This document shows, one piece after another, positions 1-64,000 of a stretch of DNA of 64,000 nt. Made by a program: the position numbers and the translations under genes. Each line of letters starts with the position of its first letter. The first letter of the stretch is position 1. Location of the stretch: NCBI RefSeq assembly GCF_047663525.1, contig NC_092612.1:3009501-3073500 (forward strand), written 5' to 3'. The notes beneath the pieces are model-generated. The model was not told the DNA's origin. It saw nothing but the letters and a program-made list of their open reading frames with translations, and did not search any database. The stretch is from Anas platyrhynchos (Eukaryota > Chordata > Aves > Anseriformes > Anatidae).

Positions 1-164
1 GGGGGCAGCCTGGGGAAGGCTCCAAGGAGGCCCCCCTGCAGCCTTCCCGTACACAAAGGGGGCTGCGAGGAACCAGGGGGGCCTTGAGGTCCCCCCCACC
101 CCAACCCAGGGCTCTGCGGGGTGCCCGGGGCACGCAGCCACAGGCGTGAGCAGGAGCTGACCCG
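1..164. other. Window edge, no gene seen
   Basis: GC-rich sequence with no splice-bounded open frame that I recognise. In other vertebrates ADAM15 lies upstream of EFNA4, but nothing here can be assigned to it. Confidence 0.5.
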
Positions 165-405
165 AGTGTGCAAACACACGGACAGGAGCTGGCCCTGGGG
201 GTGCACACGTGCAGGAGCTGCAATGTGCATAGGCACACGTGTGCAGGGGCAGCCCCCGTGCAAGCACACGCGTGTGCAGACAAGCGTGTGCAGGAGCAGC
301 CCATGTGTAAACACACATGTGTGTAAGAGCAGTCCATGTGCAGACACACGCATGCAAGACCAGCCCATGTGTGAACACACGCGTGTGCAGGAGCTGCCCC
401 GGGTG
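165..405. repeat. Minisatellite, about 31-bp CACACGTGTGCAGGAGC unit
   Basis: Imperfect tandem copies of a unit built on CACACGTGTGCAGGAGC followed by a CCCATGTG-like spacer, roughly seven or eight copies. The purine-pyrimidine alternation (CACACGTGTG) could favour Z-DNA. No coding sense is seen. Confidence 0.8.
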
Positions 406-484
406 CAGGACCAGCACTGGACCCCTCTGGGCGAGCAGCACCGGGTGCTGGTGGCCCCAGCTCCCACCGCACTTGGCTGCAGCC

Positions 485-1560
485 AGGGTGCCCCAGGCCA
501 CCGGTACCAGTGCAGGGTGGGGACCGGTTCTGGGCCCTTCTGGTCAGCACTGGTCTTGGTGCAGTCAGTACTGGGAGCACTGGGAGAGTCCGTTGGGGCT
601 GGGGGTGGGGATGCCAAGTCAGTATGGGAGGGGGCAGGCCCAGTCCCAGTCAGTACTGGGGATATTGGGCCAGTGCTGGTCAGTACCAGGGATGCCGGGC
701 CAGTGTCGGGGGCAGCAGTCCCAGTCCCAGCTGGTACTGGGGATGCTGAACCAGTGCTGGGGACGGTGGTCCCAGTCCTGATCAGTACTAGGGATGCCAG
801 GGGTGGTGTTCCCAGTCCTGGTCGGTACCGGGGATGCCAGGACGGTGCCAGGGGCAGTGGTTCCAGTCCCGACTGGTACAAGGGACACCGGGGGCAGTGG
901 TCCCAGTCCTGACTGGTACCTTGGATGCCAGGTCAGTGCCGCCTGGTTCTGGGGATGCTGGGGGCGGTGGTCCCAGTCCCAATCAGTACCGGGGATGCTG
1001 GGCCGGTACTGGGGGCTGCAGTCCCAGTCCCAGCTAGTACTGGGGATGCTGGGCCGGTGCCTGTTGGTACTGGGGACAGTGGTCCCAGTCCTGATCAGTA
1101 CTGGAGATGCCAGGGGTGGCGGTCCTGGTCCTGGTTGGTACTGGGGATGCTGGACTGGTGCCAGTCGGTACTGGGGATGCTGGGGGCGGTGGTCCCAGTC
1201 CCAGTCGGTACTGGGGATGCTGGGCCAGTGCCAGGCAGTACCGGGGATGCCAGGTCAGTGCTGGGGGCAGTGGTCCCAGTCCCGATTGGTACTGGGGACA
1301 CTGGGGGTGGCAGTCCCAGTCCCAGTCGGTACTGGGGATGCTGTGCCGGTGTCGGGGACGGTGGTCCCAGTGCCAGTCGGTACCGGGGATGCTGGGCCAG
1401 TCCCGGTCGGTACCGGGGACGCCAGGCCGGTGCCATAGGCAGTGGTCCCAGTGCCAGTCGGTACCGGGGATGCCGGGGACGGTGGTCCCAGCCCCGGTCG
1501 GTTCCGGGGATGCCGTGCCGGTGCCGGTCGGTACCGGGGATGCCGTGCCGGTGGCGGGGT
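485..1560. repeat. Long degenerate minisatellite upstream of EFNA4
   Basis: About 1.1 kb of tandem repeats mixing about 30-bp and 40-bp units. All share the core GGTACTGGGGATGCTGGG with variable GGTCCCAGTCCCAGTC segments. Because the unit lacks stop codons, several frames on both strands stay open across it. The translations are just repeated short peptides and I do not regard any as genes. The array ends about 200 bp before the EFNA4 start codon. Confidence 0.9.
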
Positions 1561-1758
1561 GCCGGTGCCGCCCCCCCCTCTCCAAAGGGTTAATGGCACT
1601 CGGGGAAGTTGCCGGGCGGCGGCGCAGCGCGGATTGGCCCGAAGTTGTCGGGGCGGGGCGGGCCTGGCCGGGCCGGGCCGTGCCGTGCCGGGCCGCCCCC
1701 GGCCCCCGCCCCCGGCCGCCGCCGCCGCCGCCGCCCCCCGCCCGCCGCCGGCGGAGCC
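1561..1758 (+). promoter_or_regulatory. EFNA4: CpG-rich EFNA4 promoter and 5' UTR region
   Basis: Very CpG-dense sequence with GGGGCGG and GGCCGGGCC boxes and no TATA element, running directly into the EFNA4 start codon and continuing into intron 1 to about 2110. This is the look of a TATA-less CpG-island promoter. The transcription start cannot be placed by eye. Confidence 0.6.
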
Positions 1759-4700
1759 ATGCGCCCCGCGCCGCTGCTCGGGCTCCTGCTCTGGGCGCCG
1801 CTGCTCTGGGCACCGCCGCCGCCGGTGCGCGGCCTCCGACACGGCGTCCACTGGAACGGGAGCAACCCCAGGTAGCGCCGCCGCACCGGGGCGGCCCGGG
1901 CCGCCCGCCTTTGTGTGCGCCGGGCAGCGCGGCCGAGCCCGGGCGAGGCACCGGGAGCGGCACCGGGAGCGCCACCGGGAGCGGCACCGGCCCCGAGCCC
2001 GCGCGGCGCCGCCGCTGCTCGGCACCTGGGCGCGGGGCCGCGCCGACGGGAGGGGCGCGGGACCGGGGCGGCGGGACCCCAGGGCGAGGCGGAGCCGGTG
2101 GGCACCGAGCCACACCGGGCATCCCCGCTGGGCGCCGAGCCCCGGCTGGCACCGAGCCGCTCAGTCCTTCGGGCGGCACCGAGCCACCGGGCACCTCGGG
2201 GTGCCACCGAGCCCCGGGCACCTCCAGTGCCACCAAGACCCAGGTGGCACCGAGCCATCGGGCACCTCTGGTGGCACCGGGCACTCCCAGGTGACAGCAA
2301 GCCTTTGGGCACCACCGGCTGACGCCGAGCCCTGGGTGCTACCAAGCCCGTGGGCACCCCTGGGTGGCACCGTGCCCCCGGTGGCGTTGGGCATCCTATG
2401 CTGGCACCGAGCCCCTGGTGGCAGCGAGCCCTGGGTGTCCCCAGCCTGCCAGCCACCCCTGGGCAGCACCAAGCCCCCCACCCTCGGTGGGGCATCCTCA
2501 GGTGGCACCAAACTGGTCACCGGCTCTGGGCATCGTGCTGGTGGGCGCAGAGCCCGGCATCGCCCCCCTGGCCGGGGGTGCCGCCCGCGTCTCTGCCATC
2601 ATCCCTGGGCTGGGGTCCAGCCCCGTGCTCGCCTCAAACCCATCTCCCCCTCCCGGCCTCCTCCATTTTAGGCAGTTCCAGGCTCGGGGCTGCTCTGGGC
2701 ACTGGAGGAGGGGAGAGTGCAGGGGGCAGGGTCAGAGCGCTGCGCGGGGGGCCCTGGGGCCGCGCTGCCCCGTGGGGGGCTCCAGCCTGTGGAGCCAGGT
2801 TGGGGCAGGTGGGCGCACACCGGGGCAGGGTTTGGGGCACCAATTTGGGTATGGGGAGCTGTGGATGCAGGAGGTGGGCACCAAATCCCACAGGCACCCC
2901 GTGATGGAGGAGGGGGGTTGCTCAGCACGGGGTTGGGGTGCTGGGCGCCCATCTGTAGGGTCAGGGTGTGCGCCCTGGCCCCCGGGAGCCCTCAGCCCTG
3001 CCTGGGCTCGTCCTGGCCAGCGTAGCCCAGCGGGAGCAGCCCGGCTGATGCTCTGAGTCAGCTGGGGGCCCACGCCTGGTCCTGTCCTCGAAGAGCCCCC
3101 GGCTTGGGGGGGTGCTCACAGAGGCCTGAGCCTCCCAGCCCCGACAGCGCTGCCGGCCCGGTGATTAATGCGCCAGGCTCTGCCACAGCTGCCAAAAATC
3201 TGAGCCTGGTGTAAACACTGCCCCGGCCGGGCACTGGGGCAGGAGGAGGGGGGCCCTGCTGGCCGGGGGGGGCTCCCCGCTGACCCTGCTGGGCCAGAAG
3301 TGGCCCCAGAGATGGGGCAGCACCACTGGGTTGGCTGCAGCAAGTGGGAGATGGGACCTCTGGGCTGTGCTGGTCCCCACATCCATCCCACCCCGTCAGG
3401 CTGGTAAAGGGTGCGGGGCAGCACCCGCTCCCAGGTGCTGGCTCCACGTCCCCATCCTTGTCCCCAGGAGTCCCCCGTCCCACCACGGCTCTGCCAGCAC
3501 AGCCAGGGCTCTGCCTGCTGCCAGCTCGACGCCCAGCCCCGGGCTTGCCCCGGTTGCAGCAGGATCTGGCCGGGGGGAGACGTGGGTGCAGGGTGGGGGC
3601 TGCCACCCTGCTGGGGTGGGGATGGGGAGAGGGGCTCCTGCTGCATCTCCCGCCCCGGGCTGGCAGGACCGAGCGTGTGCACACGTGTGTGCGTGTCTGC
3701 ATGTGTGTGTGCACACGTGTGTGTGTCTGCAGAGGTGTCTGCTCCACCCTGGCCTGGCTGCACAAGCTGTTTGCACAGGCGTGAGCTCATGCCGCGTCGC
3801 TGCGTGCCTGCCTGCGCAGGTACCTGGGCTGTGCCCCCTCCCCTGCCCGGCCCCGGGCTGGGTTTGCACAGCTGGGGGAGCCTCTCTTTGGGGACAGAGC
3901 CCCCCCCCCCGCCAATGCCGCCAGCTGCCCCATTGCAGGGCCAGCAGCACTCGGGGCCACCCCCCGTCGGGGTGTCACCGCCGATCAGCGCTGGGGGCCG
4001 TGAGGCTGCTGCCTGGGGCGAGGGGCTTTGTGCCCCGGCCCCTGGCCCCGGCCCGCGTGGTCGGGTTCCTGCGGGCCAGCCCCGGCCCCCCAGCTGCAGC
4101 CGCTGAGCCCATTCAGCTCCATCGGGCTGCAGCTAATCGGAGCTGATGCCTGTTTGTTTGGAGAGGCCGGGTGCCCGGTAGCTGTTTCAACAAAAGCCTG
4201 GCCACCCGCTCTGCCGGGGCGAGGAGTGGGGCCGAGCGGAGCAGCACGGGGTGGGGGGCGTCTCTCCCTGGTGGACCCCCTGGTGCCCACTCCCCAGCTC
4301 CCCCCCCCTGCCCGGCAGGTTCCTGCGGGACGACTACACCATCCAGGTGTCCATCAATGACTACCTGGACATCTACTGCCCGCACTACGAGGGGGCTGTG
4401 CCCGCCGGCCGGGCAGAGACGTTCACGCTCTTCATGGTGGACCGGGAGGGCTACCGCGGCTGCTACGAGACCCCCGGGGCCTTCAAACGCTGGGAGTGCA
4501 ACCAGCCCCAAGCGCCCTTCGGGCCCGTCCGCTTCTCGGAGAAGATCCAGCGCTTCACCCCCTTCTCGCTCGGCTTCGAGTTCCAGCCGGGGGAGACCTA
4601 CTACTACATCTGTGAGTGCCCGTGATGGGGGCTGGGGGCACCCCCAGGGCTCTGGGGGCACCCGGGTTGGGGTGCGTGGGGGCTGGCGTGTGCTGGGGGC

Positions 4701-5887
4701 TGCATGCGATTGTAGCGGGGTGCAGCCGGGCTTGGGGTGCACCGGGGGGCTGGCTTCCCCCAGGGCTGGGGTGCCTGGGGGGGTCCCAGCTGTGCCTGGG
4801 TGCAAATGGGGTTGTGGCGCATGGGAGGTGGGGGTGCAATGGGTCGGGGTGCACTGGGGGTCTGGGTGCAGTGGGTGGGGGTCTGGCTGCACCCATACAA
4901 CCAGGACTGGGGCACATGGGGAGGTTGGGGTGTAGCAGTGGTCTGCTTGGAACTGGGGTTGGAGCATGCTGGGGGGCAGGATGCAATCGGGGTTGGGGAG
5001 AAATTTTGGGGGAGGGGGTGTCTGAATGCGCCCGGGGTCTGGATGTGATCAGGACTGGGGCACACGGGAGGGTGCAGCGATTGCACCTGGGGGTGTGCAT
5101 GCAACCGGGGCTGGGGGGGCTCCGGCTGTACCCAGAGCTCTGGCTGCGTGAGGGCTCAGGGCATGGGGGGGGGGTCTGGGTGCCCCCATGGTGGGGGTGC
5201 ACCATGACTTCGGATGCAGCCAGAGGTGCGGGAGGGGTGTGGGAGGCGTCTGGGCACCCCGGGGGCGAGGCGCACAGAGAAGTGGGGCTGTGCGCGGGGG
5301 TCTGGATGGTGGGGGGGGGGGATTCACGCCCCTCATTCCGCCGGGAGGGGGCGCGCCAGGCCCGGCTCTGGCCCGGCCCGGCCCGTCGGGGAGCCCCGGG
5401 GCTCCCGTCCAGGGTGGCGGTACCGGTGCCGGTGCCGGTGCCCGCGGCAGCTGCTGACCCCCCCTCTGCCCAGCCGTGCCCAGCCCCGAGAGCGCCGGGC
5501 GCTGCCTGAAGCTGCGCGTCTCCGTCTGCTGCAGAGCCACCAGTGAGTCCGCGGGGGGGCTGCTGGGGGGCACTGGTTTGCACTGGGGCTCGGGGGGGTG
5601 CGCACTGGTGCCGGGGGGCACCGGCTCTCTGACACCCTCTGGGTTTGTTCCAGCGCCGGAGCCGGTGACGGAGGTCCCCAATTCCCAGCCCCGCGGGCGA
5701 GGGGTCCCTGATGGTGAGTATGAGGTGGGGTTGGGGTGGGGGCCCCCCAGGCTGCCTCACGCTGACCTCTGCTCCTGCTCCTGCCCCTGCAGACGCGGGG
5801 ACGCCCCGGGACACCGCGGCCCCGGCCCTGCCGCAGCGCCGTGCCCAGTGCCTGGCTCTTACGCTCCTCGCCCTGCTCTGGATCTGA
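1759..5887 (+). CDS. EFNA4: Ephrin-A4, five coding exons
   Basis: Exons 1759..1871, 4319..4611, 5474..5542, 5654..5713, 5793..5887 join to 630 nt (209 residues; the human protein is about 201). All junctions are GT-AG with phases 2,1,1,1. Product: GPI-anchored ligand for EphA receptors in contact-dependent signalling. Residues 1-26 form the signal peptide. The mature start [13 protein letters not shown] carries an N-glycosylation site at N33. Exon 2 gives the ephrin receptor-binding fold ([43 protein letters not shown]). Exon 3 ([20 protein letters not shown]) matches the EFNA4-specific hinge of mammals, which decides the paralogue. The last exon ends in the hydrophobic GPI signal [12 protein letters not shown]. 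The start is the only ATG before a leader. Exons 3 and 4 are multiples of three, so skipping them keeps frame. Confidence 0.93.
2095..2540. repeat. Degenerate minisatellite in EFNA4 intron 1
   Basis: Repeats of a unit like GGCACCGAGCCCCTGGGCAC, roughly 26-30 bp, diverged between copies. They lie inside the 2.4-kb first intron (1872-4318). The rest of that intron is GC-rich with no recognisable exon. Confidence 0.75.
3675..3733. repeat. GT-rich microsatellite, EFNA4 intron 1
   Basis: Interrupted GTGT/GCACACGTGTG sequence of about 60 bp with alternating purine-pyrimidine character. Confidence 0.8.
4620..5260. repeat. G-rich degenerate repeats, EFNA4 intron 2
   Basis: Most of intron 2 (4612-5473) is built of loosely repeated GGGGTGCACCTGGGGGTCTGG-like blocks 20-40 bp long. 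No coding feature is seen. Confidence 0.6.
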
Positions 5888-6535
5888 CCCCGCGGCGCTG
5901 CCCGTGGCGGGGACACGGGCTCCTCCGCCACGCTGGCCGCTTGCGAACGTTTTTCTCCTGCCACTGTCCCACCGAGCCCGTGGGGCAGCCCTGGGTCACA
6001 ACTCTCCTGCCAACCCCCTGCCGAGCTGAGCTGGGGGCCAGGGGCTCCCGGCTGGAAGGTGAGGGGGTCCCGGGGGTCTCCCTGGTCCAGGCAGCTCCGC
6101 AGCCCCTGGAGCTGCGCCCCTCGGCTGTGCCACGGCGTCTCCTGACGGCGCTTTCTCCTTCCTAGGGGCATTGCTTCCCTGCCAGCATCCCCGCGTGCCG
6201 GCCCCGACAGCCGCCCTGCCCCGGCGCTGTGGGCTCCCTGCAGCTCCTTGGACGCCTGCTCTGTCCCAGGGCCGTCTCCTCATCTTGTGCCTTCCCCCAT
6301 GGACCCCCTGCTGCGGGGGGCCGGGGACCCCCAAGCCCTGGAGCAGGGCGACAGCTCCTCCGGGCGCTGGATGGAGGCAGGCGCCCGGCCCCTCCGCTCG
6401 CCTTGTCCTCCAGCGAGGACACCGATCTGTCTTCTGCGAAGACGCCCTCCTCCTCCGTGCGGTTCCAGTCCGTACGGTTTGGTTTTAACCCCTGGTAGTG
6501 ACTGAGCCGAGTAATACAGTATTTGCAAGACCGCC
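5888..6535 (+). other. EFNA4: Probable EFNA4 3' UTR
   Basis: Sequence after the stop codon up to a possible variant poly(A) signal AATACA at 6513-6518. No AATAAA is present nearby. A GTGAGG donor-like site at 6059 and a TTTCTCCTTCCTAG acceptor-like site at 6152-6165 could allow an intron or alternative 3' end here, as alternative 3' ends are known for mammalian EFNA4. Inference only. Confidence 0.45.
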
Positions 6536-6637
6536 GTGCCCTCGGGCTCTGCGCCGCGGTCCCTGTCCCCGCGGGGTGCTGGGGTGTCCGCCTCGCAGCC
6601 TTCGCCGCAACCTTTCAGGCTGGGGGGGGAGGGGGGG

Positions 6638-6720
6638 ACTTTAATTGCAGCGATTGATATTGAGACATCAGCTCATGTGACGGGGAGAGCTTTAATTACA
6701 GATCAGCCGCCTGCAATTAG
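6638..6720. promoter_or_regulatory. AT-rich non-coding island (candidate conserved element)
   Basis: AT-rich sequence with TTTAATTGCAG, GATTGATATTGAGACATCAG and CTTTAATTACAG in a GC-rich setting. It contains homeodomain-type TAATT cores. The contrast with the flanks suggests selection on a regulatory element. No alignment was possible. Confidence 0.4.
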
Positions 6721-8304
6721 TGCCGGGTGGCAGGGCCCGGCGCCGGCACTTGCAGAGGGGCAGGGGCGAGGGGGTGGCAGAGCGGGGGTCGCTCACCCAC
6801 GGCTCCAGCCTGAGCACGCTGGCCCTGATCCCTGCTCTTAGCCGGGCTCAGACGCTGGTCCTTGGCCTGTCCGTACCCATCCTGTGCCCCCCCCAGCCCT
6901 GCAGCAGCACCTGGGGGGCCAGCACGCTGCTGCCATCCGCTCCCTGCAGCGCCCAGGCAGGAGCAGCGCTCACGTATGCCCTGCAAAAAGCCCATGAAAT
7001 GGATTTATCCCCGGGAGCCGGCGCCCTCCTCGCAGCGCAGCTCTACCCGGCATTAACGGGGGCCCCCCCCTCGCCCTGCGCTTAAATGAGGCAATTAGGC
7101 TCTGCCGTGCGAGGCGGGGGGCTGCGTGCGGCTGCGGAGCCCTGCAGCAGCCCCTGCACACAGCCATGGAGCCCTCCCCACCCCGCTCTGGGGGGGCCAC
7201 CCCTCTGCTGGAGCACCCATGGGGGATTTCTTGGCACGGAGGGGCCCAGCACCACACCAGCAGCATCCTGGGCGAGCGGCGCTCAGGGAGGCAGCGGGAT
7301 GCAGCTCCTGTCCCCCCCCCCCCCAATGTGGGGCTGAACCCAAGGCTGGGGGGTGCCTGGGGGCAGCCGGGCCCCGCCACCCCCCTTCCCGGCGCAGGCG
7401 TTGCGTTGCGGCCGCCTGCCGCAGTGGTGCCGGGCACGTCAGACAGGTTTTATGGCTTCTGGAGAGAAACTGCTGGGCGAGAGGCTGAGCGAAAGCAGCG
7501 GCCGCCGCCGCGCCCCTCCCTGCAGCCGCTGCGCCCGCCGCACCCTGCGCCAGGGGGGCCCCCGCGCCCCCACCCCGAGGCTCGGTGGGGCAATGGGGCC
7601 TGGCTTCCGTGCCATGGGGACGGGGGGGCTGGAGGACCCCCCCATGTGGGGATGCTGGGGGGGCTGTGCCCTGTGGGAATCCCCTTGCAGAGGTGCTGCG
7701 GGTGGGGTGTGTGCCAAGAGACCCCCCTCAGCGTGGGGGTAGGGGGGAGGGGGATGCCCCGAGGACCCCCTGTGTGGGGATGCCAGGGGCTGTGAGCCCT
7801 AAGCCCCCTCCCTGTGTGGTTGCTGGAGGATTTGTACTTTAAGGCACCCAATGTGGTGGTGCTGGGAGGGGGGGGCCTGTACCCCAAGGGACCTGAAATG
7901 GGGATGCTGGTCAGGGAAATGCCCCAAGAGACCCCCCCCATGAGGGCATGCTGGGGGTACTCTGCCCTCTGGGACCCCCATGCAGGGGTGCCATGTCCCG
8001 GGGGAACCCGTGCGGGGATGCTGGGGGGGTCTGTGCCCTGCAGCACCCCAACGGGGGGATGGTGGTGTCTGTGCCCCAAAGGACCCCTGCGCAGGGATGC
8101 TGGGGTCTGTGCCCCCCCCCCCAGGACAGCCCATCTCCAACCCAGCACCCCAACCCCAACCCACTGGGACTTCCCTGGGCGATGCCAGGGGGTCCTTGTG
8201 GCCCCAGGGGGACACCCCCCAGTGGGTCCCGTGCCCCACACCCCTGAGTGGTGGGGCCCTGTCCTTGAGCGGGGGTTGCTTGGTATGCTGGAGCCACCGC
8301 CGGC
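6721..8304. other. EFNA4-EFNA3 intergenic, part 1; degenerate tandem repeats at about 7590-8250
   Basis: No gene seen. From about 7590 to 8250 the sequence repeats a GGGATGCTGGGGGTCTGTGC / CCCCAAGAGACCCCC theme with a period of about 60-75 bp, heavily diverged. Long open frames on both strands here are products of GC bias and the repeat. Confidence 0.6.
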
Positions 8305-8472
8305 TTCAAATCCCATCGACTTCCAATGAGCAATGCCATCAATAAAAGCTAATTGATGGCACGGCCGCTCCAAATCAGATTCCCCGTCCCCTGAATCGAA
8401 TTGATGGCTCCGCGCCCCGCAGCCAGCCGCGGCAGAAATTGAATCTATTAAAGGAATAGGCTCCATTATCCC
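8305..8472. promoter_or_regulatory. AT-rich non-coding island (candidate conserved element)
   Basis: About 170 bp with CAATAAAAGCTAATTGATGG, CGAATTGATGGCTCC and TTGAATCTATTAAAGGAATAGG. The motif AATTGATGG occurs twice. It sits in otherwise more than 70 percent GC sequence. The AATAAA inside it is not next to any gene end. Confidence 0.45.
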
Positions 8473-9321
8473 TTCCCTTCCGTCTCGCAACCCCCCCGCC
8501 CCAGGGCTCCCTCCAAATGCCAGCCCCCCCCCTGCCACCCACACCCGTGCCAGCCGGGATATTTGGGTGCCAGGGTCCCACGTGGGGAGGGTGAGCAGGG
8601 CTGTGGGGTGAGGGTGCCCCACGCGCTGCCTGGGTCCTGCTCCCCCTGCTCCAGCCCGTGGGGTACCGGGGCTGGTGCTTGGGGTGGATCTGCACACCCT
8701 GAGGCCCATAGGACAGGGGATGTGGGGTGCGCATTGGGACGGCTCCAGGACCAACCTCGGGGCCCTGTGGTGCTCCCTGGCTGGGCGGCAGTGCCACAGC
8801 CCCGCTGCGAGGAACTTGGCTCCAGGGGGGGCAGCGTCCTGGGTGCTCCCACCCAGCCTCCGGGACAGGAGACCCCGCGCACCCCTCGCCAGCTTGGGAG
8901 GGGGCCAAGCACTGCAGCTATCCGGAGGGGGGGCAGCAGCAGGGCTCACAGGGCTGGAAGTGGGGCCAGGCAGCACCCCAAAGGCATCAAAGGGAAGAGC
9001 ATGCTCCCCCCCCCAAGCATACAGGGGGCTCATCCCTGCCGGTCTCCCATGGGCGCAGGGCAGTGGCTGCAGACCCCACCCCAGGAGCTGCTGAGAGCAT
9101 CCTGGAGATGGGAAATGGCTCCGTGTCACCATGGAAACGGGGCCACCGGATTGCCATGCCGAGGGGACGGGCACGTGCGGAGCCCCGTGGAGCGCAGCAC
9201 GGGGGCAAGCCGGGCACCGAGCACCGGGCACCAGCCCCGTGCCCCCAGCTGCCACCTCCCCAGCACCCTTTGGCCACGCCACAGAGCCCATCTCCTGCTC
9301 CTGCATCACCCACCCCACCAA

Positions 9322-9417
9322 GATGCCACCCCAGCAGGATGCCACCCCAGCAGGATGTCACCCCGGCAGGATGCCACCCGGGCAGGACGTCCCCCTGGCA
9401 CGACGCTGCTCCAGCTG
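9322..9417. repeat. 16-bp tandem repeat, six copies
   Basis: Six head-to-tail copies of GATGCCACCCCAGCAG, the first two identical and the last two decaying. It is a regular 16-bp array with no indels. Confidence 0.85.
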
Positions 9418-9495
9418 GGCAGCCCGGCACCGCTGCAGCCGGGTGCTCAGTGCTGGGCACGCGGGGCTGGAGCCGGCTGTTCCCCGAGCAGCCGA

Positions 9496-9592
9496 ACGAT
9501 GATGCGCATCGTCAAGGTTATAATTTAGCAAAACACTCAGCAGGGGCTTTGGAGGGAGCCGGCCCGCGCCAGCTAATTATCCAGAGCCGCAC
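9496..9592. promoter_or_regulatory. AT-rich non-coding island (candidate conserved element)
   Basis: Contains GATGATGCGCATCGTCAAGG, a near-palindrome around GATGCGCATC, then TTATAATTTAGC and GCTAATTATCC. This looks like a short regulatory element, not coding. Confidence 0.4.
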
Positions 9593-11968
9593 GCACCGAG
9601 CCCACGCCTGTCATAGCAATGAGGGTGTGTGTGCACCGGGCTGGCAGGTGTGCACGCCGCTTTGCACCAGCACCGTGCACACGTTGCACGGGGCAGGGGC
9701 TGCAGCGTCCCAGCCCGCATCCCGTGGGAGCAGGGCAGGGTGCAGGGTGGGCAGCATGGCCACACAGGGCTTGGGCAGGCTCAGCGTTCCCCTGTCCCCA
9801 TTTTTCCTTGCTTTCTCCTTGCTTGGAACAGCTGAGCCCCACTGGGTGATGCACGGTGCTGTCTCTGACCCCCCCCCACACACACACACACTGCTGCCCC
9901 CCCCCCCCAGCTCCATCCTGGACCCAGCACGCCGGGGCGGACACTTCGTCCTGCACCCGCTGGGGAGCTTCTCTCCGCGTCTCCTCCAGCCGATTCCTGC
10001 TGACGGGGTCGGAGCAGAGGGCACCGCTGCTTATCTCCGCTGGCCCGCCGCCAGGGCAGCAGCCAGCACAGCGGGGAGAGCGCGCGTGAGCTCGGGGCGT
10101 GCTCTCACCATCCCGTGCACCCGCCGGGTTTGCACACCCAGGCGAACGCCGCCGGCACGCGCCTCTGCTCCGTGCTGCTGCCAGACATCCGTCTCCATCT
10201 GCCCGTGTCCTGTCCTGGCCGCCCCCCAGCCCGCTGTAATCCCAGCAGACGATAATCCTGCCGTGCCCGAGCAGGACGGGCAGGAGCTGCCCTTGCAGCG
10301 CGCTTCAGCTGCCAGCTTTGTCGGTGCCTGCCATCACCTGCTGCATACTAAGGGCCCTCGGTGCTGGAGCTGCCTCTGCCACACCTGGGGTCCCCACGGC
10401 AGGGACCCCTGCCCAGCTCCCCGGGGATGGGGCTGGTGGCTCGCAGTGGTGCCAGGGAGCACAGGCACAGCCTGCAGGGTGGGATTTGCCCCATCGAGAT
10501 CTGAGCAGGGCATGGAGCAGGGCTCCCCCCCAGGTTTTAAGCATCTCATCCTCTGGCTCCTAATTGGTTTTAAATGGAGCCGAGTCCATCCTGGGAATCT
10601 CCAGCTGGCACCCGCCCAGCTGGCAGGGGAACAGCGGAGCCGCAGCTCACCCAGCGCTCAGCAACGTGGCTGGGAGGAAGATCAGGAAAAGAACGGGTTG
10701 GTACAAACCATACAGCATCAGCCCCCGGCGTGCTGCGTCCCCAGGGACAGCTGGAAGGGGCAGCCAGGGCTGGGCTGGGGTTCATGCTCCTGCACCAAGG
10801 GCAGTATCACCCATGGGTGCACTGTGCCTGGGGTGGGTGCTGCCGTGGTTGTGGGGCCAGCTGCCCGGACACCCGGGGTTCACTGCGGTGCTAGCAAGGA
10901 GAGGTCATGCACAGCCTCACTGCCCCATCCTGCACCTCCTTGCTGCCCCATCCACCCCCTCCACGCACGCATCTGGCTGCTGCTGGGTGCTGGTCCTTCG
11001 TGGAAAGCAGGGCAGCCTGCACAGAGCCCCTGGCGAGGCTGGAGGGGGACCCCTGGAGCTGGTTGCGAGGCGGGGTGGGGAGGAGGTTCTGCCCATCCCA
11101 TTACCCCGAGCCCCCTGCCCGTCTGGGAGGGATGGGGGCCCTGTGCTGAGGGCTGAGCTGCACAAACGATGCCCGGGCACAGGATGGAGGTGCTGGAGCT
11201 GGCAGGCTCCTCTCCGTGGCTCCCTGCCAGCCTGCGCAGGGGTCCCTTGTTGTGCCAAAGGCCCCGGCGCAGGAGCCCTGCAGTGCCTCTGTGCCTGTTC
11301 CCCGTGTTCATTGATCCGCTCCATGCTCCTTTGATCGTCAAGCTGCTAACGAGCTTCCCTGGCAAAGACCTCATCAGCTGTGCGAGAGCCCTGTGCTGCC
11401 CAGCCAGCACTGCTGGGCACAGCGCTGACGCGCCCGGCCCCGCTCCAGCAGCCCAGCACCCCCAGTGCGTGGGGTGGCTTCTGGAGGCTCCCCAACTCCA
11501 TGCAGGGCCCCAGCCAAAGACGGGGATGAGGACAGGGATGGGGACAGGCTGGTCCCCCTGTCTGGCAGGAGCGTGCCTCGGCCGGCCCGTGGCCAGGAGC
11601 ACTTGCAGCAGGAAGCGGATCGATGCGCTGAATTATTTAGCGAGCGAGCGCGTGGTGCTTGTGCGACGGCAACACCCCGTGCGGCGGCGGGGGCGCAGGG
11701 CCAGGCTCGCTCCCGGAGCACAGGAGCCCAAACACACACATGGGCTGGAGGGGGCAGACAGACACCCTGCTGGGGTGCTCTGGGCTCCCCCGGGTGGCAC
11801 TGGGCACCCTGCTCCCCTCTCTGTGCGGTGCCAGGTGGTCCCCAGGCGGTGCCACCAGCACCCCAGGGGTGTCCCCAGCTGCTGGGCTGGGCAGGGCTCG
11901 CAGCACCCGGCAGAGGGGCCCTCGGGGCCGTCCCTTTTCCTCGGGGCCCCAGCTGGGCTGCCACATTG
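9593..11968. other. EFNA4-EFNA3 intergenic, part 2; nothing clear
   Basis: No gene recognised. Two short AT-richer stretches stand out: 11303-11362 (TTCATTGATCCGCTCC, CTTTGATCGTCAAGCTGC) and 11615-11660 (GATCGATGCGCTGAATTATT). They may be weak regulatory elements. Confidence 0.4.
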
Positions 11969-12210
11969 GGTAGGCAAGCACTGATCTATCGCCACCCTCG
12001 CCCCGTGCGGCGCGCAGCCCCTCTCAGAGCCTTTTATAAGCGATGCATTATTAAAAATACCCCGCGCCATCACTCACGGCCAGCGTGTCTCTGAATGCGG
12101 CACGGGCGCCGCATCAAACCTGATAAATATTTCAGGCCCTGAAATCTCCCCGCGCCTTTATTTTTTCTCCCAAGCACCCCCCCACCACTCCCCGGATTTA
12201 TTAGCTTGTT
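11969..12210. promoter_or_regulatory. Long AT-rich non-coding island (candidate conserved element)
   Basis: About 240 bp including CTTTTATAAGCGATGCATTA, TTAAAAATACC, CCTGATAAATATTTCAGGCC and TTTATTTTTTCTCCC. CCTGATAAATATTTCAGG is an imperfect palindrome. Strong base-composition contrast makes this one of the best enhancer candidates in the EFNA4-EFNA3 interval. Confidence 0.5.
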
Positions 12211-12894
12211 TGCTTCCCTGCGATTCGGCACCGAGGGTGCGGCAGAGGCAGGGTCGCTGCGTCCGTGGTGAGGCTGAGACCAGGCAGTGGGGCTGGGACG
12301 GCCCCGCTCGTGTCCTTCCCCCGTGCCTCAGTTTCCCTCCCTGGCTGCAAGGGTGCCCGCTCCCCCGAGGCCGGGAGGATTCCCGCAGCCCTAGAGCAGC
12401 TCTTTGAAGGAGGAAGCAGCCCCGTGACCGCAGCACATTTCCATCACAATGCCGGCTCCTGCTCCTGCTGCACCCTGCTTGGCCCCTTGCCCGACCCCTC
12501 GCCCCGACCCCTTGCCCCCATCCAGGCCTGGGGGGTCGGCGGCTGCCAAGCCACAGCTCCAGCCGAGCAGCCTGTGCTGCTTGGGCACCTGGCGGTCCCC
12601 GAGGCGCAGAGAAGTGACCGAGGGCAGCGGTGGAGCTGGCTGCACATCCCCAGAACAGCCCCACTAATCCAAGCTTGGGGCCAGCTGAGGGTCCAGGGGC
12701 ACTTCCCGTGTCCCCTGGGACCCTCACACACCTCCCCAACCCTCTTCTGGCACCGAGGAGCTGCGGTCCCCCTGGCACCACCACCCGTGAGAGCAAGCTG
12801 GGAGCACGGGGACAGCCCTGGGCACGGACCCCATTCTGGTCACCCCCCCACACCCCTTCCTGCAGCCGCCTGAGCTCCTGGTCCTGGCACTGCA
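12211..12894. other. Intergenic, nothing seen
   Basis: GC-rich sequence without repeats, recognisable exons or regulatory landmarks that I can support. Confidence 0.4.
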
Positions 12895-12995
12895 GCTGCT
12901 AATTGTGGCGTGATCTATGTACGGCGGGAGTGGGATATTGATGCCGCCTGTCACCCCTCTATCGGATTAATGTCACTTAGGCACCGGTAATGGGT
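12895..12995. promoter_or_regulatory. AT-rich non-coding island (candidate conserved element)
   Basis: GCTAATTGTGGCGTGATCTA, GGGATATTGATGCC, CGGATTAATGTCACTTAGG. It carries TAATTG, GATTA and TTAATG cores suitable for homeodomain factors. Confidence 0.4.
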
Positions 12996-13783
12996 GGCTC
13001 AGAGCTCTCTGCTGCTGGGCTGGGAGGGGGGCTGGCAGCGGCTCAGGCACCACCGCCCCGCCCCAGCACACAACCCGGGTGCCTCTCGCCACCCCCCCAG
13101 GTCCCGTTCCTTGCTCAGTCCCCGCGGCTGCTCTGCTGGTGGCTCTGTCACCCCTCTGCACCCAGGGCACTGCTGGGGCCGTGGTGGGGTGCACACGGCT
13201 GCCTGTGCCGGGATGCAGCGGGCGGCTCCTGTGCACACCGACGGTGCCGGCACGCGTGCTCCTGCACACACCCACACACGCTCACCCTCGGGGTGCGCAC
13301 AGGGCCCCGGGCATGGGCAGAAACCATGGAGCTGGCAAAGGCCAGGTGTAGGCAGCATTCGAGGAAGGTGAGACGCCCATCGCCCCTGCGCTGCTGCCAG
13401 CCCTGAAGGCAGCCTGGGAGTGTCAAAGTGGGACTGCGGGACAGCACGGCCCCAAAAAAGGCTGAGACGAGCCCAGACCCCGGTGATGCTGCGAGGCCAA
13501 AAGGGAGCTGAGCACCAGGGCAGACGGTTGCAGGCCCAGCTCTGTGTCCTTGGCCCTTTTGTGGGGAGCACGGGCTGCTGTGCTGCAGAGGGGGCAGGTG
13601 CCAGCCCCCGCTGTGCTCGCCCTGGTCCAGCTCCCTCCCGGCACAGCCCTCGCAACCCCTGGAGCATCCTTGCCATGGCTGTGCTGGAGCAGGAGGGGCT
13701 GGGCACAGGCCAGCGGGGCTGGGGCTGCAGCTGGCAGATGATATTGGAGTGATCTTGAGGCCAGGGAGGGAGGTGTGCCACGC

Positions 13784-13805
13784 AGAGGAGAGGAGAGGAG
13801 AGGAG
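13784..13805. repeat. (GAGGA)n microsatellite
   Basis: Four to five perfect copies of the pentamer GAGGA. Confidence 0.85.
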
Positions 13806-14384
13806 CTGGCTGAGCCGCTCAGCGCTGGCTGCTGACGCAGGCGCTTCTTGCCAGGTAGCCCCTGCTGCGGGCACGGGGGCTGTGGGGCTGAGGGGTGTGG
13901 GGAGAGGGGACAGGAGGACCCCAGCACCCCCCCCAGCACCTGGCTGCCACCTGCACCCGTGGTGCTGCCTCGCATTGAGGTCCGAGGCGTGCGCACCGGT
14001 GTCAGTGGCGCCCCGGGGCATGGAGCCCGGTATCGGGCTGTGATCAACCGCGGCAGCTCCGCCGTGCCGGGGAGCAGCGTGGGGTGACAGCGGCTGCGGC
14101 TGCCGGGCCGTGGGAACCCCGGGGACCTGGCCACCACCGTGAGCTTGCTACGTGTGTGCGCACACGGGCGACCCCGGCGCCTCCTGCCCGGCACCTCCGG
14201 GTGCCCAAACCGCCGGGTGCCGGTGGGATTTGGCATCGAGGAGCCCGTGTGCTGCCCCGCCGGAGCCAAGCTTCCTGCGAGCAGGCGCCTGGCGCCCAGG
14301 GCAGGGATCCTGCGGCTTCCTCTCTCCCAGGGGAGCAGGAGCAGCCAGGCCCCGTGAGAAACCTCGGGGCTGGCAGCGGCGGAG

Positions 14385-14625
14385 CCAGGAAGGTATGCAT
14401 GACTTAATCCTGGCGACTTCGCGAGGAAGCTGATTTCCTCCGACAGCCTGGCTCTGCGCTGCCACCGCCACCCAGCACAGGCGCCTGCTCGCGTGGCCGC
14501 TGCGAGCGTGGCGGGGCTGCTGGTGGCTGTTTCTGCATCGGTAATTAACCCTCCTCTGCGAGCCTGTGCCATCAAGTTCCCCGTCAATTAACTCAAGCCA
14601 TCGAGACGATAATTAACAAATCACC
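14385..14625. promoter_or_regulatory. AT-rich non-coding islands (candidate conserved elements)
   Basis: Two clusters, around 14390-14440 (GTATGCATGACTTAATCC, GCTGATTTCCTCC) and 14535-14625 (GGTAATTAACCC, GTCAATTAACTC, ACGATAATTAACAAATC). Three TAATTA/AATTAA cores fall in 90 bp. Confidence 0.45.
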
Positions 14626-15123
14626 CCCATGTTCATCTCCCTAGCGGAGCTCACCTCCAGCCCCCCAGCCCCTGCCACGCACGGCATGAGACCAGCAGCG
14701 AGGTGGCCCCGTGGCCCTGCACCCCTCTCCTTCCTCGGTGCCACCTCCCTGCCCTTGGATGATGCTGCCTGGACCAGCGGCACCTCCACCATCCCAGCTC
14801 AGTCGTGGGGCTGCAGTGCCAGCAAGCCACAGGGGGTCCCGTGGGAGGCTCCCAGGCCGGGGGTCCCCCTTCTCCCCATTATGGGTGTCCCACCCAGCAC
14901 CTGGCACTGCCACGGGGGCAGCTGGAGCCTGGCGCTCACAGCGATGCTGACGCAGTGCGACCATCCGTGAGGCCTTCATTCAAATTTAAAGACCGACACG
15001 TGGGCAAAAAAAGGAAGCGGGGAGCAGGGCGCAGGGGGACCGTGCTGTGGCGAGACCGTGCCCCAAGAACACCAGCCGTGTGCGCTCCCCGGCGGGCCAA
15101 CAGCACACACGAGCTGCAGCATG
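14626..15123. other. Intergenic, nothing clear
   Basis: GC-rich. A short AT patch at 14970-15000 (CATTCAAATTTAAAGACC) is the only relief. No coding feature seen. Confidence 0.35.
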
Positions 15124-15203
15124 GGGCTGGACGTGGCCGTGCCATTTGTGGGTCTGAGCACGGGGCTGGACGTGGCCGTGCCATTTGTAGGTCTGAGCAC
15201 TGC
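15124..15203. repeat. 40-bp direct duplication
   Basis: Two adjacent 40-bp copies starting GGGCTGGACGTGGCCGTGCC and ending in a GTGGGTCTGAGCAC-like tail. They differ at one or two bases, so the duplication is young. Confidence 0.85.
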
Positions 15204-15414
15204 CCAGAGGAGCTGGCAGGAGCTCAGCTCCGTGCAGAGGTGCCCGAACCTTTGGCCACCTGCTCTGCAATCCGGGGGCTGCAGCCGTGGCCCCGCCGCC
15301 CGCACTGCGTGTGATTAGCATGTTCTTGCCGTGTCCGCTTGGACACGCGCTGGCGCCTGGCTCCTCCCCAGCAGGTCGGGAGCCCTGAGCTCAGCGTGTT
15401 CGGGGACGTGTAGG

Positions 15415-15690
15415 TGTGGCTGGTGAATATTTCATGCCTGCGTTCCCCGAGCCCTTTCTTGGTTACACTCCTGCCTCCTCCCCGCGTTCTCGCCATGTTT
15501 ATTTATTTAATGAATTATTTATCGGCTCCCCCTCTCGCTTGGCTGGTCGCTGCTCCGCTGCTGCCCCCCCCCACCCCCCCGCTCCAACCCCCCCGGCGCC
15601 CAGCCCAGCGCGATGATTTATTGAATGCTGGCTCTGCTTTGCGGTTGCGACATGCTGTCACAGGAAGCCGTGGTTAAATATTAACCAGAG
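15415..15690. promoter_or_regulatory. AT-rich non-coding islands (candidate conserved elements)
   Basis: Three patches: GGTGAATATTTCATGCC near 15420, ATGTTTATTTATTTAATGAA with TTATTTATCGG near 15495-15525, and GATGATTTATTGAATGCTGG with GTTAAATATTAACC near 15612-15685. GGTTAAATATTAACC is a near-perfect palindrome. Confidence 0.45.
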
Positions 15691-18180
15691 CAGGCGACGC
15701 GGGTCCCCCTGCCCCGCCGGGCACACACGGCCCACAAGAACCCCGTGCCCACCCCAGCCCAGGCACCGCAGGCTCGTGGTGCCCCCCCCCAGGGACAGGG
15801 CTGCCAGGGACAGGGTGAGCCCCGCATGGGGCGGGAGCTGCTGTGCCGGTGCCCGCGTCCACCTGCTGCTCTGTTCCGACCCCCCCGGTGCCCCCTGTGT
15901 TAACGCACAAATCTGCTGGTCCTCACCGCGACGGGTGCAGGGGGTGGAAGAGCTGGGGGGGCCGTGCAAATGGAAGGGGGGGGGGGCCCGGCTGCTTCAT
16001 GCCATGGAGCTCCTGGAGGTGCTGGGAGAGCTCGAGGCCTCTCGCATCCTTCTGAGAGCGCAGCCGCCCGGCTGGCGGTGTCCCCAGGCTGTCCCCGCTG
16101 CAGCCGCCGTCTCCTGCTGCTGGCAGCAAAATGGAGCCGAGCCCCTCCGCGTGCAGGGCTGGGGGGGGCTGGGGGGGTCTGCAGGGTGCAGGGGGTGCTG
16201 CCAGGTGGGTGCTGGCACCCACCAGTGGGTGCACGGAGAGGGCAGGGTTCACTCGGCCATCCAAGCCCCTCCATCCCCGCACCTGGGCATGACGGTGCCG
16301 TGCCCCCCCCCCTCCCGTAGCGGGGGGGTAAGGGGGTGCGCGGCCGTGCACGGGGTGCTTCCAGACGGGCGAGCGCGTTGCCATGTGCGGGGTGTCTCCA
16401 TGTGGAGGTGTGTGTTGCCATGGGTTTGCCGAACGATGGCGTTTCCATGGCTGCAGGCGCGTTGTTGGTCGCGGTCCCTTCCAGAGGTGCGCCCCCCCCC
16501 CAGCATCTCCCCCCCCCCCTCATCCTCCCAGCACCATGCCCCAGCCCTGGGACAGCGCAGGGATGGAGCCACCGCTGCTGTACGGGGGGACCCGGGTGCC
16601 TCGATCCCCCCTGCAGCCCCCAGCCCCCTCCTGCGCCCCCCAGCTCTCCGCCCACCTCCCCCCGATTCTTCCCCCCCCCCCCCCCCCCCAGGCCAGCCGG
16701 GGCCCTTTCTCACGTGTTGTATTTTCTTCACTTCACTTCTCCAGATGAATAATTAATGGATGCTTTTTTGGTCCTCCCGGTTGTTCCACCAGCACCCTCC
16801 CCCTTCCCGGCAGGACTCCGCTGGGGGCTTGGCCCCCCAGAGCCGCTGGTGTGGGTGGGGGCCACCGGGCTGCGGCACAGCCCTGCTGAGGGCACCAGTG
16901 GTGGGAACAGGGACCCGGGAAGGACCCAGCACGTGCTAACTGGAAACGAAACCTGGCAGAAAGTGGGACCAAGTGACCTGCCCTACCCCAGGCACCGCCG
17001 CCCTCACCCCCCTCCACGGTCTGGGGCAGCATCCACTCATCTGGAGGGTGCTGGGGAGCCCAAAAAAGGGGCCCCAAGGGGGATGAGGCTCTGCTCCCAC
17101 TGGGGGGTCCTCATCATCTGGCAGCAGAGCCCCCCAGGTTACCCCACGTCTCCCTGCCAGCCCCAGGAGCAGCCATGCTCGGGCACAGGGGGCACGGAGA
17201 ACGGGCACTTGGCCCTGCAGCGCCGCGGCCACCTCGCTGCCACCACGAGGCGCTGGGCCCGGCGGCACGGACGCCAGCGGCAGCACCCAGGGCTGGCTCA
17301 GCAAGCTTGGCGGTGGTTTCGGTAGCCTCCTGGTTTCGCTTGCAAGCTCCTCGAGCCGCCGAATCCCCAGGTCATGCGCAACGCAGGGCTTGGGTCAGTG
17401 CCGGCTGCGGGCACGCGCGCACGCTCGGCCCCGCGCCCATGTGCGGGCTCGCAGCGAGCCGGCTGTGTGCGTGCCAGTGCCTGCACTGGTGTGAGCGTGC
17501 TCGTGTGCGCACACGTGTGCCGGGGCGTGGAGCGCCTGGCACATGGGACCTCTGGGCGGTGCCGCACCAGCAGTTGCTAAGGGAACTTGCTGAGGACGGG
17601 CAGCTCGGAGCTGGCACCCAGCTCCATCCCTTCCCGCACGGCCCCCAGGGACTGGTGCCCAGGGAGCACCTGTGTCCCCCCCCCAGCTGTGACAGGTCCC
17701 CTGGGCACCTCTGCCCTCAACGGATTTTTGGGGGAATTGAGCCACGAGCGTGGGGAGGGCGAGGGGACAGGGCCAGCGGGGGGGTGCTCAGCCAGACGGG
17801 CTCCTCGGGGCAGGACGGGGCAGAGCCTGGCGCTGTGACCGTCCTCCCCCAGCATCCGGGGTGCCCTGGCTGGGTGCCCTCCTGCTCCCTCCGGTTGCCC
17901 AATGGCCCCCGGGCGGCCAAATCTGGGAACCCCCGGCCCCCCCGTGGTGCCAGCAGCACGCCGACACAGCTCTCCCAGCCACCTGAACCTCCAGGGGCTG
18001 GGGTGCTCAGCCCCGGCACCCCCCCCAATTGAGGGGCTGGGATCCAGCCCCGGTGCCCCCACCCGTGCGGGTCCCGGTGAGCCCCCCCCCGCAGGACCCG
18101 CTCCCGGTGAGCCCCCGGTCCCGGTGGGAACCGAGCCCAGCGCTTCCACCTGCGGGGGTCCCGGTGGGATCCAAGCCCCT
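15691..18180. other. EFNA4-EFNA3 intergenic, part 3
   Basis: No gene seen. It contains poly-C tracts near 16670-16690, an AT-rich patch at 16735-16772 (GATGAATAATTAATGGATGC) and a CA/TG-rich stretch at 17470-17525. Confidence 0.4.
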
Positions 18181-18398
18181 TTCTCCCCCCCTTCCACCTC
18201 CGCGACCCCCATCCCCGCCGCCCGGTGCCGGTGCAGGCGGGCCCCGGGGAGGCGGCGGGCGCGCGCGCGCGCGGGGGCGCGGCGGCGGCGGCGGGCGCGC
18301 GCGGGGCGGAGCTGGGCGCCGGGGGCGCGGGGCGCGGGCGGCTCCGGCTCGGTTCTTCCATTCATTGGGATCGCGGCGGGCTCCGCGGCGGCGGCAGG
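18181..18398 (+). promoter_or_regulatory. EFNA3: CpG-island promoter of EFNA3 with an alternating CG tract
   Basis: Dense CpG sequence that continues to about 19400. It includes an alternating GCGCGCGCGCGCGC run around 18258-18275, a strong Z-DNA candidate about 125 bp before the start codon. Only a weak CATTCATTGGGATCG stretch precedes the ATG. No TATA box is seen. Confidence 0.6.
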
Positions 18399-21300
18399 AT
18401 GGCTGCTCGGCTGCTGCCCCTGCTCCCGCTGCTGCTCTTGCTGGGCCGGGGGCCCCCGGGGGCCCTGGGCAACCGGCACGCCGTGCACTGGAACAGCTCC
18501 AACCTGCAGTGAGTGCGGGGCGGGGGCGGGAGTCCGCCGGTACCGGTATGGCGGGGGGAATCCGCCGGTACCGGCGTGGTGCTGGGGGGGCAATGTGGGG
18601 GGCGGTGGTGGCGGCGGGGGGGTCCCCGGCACCGGTTTGGGCGGGGGGCGCCGCCGGGAAGGACGCGGCGGGGGCGCGCTGAGGATCGCGCTGAAGGATG
18701 CGCGCCCCGGGGGCGGCGGAGGAGGGGGGGGTCTGCACCGGGCCGGGGGCGCGTGCATCGGGACCGAGTCGTTCCCCCTCCCACCCCACCCCCGGTACCG
18801 GTGCCGGTGCCCGCGCGACGCCCCCGTGCGGGCGGGGCTGCCGGGGCACGGCCCCCACCGGCCGCTCCGCTGCCCCTCCCGGGCCGCCGCACCTCGCCCT
18901 TCCCGCGGGGGCGGGGGCCGCTCCGTCCCGGCGCACCGATTTTTGTGTTTTTTTTTTTTTGGGGGGGGGGCAGGTACCCGGGCTGCCCTGACCCGACCGG
19001 CGGCGGCGGAGCCGAGCCCCCGGTGCCACGGTGCGAAGCGGCGGGGTTGGGGGGGGCGCGGGCACCGTCAGGGTCGGAGCTCGCCGCCGCACCGGGGCTC
19101 GGCGGCACCCGGTGAACCGGGGCGCAGGGCGGCGGTGCGGGCGGGGGTCGCTCGGTGACACCGGGGCCGAGCCCTCCCCGACGGCGCGGGAGCTGCTGCC
19201 GGCGGTGGGGGTCCCGCGGACCCCTCCCGGGGCGCCGTACCGGGCACCGGGGTCCCGCAGCGCCGCCGTTCCCGTGGCCGCGCCGCCAGACGCCCCCCCC
19301 CCCGCCTGTCTGGGCGCGGGAGCGACACCGGCGGTGCGGCGCGGGGGGGGCTGAGAGGGGAGGGCGGCGAGACCCCGCTGCCCCCCGCACCGGCGGGTGG
19401 CGACGCAGCCCCGACACGGTGACATCCCGGCCAAGGTGGATGCGAGCGGCGGGCAGCCCCCCCACGCTCCCCCCCCCGTCCTACCGGGGCTGCCGGCTCC
19501 CCCGGCGGGGGCTGCGGGGGCGAGTGGATGGGATTTGGAAGCGAAGCTGTGGAAATTGCCGTCGCGCCCACGGCTGCTGTCAGCGGAGCTGCAGGGAGCC
19601 CGGGGCGATCGATGGCCACGAGCGGAGCCAGACCCACGGCGTGGCCCCCACGCCTCGTTGGGGGGGGTCTGTGCGCTGCCCTCGCCGGCGAGGGGGGGCC
19701 GGGTGGGCACGTGGCACCGCTGCATGGTGTGGGCACGGCTGTGCTGGGGGGGCACCGGGTGGGCTATGGGCACAGATTGATCGGACTCCTCCCTGGCGTG
19801 GCAAAAGGGGTTTTGGGGACCCCAGGGGGTACGTGGACCCCCTCCATGGGAAGCGGGGGCCCCAGCCTGTTGGGATGGCCCCTCTCCCTCACCCATTCTG
19901 TGGTGCGAGTGCGCAGGGTTGTGGCTGGGGGCTGCGCCCAGCCAGCGGGACCCCCGCCACCCGTCCGTGCTGGGGCTCCCCCAGGCTCCCCATGACCCCG
20001 CACCCCTTTGTGCGGGGAGGGGGCGTTTGCTGGGCAGCTCCTTCCCCTCCCATTGATGCTGTGTCTCCAGGCGGAAGCCCAGGCCCCATAAATCGTGCGT
20101 GTGTAAGACGTGCCGTGCCGAGGCGCAGCACAATGGCAGGGCGCTCGGCTCGTCCCACTGCGCTTGGGCACCTTCCCACACCCCGCTCCTCCGGCCAGAC
20201 CCCGCTGACACCCCCCCCATCCCCGCTCTGTGACATTGCCAGGACCCCTGTGGATGGGCGATTCCCGCGCTCGCCCTCATCCTGCTGCTCCCGAGGGGCT
20301 GCCTCTCCCCACCCCATCGCCCGCAGCCGGCGCTGTGACCCTGCGCTGCCCTCGCCTCCTCCTGGGGGACGGGGTGGGGGGGTGCCGGGGGTGCCCCCAC
20401 CGTGTGGTGCCATGGGCGTCGCAGCCGGCTGCCTGTGCCCACCGCGCACGCGTCTCTGGCGCGGCTGCGAGCGTCCAGCTCAGGGCACGGGCGGCGCGGT
20501 GGGGGCGGCTGCGGCAGAGACGTGTCCCAGGGACTCCGGAGCGAGGATATTTATTGTTAGGCAGTGCGGCAGCTCGGCCGCAATTATAGCCGCACGGCAA
20601 AGTGTCTGGATTAGATAAATTATGGGGGGAATTAGGCTCCCTGGGCCGCAGCCTGCAAATCCCAGCAACCCCAGTGCAATCAGAGCAATAAACAAGCCCT
20701 GCACAGCACCCGCGGGGCTCTCCGGGGAGCAGGGTGTGCGCCGCCAGGCTCGGCTGCGGATCTGTCCTCCAGGGGTGCCGGCTGCGGCAGGAACCCCACA
20801 AATGGATGGCAGCTCTGCACCGCTCCGGCCACCGCGGCCGCTCCCCTCGCAGGGAGGATGTCGCTTGTTGCTCGCTGCCGCGCTGCTCCACGTCCCCTTG
20901 CCACCACGGGAGACAACAGGTTGTGCATGGAGGACAAGGGATGCAGAGAGGGCAGGACACCCCTTTATGCAGCGGTTTGGGGGTGCCTGGTTGCAAAGCC
21001 TGGGGTGGGGGCAAAGGCAGGAATTGAGGCTGGAAGGCAGTGAGGCTTCTGGCCGTGCTCTGCGTGCCGTTTGGCTGGGTGTGCTTTCTGTCTGTCACGC
21101 TGTTTCTGCTGGTGGCAGCACAAGGGGTGCGGGACGATCCTTGGTCCCTGCCCTCTGTTCCCAATTCCTGCCAGGAATAGGTGCGGTGGCACAGGGCAAA
21201 GGTGCGGGGTGGCCGTGTCCCACCCAGCGCTGCCATTCGGGGCCACGGCTGCCTCCCAGTGGCTCCCTGCGGCCAGGGGCTGGGAGCTCTGCAGGGTGAC

Positions 21301-24300
21301 CCCCAGGGTGCCACCTCCCTGCTGGGTGCCCCATGTGCGAGGGATGGGGACAGCGACACGGGGTTTGTCCCCACACATGGGCACGGACATGGCCAGCTGC
21401 CCCCAGCGAGCCCCCAAAACCATCTCTGGGGTCTGCCCCGCTGGCTGTTCCTGCAGAGCCGTGTCCCCCAGACATGCCCTGGGAGGTGGCAGCAGACCCA
21501 TTGCCCCACGCCGGGGGGGCACCGCAGGGCCCAAGGGCTCAGCTCGGGGTGTTCAGCACCACGGCTGGAGCTGTGAGGAAGGGGTACGGGAGGTGCCGGT
21601 GGCCGGCCAAGGCAGGGGGGTCAGAGCCCACCTGCGTGCAGGGAGCGCCCAGCATCATGCAGCCCCCCCCAGCCGCCACCGCTGCCGCTGCGCTCACCAC
21701 TTCAAGGCGGCTTTTATCTGCCTGGCTTTGTATTTCAGGCGGCGAGAGCTGGAGCGGGCTCTTGAGAGAGCCCTCGTGAGGAGCAGCCTCTCCTGGGAGC
21801 ATCTCACGCAGGAGAGCGGCCGCGGCCCTGCCGTGGGGCAGGGGGGGGTGGCACACCCGGGCCCCCCGAGGGTGCTGGGTGCCGGTGCTGCGGCTCCGTC
21901 CCTCGTCACCTGTGGTGTTTTGGGGTCCCCCCGTCCCCCGCGGGCATCCAGGAGGGGGGATGCTGCAGGCGTGGGGCAGTTACGCCATGCAGGGTGTGTG
22001 TGGGGGGGTCACTTCCCACCCCCAGCGTGGGTGTGGAGATGGGGAAAGTGGGGATTGCACCTCTCCGGCTGGTGATGGCCCAGTCCCGGCTGCCAGCACC
22101 CATACCACGGCATCCCCATGTGGGCTGGGGGCAACGGGGGGGGTCAGCCACCCCCACCCGCAGCCGTTCCCCCCACCCATGGAGATCTCCCTGGGGTGCA
22201 AAGCCCCGGCTGCCCGTGCAGTGCGGGTGCTGGCTGTGTAGTAGGAGGCGCTGCCCGGGGGCAAAGGGTGTTGTGCCCCGTGAGTCACCGTGCGGGGCGG
22301 CTCCGAGCCCAGGGGATCGCAGGGGCCGTGGCCGGTGCCCCGCGGGGTTCCCATGCCGAGGGAGGGCCCCGTGGGGGCAGGAGCTGTGGCATCGGGGCGC
22401 AGGGGCTGAGCCGAGGGTGCAACAGGGCTGGGGCCACCCGCTCCTGCCCAGGCTGGTAATTGAGTCACCGGTTGCAGATTGATGGTTTAATTAAAACCCA
22501 ATTAAAAACCTCATTGATCTTGTTAGCAAAGCAGGAAGGTACGGGCTTTAGCAGGGATTAAAGGGATCGTGCAGCCATCGATACGGACGGGGGGGGCGCA
22601 GGGGCACCTGTAAGGCAACGCTGGGGACACCGTCCGGGGGCTGCGGCTGTGCCTGCCACCCCGGCATGGATGCGGCCCCATCCGCCCGCTCCCCAATCCC
22701 TTCTCCTGCTGCCACGTCCCCGAGAGATTTATGGCAGCGCTGGGGAGCAGCCCACGGCCCCCCAGGAGCTCCAATTCCCCCCCCCACGCACGCCCCCGGG
22801 GTGCGAGCCGGGGAGGTGGCCCCGGGGACAGGGACGCCGTGTGCTAGCGATGCCTTTTGTGCCTGCACCTTGCGGCTGCGCCAGGCGTGAGCCAGGCGTG
22901 CCGGGGAGGGGGGGAGCACGGGGGGGCCGCCGTGGCACCGTGCCACCCGTGCGCGTGGGCTGTGTCGCAGGCGCTGTCTGCCGAGCGAGCGCGCGTGTGC
23001 GCGGCCGTCTGGGTGCCGTGACTTTGCAGCGCTGCCTGCGTGGGGAGGGGGACTCCGAGTCCGTCCCTCTGTCCGTCTGTTGGGGATGGGGGGGGGGACC
23101 GGCCGCAGCGATCGATGCGCCTTCACCTCTCGCTGTCGCGCGGAGTGACTGGAAGGGGAAAGCATAAATCAATGGCACTTTTTTTGTTCGCCGGCTGATC
23201 GATGGGCCCCGGATGTGCCGAAAGGGCAAAGCTCCCAGAGCCAAACAAAGGGCTGGGGGAGGGGATCCGCCGTGGCCCCCCGCGCTGTCACCCGCACTGG
23301 GGGACGCCCCACATCGCCCCAGTCCCCGGCACTGCCCTTAGCACCGTGGGACGCCGAGCCCGGATCTGTCCCCAGACCCTCCGGGCCTTTCCTGGGACGG
23401 GTCCCGTGGCACGGGGGTCACCGTGGGGGTCTGGTCCCCCCTCTTGCTGCTCCTGCCAGGGGTGGCCCAGGCGTGCTGCAGTGCACCAGGCGCTCCGTAG
23501 CAGCGCGTTAGCGAGCGTGCAGCGCTCAGCCCAGATTTATGGCAGCAGATGGGAGCGGAGCAGCCGCCCAGCTCACCAGTGGCTGCGGCGTGCCAGGTAG
23601 CCGGGGTCCTGCCAGTGCAGGGCCCACGGGCGCCGAGCCCAGCCTGTGCTCGGGATGGTTCTGCCAGGGGAAATCCATCTGCCCAGCTCCGACAGGATGC
23701 TGGAAGGTACCACTGCTTTGCCAAAGCCCTGCTCTAAAAATGCAGTCGTGCAGAAGTGATGCTGCCCGTTCTGCTCCTGCGCTTAACCCTTCGGGCCCTG
23801 CCGGAGCCCAACGTGTCCCGCCAGCCACAGCGGGGCTGTCTGCACCCAGAAGGGCTCCGGGATCTGTCCCAGCCGGGGTCACCTCTCCCTGGGGCCTCCC
23901 GATAACCGTGTGGGCCGCCAGGAACCTGGCACCCTGCGTGCTCTCTAGGGTGGGTTCTGGTGGGGAAAGGAGGCTCGGGACATCATGTTGGGGTCTGTCC
24001 CATTCTTCTGCCCGAAAGCAGGGGCTGTGGGTGCTCCGGTGGTGGCACCAGGGCTGCTGGGATTCAGGGGCATTGAGCCGTGCCCTGCTGTGTCGCTCCT
24101 CACCCTGCAGATGGGTCACGGGGGGCTCACACGGTGCAGGAGCCGAGGATGCAGCATCTCAGCCAGATCTGCAGCCCCGGGAAGGGGTGAGGACACCCTG
24201 GGGCTGCTCTCCCCTCTGGTACCAGGGAGCTGGCAGCTCTCTGGGTGGGGTGAAGCAGCTCGTGTCCCTCCAGAGCCCCTTGCCATGCCCCGGGCCATCA

Positions 24301-27300
24301 CGGCACCCCAGCTCTGCCCGCTCCGGGGGTGTTCCCCAGCCCCTCCTGGCTGGGGACAGTGCCCTAATGCCTGTGGGCTCCTCGTGCATTGGCCATGGGG
24401 CTCGTTGCTGGCCGTGGGGCTCGTTGCCATGGGGCACGGAGCCCCTGCAGCACCTCCTGGGCTCCCCTGCACCCCTCCGCTGCAGTGCTGGCATGCCCCA
24501 GCCCCAGCCCTGCCTGGGGAGCAGGGCCCTGGGTGCCTCAAGGGGAGCGCTCGTTAATTAGCGAGGCTGTTTATCAGGAGCCCTGTTTCCTAATGGGCCC
24601 CGGGGGGGGTCCCAGGTGGGGGCTCCCTCAGCGCTGGGTGCACCAGAGAAAAGGGCAGGAGGGCTTCCAGCCCCGCTGCTCCCCGGCACGGCGTTTCCCT
24701 CGGCACAGCGGGACGCGGCGCCTGTTTTCACTCCCGTGCAGCCCCGGGGGGGGGCACGGCTGCCCCAGCTCCTTGCTCCTGTGGTGCTGAGCACCAGCTA
24801 CCGGCCCCCCCTCGTGGTGTGGGGCAGCTGGCTCGGGGTGTGCTGGCGTCCCAGCCCTGAGTCCCGTATGGAGTTAATTGCAATTTTCTCCCCGGGGCCA
24901 TTTCTTTAATAACAAGCTCTCTTCCCCCCCCCCAACACCTCCCTTTCACACCACATCAAAGGTGGAACATGAAAGGTCGCCGGCACCGCGCGGAGCAAGG
25001 GTGGCTGCCTCAGCACCTTGATGTCGGAGGAGTTGCCCGGCGGCCGGCGGCTTGCTGGGCTCCTGCCTCGCCGGGCTGTGGGGCTGGGACGGGGAAATAG
25101 CGGCTGCGCGGCGAGGGAGGTGCCAAGGGGGGGCTGCTCCCTGCCCCGAGGGGTCTGGCTCGGAGCCCCCCCGGCACTGGCAGCACCGCCAGGAGGGCGC
25201 CAACGCTGCCGGGGTCCCCAGTGGGTGCTCGGCCCCATCCAGTTCTCTCCACGGTGCCGATCCGGGGCGCTGCGTGCCGGGTGCCCCAGGCCCTGGCCGG
25301 ACGCCCGGGCTCCCCAAACGGTGCCGGGGGCAGTTTCCAGGGTGGGGCGTCTGCACGCGCAGCCTTGCCCGCTGCCTGCCGAGCCCTGCCGGGCGGCCAT
25401 GGGAAGCTGCGCTGCGGGCACGGGTGCCAAGGGGTCCCCGAGCTCTTCGCCAGGGCCTCGTGCGCCAGGATTCACTGGGAGAGGAGGGAAAGGGGCCGTG
25501 GGGTGGCGGTCCCAGGGGAGCGGGGCGAAGGGGAGGCTGCTCGTCCCTCCAAAAGCAGCGGGGTGGTGGCACCCGGGGGTGCAGGGGGGGTCCCTTTGCT
25601 GCAGCGTGGCCACCGGGTCTCTGCCGAGCTGGGTGATGGAGCCGGGTCTGGTCGTTGTCGCGGGGCTGCTGCGGCATCTCGGTGCGGAGCCAGCGCCTCG
25701 CAGCGCCGCTTGGTAATTAATTGGCAGGAGCAGGGGGTCAGCGCGAGGCGGCTTGGCTGCGAGGATTACCGCGGCCGGGATTTCAATCGGGCACGGATTA
25801 GGAGCCAGCGGAGCCTCTCCTGAGTGGATCTGAGGGGATTGCCGCTCCTAATCAATGTAAATGAGGCTCCCCCAGGGCCACCCTTTACGGCATTAACAAA
25901 ATAACGGGATTAGCCAGAGCAGGGTGAGAAATCCTCTCTCTGAGCTGCGGCGCGTGGCGGGGCTGGGGCTGCGGGGCCGGGTGCGCAGTGGGCAGCCGCT
26001 GCGGCTGCCAGAGCATGGGGAGCACCGGGGGCATCGCAGCCGGGGGTCCTGAGCCCCTCCTGGGTATCCACGGCCGTGCTCTGCCCCAGGGCTGTGCAGG
26101 GTCTGTGTCCTCCAGGGTCCCTGCATGCCTTTGGGACCTGGTGTCCCTCAGCCCCGTGCACTGCTCGGTGTGTGTGTCTGTCCGTCTGTCTGTCTGTCTG
26201 TCCGTCTGTCTGTCTGTCTGTCCGTCATGCTCTGAGGCTGCCTGCAGCCCCCAGCACCCCCGTCTCATGCTCCCGTGCTCACACAGCGGTGTCACCCGTG
26301 CACGTGGCTTGGCATCCGTAGCATCCTTCCCTGCGTGGCGGCATCGCTCCTGCCTCAGGCAGCCCAGGGGGGCGGTGAACGCCCAGGAGCCCCCACCCCA
26401 AATTAAGCCCTGTGTCTGCAGGGCACCGGGCTGGGGGGAGTGGGATTGTGGGGAGAGGGGTTTGCCCAGCCTGGTGTGGGGACACAGGGCCCCCCCCCCA
26501 TTCCATATCACAGAGGTGGCCCAGCCCCGCTCTGCCCCCCAAGCCCCCCATGGCACAGCCCTACAGAAGCAGACCTGGCTGCAGCCCCCGCGGGCTGGGG
26601 GATGTGGGGCAGCCCCAATGTGCCACGAGCTCTGGACCAATGTCCCCATCCGTGCCATCTCACCGCGTTGCTCAGCCCCACCGCTGCCTTCCTGGTGTCC
26701 CGTGGGTCTGGGGGGCTCGCAGTTACCCACAGAAGCTGTCCTTGGGTGTCGTGCCCGGTGCTGCAGCGGTGCCTCCGGGGACAGGGTCTGGGGCCTGGAG
26801 AGGGACAGATCCTGCCCCCACGCTGGGGATCCATGGGGCTGAGGCTGGGCAAGGCGGGTGCATGGGGTGGCTCGGGGATGGGGGGGTCAGGAGGTTGGTG
26901 GGGGGGCAGAGCATCCTGGTTGGCATAAACAGGTCAAGCACGGGTGTCTCCAACCCCATCCCCACCCCTTCCCTTGCAGCCTGCGGCGGGAGGGCTACAC
27001 GGTGCAGGTGAACGTCAACGACTACCTGGACATCTACTGCCCGCACTACAACGCCTCGGTGCCCGAGCACAGGCTGGAGCAGTACGTGCTGTACATGGTG
27101 AACGCGGAGGGCTACCGCACCTGCAACACCAGCCAGGGCTTCAAGCGCTGGGAGTGCAACCGGCCCCACGCGCCCCACAGCCCCATCAAGTTCTCGGAGA
27201 AGTTCCAGCGTTACAGCGCCTTCTCGCTGGGCTACGAGTTCCGCGCGGGGCAGGAGTACTACTACATCTGTACGTGGGGCAGCAGGGTGGGACTCCCCCC

Positions 27301-28302
27301 CCAGGACCCCCCCAGACACCCCTCATCTGGGTCCCCTGAATCCCACCCCAGCTCGTCCCCAGGCTCCAGGGGGGCCTTTCCACACACCCCCAAGCTGGGA
27401 CCCCCCCCGCACACCCCTGGCCAGGCAGCTGTGCCCACCCCCGCTCCAAGGAGGCCCCCTGACCTCAGGGATGGGTCGGAGAGTTTGGGGTGCTGTGGAG
27501 GGATGGGGGCTGGGGGGGAGCTTGGGGGTGGAGTTGTGGGGGTGCCGGTGCAAGGTGGGGATGCTGGAGCAAATCTGAGGTGCTGATGGATGCGGTATGG
27601 GGGTGCAGGGTGGGGGTGCACCACATTTTGGGGTGCAGGGTGGGGATGCAGCGTGTTTTGGGGTGCAGGATGGGGGTGCTGCAACCCCCCACACCCAGAG
27701 CCAGTGGGCAGCAGCTCGCTGAGCCGTGGGGTGCCCGGCACTGGGGTCCCCTCCCCAGGAGCCACCCCAACCCGCTCTTGCTTTGCAGCCACACCGACGC
27801 ACAACCACCGCCGGGCCTGCCTGAAGATGAAGGTGTTCGTGTGCTGTGCCTCCAGTGAGTAACCCCCGTGGCACCCCGGGGTGGGGGCTGCACGGATCCA
27901 TCGGGTCTTAGGGGGCTCCCAGGTCCCCCCGTCCTGGCCGGTGGGGCTGCGGGAGCGGGGTTGGCCAGGGTGCCTCACCCCGTCCCCTCTCTCCCTCTTA
28001 CAGCGTCGCACTCCGGGGAGAAGCTGGCACCCACCCTGCCGCAGTTCACCCTGCGGCCCGAGGTGAAGATCGAGGACCTGGGTGAGTCCGGGGCACCCAC
28101 ACCCCGCAGCCGCCTGGTGTGTGGGGGGGTCAGGGCCAGCAGCCCCCACCGCTCCGCTCACCGCCTCTCTCTTCCCGCAGAAAACTTCAACCCGGAGATC
28201 CCCAAGCTGGAGAAGAGCATCAGCGGCACCAGCCCCAAGCGGGAACACTTGCCCCTGGCTGTGGCTGCCGCCCTCTTCCTAATGACGCTGCTGGCCTCCT
28301 AG
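18399..28302 (+). CDS. EFNA3: Ephrin-A3, five coding exons
   Basis: Exons 18399..18508, 26980..27269, 27789..27854, 28004..28081, 28181..28302 join to 666 nt (221 residues). All junctions are GT-AG with phases 2,1,1,1. GPI-anchored EphA ligand. Signal peptide 1-24 ([14 protein letters not shown]), then [11 protein letters not shown] with an N-glycosylation site. Exon 2 carries [40 protein letters not shown] and [17 protein letters not shown], nearly identical to mammalian EFNA3. The C-terminus [20 protein letters not shown] plus a hydrophobic tail ending LLAS is the EFNA3 signature. The glycine-rich insertion after CPHYN in human EFNA3 (238 residues) is absent and replaced by [11 protein letters not shown], which adds an N-A-S site. 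Intron 1 is 8.5 kb and rich in AT islands. Confidence 0.95.
18940..18972. repeat. Poly-T / poly-G low-complexity tract
   Basis: GATTTTTGTG followed by about 13 T and then about 10 G, in EFNA3 intron 1. Sequence length here may be unreliable. Confidence 0.7.
20545..20700. promoter_or_regulatory. AT-rich island in EFNA3 intron 1 (candidate enhancer)
   Basis: GGATATTTATTGTTAGGC, CGCAATTATAGCCGC, GGATTAGATAAATTATGG, GCAATCAGAGCAATAAACAA. About 150 bp of high AT content inside GC-rich intron. Confidence 0.45.
21690..21760. promoter_or_regulatory. Short candidate element, EFNA3 intron 1
   Basis: CACCACTTCAAGGCGGCTTT followed by TATCTGCCTGGCTTTGTATTTCAGG. It holds a GATA-type TTATCTG site. It stands out weakly. 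Confidence 0.3.
22455..22575. promoter_or_regulatory. AT-rich island in EFNA3 intron 1 (candidate enhancer)
   Basis: GGTAATTGAGTCACCGG, GATTGATGGTTTAATTAAAA, CCCAATTAAAAACCTCATTG, AGCAGGGATTAAAGGGATCG. Several TAATTA/TTAATT cores and an AP-1-like TGAGTCA fall within 120 bp. Confidence 0.5.
24550..24600. promoter_or_regulatory. Short AT-rich island, EFNA3 intron 1
   Basis: GCTCGTTAATTAGCGAGGC contains an almost perfect palindrome (CTCGTTAATTAGCGAG), followed by TGTTTATCAGG. Confidence 0.4.
24860..24975. promoter_or_regulatory. AT-rich island, EFNA3 intron 1
   Basis: GTATGGAGTTAATTGCAATT, CCATTTCTTTAATAACAAGC, CACATCAAAGGTGGAACATG. ATCAAAGG is a TCF/LEF-type site. Confidence 0.4.
25705..25925. 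promoter_or_regulatory. AT-richer islands, EFNA3 intron 1
   Basis: TTGGTAATTAATTGGCAGG near 25712, then GATTTCAATCGGGCACGG, CTCCTAATCAATGTAAATG and GGCATTAACAAAATAACGGG to 25920. It looks like a compound non-coding element. Confidence 0.45.
26165..26226. repeat. (TCTG/TCCG)n tetranucleotide microsatellite
   Basis: About 15 tetramer units of GTCT/GTCC alternating in a higher-order pattern (TCCGTCTGTCTGTCTG). Confidence 0.9.
27601..27682. repeat. 30-bp tandem repeat in EFNA3 intron 2
   Basis: Two full and one partial copy of a 30-bp unit starting GGGTGCAGGGTGGGGGTGCA and ending in TTTTG, with few differences between copies. Confidence 0.85.
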
Positions 28303-29005
28303 CTCCGAGCGCGGCGGGGGCCCGGCCAGAGCGGCACCGCGGAGCGGGGACCCCTCGCCCCCCGACCTGCTGCTGTTTGCCAGCGTGGAGCTGCCCCGGG
28401 AGCTGCGCCCGGCCCCTCTGCACCGTCAGCGCCTCCAGCCCAGGGACCCTTCCCGTGCGGGGCAGGGGATGGCGGCACGCGCCCGGCCCCGCTGGGACCC
28501 GCATGGGACTCTCCCCCAGCCATGTCTCCAGCCCCTGCTGGGGGCACTCGGCTGGGTGCTGCCGCCCGCGCCCCCCACCGATGCCGTCCCGCGGCGTGGA
28601 ACCCCCAGCCCTGCCCGGGGGCTGCTGCGGCCCCCCCAGGCGTCCCGTGGCTGGGAGCCCCGTGAGGGCAGGGCGCCGGGCAGCCTGTACATACCTATAT
28701 AGAGATCTATACATACTGTACAGAGAGCGACTATATAGATATATCTATAATGTACCATAGGCAGCGGCGCTGGCCCCGGGCTGGCTTGTACATAGTCAAA
28801 CGTGTTGGATTTTCCTCGTCTTCCGTGAAGACCTGACCTATGCAAACGCACAGACACTTTTTGGGGAAAAAAAAACAAAAAACAAAACAAAAAAAACAAT
28901 CTCGACCTTTTTTTCAAAGTGCTTTGGCTGGTGATTTTCATATTCTGCTCTTAGTCTATAAAAAAAAAGGAAAAAAAAATCAAATAAAAGGATTAAAAAA
29001 AAAAA
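28303..29005 (+). promoter_or_regulatory. EFNA3: EFNA3 3' UTR with poly(A) signal at 28983-28988
   Basis: About 0.7 kb from the stop codon to AATAAA at 28983-28988, followed by an A-rich tract. Within it, 28685-28760 alternates ACATACCTATATAGAGATC and GACTATATAGATATATC, a self-complementary AU-rich stretch that could fold or bind RNA regulators. A second A-rich tract lies at 28866-28900. Confidence 0.75.
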
Positions 29006-31010
29006 ACAAAACGAACGACCCCCATGTCCTGGCCGTGCGCCCCAGTGCCCAGCCCTGCCGGTGTCCCCGGGCTGTGACCGCGCAGCGGGGTTCAGCGAGC
29101 GCCGAGTGCTGGCCCTCCTCGTGCAAACGGACCTCCCGCGTGCCCCCCGCCTTGGGCACAAAGGCGCCACTCATGGGGCTGGCAGCAAGGCCCCCCCCTC
29201 CTGCCCCCCGGTTCTTGGCTGCCCCGGGGCTCCGCGCTCCCTCCTGGGGGCTCTGCTGCCCCCCGACCCCCAGGCACCGACGCGGAGGCAGGAGGGAAGG
29301 ATCCAGCCGGGACCTGGCGCTGCAGGAGCCCGGAGCGCGCAGGTAAGGGCAGTGCGGGGCCATTGGGTTTGGGTGACGGGTTGTGTCCCCCAGCCCTGGG
29401 GGGGAGTGGGACCGGGATATCCCCAGCCCATCCCTCCTCTGCGGGCTGGATGTGGCAACAGGGGGGAGAGGAGGGGGTGTACAGGCACCCCCATGTGCAT
29501 GGTGGCCCCATGGGAATCCCGGTGGTCCCCTGCTGGTGCCTCTGGCTGTGCCAGGCACGCTGGGGCTCCTGCTGGCCCTGGGGGGGTCTCACGTATCTGT
29601 CTGCATGGGGGTGCCCCCAGGCGCTCAGGAAGGACCATCGATGCCCCCCAGGGCCTAAGGGACATGTAGGGAGGGGTCTGCACCCTGGGACCCCGTGGGA
29701 GGGGGGCACACCAAGGGGCAATGCAGGGTCTGTCGGGGAGCGAAATGCACCCAGCCCCATGCCTGGCACCCCACAGCCCCCACGGGGTGAAGGGGAGCAG
29801 GCACCTGGAGCAGCCCCAGGCCTGACCCCACACCCTGCTGCACCCTGGGGGGGCCCGGTCAGCCCCAAGCAGGGGGCAGCCTGCTCTGCCCACCAGGCAG
29901 GGCGCAACAGGGCTGCACCCCCTTTTCCTGCTGGGGACGAGCATGCTGTGGACATAACCTCAGGTTTGGGGGGGTCCCCACGGCCGCCCCGTCGGTGCGA
30001 CGCGGCCGCTCCCCCCCCCAGCCGGCGCTGCTGGGCGGTGGCTGCGCTTCCCGGCCGGCCTGGGCTTGTCTGGGTGCGGGATGAGGCGGCGAACCCGTCC
30101 AACGAGTCCTCGCAGCGCTCCCGGCAGGCGCCGCGCTCCCCAGCTCCCCGCGGCCCCATCGCGCTCGCGCAGACCCGGCCCAGCTGTGGGGCCAGGGCCC
30201 CATCCCCCTGGACCCTCGCCCTGGGGGCTCGGAGCGGGGCTGCCATGGCCAAGCTGGGCCATGTGGCCAGGTCAGGGGCCATGGCAACTCCAGGCTGCCC
30301 AGTGCCGTCCCCACGCTGGGTGCTGGATTTTGGGGACCGGCCGCAGCCCCTGTGTTGGTTCTGACCCCCCCACAGCACACAGCAGGGCGGGCGGGGGAGC
30401 CCAGCGCAGCCCCGTTTGCCATCGTGTCGCAGCCGGGGGAGCCAGGGACTGAGTCAGCCACCCTGGCACAGCGAGCTGTGCTTGCAAAATCCCTCCTGCC
30501 GCTTGCCTCGGCCTTGGCACCATTCCCCAGGCAGTGCGTGGCACCGCTGCCACCTCGCCGGGCACTGGCCACGCAGCCCTGCTCCGCTCCGTGTCCCCAA
30601 GCACCGCACAGGCGCTCGTGTGGGGACCCCCAAACCCCAGGCAGGGGGGAACCCTCGATGCAACCCCATCTCTGGGGCTCGGGTGCTCCCCACGCGCAGG
30701 GTGGGCTTCCCCAGGACGCGGCAGCAGGTCCGGGCTCGGGCACAGGACGGGTGCCTGGACCAGCCGCACCGCGTGAGGCTTCGCACCGCCCCGCAGCGCT
30801 CCTCCAAGGTCGGGGCTGGCTGCACCGCGCTCCGGCCAAACGTGTAAGGGCCTGGCGTGGCCTGACAGCCTCCGGGACACCGCACTGCCCCTGCCACGCG
30901 CGGGGCCGGCCCAGCGTCTGCCTACCTGCCGGGCAGCACGCAGCCGGCGCGGCACGTCACCGCGGCCTTCGTTCCCCGCGTGGAGCGGACGGCTCCCGGC
31001 CCTCCTCCGG
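29006..31010. other. EFNA3-EFNA1 intergenic, part 1
   Basis: No gene recognised. GACTGAGTCAGCCACCC near 30447 contains a MARE/AP-1-type TGAGTCAGC site. Otherwise GC-rich without repeats. Confidence 0.4.
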
Positions 31011-31017
31011 CCCCACG

Positions 31018-31195
31018 GCGGCTGACGTCAGCCCAGGTAGTGGCTGGAGTGCACCTGGGTGTCCCGAGCCGATAAACCATAAACGGTTTGTCACGAGCTT
31101 GGTGGCCTCCAGCCAGCCCCACCTGCCCTGCTGTGTTTTGCTTCGAGTGCCTGCGGTGCGTAAAGTTTTCACCTTTGGCTGGCGAACCGCGCCTG
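31018..31195. promoter_or_regulatory. Candidate regulatory element with perfect CRE palindrome
   Basis: GCTGACGTCAGC at 31021-31032 is a perfect 12-bp palindrome with a TGACGTCA core (CREB/ATF). It is followed by CCGATAAACCATAAACGGTT (31069-31088) and TGCGTAAAGTTTTCACC. Confidence 0.45.
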
Positions 31196-32460
31196 CATGG
31201 CGGGAGCGCTGCCTGCTCGTGCATCGACACCGTCCCGCGTGATGTGTGCTGGCCCCATGTCCTGCACGCACGCAGGGGGTGGCGTGGCCGTGACCTTGCA
31301 CCCCCCTGCTCCTTCCTCCGGTGCACTACAGGCGGGCGCCCACCCTGCACAAGGCAACGCTGGCTCCAGCAGTCACCACATGCCTGCAGCAGCCTGTCCC
31401 CCCGCTGCTGAGACATGGAGAGCCAGCACGGGGATGTAACGGGGCACCCTCCAGCCCTGGATGTCCCCAGGCTGTCCCCACCATGGCACATGTGCTTGTC
31501 CTCCCTCCCCAGGCCCAGCCTGCCGCTGCCCTTTTGCTGTCAGCCAGGGAGGGAACAAAGCTGGGACATGGCCAGGTCCCTATGGCCTCGCTTCCAGCCC
31601 TGTCCCATTTGCTGGGGACCCTGCCCCAGGGCTGGGGACTGCGGCACTCTCACCTCCGGCCATGCAGAGTGGGGGAGCCCCTCAGCTGACAGCACTGGGT
31701 GTCAGATCCCAGCCATGTGTGGTGCTCCAGGATCCGTCCCCAGGATGGATGTGGTGCGGTGCTCTTGCCTCACAACAGTGCTTGCACCAGCCCTGCCGGG
31801 GGGGCAGCCCCGGGCGTTGGGGTTTGTTCAGCACTGGAAGAGTGGAGGTGCCCACAGGGAGGGGGCTGCATGCCCTCCCCATCCCTGCCTCAGTTTCCCC
31901 AGGTATCCTGCCTGGCCTGGGGCATGCTTGGGGCAGGAATGGGGACAAAGCGAGGGGTGGGAAGAGGCCGTGGCGCTGACCCGCTCCACCCTCCCACCGC
32001 AGCCTGGCTGCACCCAGCCCAGCTCCTCGCGCGTGACACGCTCGGGCGCTCTGATCCCGGCGGGCCGCGGACCTGAGGGGTGTTCCCGGGAGTTCCTCCC
32101 TGTACAAGCCGCAGCAGCGCCGGCTTCCCGGGAGCAGGAGGCCTCGCACAGTCATTCCAGCTCAGGGGATGATGTCAGGCCTGGCCACAAAGAGGGAGGA
32201 TGAAAGGCAGCGAGCCGGGTCCCCGCTCCCAGGGGAATGTGGGGTGCAGGGACGGAGGGTGGGGAGAGTGGCCCGGGGTGGGACGCGGGGAAGGATGCGG
32301 GGCACGGAGCTGCAGCCGCACACAGGCCCCGCACCGGCTCCTCGGGCAGCTGAGAGCTGCGGCGGCTGCTCTCCGGTTACAACTGCGGTGCCGCCGCCTG
32401 CCCGAGCCCTTGCCGAGCGTCGGGGGAGCAATCCTCGCACGGCTGCAGCCAGCCCGCACC
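31196..32460. other. EFNA3-EFNA1 intergenic, part 2
   Basis: GC-rich, no repeats or genes that I can support. Confidence 0.35.
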
Positions 32461-32464
32461 GCCT

Positions 32465-32625
32465 GGGCTGCGCCGGGCATGCAACATTACCCACAATCAA
32501 TGGATCATTATGTAATAAACAAGAGGAAAGTTGTTTTGCAAATGCGGCTGAGTTATCGCTCCACAACACGGCGGCGAAGCATCTCTCCGCCGGCCTTAAC
32601 GAGAGCGGATCGGTGTCGGGGGCGG
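32465..32625. promoter_or_regulatory. Candidate enhancer about 1 kb upstream of EFNA1
   Basis: Compact cluster of recognisable motifs: ATTATGTAAT (32507-32516; PAR-bZIP/NFIL3-like TTATGTAA), ATAAACAAG (forkhead-like), GTTGTTTTGCAAATGCGG (octamer/CEBP-like) and GGCTGAGTTATCGC. High AT content against GC-rich flanks. A regulatory element of EFNA1 or of the ephrin cluster is the simplest reading. Confidence 0.5.
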
Positions 32626-33417
32626 ATGGGAGCAGGGAGCGAGCAGAGGCCAGGCAGCCAGCAGGGAGCCCGAGCCCCCCCCTGCTCCTGCGACGGGGGC
32701 TCAGAGGTGGAAATTTCACAATATCGAACCGACAGAGAGTGAACGTGAGCGGGGTGGGGGCCGCCTGCTGTGTTTGTCTGGCAGAGCCCTGGGGAGCCGA
32801 GGCAGCTGGTGAGGGCAGGAGGAGGAGGATGAGGAGGGTGAGGAGGGCTGCACTGGCTGCTCTCCGTCCCTCTCCCTACCCCCACACCTTATCAGCAGCC
32901 GCTCTTGGCTCCCAGCCCCCACCTATCCAGGTGTTTCTGATGTCCCTGAACACCTCAGATAAAGTTTTTTTTTTCTATGGCAAGGGCTTCAAGGACAACA
33001 GCAAGGCCCCGCGTGCCAGCAGCCTACTGCCCGTGTCCCCTCTGCCGTGTCCTCAGCGAGGGGGGGACAGTGGCACCTCCATGCCCACACCCCCCGGCAC
33101 AACCCGGGTCCCCCCCGGCACAAACACATGCGTGTGCGCACGGGACCCCGGGGCCTCCACGGGTGCCACCGCACGGGGGTGACCCCGGTGACCTCCGTGC
33201 CACACCCGTGCCTCCTTCATGCTGCCCCCCGGACCCCCCAGCACATCCGAGGGGGGGGGTTGCAGACCTCCCACCCCCTCCCCACCTCGTCCCGCTGTGC
33301 CTGTCCCCGCGTGGGGATGGGGGGCGTCCCCGCGTGGCACCGTCCCCGCGTGGGGGCCGCTGCCCGTCCCCGCGCCGCCCCCGCCGTGTTGTTGTTGTGT
33401 CTCGGCCCCGCGGCCCG

Positions 33418-33525
33418 GTGAGGCGAGGCGGGGCCGGCGGGGGCGGGCGGGGCAGCGGCGGGGCCGCATTTAAGGACCGGGAGCGGGCGGGGCGCGCAGC
33501 CCGGCGGAGCGCACCGGCGGAGCGC
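33418..33525 (+). promoter_or_regulatory. EFNA1: EFNA1 core promoter with TATA-like CATTTAAGG
   Basis: GC boxes (GAGGCGGGGCC, GGGGGCGGGCGGGGC) at 33423-33455 are followed by CATTTAAGG at 33467-33475, 51-59 bp before the start codon. Initiation near 33497 would leave a very short 5' UTR. CpG density stays high to about 34220. Confidence 0.55.
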
Positions 33526-36188
33526 ATGGAGAGGCTGCGGGTGGCCCTGGGGGCGCCCCTCTGGGTGCCCCTCCTGGGGCTGTGCTGGGCGGCGGCAGCT
33601 GAGCGCCACACCGTCTTCTGGAACAGCTCCAACCCCAAGTGAGTCCCGGGAGCCCCCCGACGCCCCCCAAAACCCGGGGGTGGGGGGAGGGAGCGCGGAC
33701 GGGGCGGGCCCCCGAGGGCGCGGACGGCGGCGGCGGGGCCGTGCGCGGGGTCGCGTTCCCCGGGGCTGCGGGCTTTGTTTGGGGCGGACAGGGGGATTCA
33801 CGCTGCCCCCACTTTTGCTCTTCCCCCTGCCCTCTTTGCTCCCCCCCCCGTTCTCCTGACCCGGCACCGGGGGCGCCCCCGGGGCCGGGAGGGGCCGGGA
33901 CGGCAGCGGCGGGGTGAAGTCCGCGGAGCCAGGTGCGGGCCGGGAGAACCGGGAAGGGATTGAGGGGGGGGCACGGGGGGGCCCTTTCCGTTCCCAGGGC
34001 CGAGCGGAGCGGGGCCTCTTCCTTCCCCGGGGGGGGGGTGGCGCGGCGCCAGCGGAGGCGCCGGGGCTCAGGGAAGCCGTGTTGACAAACACGGGGCTGG
34101 CCCCGGGTCCCGCGGCACGGGCAGGATGTGCGCGGCCGCCGGTGCCCCCCCCCGGGAGGTGGGGGGGCGGCGGGGGTCGTGGGCAGCCCCCGTGTCTGCC
34201 CCGGGGCTCGGTCCCCAGGTAGGGCCGGGTTTTTGGGGTGCCCACCTGAGGTTGTGGGGTTCACTCTTAGCTATGCGCCCCGGTGTGGTGTAGGGGTGCC
34301 CCCCTTCTCTAGGCCGTGCCCCCCCCTTGGTTGTAGGGGTGCTCCCTTACATGCTGTGGGTGTGCCCCCCCAGCTGTGTGCCCCCAAGTGCTATAGGGGT
34401 TACCCAAACCCCCGGGATGTGCCCCCAGATGTTATAGGGGTTACCCACACCCCCAGGATGTGCCCCCCAGCCCTGTGCCCCCACAAGTTATGGGGCTGCC
34501 CATCCCCCAGCCCTGTGCTTCTACAGGCTATAGGGGTTGCCCAAACCCCCCAGTTTGTGCCCCTACATGTTATAGGGTCACCCACCCACCCCCACCCCGG
34601 GATGTGCCCCCCAGCTCCATGCAGGGCAGCTCCCAGGTGGGGTCCCACAGGGGTTTGGGAAGCTGGAGCCGGCCCCAGCAGGGAGGCCGTCCCTTCCCAA
34701 GGCTGCCGCAGCCAGCGAGGTGAGGAGACCCCTCCGTGGCCCCTCTGAGACCCCTCCGTGGCCCCTCGCAGGCTGCCTGCGGCCCCCTTCATCGCCCCCC
34801 CAGCAGCTCCGGTGCCGTGCAGCCTCCCGGGAGAGCCTCGCTGGCGGGCGAGGTGTGGGGAGCAGCACGCTGGAGCCAGGCCGGCTGCCCCCCCCCCGGG
34901 CGAGAGCTGCTCACACCTAATGGCTCCCCGGAGCTTTGGGGACAGCCGGGGAGCGCGTCCTGGCCGGTCCCCTCCCTCCTGCAGTGGGGGAGGGCTTTTC
35001 CTTTTCCCCAGCACCACCAAAAAAACAACAAAAAAAGCACTCCCAAAAAGCACCGCGGGGCTTTGTGCGGTGCCGAGCAGCTTTCAGGCCGCCCTGTGTT
35101 GGGCTCTGAGGGTTTGGGGGAGTTGTGGGGAGTGCTACCTCCGTGCCCCAAATCCCCCGCACCATGTGCTGACCCCCGCCGCCCCCCTGCCCCAGGTTCC
35201 TTTGGAGCGACTACACGGTGGAGGTGCGCCTCAACGACTACCTGGACATCATCTGCCCGCACTACGAGGAGGGCAGCGTGGCCCCGCACGCCATGGAGCG
35301 CTACACCCTGTACCTGGTGGACCTGGAGGAGTACCAGGCCTGCAAGGCCCGCTCCAAGGAGCAGATCCGCTGGGAGTGCGACAAGCCCAGCGCCTTGCAC
35401 GGCCCCGAGAAGTTCTCGGAGAAGTTCCAGCGCTTCACCCCCTTCACGCTGGGCAAGGAGTTCAAGGAGGGGCACAGCTACTACTACATCTGTGAGTGCC
35501 CGGGGGGCTGTGTTCCTCCTGCTGTGGGGCTGGGGTCCCTTTGGGGATTTTCCCCCTCTAACTCCTGCCTCCTGCCCGCAGCCAAGCCGATTCATCACCA
35601 CGGGGAGACGTGCCTGAAGCTGAAGGTGACGGTGCTTGGCAAAGGCAGTGAGTATCTGCGGGTTTCCCCCTGCTGTGTGCTGCTCGCCCTCCTCCCCCCT
35701 CGAGGCCCTGGGTCCTCGGCCGGCTCTGCCTTTCCTGCGCTGAGTCACGGCGGGGCCGTGGCCCCCTGCCAGCCCCGGCTGTGGGGCTGGGGACGGTGCC
35801 AGCGGCCGGAGCGGGGATGGCACCGGGGAGACCGGGCTCCATGGTTGGGGGGGTGCCTTTTTGGGGTCCCAGGACACCGGGGCAGCCCCTCACGGCGTGT
35901 CTTTGTGTTTGCTTTGCAGCTCAGGCGCCGCCTGCCCCCGCCTCGACGCAGAAGGGGAGGATCCAGGCAGGTAGGTGGTGGAGGACGCGTCCGAGCGGCT
36001 GCGGGGCAGGCTCAGGAGCAGGGTGTGGGGCACGGGGGCCACTCACGGATCTTTTTTTTCCTCCCCCTGCAGACGACGCAGCCGCACACGTCCTGAGGAG
36101 CGTGGGGCAGAACTCGGCGATGCGGGCCAGCAGCCCCTTCACCTTCATCAGCCTCCTGCTGCCCCTCCTGGTGCCGCAGGGGCTGTGA
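33526..36188 (+). CDS. EFNA1: Ephrin-A1, five coding exons
   Basis: Exons 33526..33638, 35196..35491, 35582..35647, 35920..35970, 36073..36188 join to 642 nt (213 residues; human is 205). All junctions are GT-AG with phases 2,1,1,1. GPI-anchored ligand of EphA2 and other EphA receptors. Signal peptide about 1-25 (PLWVPLLGLCWAAAA), then ERHTVFWNSSNPK with an N-glycosylation site. Exon 2 has NDYLDIICPHYEEGSVA, RWECDKPSALHGPEKFSEKF and QRFTPFTLGKEFKEGHSYYY, the last nearly identical to human EFNA1. Exon 3 SKPIHHHGETCLKLKVTV also matches. Exon 4 is only 51 nt. The tail ends in FTFISLLLPLLVPQGL, the GPI signal. Exons 3 and 4 are symmetric, so the exon-skipped forms known in mammals are possible here. 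Confidence 0.95.
34280..34612. repeat. Minisatellite in EFNA1 intron 1
   Basis: Degenerate tandem units of about 40-60 bp sharing GCTATAGGGGTTACCCAAAC and GGGATGTGCCCCC, roughly seven copies. It lies in intron 1 (33639-35195). Confidence 0.85.
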
Positions 36189-36845
36189 GCGCACCGGGGA
36201 TGGAGCCCTGTGGGGTGGCCCCCACCTGCTCGGGGACCCCCGTGGCCCTGCACGCACACCCGTGGCGGGCTTCCCTGCGGACATCTGGGCAAAGCAAAGG
36301 ATTTGTCAGTATTACCGGGCCAGCCGGCCTGAATTGGAGCAGCCCAAAGCCCTTGGGGCCTGAACTGGAGCGGCCAAAGCCCTCAGGAAGCCGCCTCGCC
36401 CTCGTGGGAAGGGCGCTTTTGGCAGCTGGGGGTTGAGCCCTGGACTGGACGGGCTGGGGGCTGGCCCCCTGCCCCAGCAGCACGGAGCTCCCCCCTGGAC
36501 GTCTCTGGAGGGGGGGGCTCAGACTGTGAAGTGTCCCGCGGGAAGGGACACGGTGCTGGCCCAGCTGCGGCCGTGCCCTGGGGCTGGCTTCAGGAGCCTG
36601 GACGTGCTCGAGATGCCAGGCAGGCGGTGGAGCGGAGTCGGGGGGGGGACAGCGGCTGCACCAGCGTCCCCCCTATTGGGTTGGGGGCTGTGGAAGCTCC
36701 CCCTGCCTGGTGCCAGAGGGGCACGAGCCCCCTGCCTGGGCCAGCACAGAGGCCGTTTTGCCTGCCTCGATTTGTACAGCTTTGTACAGCTTTCTAACAC
36801 TGGAATTTTTATACGGTTGTCTTGAATAAATAACTGAAACCATGC
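36189..36845 (+). promoter_or_regulatory. EFNA1: EFNA1 3' UTR with poly(A) signal at 36825-36830
   Basis: About 640 nt to AATAAA at 36825-36830 (CTTGAATAAATAACTG). TTTGTACAGC occurs twice in tandem at 36771-36790. The poly-G run at 36857-36871 lies just past the likely cleavage site. Confidence 0.8.
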
Positions 36846-37410
36846 CGGAGTATTGGGGGGGGGGGGGGGGGAAGGGAGAGGGGGAATGGCTCCTGGGGGG
36901 GTTAATTAGTTAATTGGTGTTTGCACAAGGCTCTGCAGGGGGAGGTGTCTCATGGAGTGGTGCCCAGGGTTGGTTTCAGGTGGAGGTGCAAAGTCCTGCA
37001 GGGCTGGGGAGCAGTTCCCTTCCTGGGATATGGGGGGGGGGGGACGGGGGACTGTGGGTTTTGGGGTTCAGCTGGAGCCCCCTGAACTGCTGGGGAGGGT
37101 AGTCAATGGAGGGGTGGTTATGGGGGGGGAACCTGGACACTGGGGAAGACAGGGTGCTGTGGGGTGGGAATTGTAGAAAAGGGGGATCCTGGGACCCCAG
37201 GAAGGGGGGAGGTGGGGTGCTGGGGGGGGTCACAAGGCCGTGACCCCAATCCTGGAAGATCGGGGGGGGCACAGAGCTGCGTGTCCCGTGCCCGCCGCAC
37301 CCGGGGGCGCTGCTCCCGGTCCCTCCCCGGTAGTGCGGCCCCGCCCCGCCCCCGTTTCTCTTCCCCCCCCCCCCCCCCCCCCCCTCCGGCTCCCGGTGCC
37401 CGCGGCGAGC
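36846..37410 (+). promoter_or_regulatory. SLC50A1: EFNA1-SLC50A1 spacer and SLC50A1 promoter, with a C22 tract
   Basis: About 0.5 kb of G-rich spacer, then GC boxes (GCCCCGCCCCGCCCCCG, 37338-37354) and an uninterrupted run of 22 C at 37363-37384, 26 bp before the start codon. No TATA box. The C-run length may be imprecise. Confidence 0.55.
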
Positions 37411-39092
37411 ATGGAGCTGCAGCCGGTGCTGGCCGCCGCCTGCCTCCTCTTCACCATGGGCATGTTCTGCAGCGGGCTGTGAGCCGCCGGGAACCGGGGG
37501 CGGCGGGGGGGGGACGGGGGAGGGAACGGGGGGGGGAAGGGAGGGACTCGGGAGGCCGGGGGGGGGGTGCTGGGGGCGGGGCGGGGGGAGGCGGGGAGGG
37601 AATGGGAGGTGCGGGGGGTGGGGGGGGGCAATGGGAGGCTGGGGGGGGAATGGGAGGCTGGGGGGTGGAATTGGGGGTGCGATAGGAGGCTGGGGGTGCA
37701 GTGGGGGTGCAATGTGGGTGCAGTGTGGGAGGTATTGAGGCTGGCTGGGGGGGCCGGGGGCTCCAGGCTGAAGGCCAGGCGTGCAGGGTCAGGTGGGGGC
37801 TCTGAGGGTGCGGGGGGGGGCACTGGGGTGTAGGAGATAATGCAGAGAAGGTCCCAGCTGCTGAGGAGGGGCTGGTGGTATTTTATGGGGCTAAGGTTGT
37901 AGCCCCCCCCACAACGCTGTAGGGCCTCCCTGTGGCTCTGGGCACCCAGGAGGCCTCTCCCCTCCTGGCCCTAGGTTTGACCTGTGCAGGATAATCACTG
38001 CGAAGAGCGTGGACAACATCCAGCTCCTGCGCTTCCTCGCCATCAAAGCCAAGTACACAGGGGGCACAACCTTTTGGGGCCGGGGGGTTGAATTTCGGGG
38101 GTGGGCGTAGGCAGGAGCCCCCAGGCCTGTGCCGCTCATCCTGCAGCAACCTGTGCTGGCTGGGCTACGGGTGCCAGAAGCCGGACTGGATGCTGATCAT
38201 CATCAACAGCATCGGGGCCACTCTGCAAAGCCTTTACATCCTGGTGTACTTCTACTACAGCCCTGCCAAGGTGGGTGCTGGCCCGGCTGGGTCGGGGGGG
38301 CACAGAGGAACCCCCACGCTGACGGCCCCGCTCTGTGTGCCGCAGCGTCAGGTGCTGCTGAGGGTCCTGACGTTCCTGGCCCTGCTGGCTGCGGCCTATG
38401 GCTACTTCTTCTACTTCACCGACAAGGACACCCTGCGGAGCCGCGTGGGGCTCTTCTGCAGCAGCCTCACCATCATGATGTACGCCTCGCCGCTCAACGA
38501 CCTGGTGCGTAAAGCTGGGTGGGACCGGGGGAGGTGTCGGGGGGGCTGCATGGCACCAGGCCAGCCCCTCGCTCCCCACAGGCCAAGGTGATCCGGAGCA
38601 GGTCAACGCGCTGCTTGTCCTTCCCCCTGGCCGTCACCACCTTCCTGGCCTCCAGCTGCTGGACGCTGTACGGGCAGTTGGTCAAAGACAACTACATCAC
38701 GGTGGGTTGGGGGCAGCGGGAGGTTGGGGGCTGCTGTGGGTTCCCTCCTCCCCCCTCCTCTCCAGCCCCTTTCAGCGGGGCGCCTGGCACTGGGCCGGAC
38801 CCCGTCCGGCGTCGCGTGTGTCACACAGCAGAGCCCGTGACTAGGCTCGGCGAGATGAGTATTGATTTTAATTAATTAGATGGGATAAGGCCAATAAATC
38901 TCCCCCGGCGACGCGGGGCTGGTGGCGCGGGGGAGGGCGGCAGCAGCACCGTGAGCTGGGTAACGCCGTCCGGCCCTGTGTGCTCCACAGGTCCCCAACG
39001 TGCCGGGCATCGTCACCAGCGTCGTGCAGCTCTGGCTGTTCTGGCGCTACGCCCCGGGCCGGGACAATCCCCACAGACCCCTGCACGTCTGA
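37411..39092 (+). CDS. SLC50A1: Sugar transporter SWEET1 (MtN3/saliva family), six coding exons
   Basis: Exons 37411..37478, 37975..38052, 38147..38270, 38346..38504, 38582..38701, 38991..39092 join to 651 nt (216 residues; human 221). All junctions are GT-AG. Family role: facilitated sugar flux across Golgi and plasma membranes. Seven hydrophobic segments in two triple-helix bundles: residues about 6-22 (AAACLLFTMGMFCSG), NNLCWLGYG, WMLIIINSIGATLQSLYILV, VLTFLALLAAAYGYFFYF, CSSLTIMMYASPLNDL (the SPL motif of the second bundle), FPLAVTTFLASSCWTLYG, and VPNVPGIVTSVVQLWLFWRY. The AKSVDNIQLLRFL stretch after helix 1 matches the animal SWEET signature. The N-terminus is a few residues shorter than in human. 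The start has a good context (GCGAGCATGG). Confidence 0.93.
37590..37745. repeat. G-rich short tandem repeats, SLC50A1 intron 1
   Basis: Loose repeats of GGGAATGGGAGGCTGGGGG and GGGGGTGCAATG. Intron 1 spans 37479-37974. Confidence 0.7.
38812..38905. promoter_or_regulatory. AT-rich island in SLC50A1 intron 5
   Basis: GATGAGTATTGATTTTAATT, AATTAGATGGGATAAGGCC and CAATAAATCTCC in the 289-bp last intron (38702-38990). It contains an internal AATAAA at 38893-38898. It is either a regulatory element or, less likely, an intronic poly(A) site. Confidence 0.4.
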
Positions 39093-39510
39093 GGGGGTCC
39101 TGCCGGTGCCGGAGCCCCGGAGCCAGGCCGGTGTCAGACACTTGGTGACCAAGGAAGGCCCCCCCCTGCTCGCCACTCTGCTCCTGCTGCCGCAGCGTGG
39201 CCAGCTCCTGCTGGGTGACACCAGGGCGACCCCAGCGGCTGAGGGCTCCCAGCAGGACTGGGGCCCTGGGGGGACGCCTCAGTCCCTCACCGCTGCAGTT
39301 TGCCCTCTGGCAGCTCCTCTCCGTTGTCCCTGGGGCCGTTTTTTCCTGCGGTGGTGGTTGGTTTGTTCGCAGCGATGCCTTGGGGGTGGCGGGCTCCCCC
39401 TGCCCCCGTCCCCGCGATGTTCTTCCAGGCCCTGCCCCAGCGCTGGGCTGGGTGGGCAGCCCCCTTTTGTACGACTCAAAGTGCCTTTTAATAAATCGCA
39501 GACTCTTCCC
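39093..39510 (+). promoter_or_regulatory. SLC50A1: SLC50A1 3' UTR with poly(A) signal at 39490-39495
   Basis: About 400 nt from the stop codon to AATAAA (CTTTTAATAAATCGC) at 39490-39495. Confidence 0.8.
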
Positions 39511-39859
39511 AGCGCCTGCTTGTCGTCCCCTCCCGCTCTGGGCTGTGCTGGGTGCCGGGGCCAGCACGGCTCCTGTCCCCACAGCGCTTTGGCCTTGGGA
39601 TGCTGGGGCTAATCCTGGCACCCTCTGAGCCCTGCAGCTCCTCATCCACCAGCACCCGCTTGCCCGTGGGGTGCAGCAAACCCCCACAGGGGGCTCCAGC
39701 CTCACCCCGGGAAGGGGGCGGCAGCACTGGGTGGTAGGGGCAGGGAGTGGGGCACGGAGGAAGGCAGCGCTGCCTGAGGGTGCTCCTCCGACCTCTCCAA
39801 GCAGCAGCATGGGGACAGCGGTCACAGCGTGGAAAGAAAAGTCCCTTCCGTAGCACGGA

Positions 39860-40075
39860 CACAGGGCTTGCTACCGCCCATTATGCCAGCAAACTTAAAA
39901 TCAATTAAAATCCTCGCTAAAACCACGGCGCTCGAGTGTGCGCATCAAATCAAGGCAGCCGTTGGCGGCGACCCAAGCTCAATTAATGAATTAACAATGA
40001 TCTGGAATGAAGTTATCAGGCAAGCGCATCAGCAGATGGACGGGAGCGAGCGCGGGTGACCAAGTTACACAACAG
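39860..40075. promoter_or_regulatory. AT-rich island downstream of SLC50A1 (candidate conserved element)
   Basis: About 200 bp with CTTAAAATCAATTAAAATCC, GCATCAAATCAAGGCAG, CTCAATTAATGAATTAACAA and TGGAATGAAGTTATCAGG. A 76-codon open frame covers it, but it lacks splice sites, homology or a good context, so I read this as non-coding. The spacing of AATTAA cores is typical of homeodomain-bound enhancers. Confidence 0.5.
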
Positions 40076-40184
40076 ATGCCGGAGCCGTGCAAAAACCAGG
40101 GGCCTGGGGTGGCGGCGGCCCCGCGCGGCGAGGAGCCCCGGCCCTGCCAGCGCCCGGGAGGCCCTCGGCGTGGGCACGGCCGCA

Positions 40185-40310
40185 GCCCGGCTGACGCAGC
40201 CCGGATTAAGGAAGTGTTGACGAGGAATTTGGCCGCGCTCATGCACTCAGCCGCTCGCTCACACCTTGCGACGTGGCCTGGGAAAAATCAATACGGCGGC
40301 AGCAGTCCCG
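40185..40310. promoter_or_regulatory. Weaker candidate element
   Basis: GATTAAGGAAGTGTTGACG, GAGGAATTTGGCCGCGCTC and GGGAAAAATCAATACGGCGG in GC-rich surroundings. Confidence 0.3.
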
Positions 40311-40984
40311 CCACGCCAGCAACGGGGCAGGGACAGGAGAGGGAAAGATGAACTCCGGCTGTGCTGCGGCACTGCGGCGCGTGCTGCGTCCTGCTGCTGT
40401 GGCCTGCGGGGTCCGAGCCCTCGAGGAAGCTCCTTTGCTGGGCTCCCCTTGGCTTTTCCAGCTGCGAGTGCAGGTGTTTCTGCCCTCGGGACTCCCCCAC
40501 AGGGCTGTGCTCCCCAGGGCCCTGCAGATGCTTTTCCCACCTGGTTGGAGCCACCGATCTGCTCTGGCTGCCCTGGCACTGGGGCTTCGGCTCGTGGCCC
40601 GGGAGGAACGTGGGGGGGGGGGACAGGGCAGCTTTTCCCGGTGACGCAAGCGAGCAGAAACTCGGCTGCCAACCGGTCACTCCGGCTGGCGTGTGCCGCG
40701 AGCGGCCGTGACGCAGCCCCGCTCGTGAGGCTGGAGGTGAGCAAGAGCAGCCACCGGCTACGCGAGCGCCCGCAGCGGGCACGTGCCCGTGCAGGGAGAA
40801 GCCGGGGCCGTGCTGCTACCTGCCAGCCTGCAGGGAGCCTGCTGAGGGCTCCCAGCCTCGTGCCACGCCAGCACCGCGCTCCCTGCCCCGTAAAGGCAGC
40901 GCTGAAGCCGAGGGGCTGCCACCCCCAAACGGCCGCACACGGGCATGGGGCTGCGGGAGCCGCCCACCCCGCTCCGAGCTGCCA
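40311..40984. other. SLC50A1-DPM3 intergenic, nothing seen
   Basis: GC-rich with no gene, repeat or motif cluster I can support. Confidence 0.35.
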
Positions 40985-41112
40985 CTGTTGCTCAGGAAAC
41001 AGCTAATTAGTCGCTCCTGCTAATTAGCCTGAGTCCTCCCTCATGCTACCAACTGCTCCTTTTTGCAGAAGGATGCGCAGCCGATAATTAAAAAAAACAA
41101 GAAAGTCCTTCG
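40985..41112. promoter_or_regulatory. AT-rich island (candidate conserved element)
   Basis: TTGCTCAGGAAACAGCTAAT, TAGTCGCTCCTGCTAATTAG, GCCGATAATTAAAAAAAAC. GCTAATTAG occurs twice within 30 bp. Confidence 0.4.
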
Positions 41113-41949
41113 GCTGGTATGCGAAGAAGCCGGGGAGGCTGCCAGCGAGGCAGGCCCCAGCATGCGTCACCACCGGCAGCGTGGCTCCGCCAGCCGGGCC
41201 GGCAGCGCGGCTCTCGCGCACCCCCAAACAGGAGGCACCCCCAGACCGAGGCCACCCAGGGCTCCCCCCGGCGTGCCAGGGAAGGCCCTGCCGTGGGAGC
41301 CTCACACGCGGCTCCGGAGCACCTGTGTCCCATTTTCCCCGTGGAGGCGTGGGGCAGAGCAGCAGCCGCAGTCGCTGCTCCGCCAGCATCGGGGTGCAGC
41401 CCCCCCGGCGTGGGCCGCGCCGCCCTAGCAGGCTGGGGGAGACCACAGGCTCCGGGCACTCTGCATTTTAAAGGCTGCGCCAGCCGCTCCACCCAGCCAC
41501 GCTCTCTCCTCCTTCCCCTGGCAGGGCCGGGCCGATTCTTCTCCAGCTCCCACCTGACGGCTCAAACCACATCTGAAGGGCTGCCGGGAGCGCGCGGTGC
41601 CCGCAGTGCTACCCAGCGCCGCGGGCTGCCGAGGCAGGGCCCGATCCTGCCCTCCCCACCTCGCAGCCCTGCCCGTGCAGCCCAGCTCGGGGATGCTCGG
41701 AGGCTGGGTGGGCCGGCGCAGGCTCCCTGCAGCACCTGCGGATGGGGGTGGGTGCCGAGGGGGGGCTGAGAGGACGCCCTGCTCTGCCTGGAGCCCGTGC
41801 AAAGACAGCTGGAGCCCGGCTGCACAGGGCAGGGCGGGGAGCAGCCCCAAAGCAGCACCAGGGGGGCTCGGCCACCCCCTGCCTGCAACCAGGGTGGCAC
41901 AGCACAGGCCGGGGCCCCCTTTCCCTTCTCCTGGCAGCACAGCAGGGCC
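41113..41949. other. SLC50A1-DPM3 intergenic, nothing seen
   Basis: GC-rich sequence without recognisable genes. Confidence 0.35.
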
Positions 41950-42210
41950 CGGTATGGCCCAGTATGGCCTGGCACGGCCCAGTACAGCACAGCGCAGCCC
42001 AGTACGACTTGGTATGGCCCAGTACAGCCTGGTGCAGCACAGCACAGCCTGGTACAGCCTGGTATAGCACAGCACTGCCCAGTATGTCCCGGTACAGCCC
42101 AGCACAGCCCAGTACAGTACAACACGGCCCTGTATGACTCGGTACGGCCCAGCACGGCCCGGTACAGCCCGGTACAGCCCGGTACAGCACAGTACAGCTC
42201 GGTACAGCAC
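41950..42210. repeat. Strict 10-bp minisatellite, about 26 units
   Basis: About 26 consecutive 10-mers of consensus CGGTACAGCC (variants CAGTACAGCA, TGGTATGGCC, CAGCACGGCC) without a single insertion or deletion over 260 bp. Every unit stays in 10-bp register although bases differ. The array ends 12 bp before the DPM3 poly(A) signal. Confidence 0.92.
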
Positions 42211-42221
42211 ACTTTGTTGTC

Positions 42222-42227
42222 TTTATT
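42222..42227 (-). promoter_or_regulatory. DPM3: DPM3 poly(A) signal
   Basis: TTTATT on the plus strand, AATAAA on the coding strand, beginning only four bases after the DPM3 stop codon. The 3' UTR is therefore about 20-30 nt. Confidence 0.85.
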
Positions 42228-42231
42228 GTGC

Positions 42232-42510
42232 TCAGAAGCGCAGCCCCCTCCGCCTCAGGTCCTCCCGCGCCGCGCTGATGTGCTCCCGGAGCTCGGCGGC
42301 CGCTTCCTCGCAGTCGTTGAAGGTGGCCAGGCGGTAGCCCACGGTGGCCAGCGCGTAGCAGCCGAAGGCCACCAGCAGGTAGACGGGCAGCGGCAGCAGG
42401 GCCTGGCGGCACGGCGCCGGCAGCCGCAGGCCCGGCGGGGACAGCGCCAGCGCGGCCCAGGCCGAGCCCAGCAGGGCGAGCCCGCACAGCCACTGCAGCA
42501 GCTTGGTCAT
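42232..42510 (-). CDS. DPM3: Dolichol-phosphate mannosyltransferase subunit 3
   Basis: Single coding exon of 279 nt, 92 residues, the same length as the human protein. DPM3 is a small ER membrane protein that holds the catalytic subunit DPM1 to the membrane, so that dolichol-phosphate-mannose is made for N-glycans, GPI anchors and O-mannose. Two hydrophobic segments ([20 protein letters not shown], and [20 protein letters not shown]) are followed by a cytosolic helix ending in DLRRRGLRF, as in mammals. An in-frame ATG nine codons upstream is rejected: CTCCGCAG six bases before the chosen ATG looks like a splice acceptor, with a matching donor (CAG|GTGGG) at 42638, so a short non-coding first exon is likely. 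The gene is compact, with a CpG promoter and an abutting poly(A) signal. Confidence 0.95.
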
Positions 42511-42635
42511 GGCGGCCTGCGGAGACACGGACGGCACCGTGAGGGCGGCGCCGGGCCCCCGGGACCGGCCCCGGTGCCCCCGGTGCCGGCCCCGGTTCCC
42601 CCCCCCCCCCTCTTCCCCTCAGGGCCGCCCCCCCC

Positions 42636-42900
42636 CACCTGCAGCGCTCCCCGGCCCGGCGCTGCTCTCCCCGTCGCCAGGTGACGTCACCGCGGCGCGG
42701 CGCGGGGCATGCCGGGAGTTGTAGTCCGCCGCGGGGCCCCCTGGCGGCGGGGCCCGGCCCGGGGCCGGCTCAGGAAGCGCCGCGCTTTGTCCGCCGGGGC
42801 CGGGCCGGGCCGCAGGAAGCACCTGGCTTCCGCCGTGTCCGGTCGCGGCGGGGGGCGCGGGGCCGGCGTGGGAGCAGGCCCGGCACGGCTCTCCCACGGG
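42636..42900 (-). promoter_or_regulatory. DPM3: DPM3 CpG promoter with CRE and ZNF143/THAP11 motif
   Basis: TGACGTCA at 42682-42689 is a perfect CRE palindrome. At 42707-42725 the minus strand reads ACTACAACTCCCGGCATGC, a close match to the SBS motif bound by ZNF143 and THAP11. The two lie 17 bp apart just upstream of the inferred non-coding exon 1 (about 42639-42675) within a CpG island. This combination is typical of housekeeping promoters. Confidence 0.7.
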
Positions 42901-43042
42901 CCCGGCCGGGCACCGAGCCCCGGGGGCACCGGGGGCACCGGGAGGGACCGGCACCGGGGGCTGGGGGGCTGTGGGGGGGACCCCCGGGTGCTGAGGAACC
43001 AACCCTGAGGCAGCCGCAGACACGGAGCTACAAAGAAACTGC

Positions 43043-43048
43043 TTTATT
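43043..43048 (-). promoter_or_regulatory. KRTCAP2: KRTCAP2 poly(A) signal
   Basis: TTTATT on plus, AATAAA on the coding strand, 67 nt after the KRTCAP2 stop codon. Confidence 0.85.
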
Positions 43049-43114
43049 GCCCGGCCCAGAGTCCGGGTCCAGGCTGGAGGAGGGGGAGCTGCCCCGGGAA
43101 GGGGCCCCGGGGCG

Positions 43115-44582
<1,468 letters not shown>

Positions 44583-45250
44583 GATGCCCCGCGGCGTCGC
44601 CCCCCGGCCCCTTCCCCTCCCGGCCCCGCCGCCGCCGCTCCCCCCGCACTGCGCAGGCGCGCCCCGGCCCCGCGCACGCGCCCTGCGCGCTCCCCCCCCC
44701 CCCCCATACAAAGCGACACGGCGGCAGCCGCGGGCACGCGCCCTTCTCAGGCGCGCCCCCGCGCGGGGCTCGGCCGGCGCTCGGGCGCCCCCTAGCGGCC
44801 GGGCGCGGCGCTGCAGGCCCCGCCGCTCCGCGCGCGCCCCCCGGCGGCGGGGAGCGGAGCGCGGGGAGGCCCCGGGGCACCGGGCGGGGGCGCGGCCGCT
44901 TCCCCCCCCCCCCCTCCGTACCCGGCCCCCTCCTCCTCCTCCTCCCCCCCATCCCTCCTCCGGGCTCCGTTCGGCCCCTTCCCGGCTCCGCTGCCGGCTC
45001 CGGGCCCGGCGCCGCGCTGCCGTCCGCGGGGAGCCGCCGGGGGCCGCCCCGGGGAGCGGAGGGGGCGGCCCGGTACCGGCCCGGTGCCGCCGCCCCCCGC
45101 CGCCCCCCCCTCTCCGGGGCGGGTCCCTCGGAGCATGCGCGCCGCCGCCCCCCGCCGCCCTCCCCCCGGTTCCGCCGCTCCCTGCAGCAGAACCGGGCGG
45201 CCGCTGCTGCCGCCGGTACCGGCACCGGCACCGGCCCCGGGCGCGGAGCC
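44583..45250. promoter_or_regulatory. Bidirectional CpG-island promoter, KRTCAP2 / TRIM46
   Basis: 668 bp separates the divergent start codons. It is CpG-dense throughout, with NRF1-type sites TGCGCAGGCGC (44650-44660) and CGCGCACGCGCC (44671-44682) near the KRTCAP2 side and GCATGCGC (45133-45140) near the TRIM46 side. No TATA box. A shared promoter is inferred from the geometry. Confidence 0.65.
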
Positions 45251-48200
45251 ATGGCCGAGGGCGAGGACCTGCAGACCTTCACCTCCATCATGGACGCGCT
45301 CGTCCGCATCAGCGTGAGCGGCGGCGGGGACCGGGCGGGGACCGAGCGGGACCGGGCCGGGCTCTCCCGGGACCGGCGTCGCCATGGCAACGCGGCGGGG
45401 CGGCGGCGGGGCCGGGGCGGCCGCGATGGCCCCGGGGGGGGGGCGGCCGGGGGTGCCCTTGAGGGCCCCGAGGGCCGCGGAGAGGCCTCGCTGCCTCGGC
45501 CCCGTTCCCCACCGGGCCCCGGGGGGGGGCGGATCGGCCCTCGCCGAGCCCCGGGCGGGGCGCACCGGGCACCGGGGAGCGCCCCCCGAGGCCTCCCGGG
45601 ATGCTGAGAGCCCGGTGCCCCCGCGGGGACTGGGGTGGGGAGGGCCCGGGGGTGTCCCGGTGCCGTGCTGGGGTCCTGGGGCTGGGGCTGGTCCCGCTCG
45701 GGACCGGATCCCGGTGCTGGTCCCCGTCCTGGCTCTGGTCCTGGTCTCGATGCCGGTCTCTGTCTTGGCCCTGATCCTGGCCCCGATTTTGGCCTTGATG
45801 CCAGTCCCTGAGCCTGGTCCTTGATCCTGGTCTCGATGCTGGTCCCTGATCCTGGTCCTGGTCCTGGTCCTGATCCTGGCCTTGACGCTGGTCCTCATCC
45901 AGGCCCTAATCCTGGTCTTGGTGCTGGGCCCTATCCTGGTGCTGCTCCTGGCCCTGATCCTGATCTCAGTGCCGGGCCCTATCCTGGCCCTATTCCCAGT
46001 CCTATCCCGGGTCCCAGTCTCCATCCTGTCCCGGTCCCCATCCTGGCTGCTCCCGGTGACGCTCTCCCCCTCTCTCCTCAGACCAGCATGAAGAACATGG
46101 AGCGGGAGCTGGTGTGCCCGGTGTGCAAGGAGATGTACAAGCAGCCGCTGGCCCTGCCCTGCATGCACAACGTCTGCCACGTCTGCGCCAGCGAGGTGCT
46201 GCTGCAGCACGGCTACCTCTGCTGCGACCCCACCTCCGAGCCCTCCTCGCCCGCCGCCACCCCGGCCACCCGCAGCCCGCGCCTGGGCCGCAGGGGGGTC
46301 CCCAAACCCGACCGCCTGGACCGGCTCCTGAAGTCAGGTGGGGGGGACGGGGACGGCGCTGCCGGGGGGCGGAGGGGCTCTGCCGGCCCCGAGGAGCCGC
46401 GGGGCGCTGGGCTGTGTGTGACGCCTCCCCGGCCTCCTGCAGGGTTCGGCACCTACCCGGGGCGGAAGCGGGGCACCGTGCACCCCCAGACCATCAGCTT
46501 CCCCTGCCCGGCCTGCCAGCGGGACATCGACCTGGGCGAGCGGGGCCTCGGCAGCCTCTTCCGCAACCTGACCCTGGAGCGCGTGGTGGAGCGCTACCGC
46601 CAGACCATCAACATCAGCGCCGCCATCATGTGCCAGTTCTGCAAGCCCCCGCAGCTGGAGGCTACCAAGGGCTGCACGGAGTGCAAGTCCAGCTTCTGCA
46701 ACGAGTGCTTCAAGCTCTACCACCCCTGGGGCACCCAGAAGGCTCAGCACGAACCCACGCCGCCCACGCTCACCTTCCGCCCAAAGGTACGGCCTCCTCC
46801 GTCGAGGTCTTTGCTATTTGGGGTTCCCCGGGTGCCACAGCAGACGAGCTGGGGAGAGACCCTTGGGAGGGGGGGGTCCTAAAACTCTGCTGAGCTTCCT
46901 CGTGTCCGTGCAGGGTCTGATGTGCCCAGAGCACAAGGAGGAGGTGACTCACTACTGCAAGACCTGCCAGCGGCTGGTGTGCCAGCTCTGCCGCGTGCGA
47001 CGCACTCACACCAGCCACAAGATCACGCCGGTGCTCAGCGCCTACCAGGCTCTCAGGGTAAGGGCTGCTGCGGGGCTGCGCGCTCGGGTCGGGGTCAGGA
47101 CGCCCACGGGGAGGCAGGGAGGAAGCAGGGGTGCGAGCTGAGCTCGCAGCACAGATGGGGTGAGGGCTCTGTTTGCAGGTCGGGGGCGCACGAGGCCAGT
47201 GGTGGCTAACCTCCTTCCTTGCAGGAGAAGCTGACAAAGAGCCTTGCCTACATCTTGAGCAGCCAGGACACGGTGCAGACCCAGATTGCTGAGCTGGAGG
47301 AGACGGTGAAGCACACGGAGGTAAGGGCACGAGGTCCCCGAGCAGTCCCTAGGTGGGGATTGGCACCTCCTGGCTGGTCCCTTTGCCCCGTGGGGGCCGT
47401 ACAGCGCGCTGACAGCGCCGTGCTTGGCAGGTGAACGGCTCGCAGGCCAAGGAGGAGGTGTCCCAGCTGATCCAGGGGCTGTGCTCCATGCTGGAGGAGA
47501 AGCGGGCGTCCCTGCTGCAGGCCATCGAGGAGTGCCAGCAGGAGCGGCTGGCCAGCCTGCACTACCAGATCCAAGAGCACCAGGCCATGCTGGAGAACTC
47601 GGGCATGGTGGGCTACGCCCAGGAGGTGCTGAAGGAGACCGACCACCCCTGCTTTGTCCAGGCTGCCAAGCAGCTGCACAACAGGTACCAGGGTATGGGG
47701 ACCCGCGTGGGTGTCCCCGCGGTGTTGGGGCTGGCCGGTGCCCGAGGCAGCCCTCGCAGCCACCCTGATGTCCCCGCTCTCCTGTGCTGCAGGATCCTCA
47801 GGGCCACCGACTCGCTGCAGAGCTTCCGACCTGCAGCCACGGCCTCCTTCAGCCACTTCCAGCTGGATGTCAGCAGGGAGCTGAAGCTGCTCACAGACCT
47901 GGCCTTCATCAAAGGTAACCGCAGCAGGACCCCGGCACCGGCTGCAGCCCGTGTGGAGGCGCAGCCCCTGCGGGCAGAGCAGCTCCGTGCCCGCCCGTCT
48001 CCTCCCTTGGAGCCAGAGCTCGGCTCCGGCCACGGAGGGATGCGCTCAGGCAGGCGCCCGTGGATCTGCCGCCCCCCTCCCTGTCAGGAATGGCCCCAGC
48101 AGCCCCCAAAGTGCTCCCTGCCCTGCCCTGTGCCGGGGCTGCAGGCAAGGGGGCAGGAAAGGCAGGGCTGTGGTGTGAGGTAAGGGCAGCAGGAGGGTGA

Positions 48201-50568
48201 GTACGGAGCGGAGGCTGCCCCAGGTGCAGGGCAGGCGCTTCCCCACCAGGGCAGGTGCCGCCTGGGCCCTGCCGGACCGGCTGGCAACACTTTTCAGACC
48301 TGCTTCTACCTCTCTTTGTTTATAGGCTGCGGCCGCTGCTGATCGTCACCGAAGTAACTGAGGCAAGTCACTCCCCTGCCCCAGAGCCACCCCTGCTCTC
48401 TCTGTCCCATCCCTCCATCCCCACTCCTGCCCCATTCCCACTCCGCTGCCATCGACCATCCCCGTCCTGCCCGCTGGTGCTGGCAGGTGCTGGCTCTGCC
48501 CGCGCTCGCCACCCTTCTCTGCCCCCTCCCTCCATCTGCTGCAGCTCCTCCTGCCATCCCCATCCCCTCCTCACCCCATTTCTGCCTCTGCATCCCCTCC
48601 TCACCCCATTTCTGTCTCTGCATCCCCTCCTCAACCTCACTTCTGTCTCTGCACCCCCTCCTCACCCCATTTCTATCCCTGCATCCCCTCCTCACCCCAT
48701 TTCTGTTTCTGCACCCTCTCCTCACCCCATTTCTGTCTCTGCACCCTCTCCTCACCCCATTTCTGTCTGCATCCCCTCCTCACCTCCACTTCTGTCTCTG
48801 CACCCCCTCCTCACCCCATGTCTGTCTCTGCATCCCCTCCTCACCCCATTTCTGTCTCTGCACCCCCTCCTCACCCCCACTTCTGTCTCTGCACACTCTC
48901 CTCACCCCATTTCTCTCTCCATCCCCTCCTCACCCCATTTCTGTCTCTGCATCCCCTCCTCACCCCACTTCTCTCTCCATCCCCTCCTCACCCCACTTCT
49001 GTCTCCTTTCCACCCCTGCCTCCCTGCTCCAGTTACGCTGGCATCTTCACACCGCTCTGCCATCCCCATCTCTTCCTCCTCCTCCTCTCCTGCTGTCTCC
49101 ATCCTCTCTCTCTTTCTTTCTTTCTCTCTCTCTCTCCCTCCCTCCCCCCGACTTGCACTCAGCCTCTCTGGTCCCTGGAGCCTCACAGCAGCCAGCTCCT
49201 CTGTCTCCCCAACTCTCTCCCCCCTCTGGTGCCTACACACAGTCTCTGCAGCCAGATCCCCCTAGACTCCTGCTGGTTGTGCGTCCGTCCGTCCGGAATG
49301 CCCCCTCCCTGCGTCTGGCCGCCTCCCCACCCACGAGGGGGGGATGCTGCCTGATGCCTGCTCCCCCCCCCCCGTGCCTCTCCCCGCAGTGCCCGAGGCC
49401 CCCGTCATCGACACGCAGCGCACCTACGCCTACGACCAGATCTTCCTGTGCTGGCGGCTGCCGCAGCACTCGCCCCCCGCCTGGCACTACACCGTGGAGT
49501 ACCGCAAGACGGACGCCAAGGCCAAAGGGCTGAAGCTGTGGCAGCGGCGCGAGGAGGTGCGCGGCACCAGCGCCCTGGTCGAGTACCTGGACACCGACAG
49601 CGTCTACGTGCTCCGGGTGAAGGGCTGCAACAAGGCCGGCTTCGGGGAGTACAGCGAGGACATCTACCTGCACACGCCGCCCGCCCCAGGTGAGGGGACG
49701 CCCCCCCGGGGAGCAGTGTCTCCCAACCCACCCGTCCCTTGGGCTTTTCGCCGTCCCCTTCTCACCTCCTCTGCTCTCCTCCTCCCCGCAGTCCTCAACT
49801 TCTTCCTGGACAACCGCTGGGGTTTCAACCGGGACCGGCTGGCCATCAGCAAGGACCAGCGCGCCGTGCGCAGCGTGCCCGGCATCCCCATGCTGTTCGC
49901 GGCGGAGCGGCTGATGACCAGCTGCCACCTCTCCATCGACCTGGTCATCGGGGACGTGGCCATCACGCAGGGCAAGAGCTACTGGGCCTGCTGCGTGGAT
50001 CCCAGCTCTTACCTGGTCAAGGTGGGCGTGGGGCTGGAGAGCAAACTGCAGGAGTGGTTCCAGGTGCCTCAGGACGTGGTGAGCCCCAGGTGAGCGGGGT
50101 GGGGGCGCAGGGGGGCTTCGTGGGTGTGCAGGAGGTGGTGAGGCAGCCTACAAGAGCCTCTGCGCCGGGCCTCACCTGTCCCCCTGCCGCAGGTACGACC
50201 CTGACAGCGGCCACGACAGCGGGGCAGAGGACACGACGGTGGACGCGCCCCCGCCCTACGCCTTCCTCACCATCGGCATGGGCAAGATCTTGCTCTCGCA
50301 TGGCTCGGCGCTCACTTCTCGTGACCCCAACGGCTGCACCGTGCCCTTGCCACCGCGCATCGGCATCTGCCTGGACTACGAGCAGGGCAAGGTGAGCTTC
50401 TACGACGCCGTGTCCTTCCGTGAGCTCTGGGAGTGTGGCGTGGACTGCTCGGGGCCTGTCTGCCCCGCCTTCTGCTTCATCGGAGGGGGTGCCCTGCATC
50501 TCCAGGAGCTGGTGGCCAACAAGCAGGAGCGCAAAGTGACCATCGGGGGCTTCGCCAAGCTGGACTGA
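45251..50568 (+). CDS. TRIM46: Tripartite motif protein 46 (MAP-like axonal TRIM), ten coding exons
   Basis: Exons 45251..45313, 46082..46337, 46443..46786, 46914..47057, 47225..47320, 47431..47684, 47793..47914, 49390..49689, 49792..50089, 50193..50568 join to 2253 nt (750 residues; human 759). All junctions are GT-AG. In mammals TRIM46 bundles parallel microtubules at the proximal axon. RING starts at CPVCKEMY (C33, C36) and CMHNVCHVC; its second half (FPCPACQRD) follows a long Ser/Pro insert, as in human. Next come a B-box 1 ([18 protein letters not shown]...CNECF, about 165-190), B-box 2 ([20 protein letters not shown], about 225-262), coiled coil and COS box about 265-425, FN3 ([20 protein letters not shown] onward, 427-525), and B30.2/SPRY to the end ([11 protein letters not shown]). 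The start context is GAGCCATGG. It is head-to-head with KRTCAP2. Confidence 0.96.
45690..46050. repeat. CCTGGT/CCTGAT-type repeats, TRIM46 intron 1
   Basis: Degenerate short tandem repeats of hexamer-like CCTGGT, CCTGAT and CTGGCC blocks fill the second half of intron 1 (45314-46081) up to the exon 2 polypyrimidine tract. Confidence 0.8.
48556..49012. repeat. 30-bp minisatellite in TRIM46 intron 7
   Basis: About fifteen copies of a 30-bp pyrimidine-rich unit containing CATCCCCTCCTCACCCCATT followed by TCTGTCTCTG, some shortened. It is in the 1.5-kb intron 47915-49389. One strand is almost free of G, so the tract could form triplex DNA. Open frames across it are repeat artefacts. Confidence 0.93.
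49098..49150. repeat. Polypyrimidine (CT)n/(CTTT)n tract
   Basis: About 50 bp of uninterrupted C and T (CTCTCTCTTTCTTTC...) in TRIM46 intron 7. Confidence 0.85.
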
Positions 50569-51450
50569 GCCGCGCGCGCGCTCCCTGCACGCACATCTGG
50601 TGCGACCCCTTATTGCCAAGCGAGCTTCAGGGCCTGGAGGGGACGCGACCATGCAGGGAGCGCAGCTCAGCGGGGGCAGCCCCAGCTCTGCCCGGGGCTT
50701 GGAGCAGGCCGGGTGTTTGTTTTGTGGGACTGGGGGGGACGGGGACAGCTCCGCCGTCCCCTCCCTTCCCCATCCACCTGCCCCTTTCACCAGCTCAGCT
50801 CTGTGGCAGGCAGAGGCTGGCGGCAGGTCCTGGCAGAGGGTCAGCCCTGGGGGTGGAGCAGGGAGGGGGACGCGAGGGGGACGCAGGGCTGCGTGGGGAG
50901 GGGGGAGGCAGGAGCTGGTTGGGGTGACGGTGGGGGGAGCGGCTGGGCAGTGGCTGGGGCGGGGGAGGCAGATGGGCTGGGGGAGAGAGGGAGGGGGGAG
51001 GCTGGGCTGGAACAAGGTATGAGGACGTTTTTGTAAAAATGGCTCATTTTTGACGCGGCTCACCCGGCTGCAGCATCGCGGCCAGGCACAGCCACCGCTG
51101 GGTCCTGGGGGGCTGTGGGACCTCGGTGTCCCCCACCCTCCTGAGGGGCTGCAGAGCGCTGCCGGGTTCTCTGCTCCCTCCCCGTGGTGTGGGACCAGCC
51201 CCGCGTGGCCCCCACCCCCCGGACCCGCTCAGTGCCCCCCTTCCACCGCTCAGTGCCAAGCAGCCCCTGCCAGCCGGGGCTTGCGGGGTTGGGATCCGAC
51301 GTGGCCAGGAGCCATGGGGGGGCTGCCCCCCACTGCAGGGGCCTTGGGGCTGCGGTCCCACGCTGGGAGCCGTGCGAGCTGCTGTAGTTTCTCATGGGTT
51401 CTGTTACAATTGCTGTCTTTTCATGGTTTCCTACAATAAACTGCAATGCC
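50569..51450 (+). promoter_or_regulatory. TRIM46: TRIM46 3' UTR with poly(A) signal at 51435-51440
   Basis: About 870 nt from the stop codon to AATAAA (CTACAATAAACTGC) at 51435-51440. A small TTTTTGTAAAAA palindrome lies near 51030. Confidence 0.8.
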
Positions 51451-52088
51451 AGACTTCTCCAGAGCCCCCCTAGGGCAGCCGCAGCCCCCTGGGGGGCAGA
51501 GGGCAGGGCAGCAGCACCCACCCGTGCCCCGCTGCCTGCTCCCCGTGGGGCAGGGCCCTGTGGGGTGGAGGCCGTGGGGCAGAGCTGTCCTTCGGGCTGT
51601 GGCCAGCAGAGGCCAATCCTGCCCAGGGACGGCCGGGGCAGCGCTGACGTGTCCGGCACCCGCTTGGGTTGTGCCCGGCCACGTGGCTGCTGCTGCTCAG
51701 CCTCCCTGGGGTCTCGCTCCCGTCCCACCTGGCTCCTGCTGGCCCCATAAGGGACAAATCCTGGTAGCGGGTTTAGCGTTAGTGGGGTATGATGAGAGGG
51801 AAGCAGCGGGGTCCTGGGAGCGCTGGCAAAACCTCCTGGGCTCTCCGGCATCCTCTGGGGATGAGCAGCAGGGGCAGGACCCCCCCTGGGACCACAAGGG
51901 CAGGGGGGGAGCTGCCTGTGGGGCTGGGCCCCCTCCTCGGGGCCGGCTCCTGCTGCTGGGAGAGGCGGCACAGGTGGGGCCAGGCAAGGAGCGGGGCCGG
52001 AATGGGAACCCTGCAAACAGGAGTTTCATTGTAGGGCCCAGCCCAAATCTCTGTTTCGATTCCTCCAGGCCCTGCCCAGGGCTGGGAA

Positions 52089-52158
52089 GGGGGGGGTGAA
52101 GGGAAGGGGGGGTGAGGGGAATGGGGGGGTGAGGGGAATGGGGGTGAGGGGAAGGGGC
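52089..52158. repeat. (GGGGTGAGGGGAATGGG)n short minisatellite
   Basis: Three to four copies of a roughly 20-bp unit of GGGGGTGAGGGGAATGG. Confidence 0.8.
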
Positions 52159-52289
52159 ACGTGCACAGGGCTGGTGCACCCCTGGGGCTCTGCCCCAGCA
52201 GCACGCCCCGCTCTGCTGCCCCATGCCCAAAGCTGGCTGTGGGGTGGGGAGGGTGGACGTGGCCCCACACCGCCGCCCCCCCTCCGGGG

Positions 52290-52299
52290 CTATTTTTAG
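52290..52299. promoter_or_regulatory. Perfect MEF2-type site
   Basis: CTATTTTTAG inside GCTATTTTTAGC matches the MEF2 consensus YTAWWWWTAR exactly. Functional relevance unknown. Confidence 0.4.
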
Positions 52300-53681
52300 C
52301 TTCGTTCCTTCCTCCCAGCAAATGAGGCAGGATCCGGCACAGCCCCCCCCACCTGGGCCATGCTGCTGCGGCTGTGCACATGAACCCCCCCCCAGCGCTG
52401 CCCTGCCCCTGCTGCCTTCTCCCACCGCAGCCCCTCGGCCCCGTGCCGCCCGGCTGCTGGTTTCGGTTGCTGTTGGCAGCTCTGTCGGCGTGCACAATGG
52501 AAAATATAAAGCTTCCCCCCCGCCCCCCCTCCCCAACCACATCCACACACCTCGGCCCCATCTCCAGCCTCAGGGCTTGCGTCACCCTGAGCCAGCCCAG
52601 CCGTGCCCCGGAGCCCCCAGCCCCTCGCCCTCACCCCCTGGCACCCCCCGGCACCCGTTGGGGTCCCCAGGCACCCCGGTGATGTCCCCCCACCCGGGAC
52701 CCACGTGCTGTGGCCAAGGGGCCCGCGAGCCACGTGCCATCGGGTCACAGCTGGTCCCAGTCCCACGGCTGGTTCCTGTTGAAGCTGCTGGCCCCGTGCC
52801 CCATCTGACAAATGCTTTCTTTATATAAGTTGTGTTTCCTTGTTTTTCTGGCTCTTCGGTAGTTGCCAAAACTCTCCCAGTCCCCAGAGCAGGCGCCCCG
52901 GCCCAGCCCGAGCCAAGCAGCTCAGCGCGTGTCCCCACAGCGGGGCAGGATGCGTCCCCAGCCCCAGGACTTCCCGCTGCCCACCTCGCCCCTCCGCACG
53001 CCCTGCAGCCCAGCTCCTCTTTCCAGGGCCCCAGAGGCAGTTTTGGGGCTCTGGCTGTGCCGGGATGGCTTCAACCACAGCTTTCCAGGCTCCTGAGCCC
53101 AGACACAGCCCTGGCTCAGGCAGGGGATGATTTTGGGAGCAGCCTGGCTCAGACACGACTGCAGCCCGCAGGCAGCTGTGGCAGTGATGCACACGATCGG
53201 TCTTCTGCAGCTCTCCCCCCACGGCTTTATGGCTTGACCATCATCACCTTCATGCGCTGCTCGTGCAGGGTGACAAGTTGCACTGCCCGAGCCCCGTGTT
53301 TGCACAAAACAAACCCCAGGAGAACAGAGCTGGCCAGGCGGGGGTGGTGTAACAGGGCCTGGAAGGAGCCTGTGTCACACCCCGGGGGGGGACGGACACC
53401 ACCCACATGCAGGTGACTGTAGGAAAAGTGACAGAAATGACCTCATACGCCAGAAACCTGAGAGTGCCTGGGAAGAGAAACGAGAGCAGGTGCTGAGCTG
53501 AGCATCACTCGAGGTGCCGGGGAACCTCCACCCACTGCTGCTCCTGAAGGCATCAGCAAAGACCCCCCCCATGGGAGCCACCCCGCGGGTGCTGGGGCTG
53601 TCCCCCCACAGGACACCGTGCCCAGAACCGCCACAGCCCCCCTTGGCTGTGCGGGGAACCAAGCCCGACTGCGCCCATCCT

Positions 53682-53687
53682 TTTATT
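53682..53687 (-). promoter_or_regulatory. MUC1: MUC1 poly(A) signal
   Basis: TTTATT on plus, AATAAA on the coding strand, giving a MUC1 3' UTR of about 450 nt. That UTR includes an alternating (TA)n tract at 53770-53790. Confidence 0.75.
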
Positions 53688-54128
53688 GTGAAATGCGATA
53701 AATACACCACTGCCACGCACCCCGCAGCCCCGCGGAGCCCAGCCGCAGAGCCTGGCACCGCCATCCCCTAAATATATATATATATTATATAAAACAACAC
53801 CACAAAAAGAACAATTAGACCCCGGGGGGCGAGCGCAGGCAGGATGCGAGCCCAGCCCCCTGCCCGCAGCACGGAGCAGGGGGCGCACAGCCAGGCTGGG
53901 GGGCTTGGAGTGGGGCCATGAGGGAGGAAAAAGGGGTACGGGGGGGGGCACTCGTGCCCAAATCTTTGTTCTTCCAGTTCTGTCATGCGCGCGAATCCGG
54001 CTGCTCCAGAACCATCCGGCTCCCGCTGCCCGTGGCGAGGGGCTGAGCGGCGCCGGGGGACGTGCCCAGGGCCGGTGCTGCCGCCCCAGGAGCGGGGGGG
54101 TCGCGGCCGTCCCATCCCCTCGCATCCC

Positions 54129-57100
54129 TCAGAGGTTGTCGGAGGAGGCAGACGGGTTGGTGTAGGTGAAGGTGCCGCCCCCCGCAATGGTGCCTGCCAC
54201 CTGGGAGAGGGGAAACAAGGGGGGGTCACAACAGAGCCGGGCTGGGAAGGGCCGGGGGCTGAGCCCCCCCAAAGTCCCCACGAGGCCTGGGGGCGATGGG
54301 AGACCCCCTGGCGAGCAGATCCATGGGGGTCAGCCCTGCAGCAGCCAGTGCCACGGGCACCACGAACAGCCGGGTTTTAACCAAAAATACCCATGTGGAC
54401 ACCCCCAGCCCTCCTCTGGGGCTGTCCCAGCCCCCCGGCCACGGGGGCCAGTGGAGGCTCAGCGCAGCCAGAGCAGCCTGGGCCGCTTTTCTCTCCCGCT
54501 GGCTAAGCCTGCCCAGCAAGAGCGAAGGTAAATATTTACCCAGGCCCCTGGTATTTGAACAGCGAGAGCTGCTTGCACAGCGCGGAACAGCTGGATACGG
54601 CCCCCGCCCCGCAGCACCGGGCACAGCAAACAGCGGGGCCGGGGCCAGCCCCAAATCCCACACCACCGAGGCCAGCCGCAGCCCCACACGTGTGCACGTG
54701 GCGCCCGACGCTGCTGGTGCCAGATCTGGACCCCCTCACCCTCCCCTTTGCCCCCTCGTGCCCCGGCTCCAGGGTGCCAGGATCTGGCCGAGCCTGAGGA
54801 TGGGGCGCGGGGAGGCAGCGGTCCCGCCGAGCCCCCACGCACCGGCGAGGGTGGGCAGGGGGGGGAGCGGCTGCCCAAGGTCGCCGGCAGCTTCCTGGCT
54901 CCGGCCGGGGCTGCCAGCACCACGGCTCCATCCAGGCGTGAAAGGTGCGCTCACCTCCCTGCCAGGCTCCCAGGGACCGGGGCCACCAAGTGCCCGTCCC
55001 CACCGGCTGGTTTCATCCTGCCGGCTCCATCAAGGGCAGGGGTGAGGGATGCGGCCGCACCGAAAAGTGGTGGCCCTGGCACCACCCCGGTGCCAGGACA
55101 CCGCGGGCGCCCGGCTCTCACCTGGCTGTAGGGGTTGTGCTTGGTGTTGGGGGACACGTAGCGCCCGTGGCTCTGGTACGGGGGGTACTGGGCCATGGGG
55201 TGGTAGGAGTCCTTCGTGCTGAACAGGTCCAGCTTCCCTCGGCTCTTCCGACGGCAAGAGCAGGTGGTCTGGGGGGGCAGGGGGGCTCCGTGAGGGGGAC
55301 GGGGTCAAGGGCCCAAAGGCAGCGGGGACGGGGACAGGGGCTCAACAGCAGAAAGCCGGAGAGGATGAGGATGGGGACTCACCAGGAGAGCACAGATGAG
55401 GATGCTCAGCAGCACCAGGATGCAGACCAGGACCAGCAGAGCAATGGCCCAGTCCGGAACCTGAGGCTGCTCCACCGGGGCCGTCACTTCCACGCCACCT
55501 GAAGAGCGGCAGAGCCGTGTCCGTACCTCCGGGCACAGCCCCGCCAGACCCCCGGGAAGGGGCCAGAAGGGAAAGAGCCCTTCTCCCCTCGGGCCCAGCC
55601 CAGCACCCTGACACAGGCACTCGTCCCACTTGTCCCAACAGGGATAAACCCAGGACGGGTGCAGAAGCCACCCAGAGCGGCCGTGCCGGGCTCCCCCTGC
55701 TCAAAGCACCCCCGGGGCCCGAGCCCCCCACTCACTTTGGATGTCGGCCAGCTGCAGGTCCATGATGTACCCGTTCGAGTCCAGCTGGCTTCTCAGCTTC
55801 TTCTCGGCAGAGTCACTCGTGACGGAGTCCTCGCTGTGCCCAAACACGAGGGTGGATTGCACCGCCACCGACCCTTGGCTGCGTGAGAGAGGAGGTGTTG
55901 GAGCCAGGACCGCCACCTCCCGCTGCCCCCTCCCGGCTGTCCCCCCCCCAGGGGCTCTGCACTGCGCTGGGCTTCCCAGCCCGAGCCTCCCGCCCACGGT
56001 ACCTGAATCGGAGCTCACTGCATCCCTTGTAGGTCTGCCTGCCCATGCAGCTTGTGCAGCCAAAGACACTTTCAAACTGGAAAAAAAAAAAAAACATTGG
56101 GGGGGTCACGACCACCTCCCCAGCTCTCACCCCACTGCCTCCCAACCCCAGCATCCTCCCCTTCACCCCAGCATGGCCCCATCTCCTGCTGCCCCCACCT
56201 CTCTGCCCAGTGGGACGGGGCTGCAGAAGGAGCTCACAGAGCCCAGGGTGCATTTACAGGGAGCCCCTGCCTAAGGTGGCTCCTTCCTGGCACAGACCAC
56301 GAGGTCTTTGCTTGCTGAGGGCAGCCAGCGAGCAGGGCTGGCACTCACCATGGTCAGGACAGCGCGGCTCAGGCTCCTGTACTCCTTCGACGTGGGATCG
56401 AGCAGGCTCTGGCTGAAGTTTCTGTTCAGAATGCGGAAGGACAGCGGGACGCGGAGGAGCAGCTGGACCACGGTGGGAGGCAGAGCTGCGGCTTTGCTGG
56501 GGTTGGGACCCCCGCTGCTCCCGAGCACGGCCATGGGGGTCTTGCTGTGCGCTGTGCTGCCCTGAGAGGTGACAGAGGCTGTCTTTGTGGGGACAACCTC
56601 GGCGCTGCTGTTCGTGGTGGCGTTGGTCTTGGACGTGGGACCCACGGAGCTGCCGTCGGTTGCGGTGCTGGCTTTGGAGGGGGGGACCCCATTGCTGTCA
56701 TTTGCGCTGATGTTGTTGTGGGGGAACAGAGGGATAATGGAGACAGTCACCACGGTGCTGTCGGTTGTGTCATTGCCGGCAGAGCTGTTGCCCGTTGGGA
56801 ACACGGTCACATGGGGGGGGACAGAGCCGTGGGACCCGTTGCTGCTGGTGTTCTGGGAGGTGGCGTTGTTCAGGGTGGGCGTCATCACCGTTGTCTCAGT
56901 GGTGGTGGTCTCCACGGTGGTGGTCTCGGTGGTGGTGGTCTCTGTGGTGGTTGTCTCGGTGGTGGTGGTCTCGGTGGTGGTGGTCTTGGCGGTGGTGGTG
57001 TTCAAGGCGTGCGTACCTGAAGGACAAAGGGGGTCAGGAACTGGGGCTACAGCATCAATTTGGGAAGAAATTCTACACAACGAGGCTCCTTCACGAGACC

Positions 57101-57962
57101 CTTCTCAGGACAAAAACGTGCAGAGAAGTCCCACAACCTCCACGAGAACAACGCCTGCAAGGCCAGCGAGAACTTCAGGAACATCCCCGGTGAGACTCAT
57201 GCTGGGCGCACGTGGCACGAGCAAGGGGTGCCTGGGCGGCTGCCCCGTGCCCAGCCCCGCAGAGCCGTGCCCCGCTCAGGACCCACCGCCGCGCCGTGCC
57301 ACTAAAACCTTTGTGATGAATGCAAACGGCTGGGCTAGGAAGGCAGAAAGCCCCAGGGCGCTCACACCCCTGCTCCCTGGGACGTGCATCGCCTGGCTCG
57401 CGGCCAGCGCAGGCGGCTCCTCGCGGGCGCTTTCCCAGCAGGTGCCGCAGGAGCCCTGGAGGAGCGCCCGGGGTCCGGACGTCTTGCCGAGGCACATGCC
57501 CGGATACCAGCCTGTGAGCCCCAGGCACAGCCTGCTCCATCCAGCCCCAGCACAGCCCGTCCGCCCCGTGCTCAGCCCCGGCCGATCCCTTCGGTCGGTG
57601 CTAAAAGGGACATGGACACCACCAAGGGCTGAGCAAGGTCCCCAGCTCCTGTTTTGTTTTTTTTTTTTTTGGAGGGGGACAATCAGCCCTAGGGCACTGC
57701 ACCCCAGGGACAGAGCGCACCAGGTGGTGATGCACCCGCTGCTGGGTGCTGAGGGTCACGGGGTGCCACCAGGTCCCTGCTCACAAAACCAACTGGGAGA
57801 CCCCCCCCCTCGCCTCCCCACCCCGTTACCACCCCGCACCCCCAGGTCCCAGCCCAGTTCCCACCAGCTCGAGGTGCCACCAGCCCCCGGTGCCACCAGC
57901 CCCCGCGTCTCACCTGCACCCAGCACCACGAGCAGCAGCGGCAGAAGCGCGGTGACCTCCAT
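54129..57962 (-). CDS. MUC1: Mucin-1, seven coding exons
   Basis: Coding exons in transcript order: 57962..57914, 57016..56349, 56076..56003, 55878..55736, 55498..55383, 55268..55122, 54200..54129. They total 1269 nt, 422 residues. All junctions are GT-AG. Membrane mucin of apical epithelia. Signal peptide about 1-17 ([11 protein letters not shown]). Exon 2 encodes a Ser/Thr-rich ectodomain (17-198) opening with a TTTTE pentapeptide repeat (about 25-55) and many N-glycosylation sites. There is no proline-rich 20-residue repeat as in mammals. SEA domain about 199-310 with QGSVAVQ at 265-271, matching the G|SVVV autocleavage site. TM about 328-350. The 72-residue tail begins at CSC (353-355) and keeps YHPM and YTNP, ending SSDNL like human TSANL. 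The human YEKV site is YSQV here. Position between TRIM46 and THBS3 supports orthology. Confidence 0.93.
56885..57000 (-). repeat. Coding ACC-rich pentapeptide repeat of MUC1
   Basis: Tandem 15-bp units ACCACCACCACCGAG (TTTTE, with one TTTVE), about six copies, inside MUC1 exon 2. Threonine-only O-glycosylation array, likely length-polymorphic. Confidence 0.85.
57017..57913. other. MUC1 intron 1
   Basis: 897-bp intron. It contains a poly-T run near 57653-57670 and no other feature I can support. Confidence 0.6.
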
Positions 57963-58076
57963 GGGGCTCGTCCAGGGGGGGCCCAGTGCCTGTGGGGGGG
58001 GCTCAGCGGCAGCTGCTCCTCCCGTTAGGCAGCGGTGTTGCGCGGTCGGGGACTGGTGGCTCAGCGGCGGCTGCAG

Positions 58077-58101
58077 CTTTATAGAGCACCTGGAGCAGGT
58101 G
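58077..58101 (-). promoter_or_regulatory. MUC1: MUC1 TATA box and inverted E-box pair
   Basis: On the minus strand CTATAAAG (58084-58077) lies 115 bp upstream of the start codon, so transcription should start near 58050. Immediately upstream, CACCTG-GAG-CAGGTG (58087-58101) is a palindromic pair of E-boxes with a 3-bp spacer. Human MUC1 also has a TATA promoter. Confidence 0.75.
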
Positions 58102-59380
58102 GGGAGGCCCCACCCCGCCACCAGCCCCGACCTGCACGTGGTGAAGGGGGGGCCCCTCCACCCTGCTTGATGCAGGGCACGAGGGTGCCATCCCAGCCCC
58201 GGGACCCCTGGGGCACTCTCCGTCCTGTGCTGGGGTCCCCCTGCAGCTCCGTGCCTTCCATCCTGGGGTCCCCTCGTGGCTCTGCGCTCTCCCAGTTTGG
58301 GGACTGGGGAGGGGACCCTGCCACAGCATCCCCCCCATGCCATGGGACGTGGCCTAGGGCAGGGGCATTGGTTTTGGGGTCCTCGTGCAGGGGGGTCCCG
58401 GCTGTGTCATGGCTCCTGGGAGCTGGTGGGGAGCATGGGGTGGGGGCTGGAGCCCCGCAGCCCCCCTGTAGATGGGGGGCCTCATCCTCTCATTCAGCCT
58501 GGGGTTAATCATTACCGGCCCGGCCACTGCCTCGCCCTACACTCAAATAAACTCTGGCACCCCCCCACCCCAAACTGCTTACGCAGGTGAGGCCCAGGGC
58601 CCCACTAAAGCCCAGTCCCTCCCCACCGCCAAATGTCCCCACCTGGTCCCTGGGCTGGGCACAAGGGTCCCGGGGGGCACAAGCCCCCCTCTGCTGCTGG
58701 AGAAGACTTTTCTGCTCGCCCCGGGGGACACCAGGAGCAAACCCCGTGGGGGGGACGTGGCCCCCCAACGCCTGGTGCCAAGCCGGATGCCCGAGCCCCA
58801 CCCCAGAGGCACCAGGTGCCACCCAGGCCAGGCACAGAGCCCCCATCCTCCCCCCGGTGCCATGTGCTCCCCCCACGTCTGCGGGGTCCTTTCTGCCCTC
58901 CTACCCCTGCCCAGGGGGGAGAGCCCCAGTTCCTGTGGAGGGCTCGGGGTCCCAGCCCCAAACTCCCCCCCCAGCCCCATGCAGGGGGTACCGCTGTGCA
59001 CTGGGGAGGTGGGGGTGGTCTGAGGGTATTGGGGCAAGGGGGAGGGCAGGAGAGGGGGGACCCCCGGCTGCAGGAGCAGCAGCACAAAGGAGAGGCTGCC
59101 CGGGCACCAGCCCATCGCGTGCGGGACCCACCTGCACCCAGTGCCCGCAATGGGGCTGCGCCTTCCCCACCCAGCCCCTCACCTCTGTGCCCAGCACCGG
59201 GGACGGGGGTCCCAGGCTGCGAGCCGTGCCCCCCCCTCGACCACCCCCCAGCTCAGCACACGGGCACAGGTTTGTGGTTGTCGTCGTTTGGCTTTGTTTT
59301 TGGCTTTTTTTATGGGCTGCAAAACTCCTCTTAGCAGAAAAACACGGGGGGGGGGGGAGGAAGGGGCCAGGCACCCGGAG
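58102..59380. other. MUC1 upstream region
   Basis: No gene seen. An AT-relieved stretch at 58500-58560 (GGGGTTAATCATTACCGG, CACTCAAATAAACTCTGG) is a weak candidate element. Long open frames on both strands reflect GC bias. Confidence 0.4.
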
Positions 59381-59609
59381 CTGCGCCCCCAGCGCCCCCC
59401 AGCACCGGGCTCGGGAGCCGCGGGGCCGGGCTCCCCCCCGCCCCCCCTCCACCCCCCTCCACGCGTGGACGTGGGGCACGAACCCCACGCGCGCCCCCGC
59501 CCCACGCGCGCCCCCGCCGCCCCGCCCGGCGGCGCTGGAGCTGCGGCGCCTCCTGGCGGGCGCGGCCCCGCGCAGCGCCAGCACCGAGCCCCGGTGGAGC
59601 GGAACGGGA

Positions 59610-59713
59610 CCGGCACCGGCACCGGCACCGGCACCGGCACCGGCACCGGCACCGGCACCGGCACCGGGGCCGGGACCGGGGCCGGGACCGGGACCGGGAC
59701 CGGGACCGGGGCC
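59610..59713. repeat. (CCGGCA)n / (CCGGGA)n hexanucleotide array
   Basis: About nine perfect CCGGCA units followed by about eight CCGGGA/CCGGGGC units. All frames translate as Gly-Thr or Ala-Pro type dipeptides without stops. Confidence 0.92.
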
Positions 59714-59799
59714 GGCAGCGGAGCCCCCCGCGCCTCCGTGCCCCGCCGCAGCCCGCTCCCTCGGGCCCGGTGCCGAGGGATGCCCGGGGATACGGGCAC

Positions 59800-59929
59800 G
59801 GGACGGGACGGGACGGGACGGGACGGGACGGGACGGGACGGGACGGGACGGGACGGGACGGGGGCAGGCACCGCTCGGTAGCGGTGCCTGCCCCCGTCCC
59901 GTCCCGTCCCGTCCCGTCCCGTCCCGTCC
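59800..59929. repeat. (GGGAC)12 array with large perfect inverted repeat
   Basis: Twelve perfect GGGAC units (59800-59859), a GGGGGCAGGCACCGCT stem, a 4-base loop CGGT (59876-59879), the complementary stem AGCGGTGCCTGCCCCC and six GTCCC units. The arms 59826-59875 and 59880-59929 are perfectly complementary over 50 bp. In either strand this would make a very stable hairpin. Confidence 0.93.
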
Positions 59930-60320
59930 GGTGCCGTGCCCGCAGCCCCTCCGCTCCGCCCGGTACCGGCAGCACCGTGCCGGCAGCAAGCACCGCCCCA
60001 TCCCCTCCAGGCTCCGGTACCACCGGGACGGCGGCTGCCCGGTACCGGCCGCGTTGCCCTTTGAAGAGCGGGGCCCGCAGCGGGGCCGGTGCCGGGGCGG
60101 GGCGGGGCGGGCTCGGGGGAGGCGGGGGGGGGGAAGGGGGGGGGGTCGGGCCGGGGGGTGGTGGGGGGGGGGGGGGCACATTCCGCCGCGTTGCCGGGCC
60201 AGCCGTCGCCATGGCGACCGGGCACTGCCGCCGGGGCTCGGCGCTCACGGCGCAGTTCCCACGGAGCGGCCCCGCGCGGCGGCGGCGGCGGCGGCGGCTC
60301 CGCTCCGGTCCCTCCGGGGC

Positions 60321-60393
60321 GGCGGCAGGGCCGGGATGCGGTGCAGTGTTGTGCCCTCGCCTACCAATATTGCACTCGTCCCGGCCTCCCGCC
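60321..60393 (+). ncRNA. MIR92B: microRNA precursor mir-92b
   Basis: The 3' arm 60368-60389 starts TATTGCACTCGTCCCGGCC and matches the remembered human miR-92b-3p in full (22 nt). The 5' arm 60327-60348 (AGGGCCGGGATGCGGTGCAG...) differs at only two positions from human miR-92b-5p. The arms pair around a loop TTGTGCCCTCGCCTACCAA, and flanking GGCGG/CCGCC extends the stem. It lies on the plus strand between MUC1 and THBS3, the same place and orientation as MIR92B in human. Seed ATTGCAC is the miR-25/32/92 family seed. It lies about 200 bp beyond the THBS3 poly(A) signal, antisense to THBS3. Confidence 0.95.
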
Positions 60394-60596
60394 GTCCCGG
60401 GTTCCGCCGGTAGGACCGGGGTAGCACCGGGCTGACCCCCCACCCCCCCGCCCCGACGACCCCACCGGGAGGACGGCGAGGGAAGGAACCGGGAGCACGG
60501 GGCGGGAGAGGGGAGAAGGGGGGGGGAAATGGGGGCGGGAGGGGGCCGGGGCCGCCCCCTAGGAACGGGGCGCGCAGGCGAAAATCCGGTGGAAAC

Positions 60597-60602
60597 TTTA
60601 TG
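60597..60602 (-). promoter_or_regulatory. THBS3: Possible THBS3 poly(A) signal (variant)
   Basis: TTTATG on plus, CATAAA on the coding strand, about 185 nt after the THBS3 stop codon. No AATAAA lies between the stop and the mir-92b hairpin. Confidence 0.45.
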
Positions 60603-60786
60603 GCCCGGCGGCGGGCGAGGCAGGGCCGGGGGGGGGACGCGGCCCCGCCGCCCACCGGAGCCGCCCCGCCGCTCCCGGCACTGCAAAGTCCGCGGGTGGG
60701 GAGGGGGCGTCGGGGGGCGGCGGAGCCCGGCCCGAGCCCGGGTGCCGCAGGCGGAGGGGGGGGGCCCCGGGCCGGGCGGGGGCGGC

Positions 60787-64000
<3,214 letters not shown>

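Follow-up and report, generated by a model that had tools for sequence, protein, structure and literature searches.

The window analysed here, a 64-kb stretch of the duck genome, raises the question of whether a short hairpin on its plus strand is the bird counterpart of human MIR92B, a gene that lies at 1q22 between MUC1 and THBS3. For mir-92b in this genome, the sequence, fold, copy number, strand and gene order were determined directly. We conclude, at a probability of about 0.96, that this bird hairpin is orthologous to MIR92B, because its mature sequence, hairpin, strand and neighbors all agree with that gene.

Results

The following parts of the locus were delimited.

60313-60401, plus strand: stem of the mir-92b primary hairpin, pairing inward, from folds of 60311-60405 and 60300-60420
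60327-60348, plus strand: miR-92b-5p (star) arm, 20/22 against the human arm as we assume it, with ends inferred from human
60349-60367, plus strand: terminal loop region, from the fold
60368-60389, plus strand: mature miR-92b-3p, 22/22 against the presumed human sequence
60405-60408, plus strand: CNNC motif starting 16 nt past the 3p end, with an overlapping CNNC starting at +15

A preliminary description of this DNA had held that the 3′ arm equals miR-92b-3p. The 22-mer TATTGCACTCGTCCCGGCCTCC at 60368-60389 (+) shows no mismatch to the mature sequence that we assumed as the reference. It is the sole match to miR-92b-3p at up to three mismatches in the 64-kb window; at that threshold none of 100 shuffled sequences matched. 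The exact 22-mer was found in one copy among the 1,261,873,621 bases (42 contigs) of the genome, where the window is C26:3009501-3073500, and was absent from the viral contig set (viral_contigs). Allowing up to three mismatches, the whole genome contains four places: the window hairpin, a mir-92a gene on C1, a mir-92a gene on C10, and one further place on C4. The reversed 22-mer, run as a control, gave 16 genome places at up to three mismatches, and therefore such places count only together with their hairpins. The near-match on C4 (L003) was rejected as a microRNA gene, as its fold of −15.8 kcal/mol contains no microRNA hairpin. No tRNA was found by ARAGORN.

Two of these places bear on whether the window hairpin is a dispersed copy of mir-92a, either a retrocopy or a translocated duplicate, and not the mir-92b orthologue. 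The mir-92a genes (L002 on C1 and L004 on C10) share its seed and have a similar 3′ arm, with 19/22 mature bases alike and 3/22 different. However, the window 3p arm has the C at position 10 and the CC end that we take to be of the miR-92b type, unlike miR-92a, and outside the 3′ arm the hairpin matches human mir-92b as we assume it, next to the neighbor genes of MIR92B. Both mir-92a loci also cluster with mir-19 and mir-17 family hairpins, unlike the window hairpin, for which the 64-kb window and the stretches just beyond it (L005 and L006) contain no mir-17 or mir-19 family partner at the Rfam cut-off; the window copy is therefore a separate gene. An origin from mir-92a is thus extremely improbable. 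PMC1832191 describes the mir-92 and mir-92b hairpins as having little in common beyond the mature part.

Elsewhere in the assembly, copies of cytochrome b that contain TGA codons of the mitochondrial kind were observed on large contigs (C40:3512000-3512557, C40:3523854-3524411, C34 and C39). The two C40 copies lie 12 kb apart in inverted orientation with equal scores. By their sequence, the copies on C40, C34 and C39 are probable NUMTs. Contig C42 (16,604 bases) is evidently the mitochondrion, as its cytochrome b stays open in code 2. A 186-residue piece of that protein agrees at 175 positions with the chicken chain 1bcc_C of PDB, which was its best match (395.5 bits, the next at 326.7), so that the genome belongs to a bird.

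Folding of 60300-60420 (121 nt) gave a minimum free energy of −80.7 kcal/mol, whereas shuffled sequences averaged −57.3 (z −6.96) and 0 of 200 were as stable, and the two arms pair with each other, as the preliminary description had anticipated. The complete hairpin that it had placed at 60321..60393 is thus real, although the stem is a little longer, running from 60313 to 60401. A fold of 60311-60405 gave −68.3 kcal/mol, and the mature arm is almost fully paired within the stem-loop, as in animal microRNA genes. Near identity of the 5′ arm to the human one, also proposed earlier, was borne out at 20/22 bases against the human arm as we assume it, and both differences stay paired (C60331-G60384, and T60337-G60378 as a G-U pair). 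With the human 5p end at 60348 the Dicer side is flush with 60368 (pair 60348-60368), and the true 5p end may therefore be nearer 60350. Similarity to human MIR92B, as we assume it, thus comprises a 3p arm at 22/22, a 5p arm at 20/22, the strand and the neighbors on both sides, whereas the loop and outer stem are only partly similar. The SRSF3 processing motif CNNC is expected at about the distance past the 3p end at which the +15/+16 CNNC starts; further CNNC occur in the same C-rich 3′ flank at +1 and +4, and therefore that CNNC is weak evidence.

Stable hairpins abound in the window. When 73-nt windows were scanned across its whole length on both strands at a step of 15, 64 of 8524 folded at least as stably as 60321-60393, and therefore the identification is carried by the sequence match and not by the fold. 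This count, together with a nearby palindrome at 59815-59940, would be in line with an accidental resemblance to a microRNA, produced by some GC-rich inverted repeat of a CpG island. Against such an accident stand the exact 22-mer, which shuffles failed to match within three mismatches and which has a single copy in 1.26 Gb, and its location, in which both the strand and the flanking genes are as expected. In practice the 22-mer and the gene order refute a chance repeat, and we assign it a negligible probability.

The palindrome itself has 61-nt arms that are 95% complementary, separated by a 4-nt spacer, and is composed of GGGAC repeats, a non-repeat core and GTCCC repeats. It is the most stable fold among the scanned windows, and may either be genuine or have arisen as a fold-back during assembly.

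The genes of the window were identified with Pfam and by their order.

4182-4622, plus strand: ephrin exon, EFNA4 by order (Pfam)
26843-27583, plus strand: ephrin exon, EFNA3 by order (Pfam)
35173-36093, plus strand: ephrin exon, EFNA1 by order (Pfam)
37995-38588, plus strand: SLC50A1-like exon (Pfam MtN3_slv)
43118-43844, minus strand: KRTCAP2 exons (Pfam Keratin_assoc; one above and one below the cut-off)
45812-50565, plus strand: TRIM46-like gene (Pfam RING, B-box, COS, fn3 and SPRY; some pieces below the cut-off)
56274-57104, minus strand: MUC1-like exon (Thr/Ser-rich stretch and SEA; SEA at 24.7 bits against a curated cut-off of 26.4)
60787-64000, minus strand: 3′ part of THBS3 (Pfam TSP_3 repeats and TSP_C), extending past the window end

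Pfam was given 40 open frames (39 distinct, one entered twice), a chosen subset of the 610 open frames of at least 70 amino acids plus a few shorter ones, and 23 were assigned to a family at the chosen threshold; the gene search was not exhaustive. The location between MUC1 and THBS3 given by the preliminary description agrees with these results. Since the SEA match falls just under its cut-off, the assignment to MUC1 depends on position and on the Thr/Ser-rich stretch as well as on that match. TSP_C and TSP_3 were found in 62303-64000 (−), and TSP_C also in the open frame 60245-62299 (−); by gene order, the thrombospondin gene is THBS3 rather than another thrombospondin. Its stop codon is at 60787-60789, and the hairpin lies about 390 nt past the stop on the opposite strand. 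Beyond the window on the same contig are metaxin exons (+), with Tom37 above the cut-off and GST_C_6 below it, and glucocerebrosidase exons (−). We take the human order to be EFNA4-EFNA3-EFNA1-SLC50A1-(DPM3)-KRTCAP2-TRIM46-MUC1-MIR92B-THBS3-MTX1-GBA1. With DPM3 left out, the order and strands seen here fit that presumed neighborhood, including MUC1-like (−), hairpin (+), THBS3 (−), metaxin and glucocerebrosidase, so that the earlier assertion that position and strand are those of human MIR92B stands on the human order as we assume it.

Two further observations concern this gene row. Between SLC50A1 and KRTCAP2, an open frame at 39778-40056 (+) has a protein-like composition (MPANLKSIKILAKTTALECAHQIKAAVGG...) and no Pfam match. 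Past the window, two sets of glucocerebrosidase-like Glyco_hydro_30 exons stand in tandem (L006 2300-3913 and 8074-9824, both on the minus strand), which in sequence apparently amount to a GBA duplication in a bird.

The preliminary description had also called the long open frames around the hairpin, on both strands, spurious. Five of the six frames are free of stops within 60321-60393, which fits that account. The frame 60245-62299 (−) is not wholly spurious, however, because a genuine thrombospondin exon lies inside it.

The hairpin is embedded in a CpG-rich region.

59250-60999, no strand: CpG-rich island round the hairpin (GC 0.78-0.83 and CpG observed/expected 0.77-0.97 in 500-base windows)

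This island is likely a promoter region. A palindromic motif resembling the X-box bound by RFX, of which we assume the consensus, was observed at 60205-60218 (GTCGCCATGGCGAC), some 95-110 nt upstream of the hairpin, and is the sole plus-strand match to its pattern in 57500-61500; it is possibly a promoter element. On the minus strand, a CATAAA hexamer at 60597-60602, presumably a variant poly(A) signal, could end THBS3 ahead of the hairpin. Long G-rich runs adjoin the hairpin at 60115-60176 and 61361-61408. Runs of this kind may hinder sequencing and could hide such genes in short-read assemblies.

At gathering scores, Rfam gave no match in the whole 64-kb window. The mir-92 model (RF00464) scored the hairpin at 26.4 bits, below its gathering cut-off of 47, while that model gives 85 and 84.6 bits to this genome's two mir-92a genes; a scan at Rfam cut-offs therefore misses mir-92b. 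The mir-25 model (RF02020) gave 21.9 bits (cut-off 40.5) and the ciona-mir-92 model 30.7 bits (cut-off 56), each again below the cut-off. A permissive Rfam scan of 60250-60470 returned 26 matches, all below their cut-offs, with the best E-values for mir-92 and ciona-mir-92.

Discussion

These scores might point to a mir-92b that has decayed or fallen silent, a relic in which the sequence was kept and transcription or processing was lost in the lineage. Against decay, however, the 22-nt mature arm fully matches the human one as we assume it and pairing survives both 5p changes, a retention across the bird-mammal divergence that would not be expected of a relic. A duck small-RNA study also names a cpi-miR-92b-3p (excerpt of PMC7460075). 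Overall a relic is unlikely, at a few chances in a hundred. The mir-92b orthologue in the window is presumably an ordinary working microRNA, judged by its sequence.

Messenger RNAs whose 3′ UTRs contain matching sites are repressed by the 3p arm of the miR-92 family, which has the seed AUUGCAC. By what is known of the family, the stem would be part of a polymerase II transcript that starts in the surrounding CpG island and runs on the plus strand, downstream of THBS3 and antisense to it. Cleavage by Drosha/DGCR8 would be expected near 60327/60389, and cleavage by Dicer near 60348-60350/60368. Argonaute would then take up the 22-nt 3′ arm, which has AUUGCAC at positions 2-8 and would repress mRNAs bearing GUGCAAU in their 3′ UTRs, and the window mir-92b would have targets in common with both mir-92a genes found elsewhere in this genome.

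The name cpi-miR-92b-3p, whose prefix denotes the painted turtle, is what the duck study shares with the window gene. That study, on embryonic breast muscle, suggests "from our results" that PIK3CA is targeted by cpi-miR-92b-3p, and by its naming rule a suffix-free name should mean a sequence unchanged from the database entry (PMC7460075). Some of its classes of named microRNAs failed to map to the duck genome, and cpi-miR-92b-3p may or may not belong to these (PMC7460075). In other reports, miR-92b occurs in zebrafish neural cells that are proliferating (PMC4159003) and acts on reporters of Gata6 and Tbx20 in cells from mouse and human (PMC11882518); neither report is decisive for the identification of mir-92b. 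The same holds for PMC8789304, PMC1388199, PMC7931589, PMC3763532, PMC8728216, PMC5788541 and PMC7006513. In PMC4091757, hsa-miR-92b-3p is flagged as without a perfect chicken match; miR-92a is flagged likewise, and therefore the mark is weak evidence that miR-92b is absent. In the open-licence literature, outside which most subscription papers and preprints fall, neither the combination of mir-92b, MUC1 and THBS3 nor the term gga-miR-92b was found, and searches by term gave no occurrence in PMC12954441 or PMC4539667.

The mir-92b described here is an already known gene in a known place, new only in the detail of its Rfam scoring. The practical point is that mir-92b is under-called by Rfam cut-offs alone, at least in this genome. 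The chances seem to us evenly balanced that this is a general gap of Rfam-based bird annotation, in which the mir-92 model rejects the hairpin in every bird; those even odds take in the proposed cause as well, namely that beyond its mature arm the hairpin bears little resemblance to mir-92a, and that it is very GC-rich. A scan of 48 bird genomes with Rfam models ascribed many missing noncoding RNAs to microchromosome assembly, and mir-92b is not among the noncoding RNAs in the stretch of that article considered here (PMC4378963). If the gap is general, apparent absences of mir-92b from bird catalogues would be artefacts of annotation and assembly, like those of other GC-rich microchromosome genes. 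The locus itself establishes that a bird has kept a conserved vertebrate microRNA, within the type of GC-rich stretch that assemblies and model-based annotation miss.
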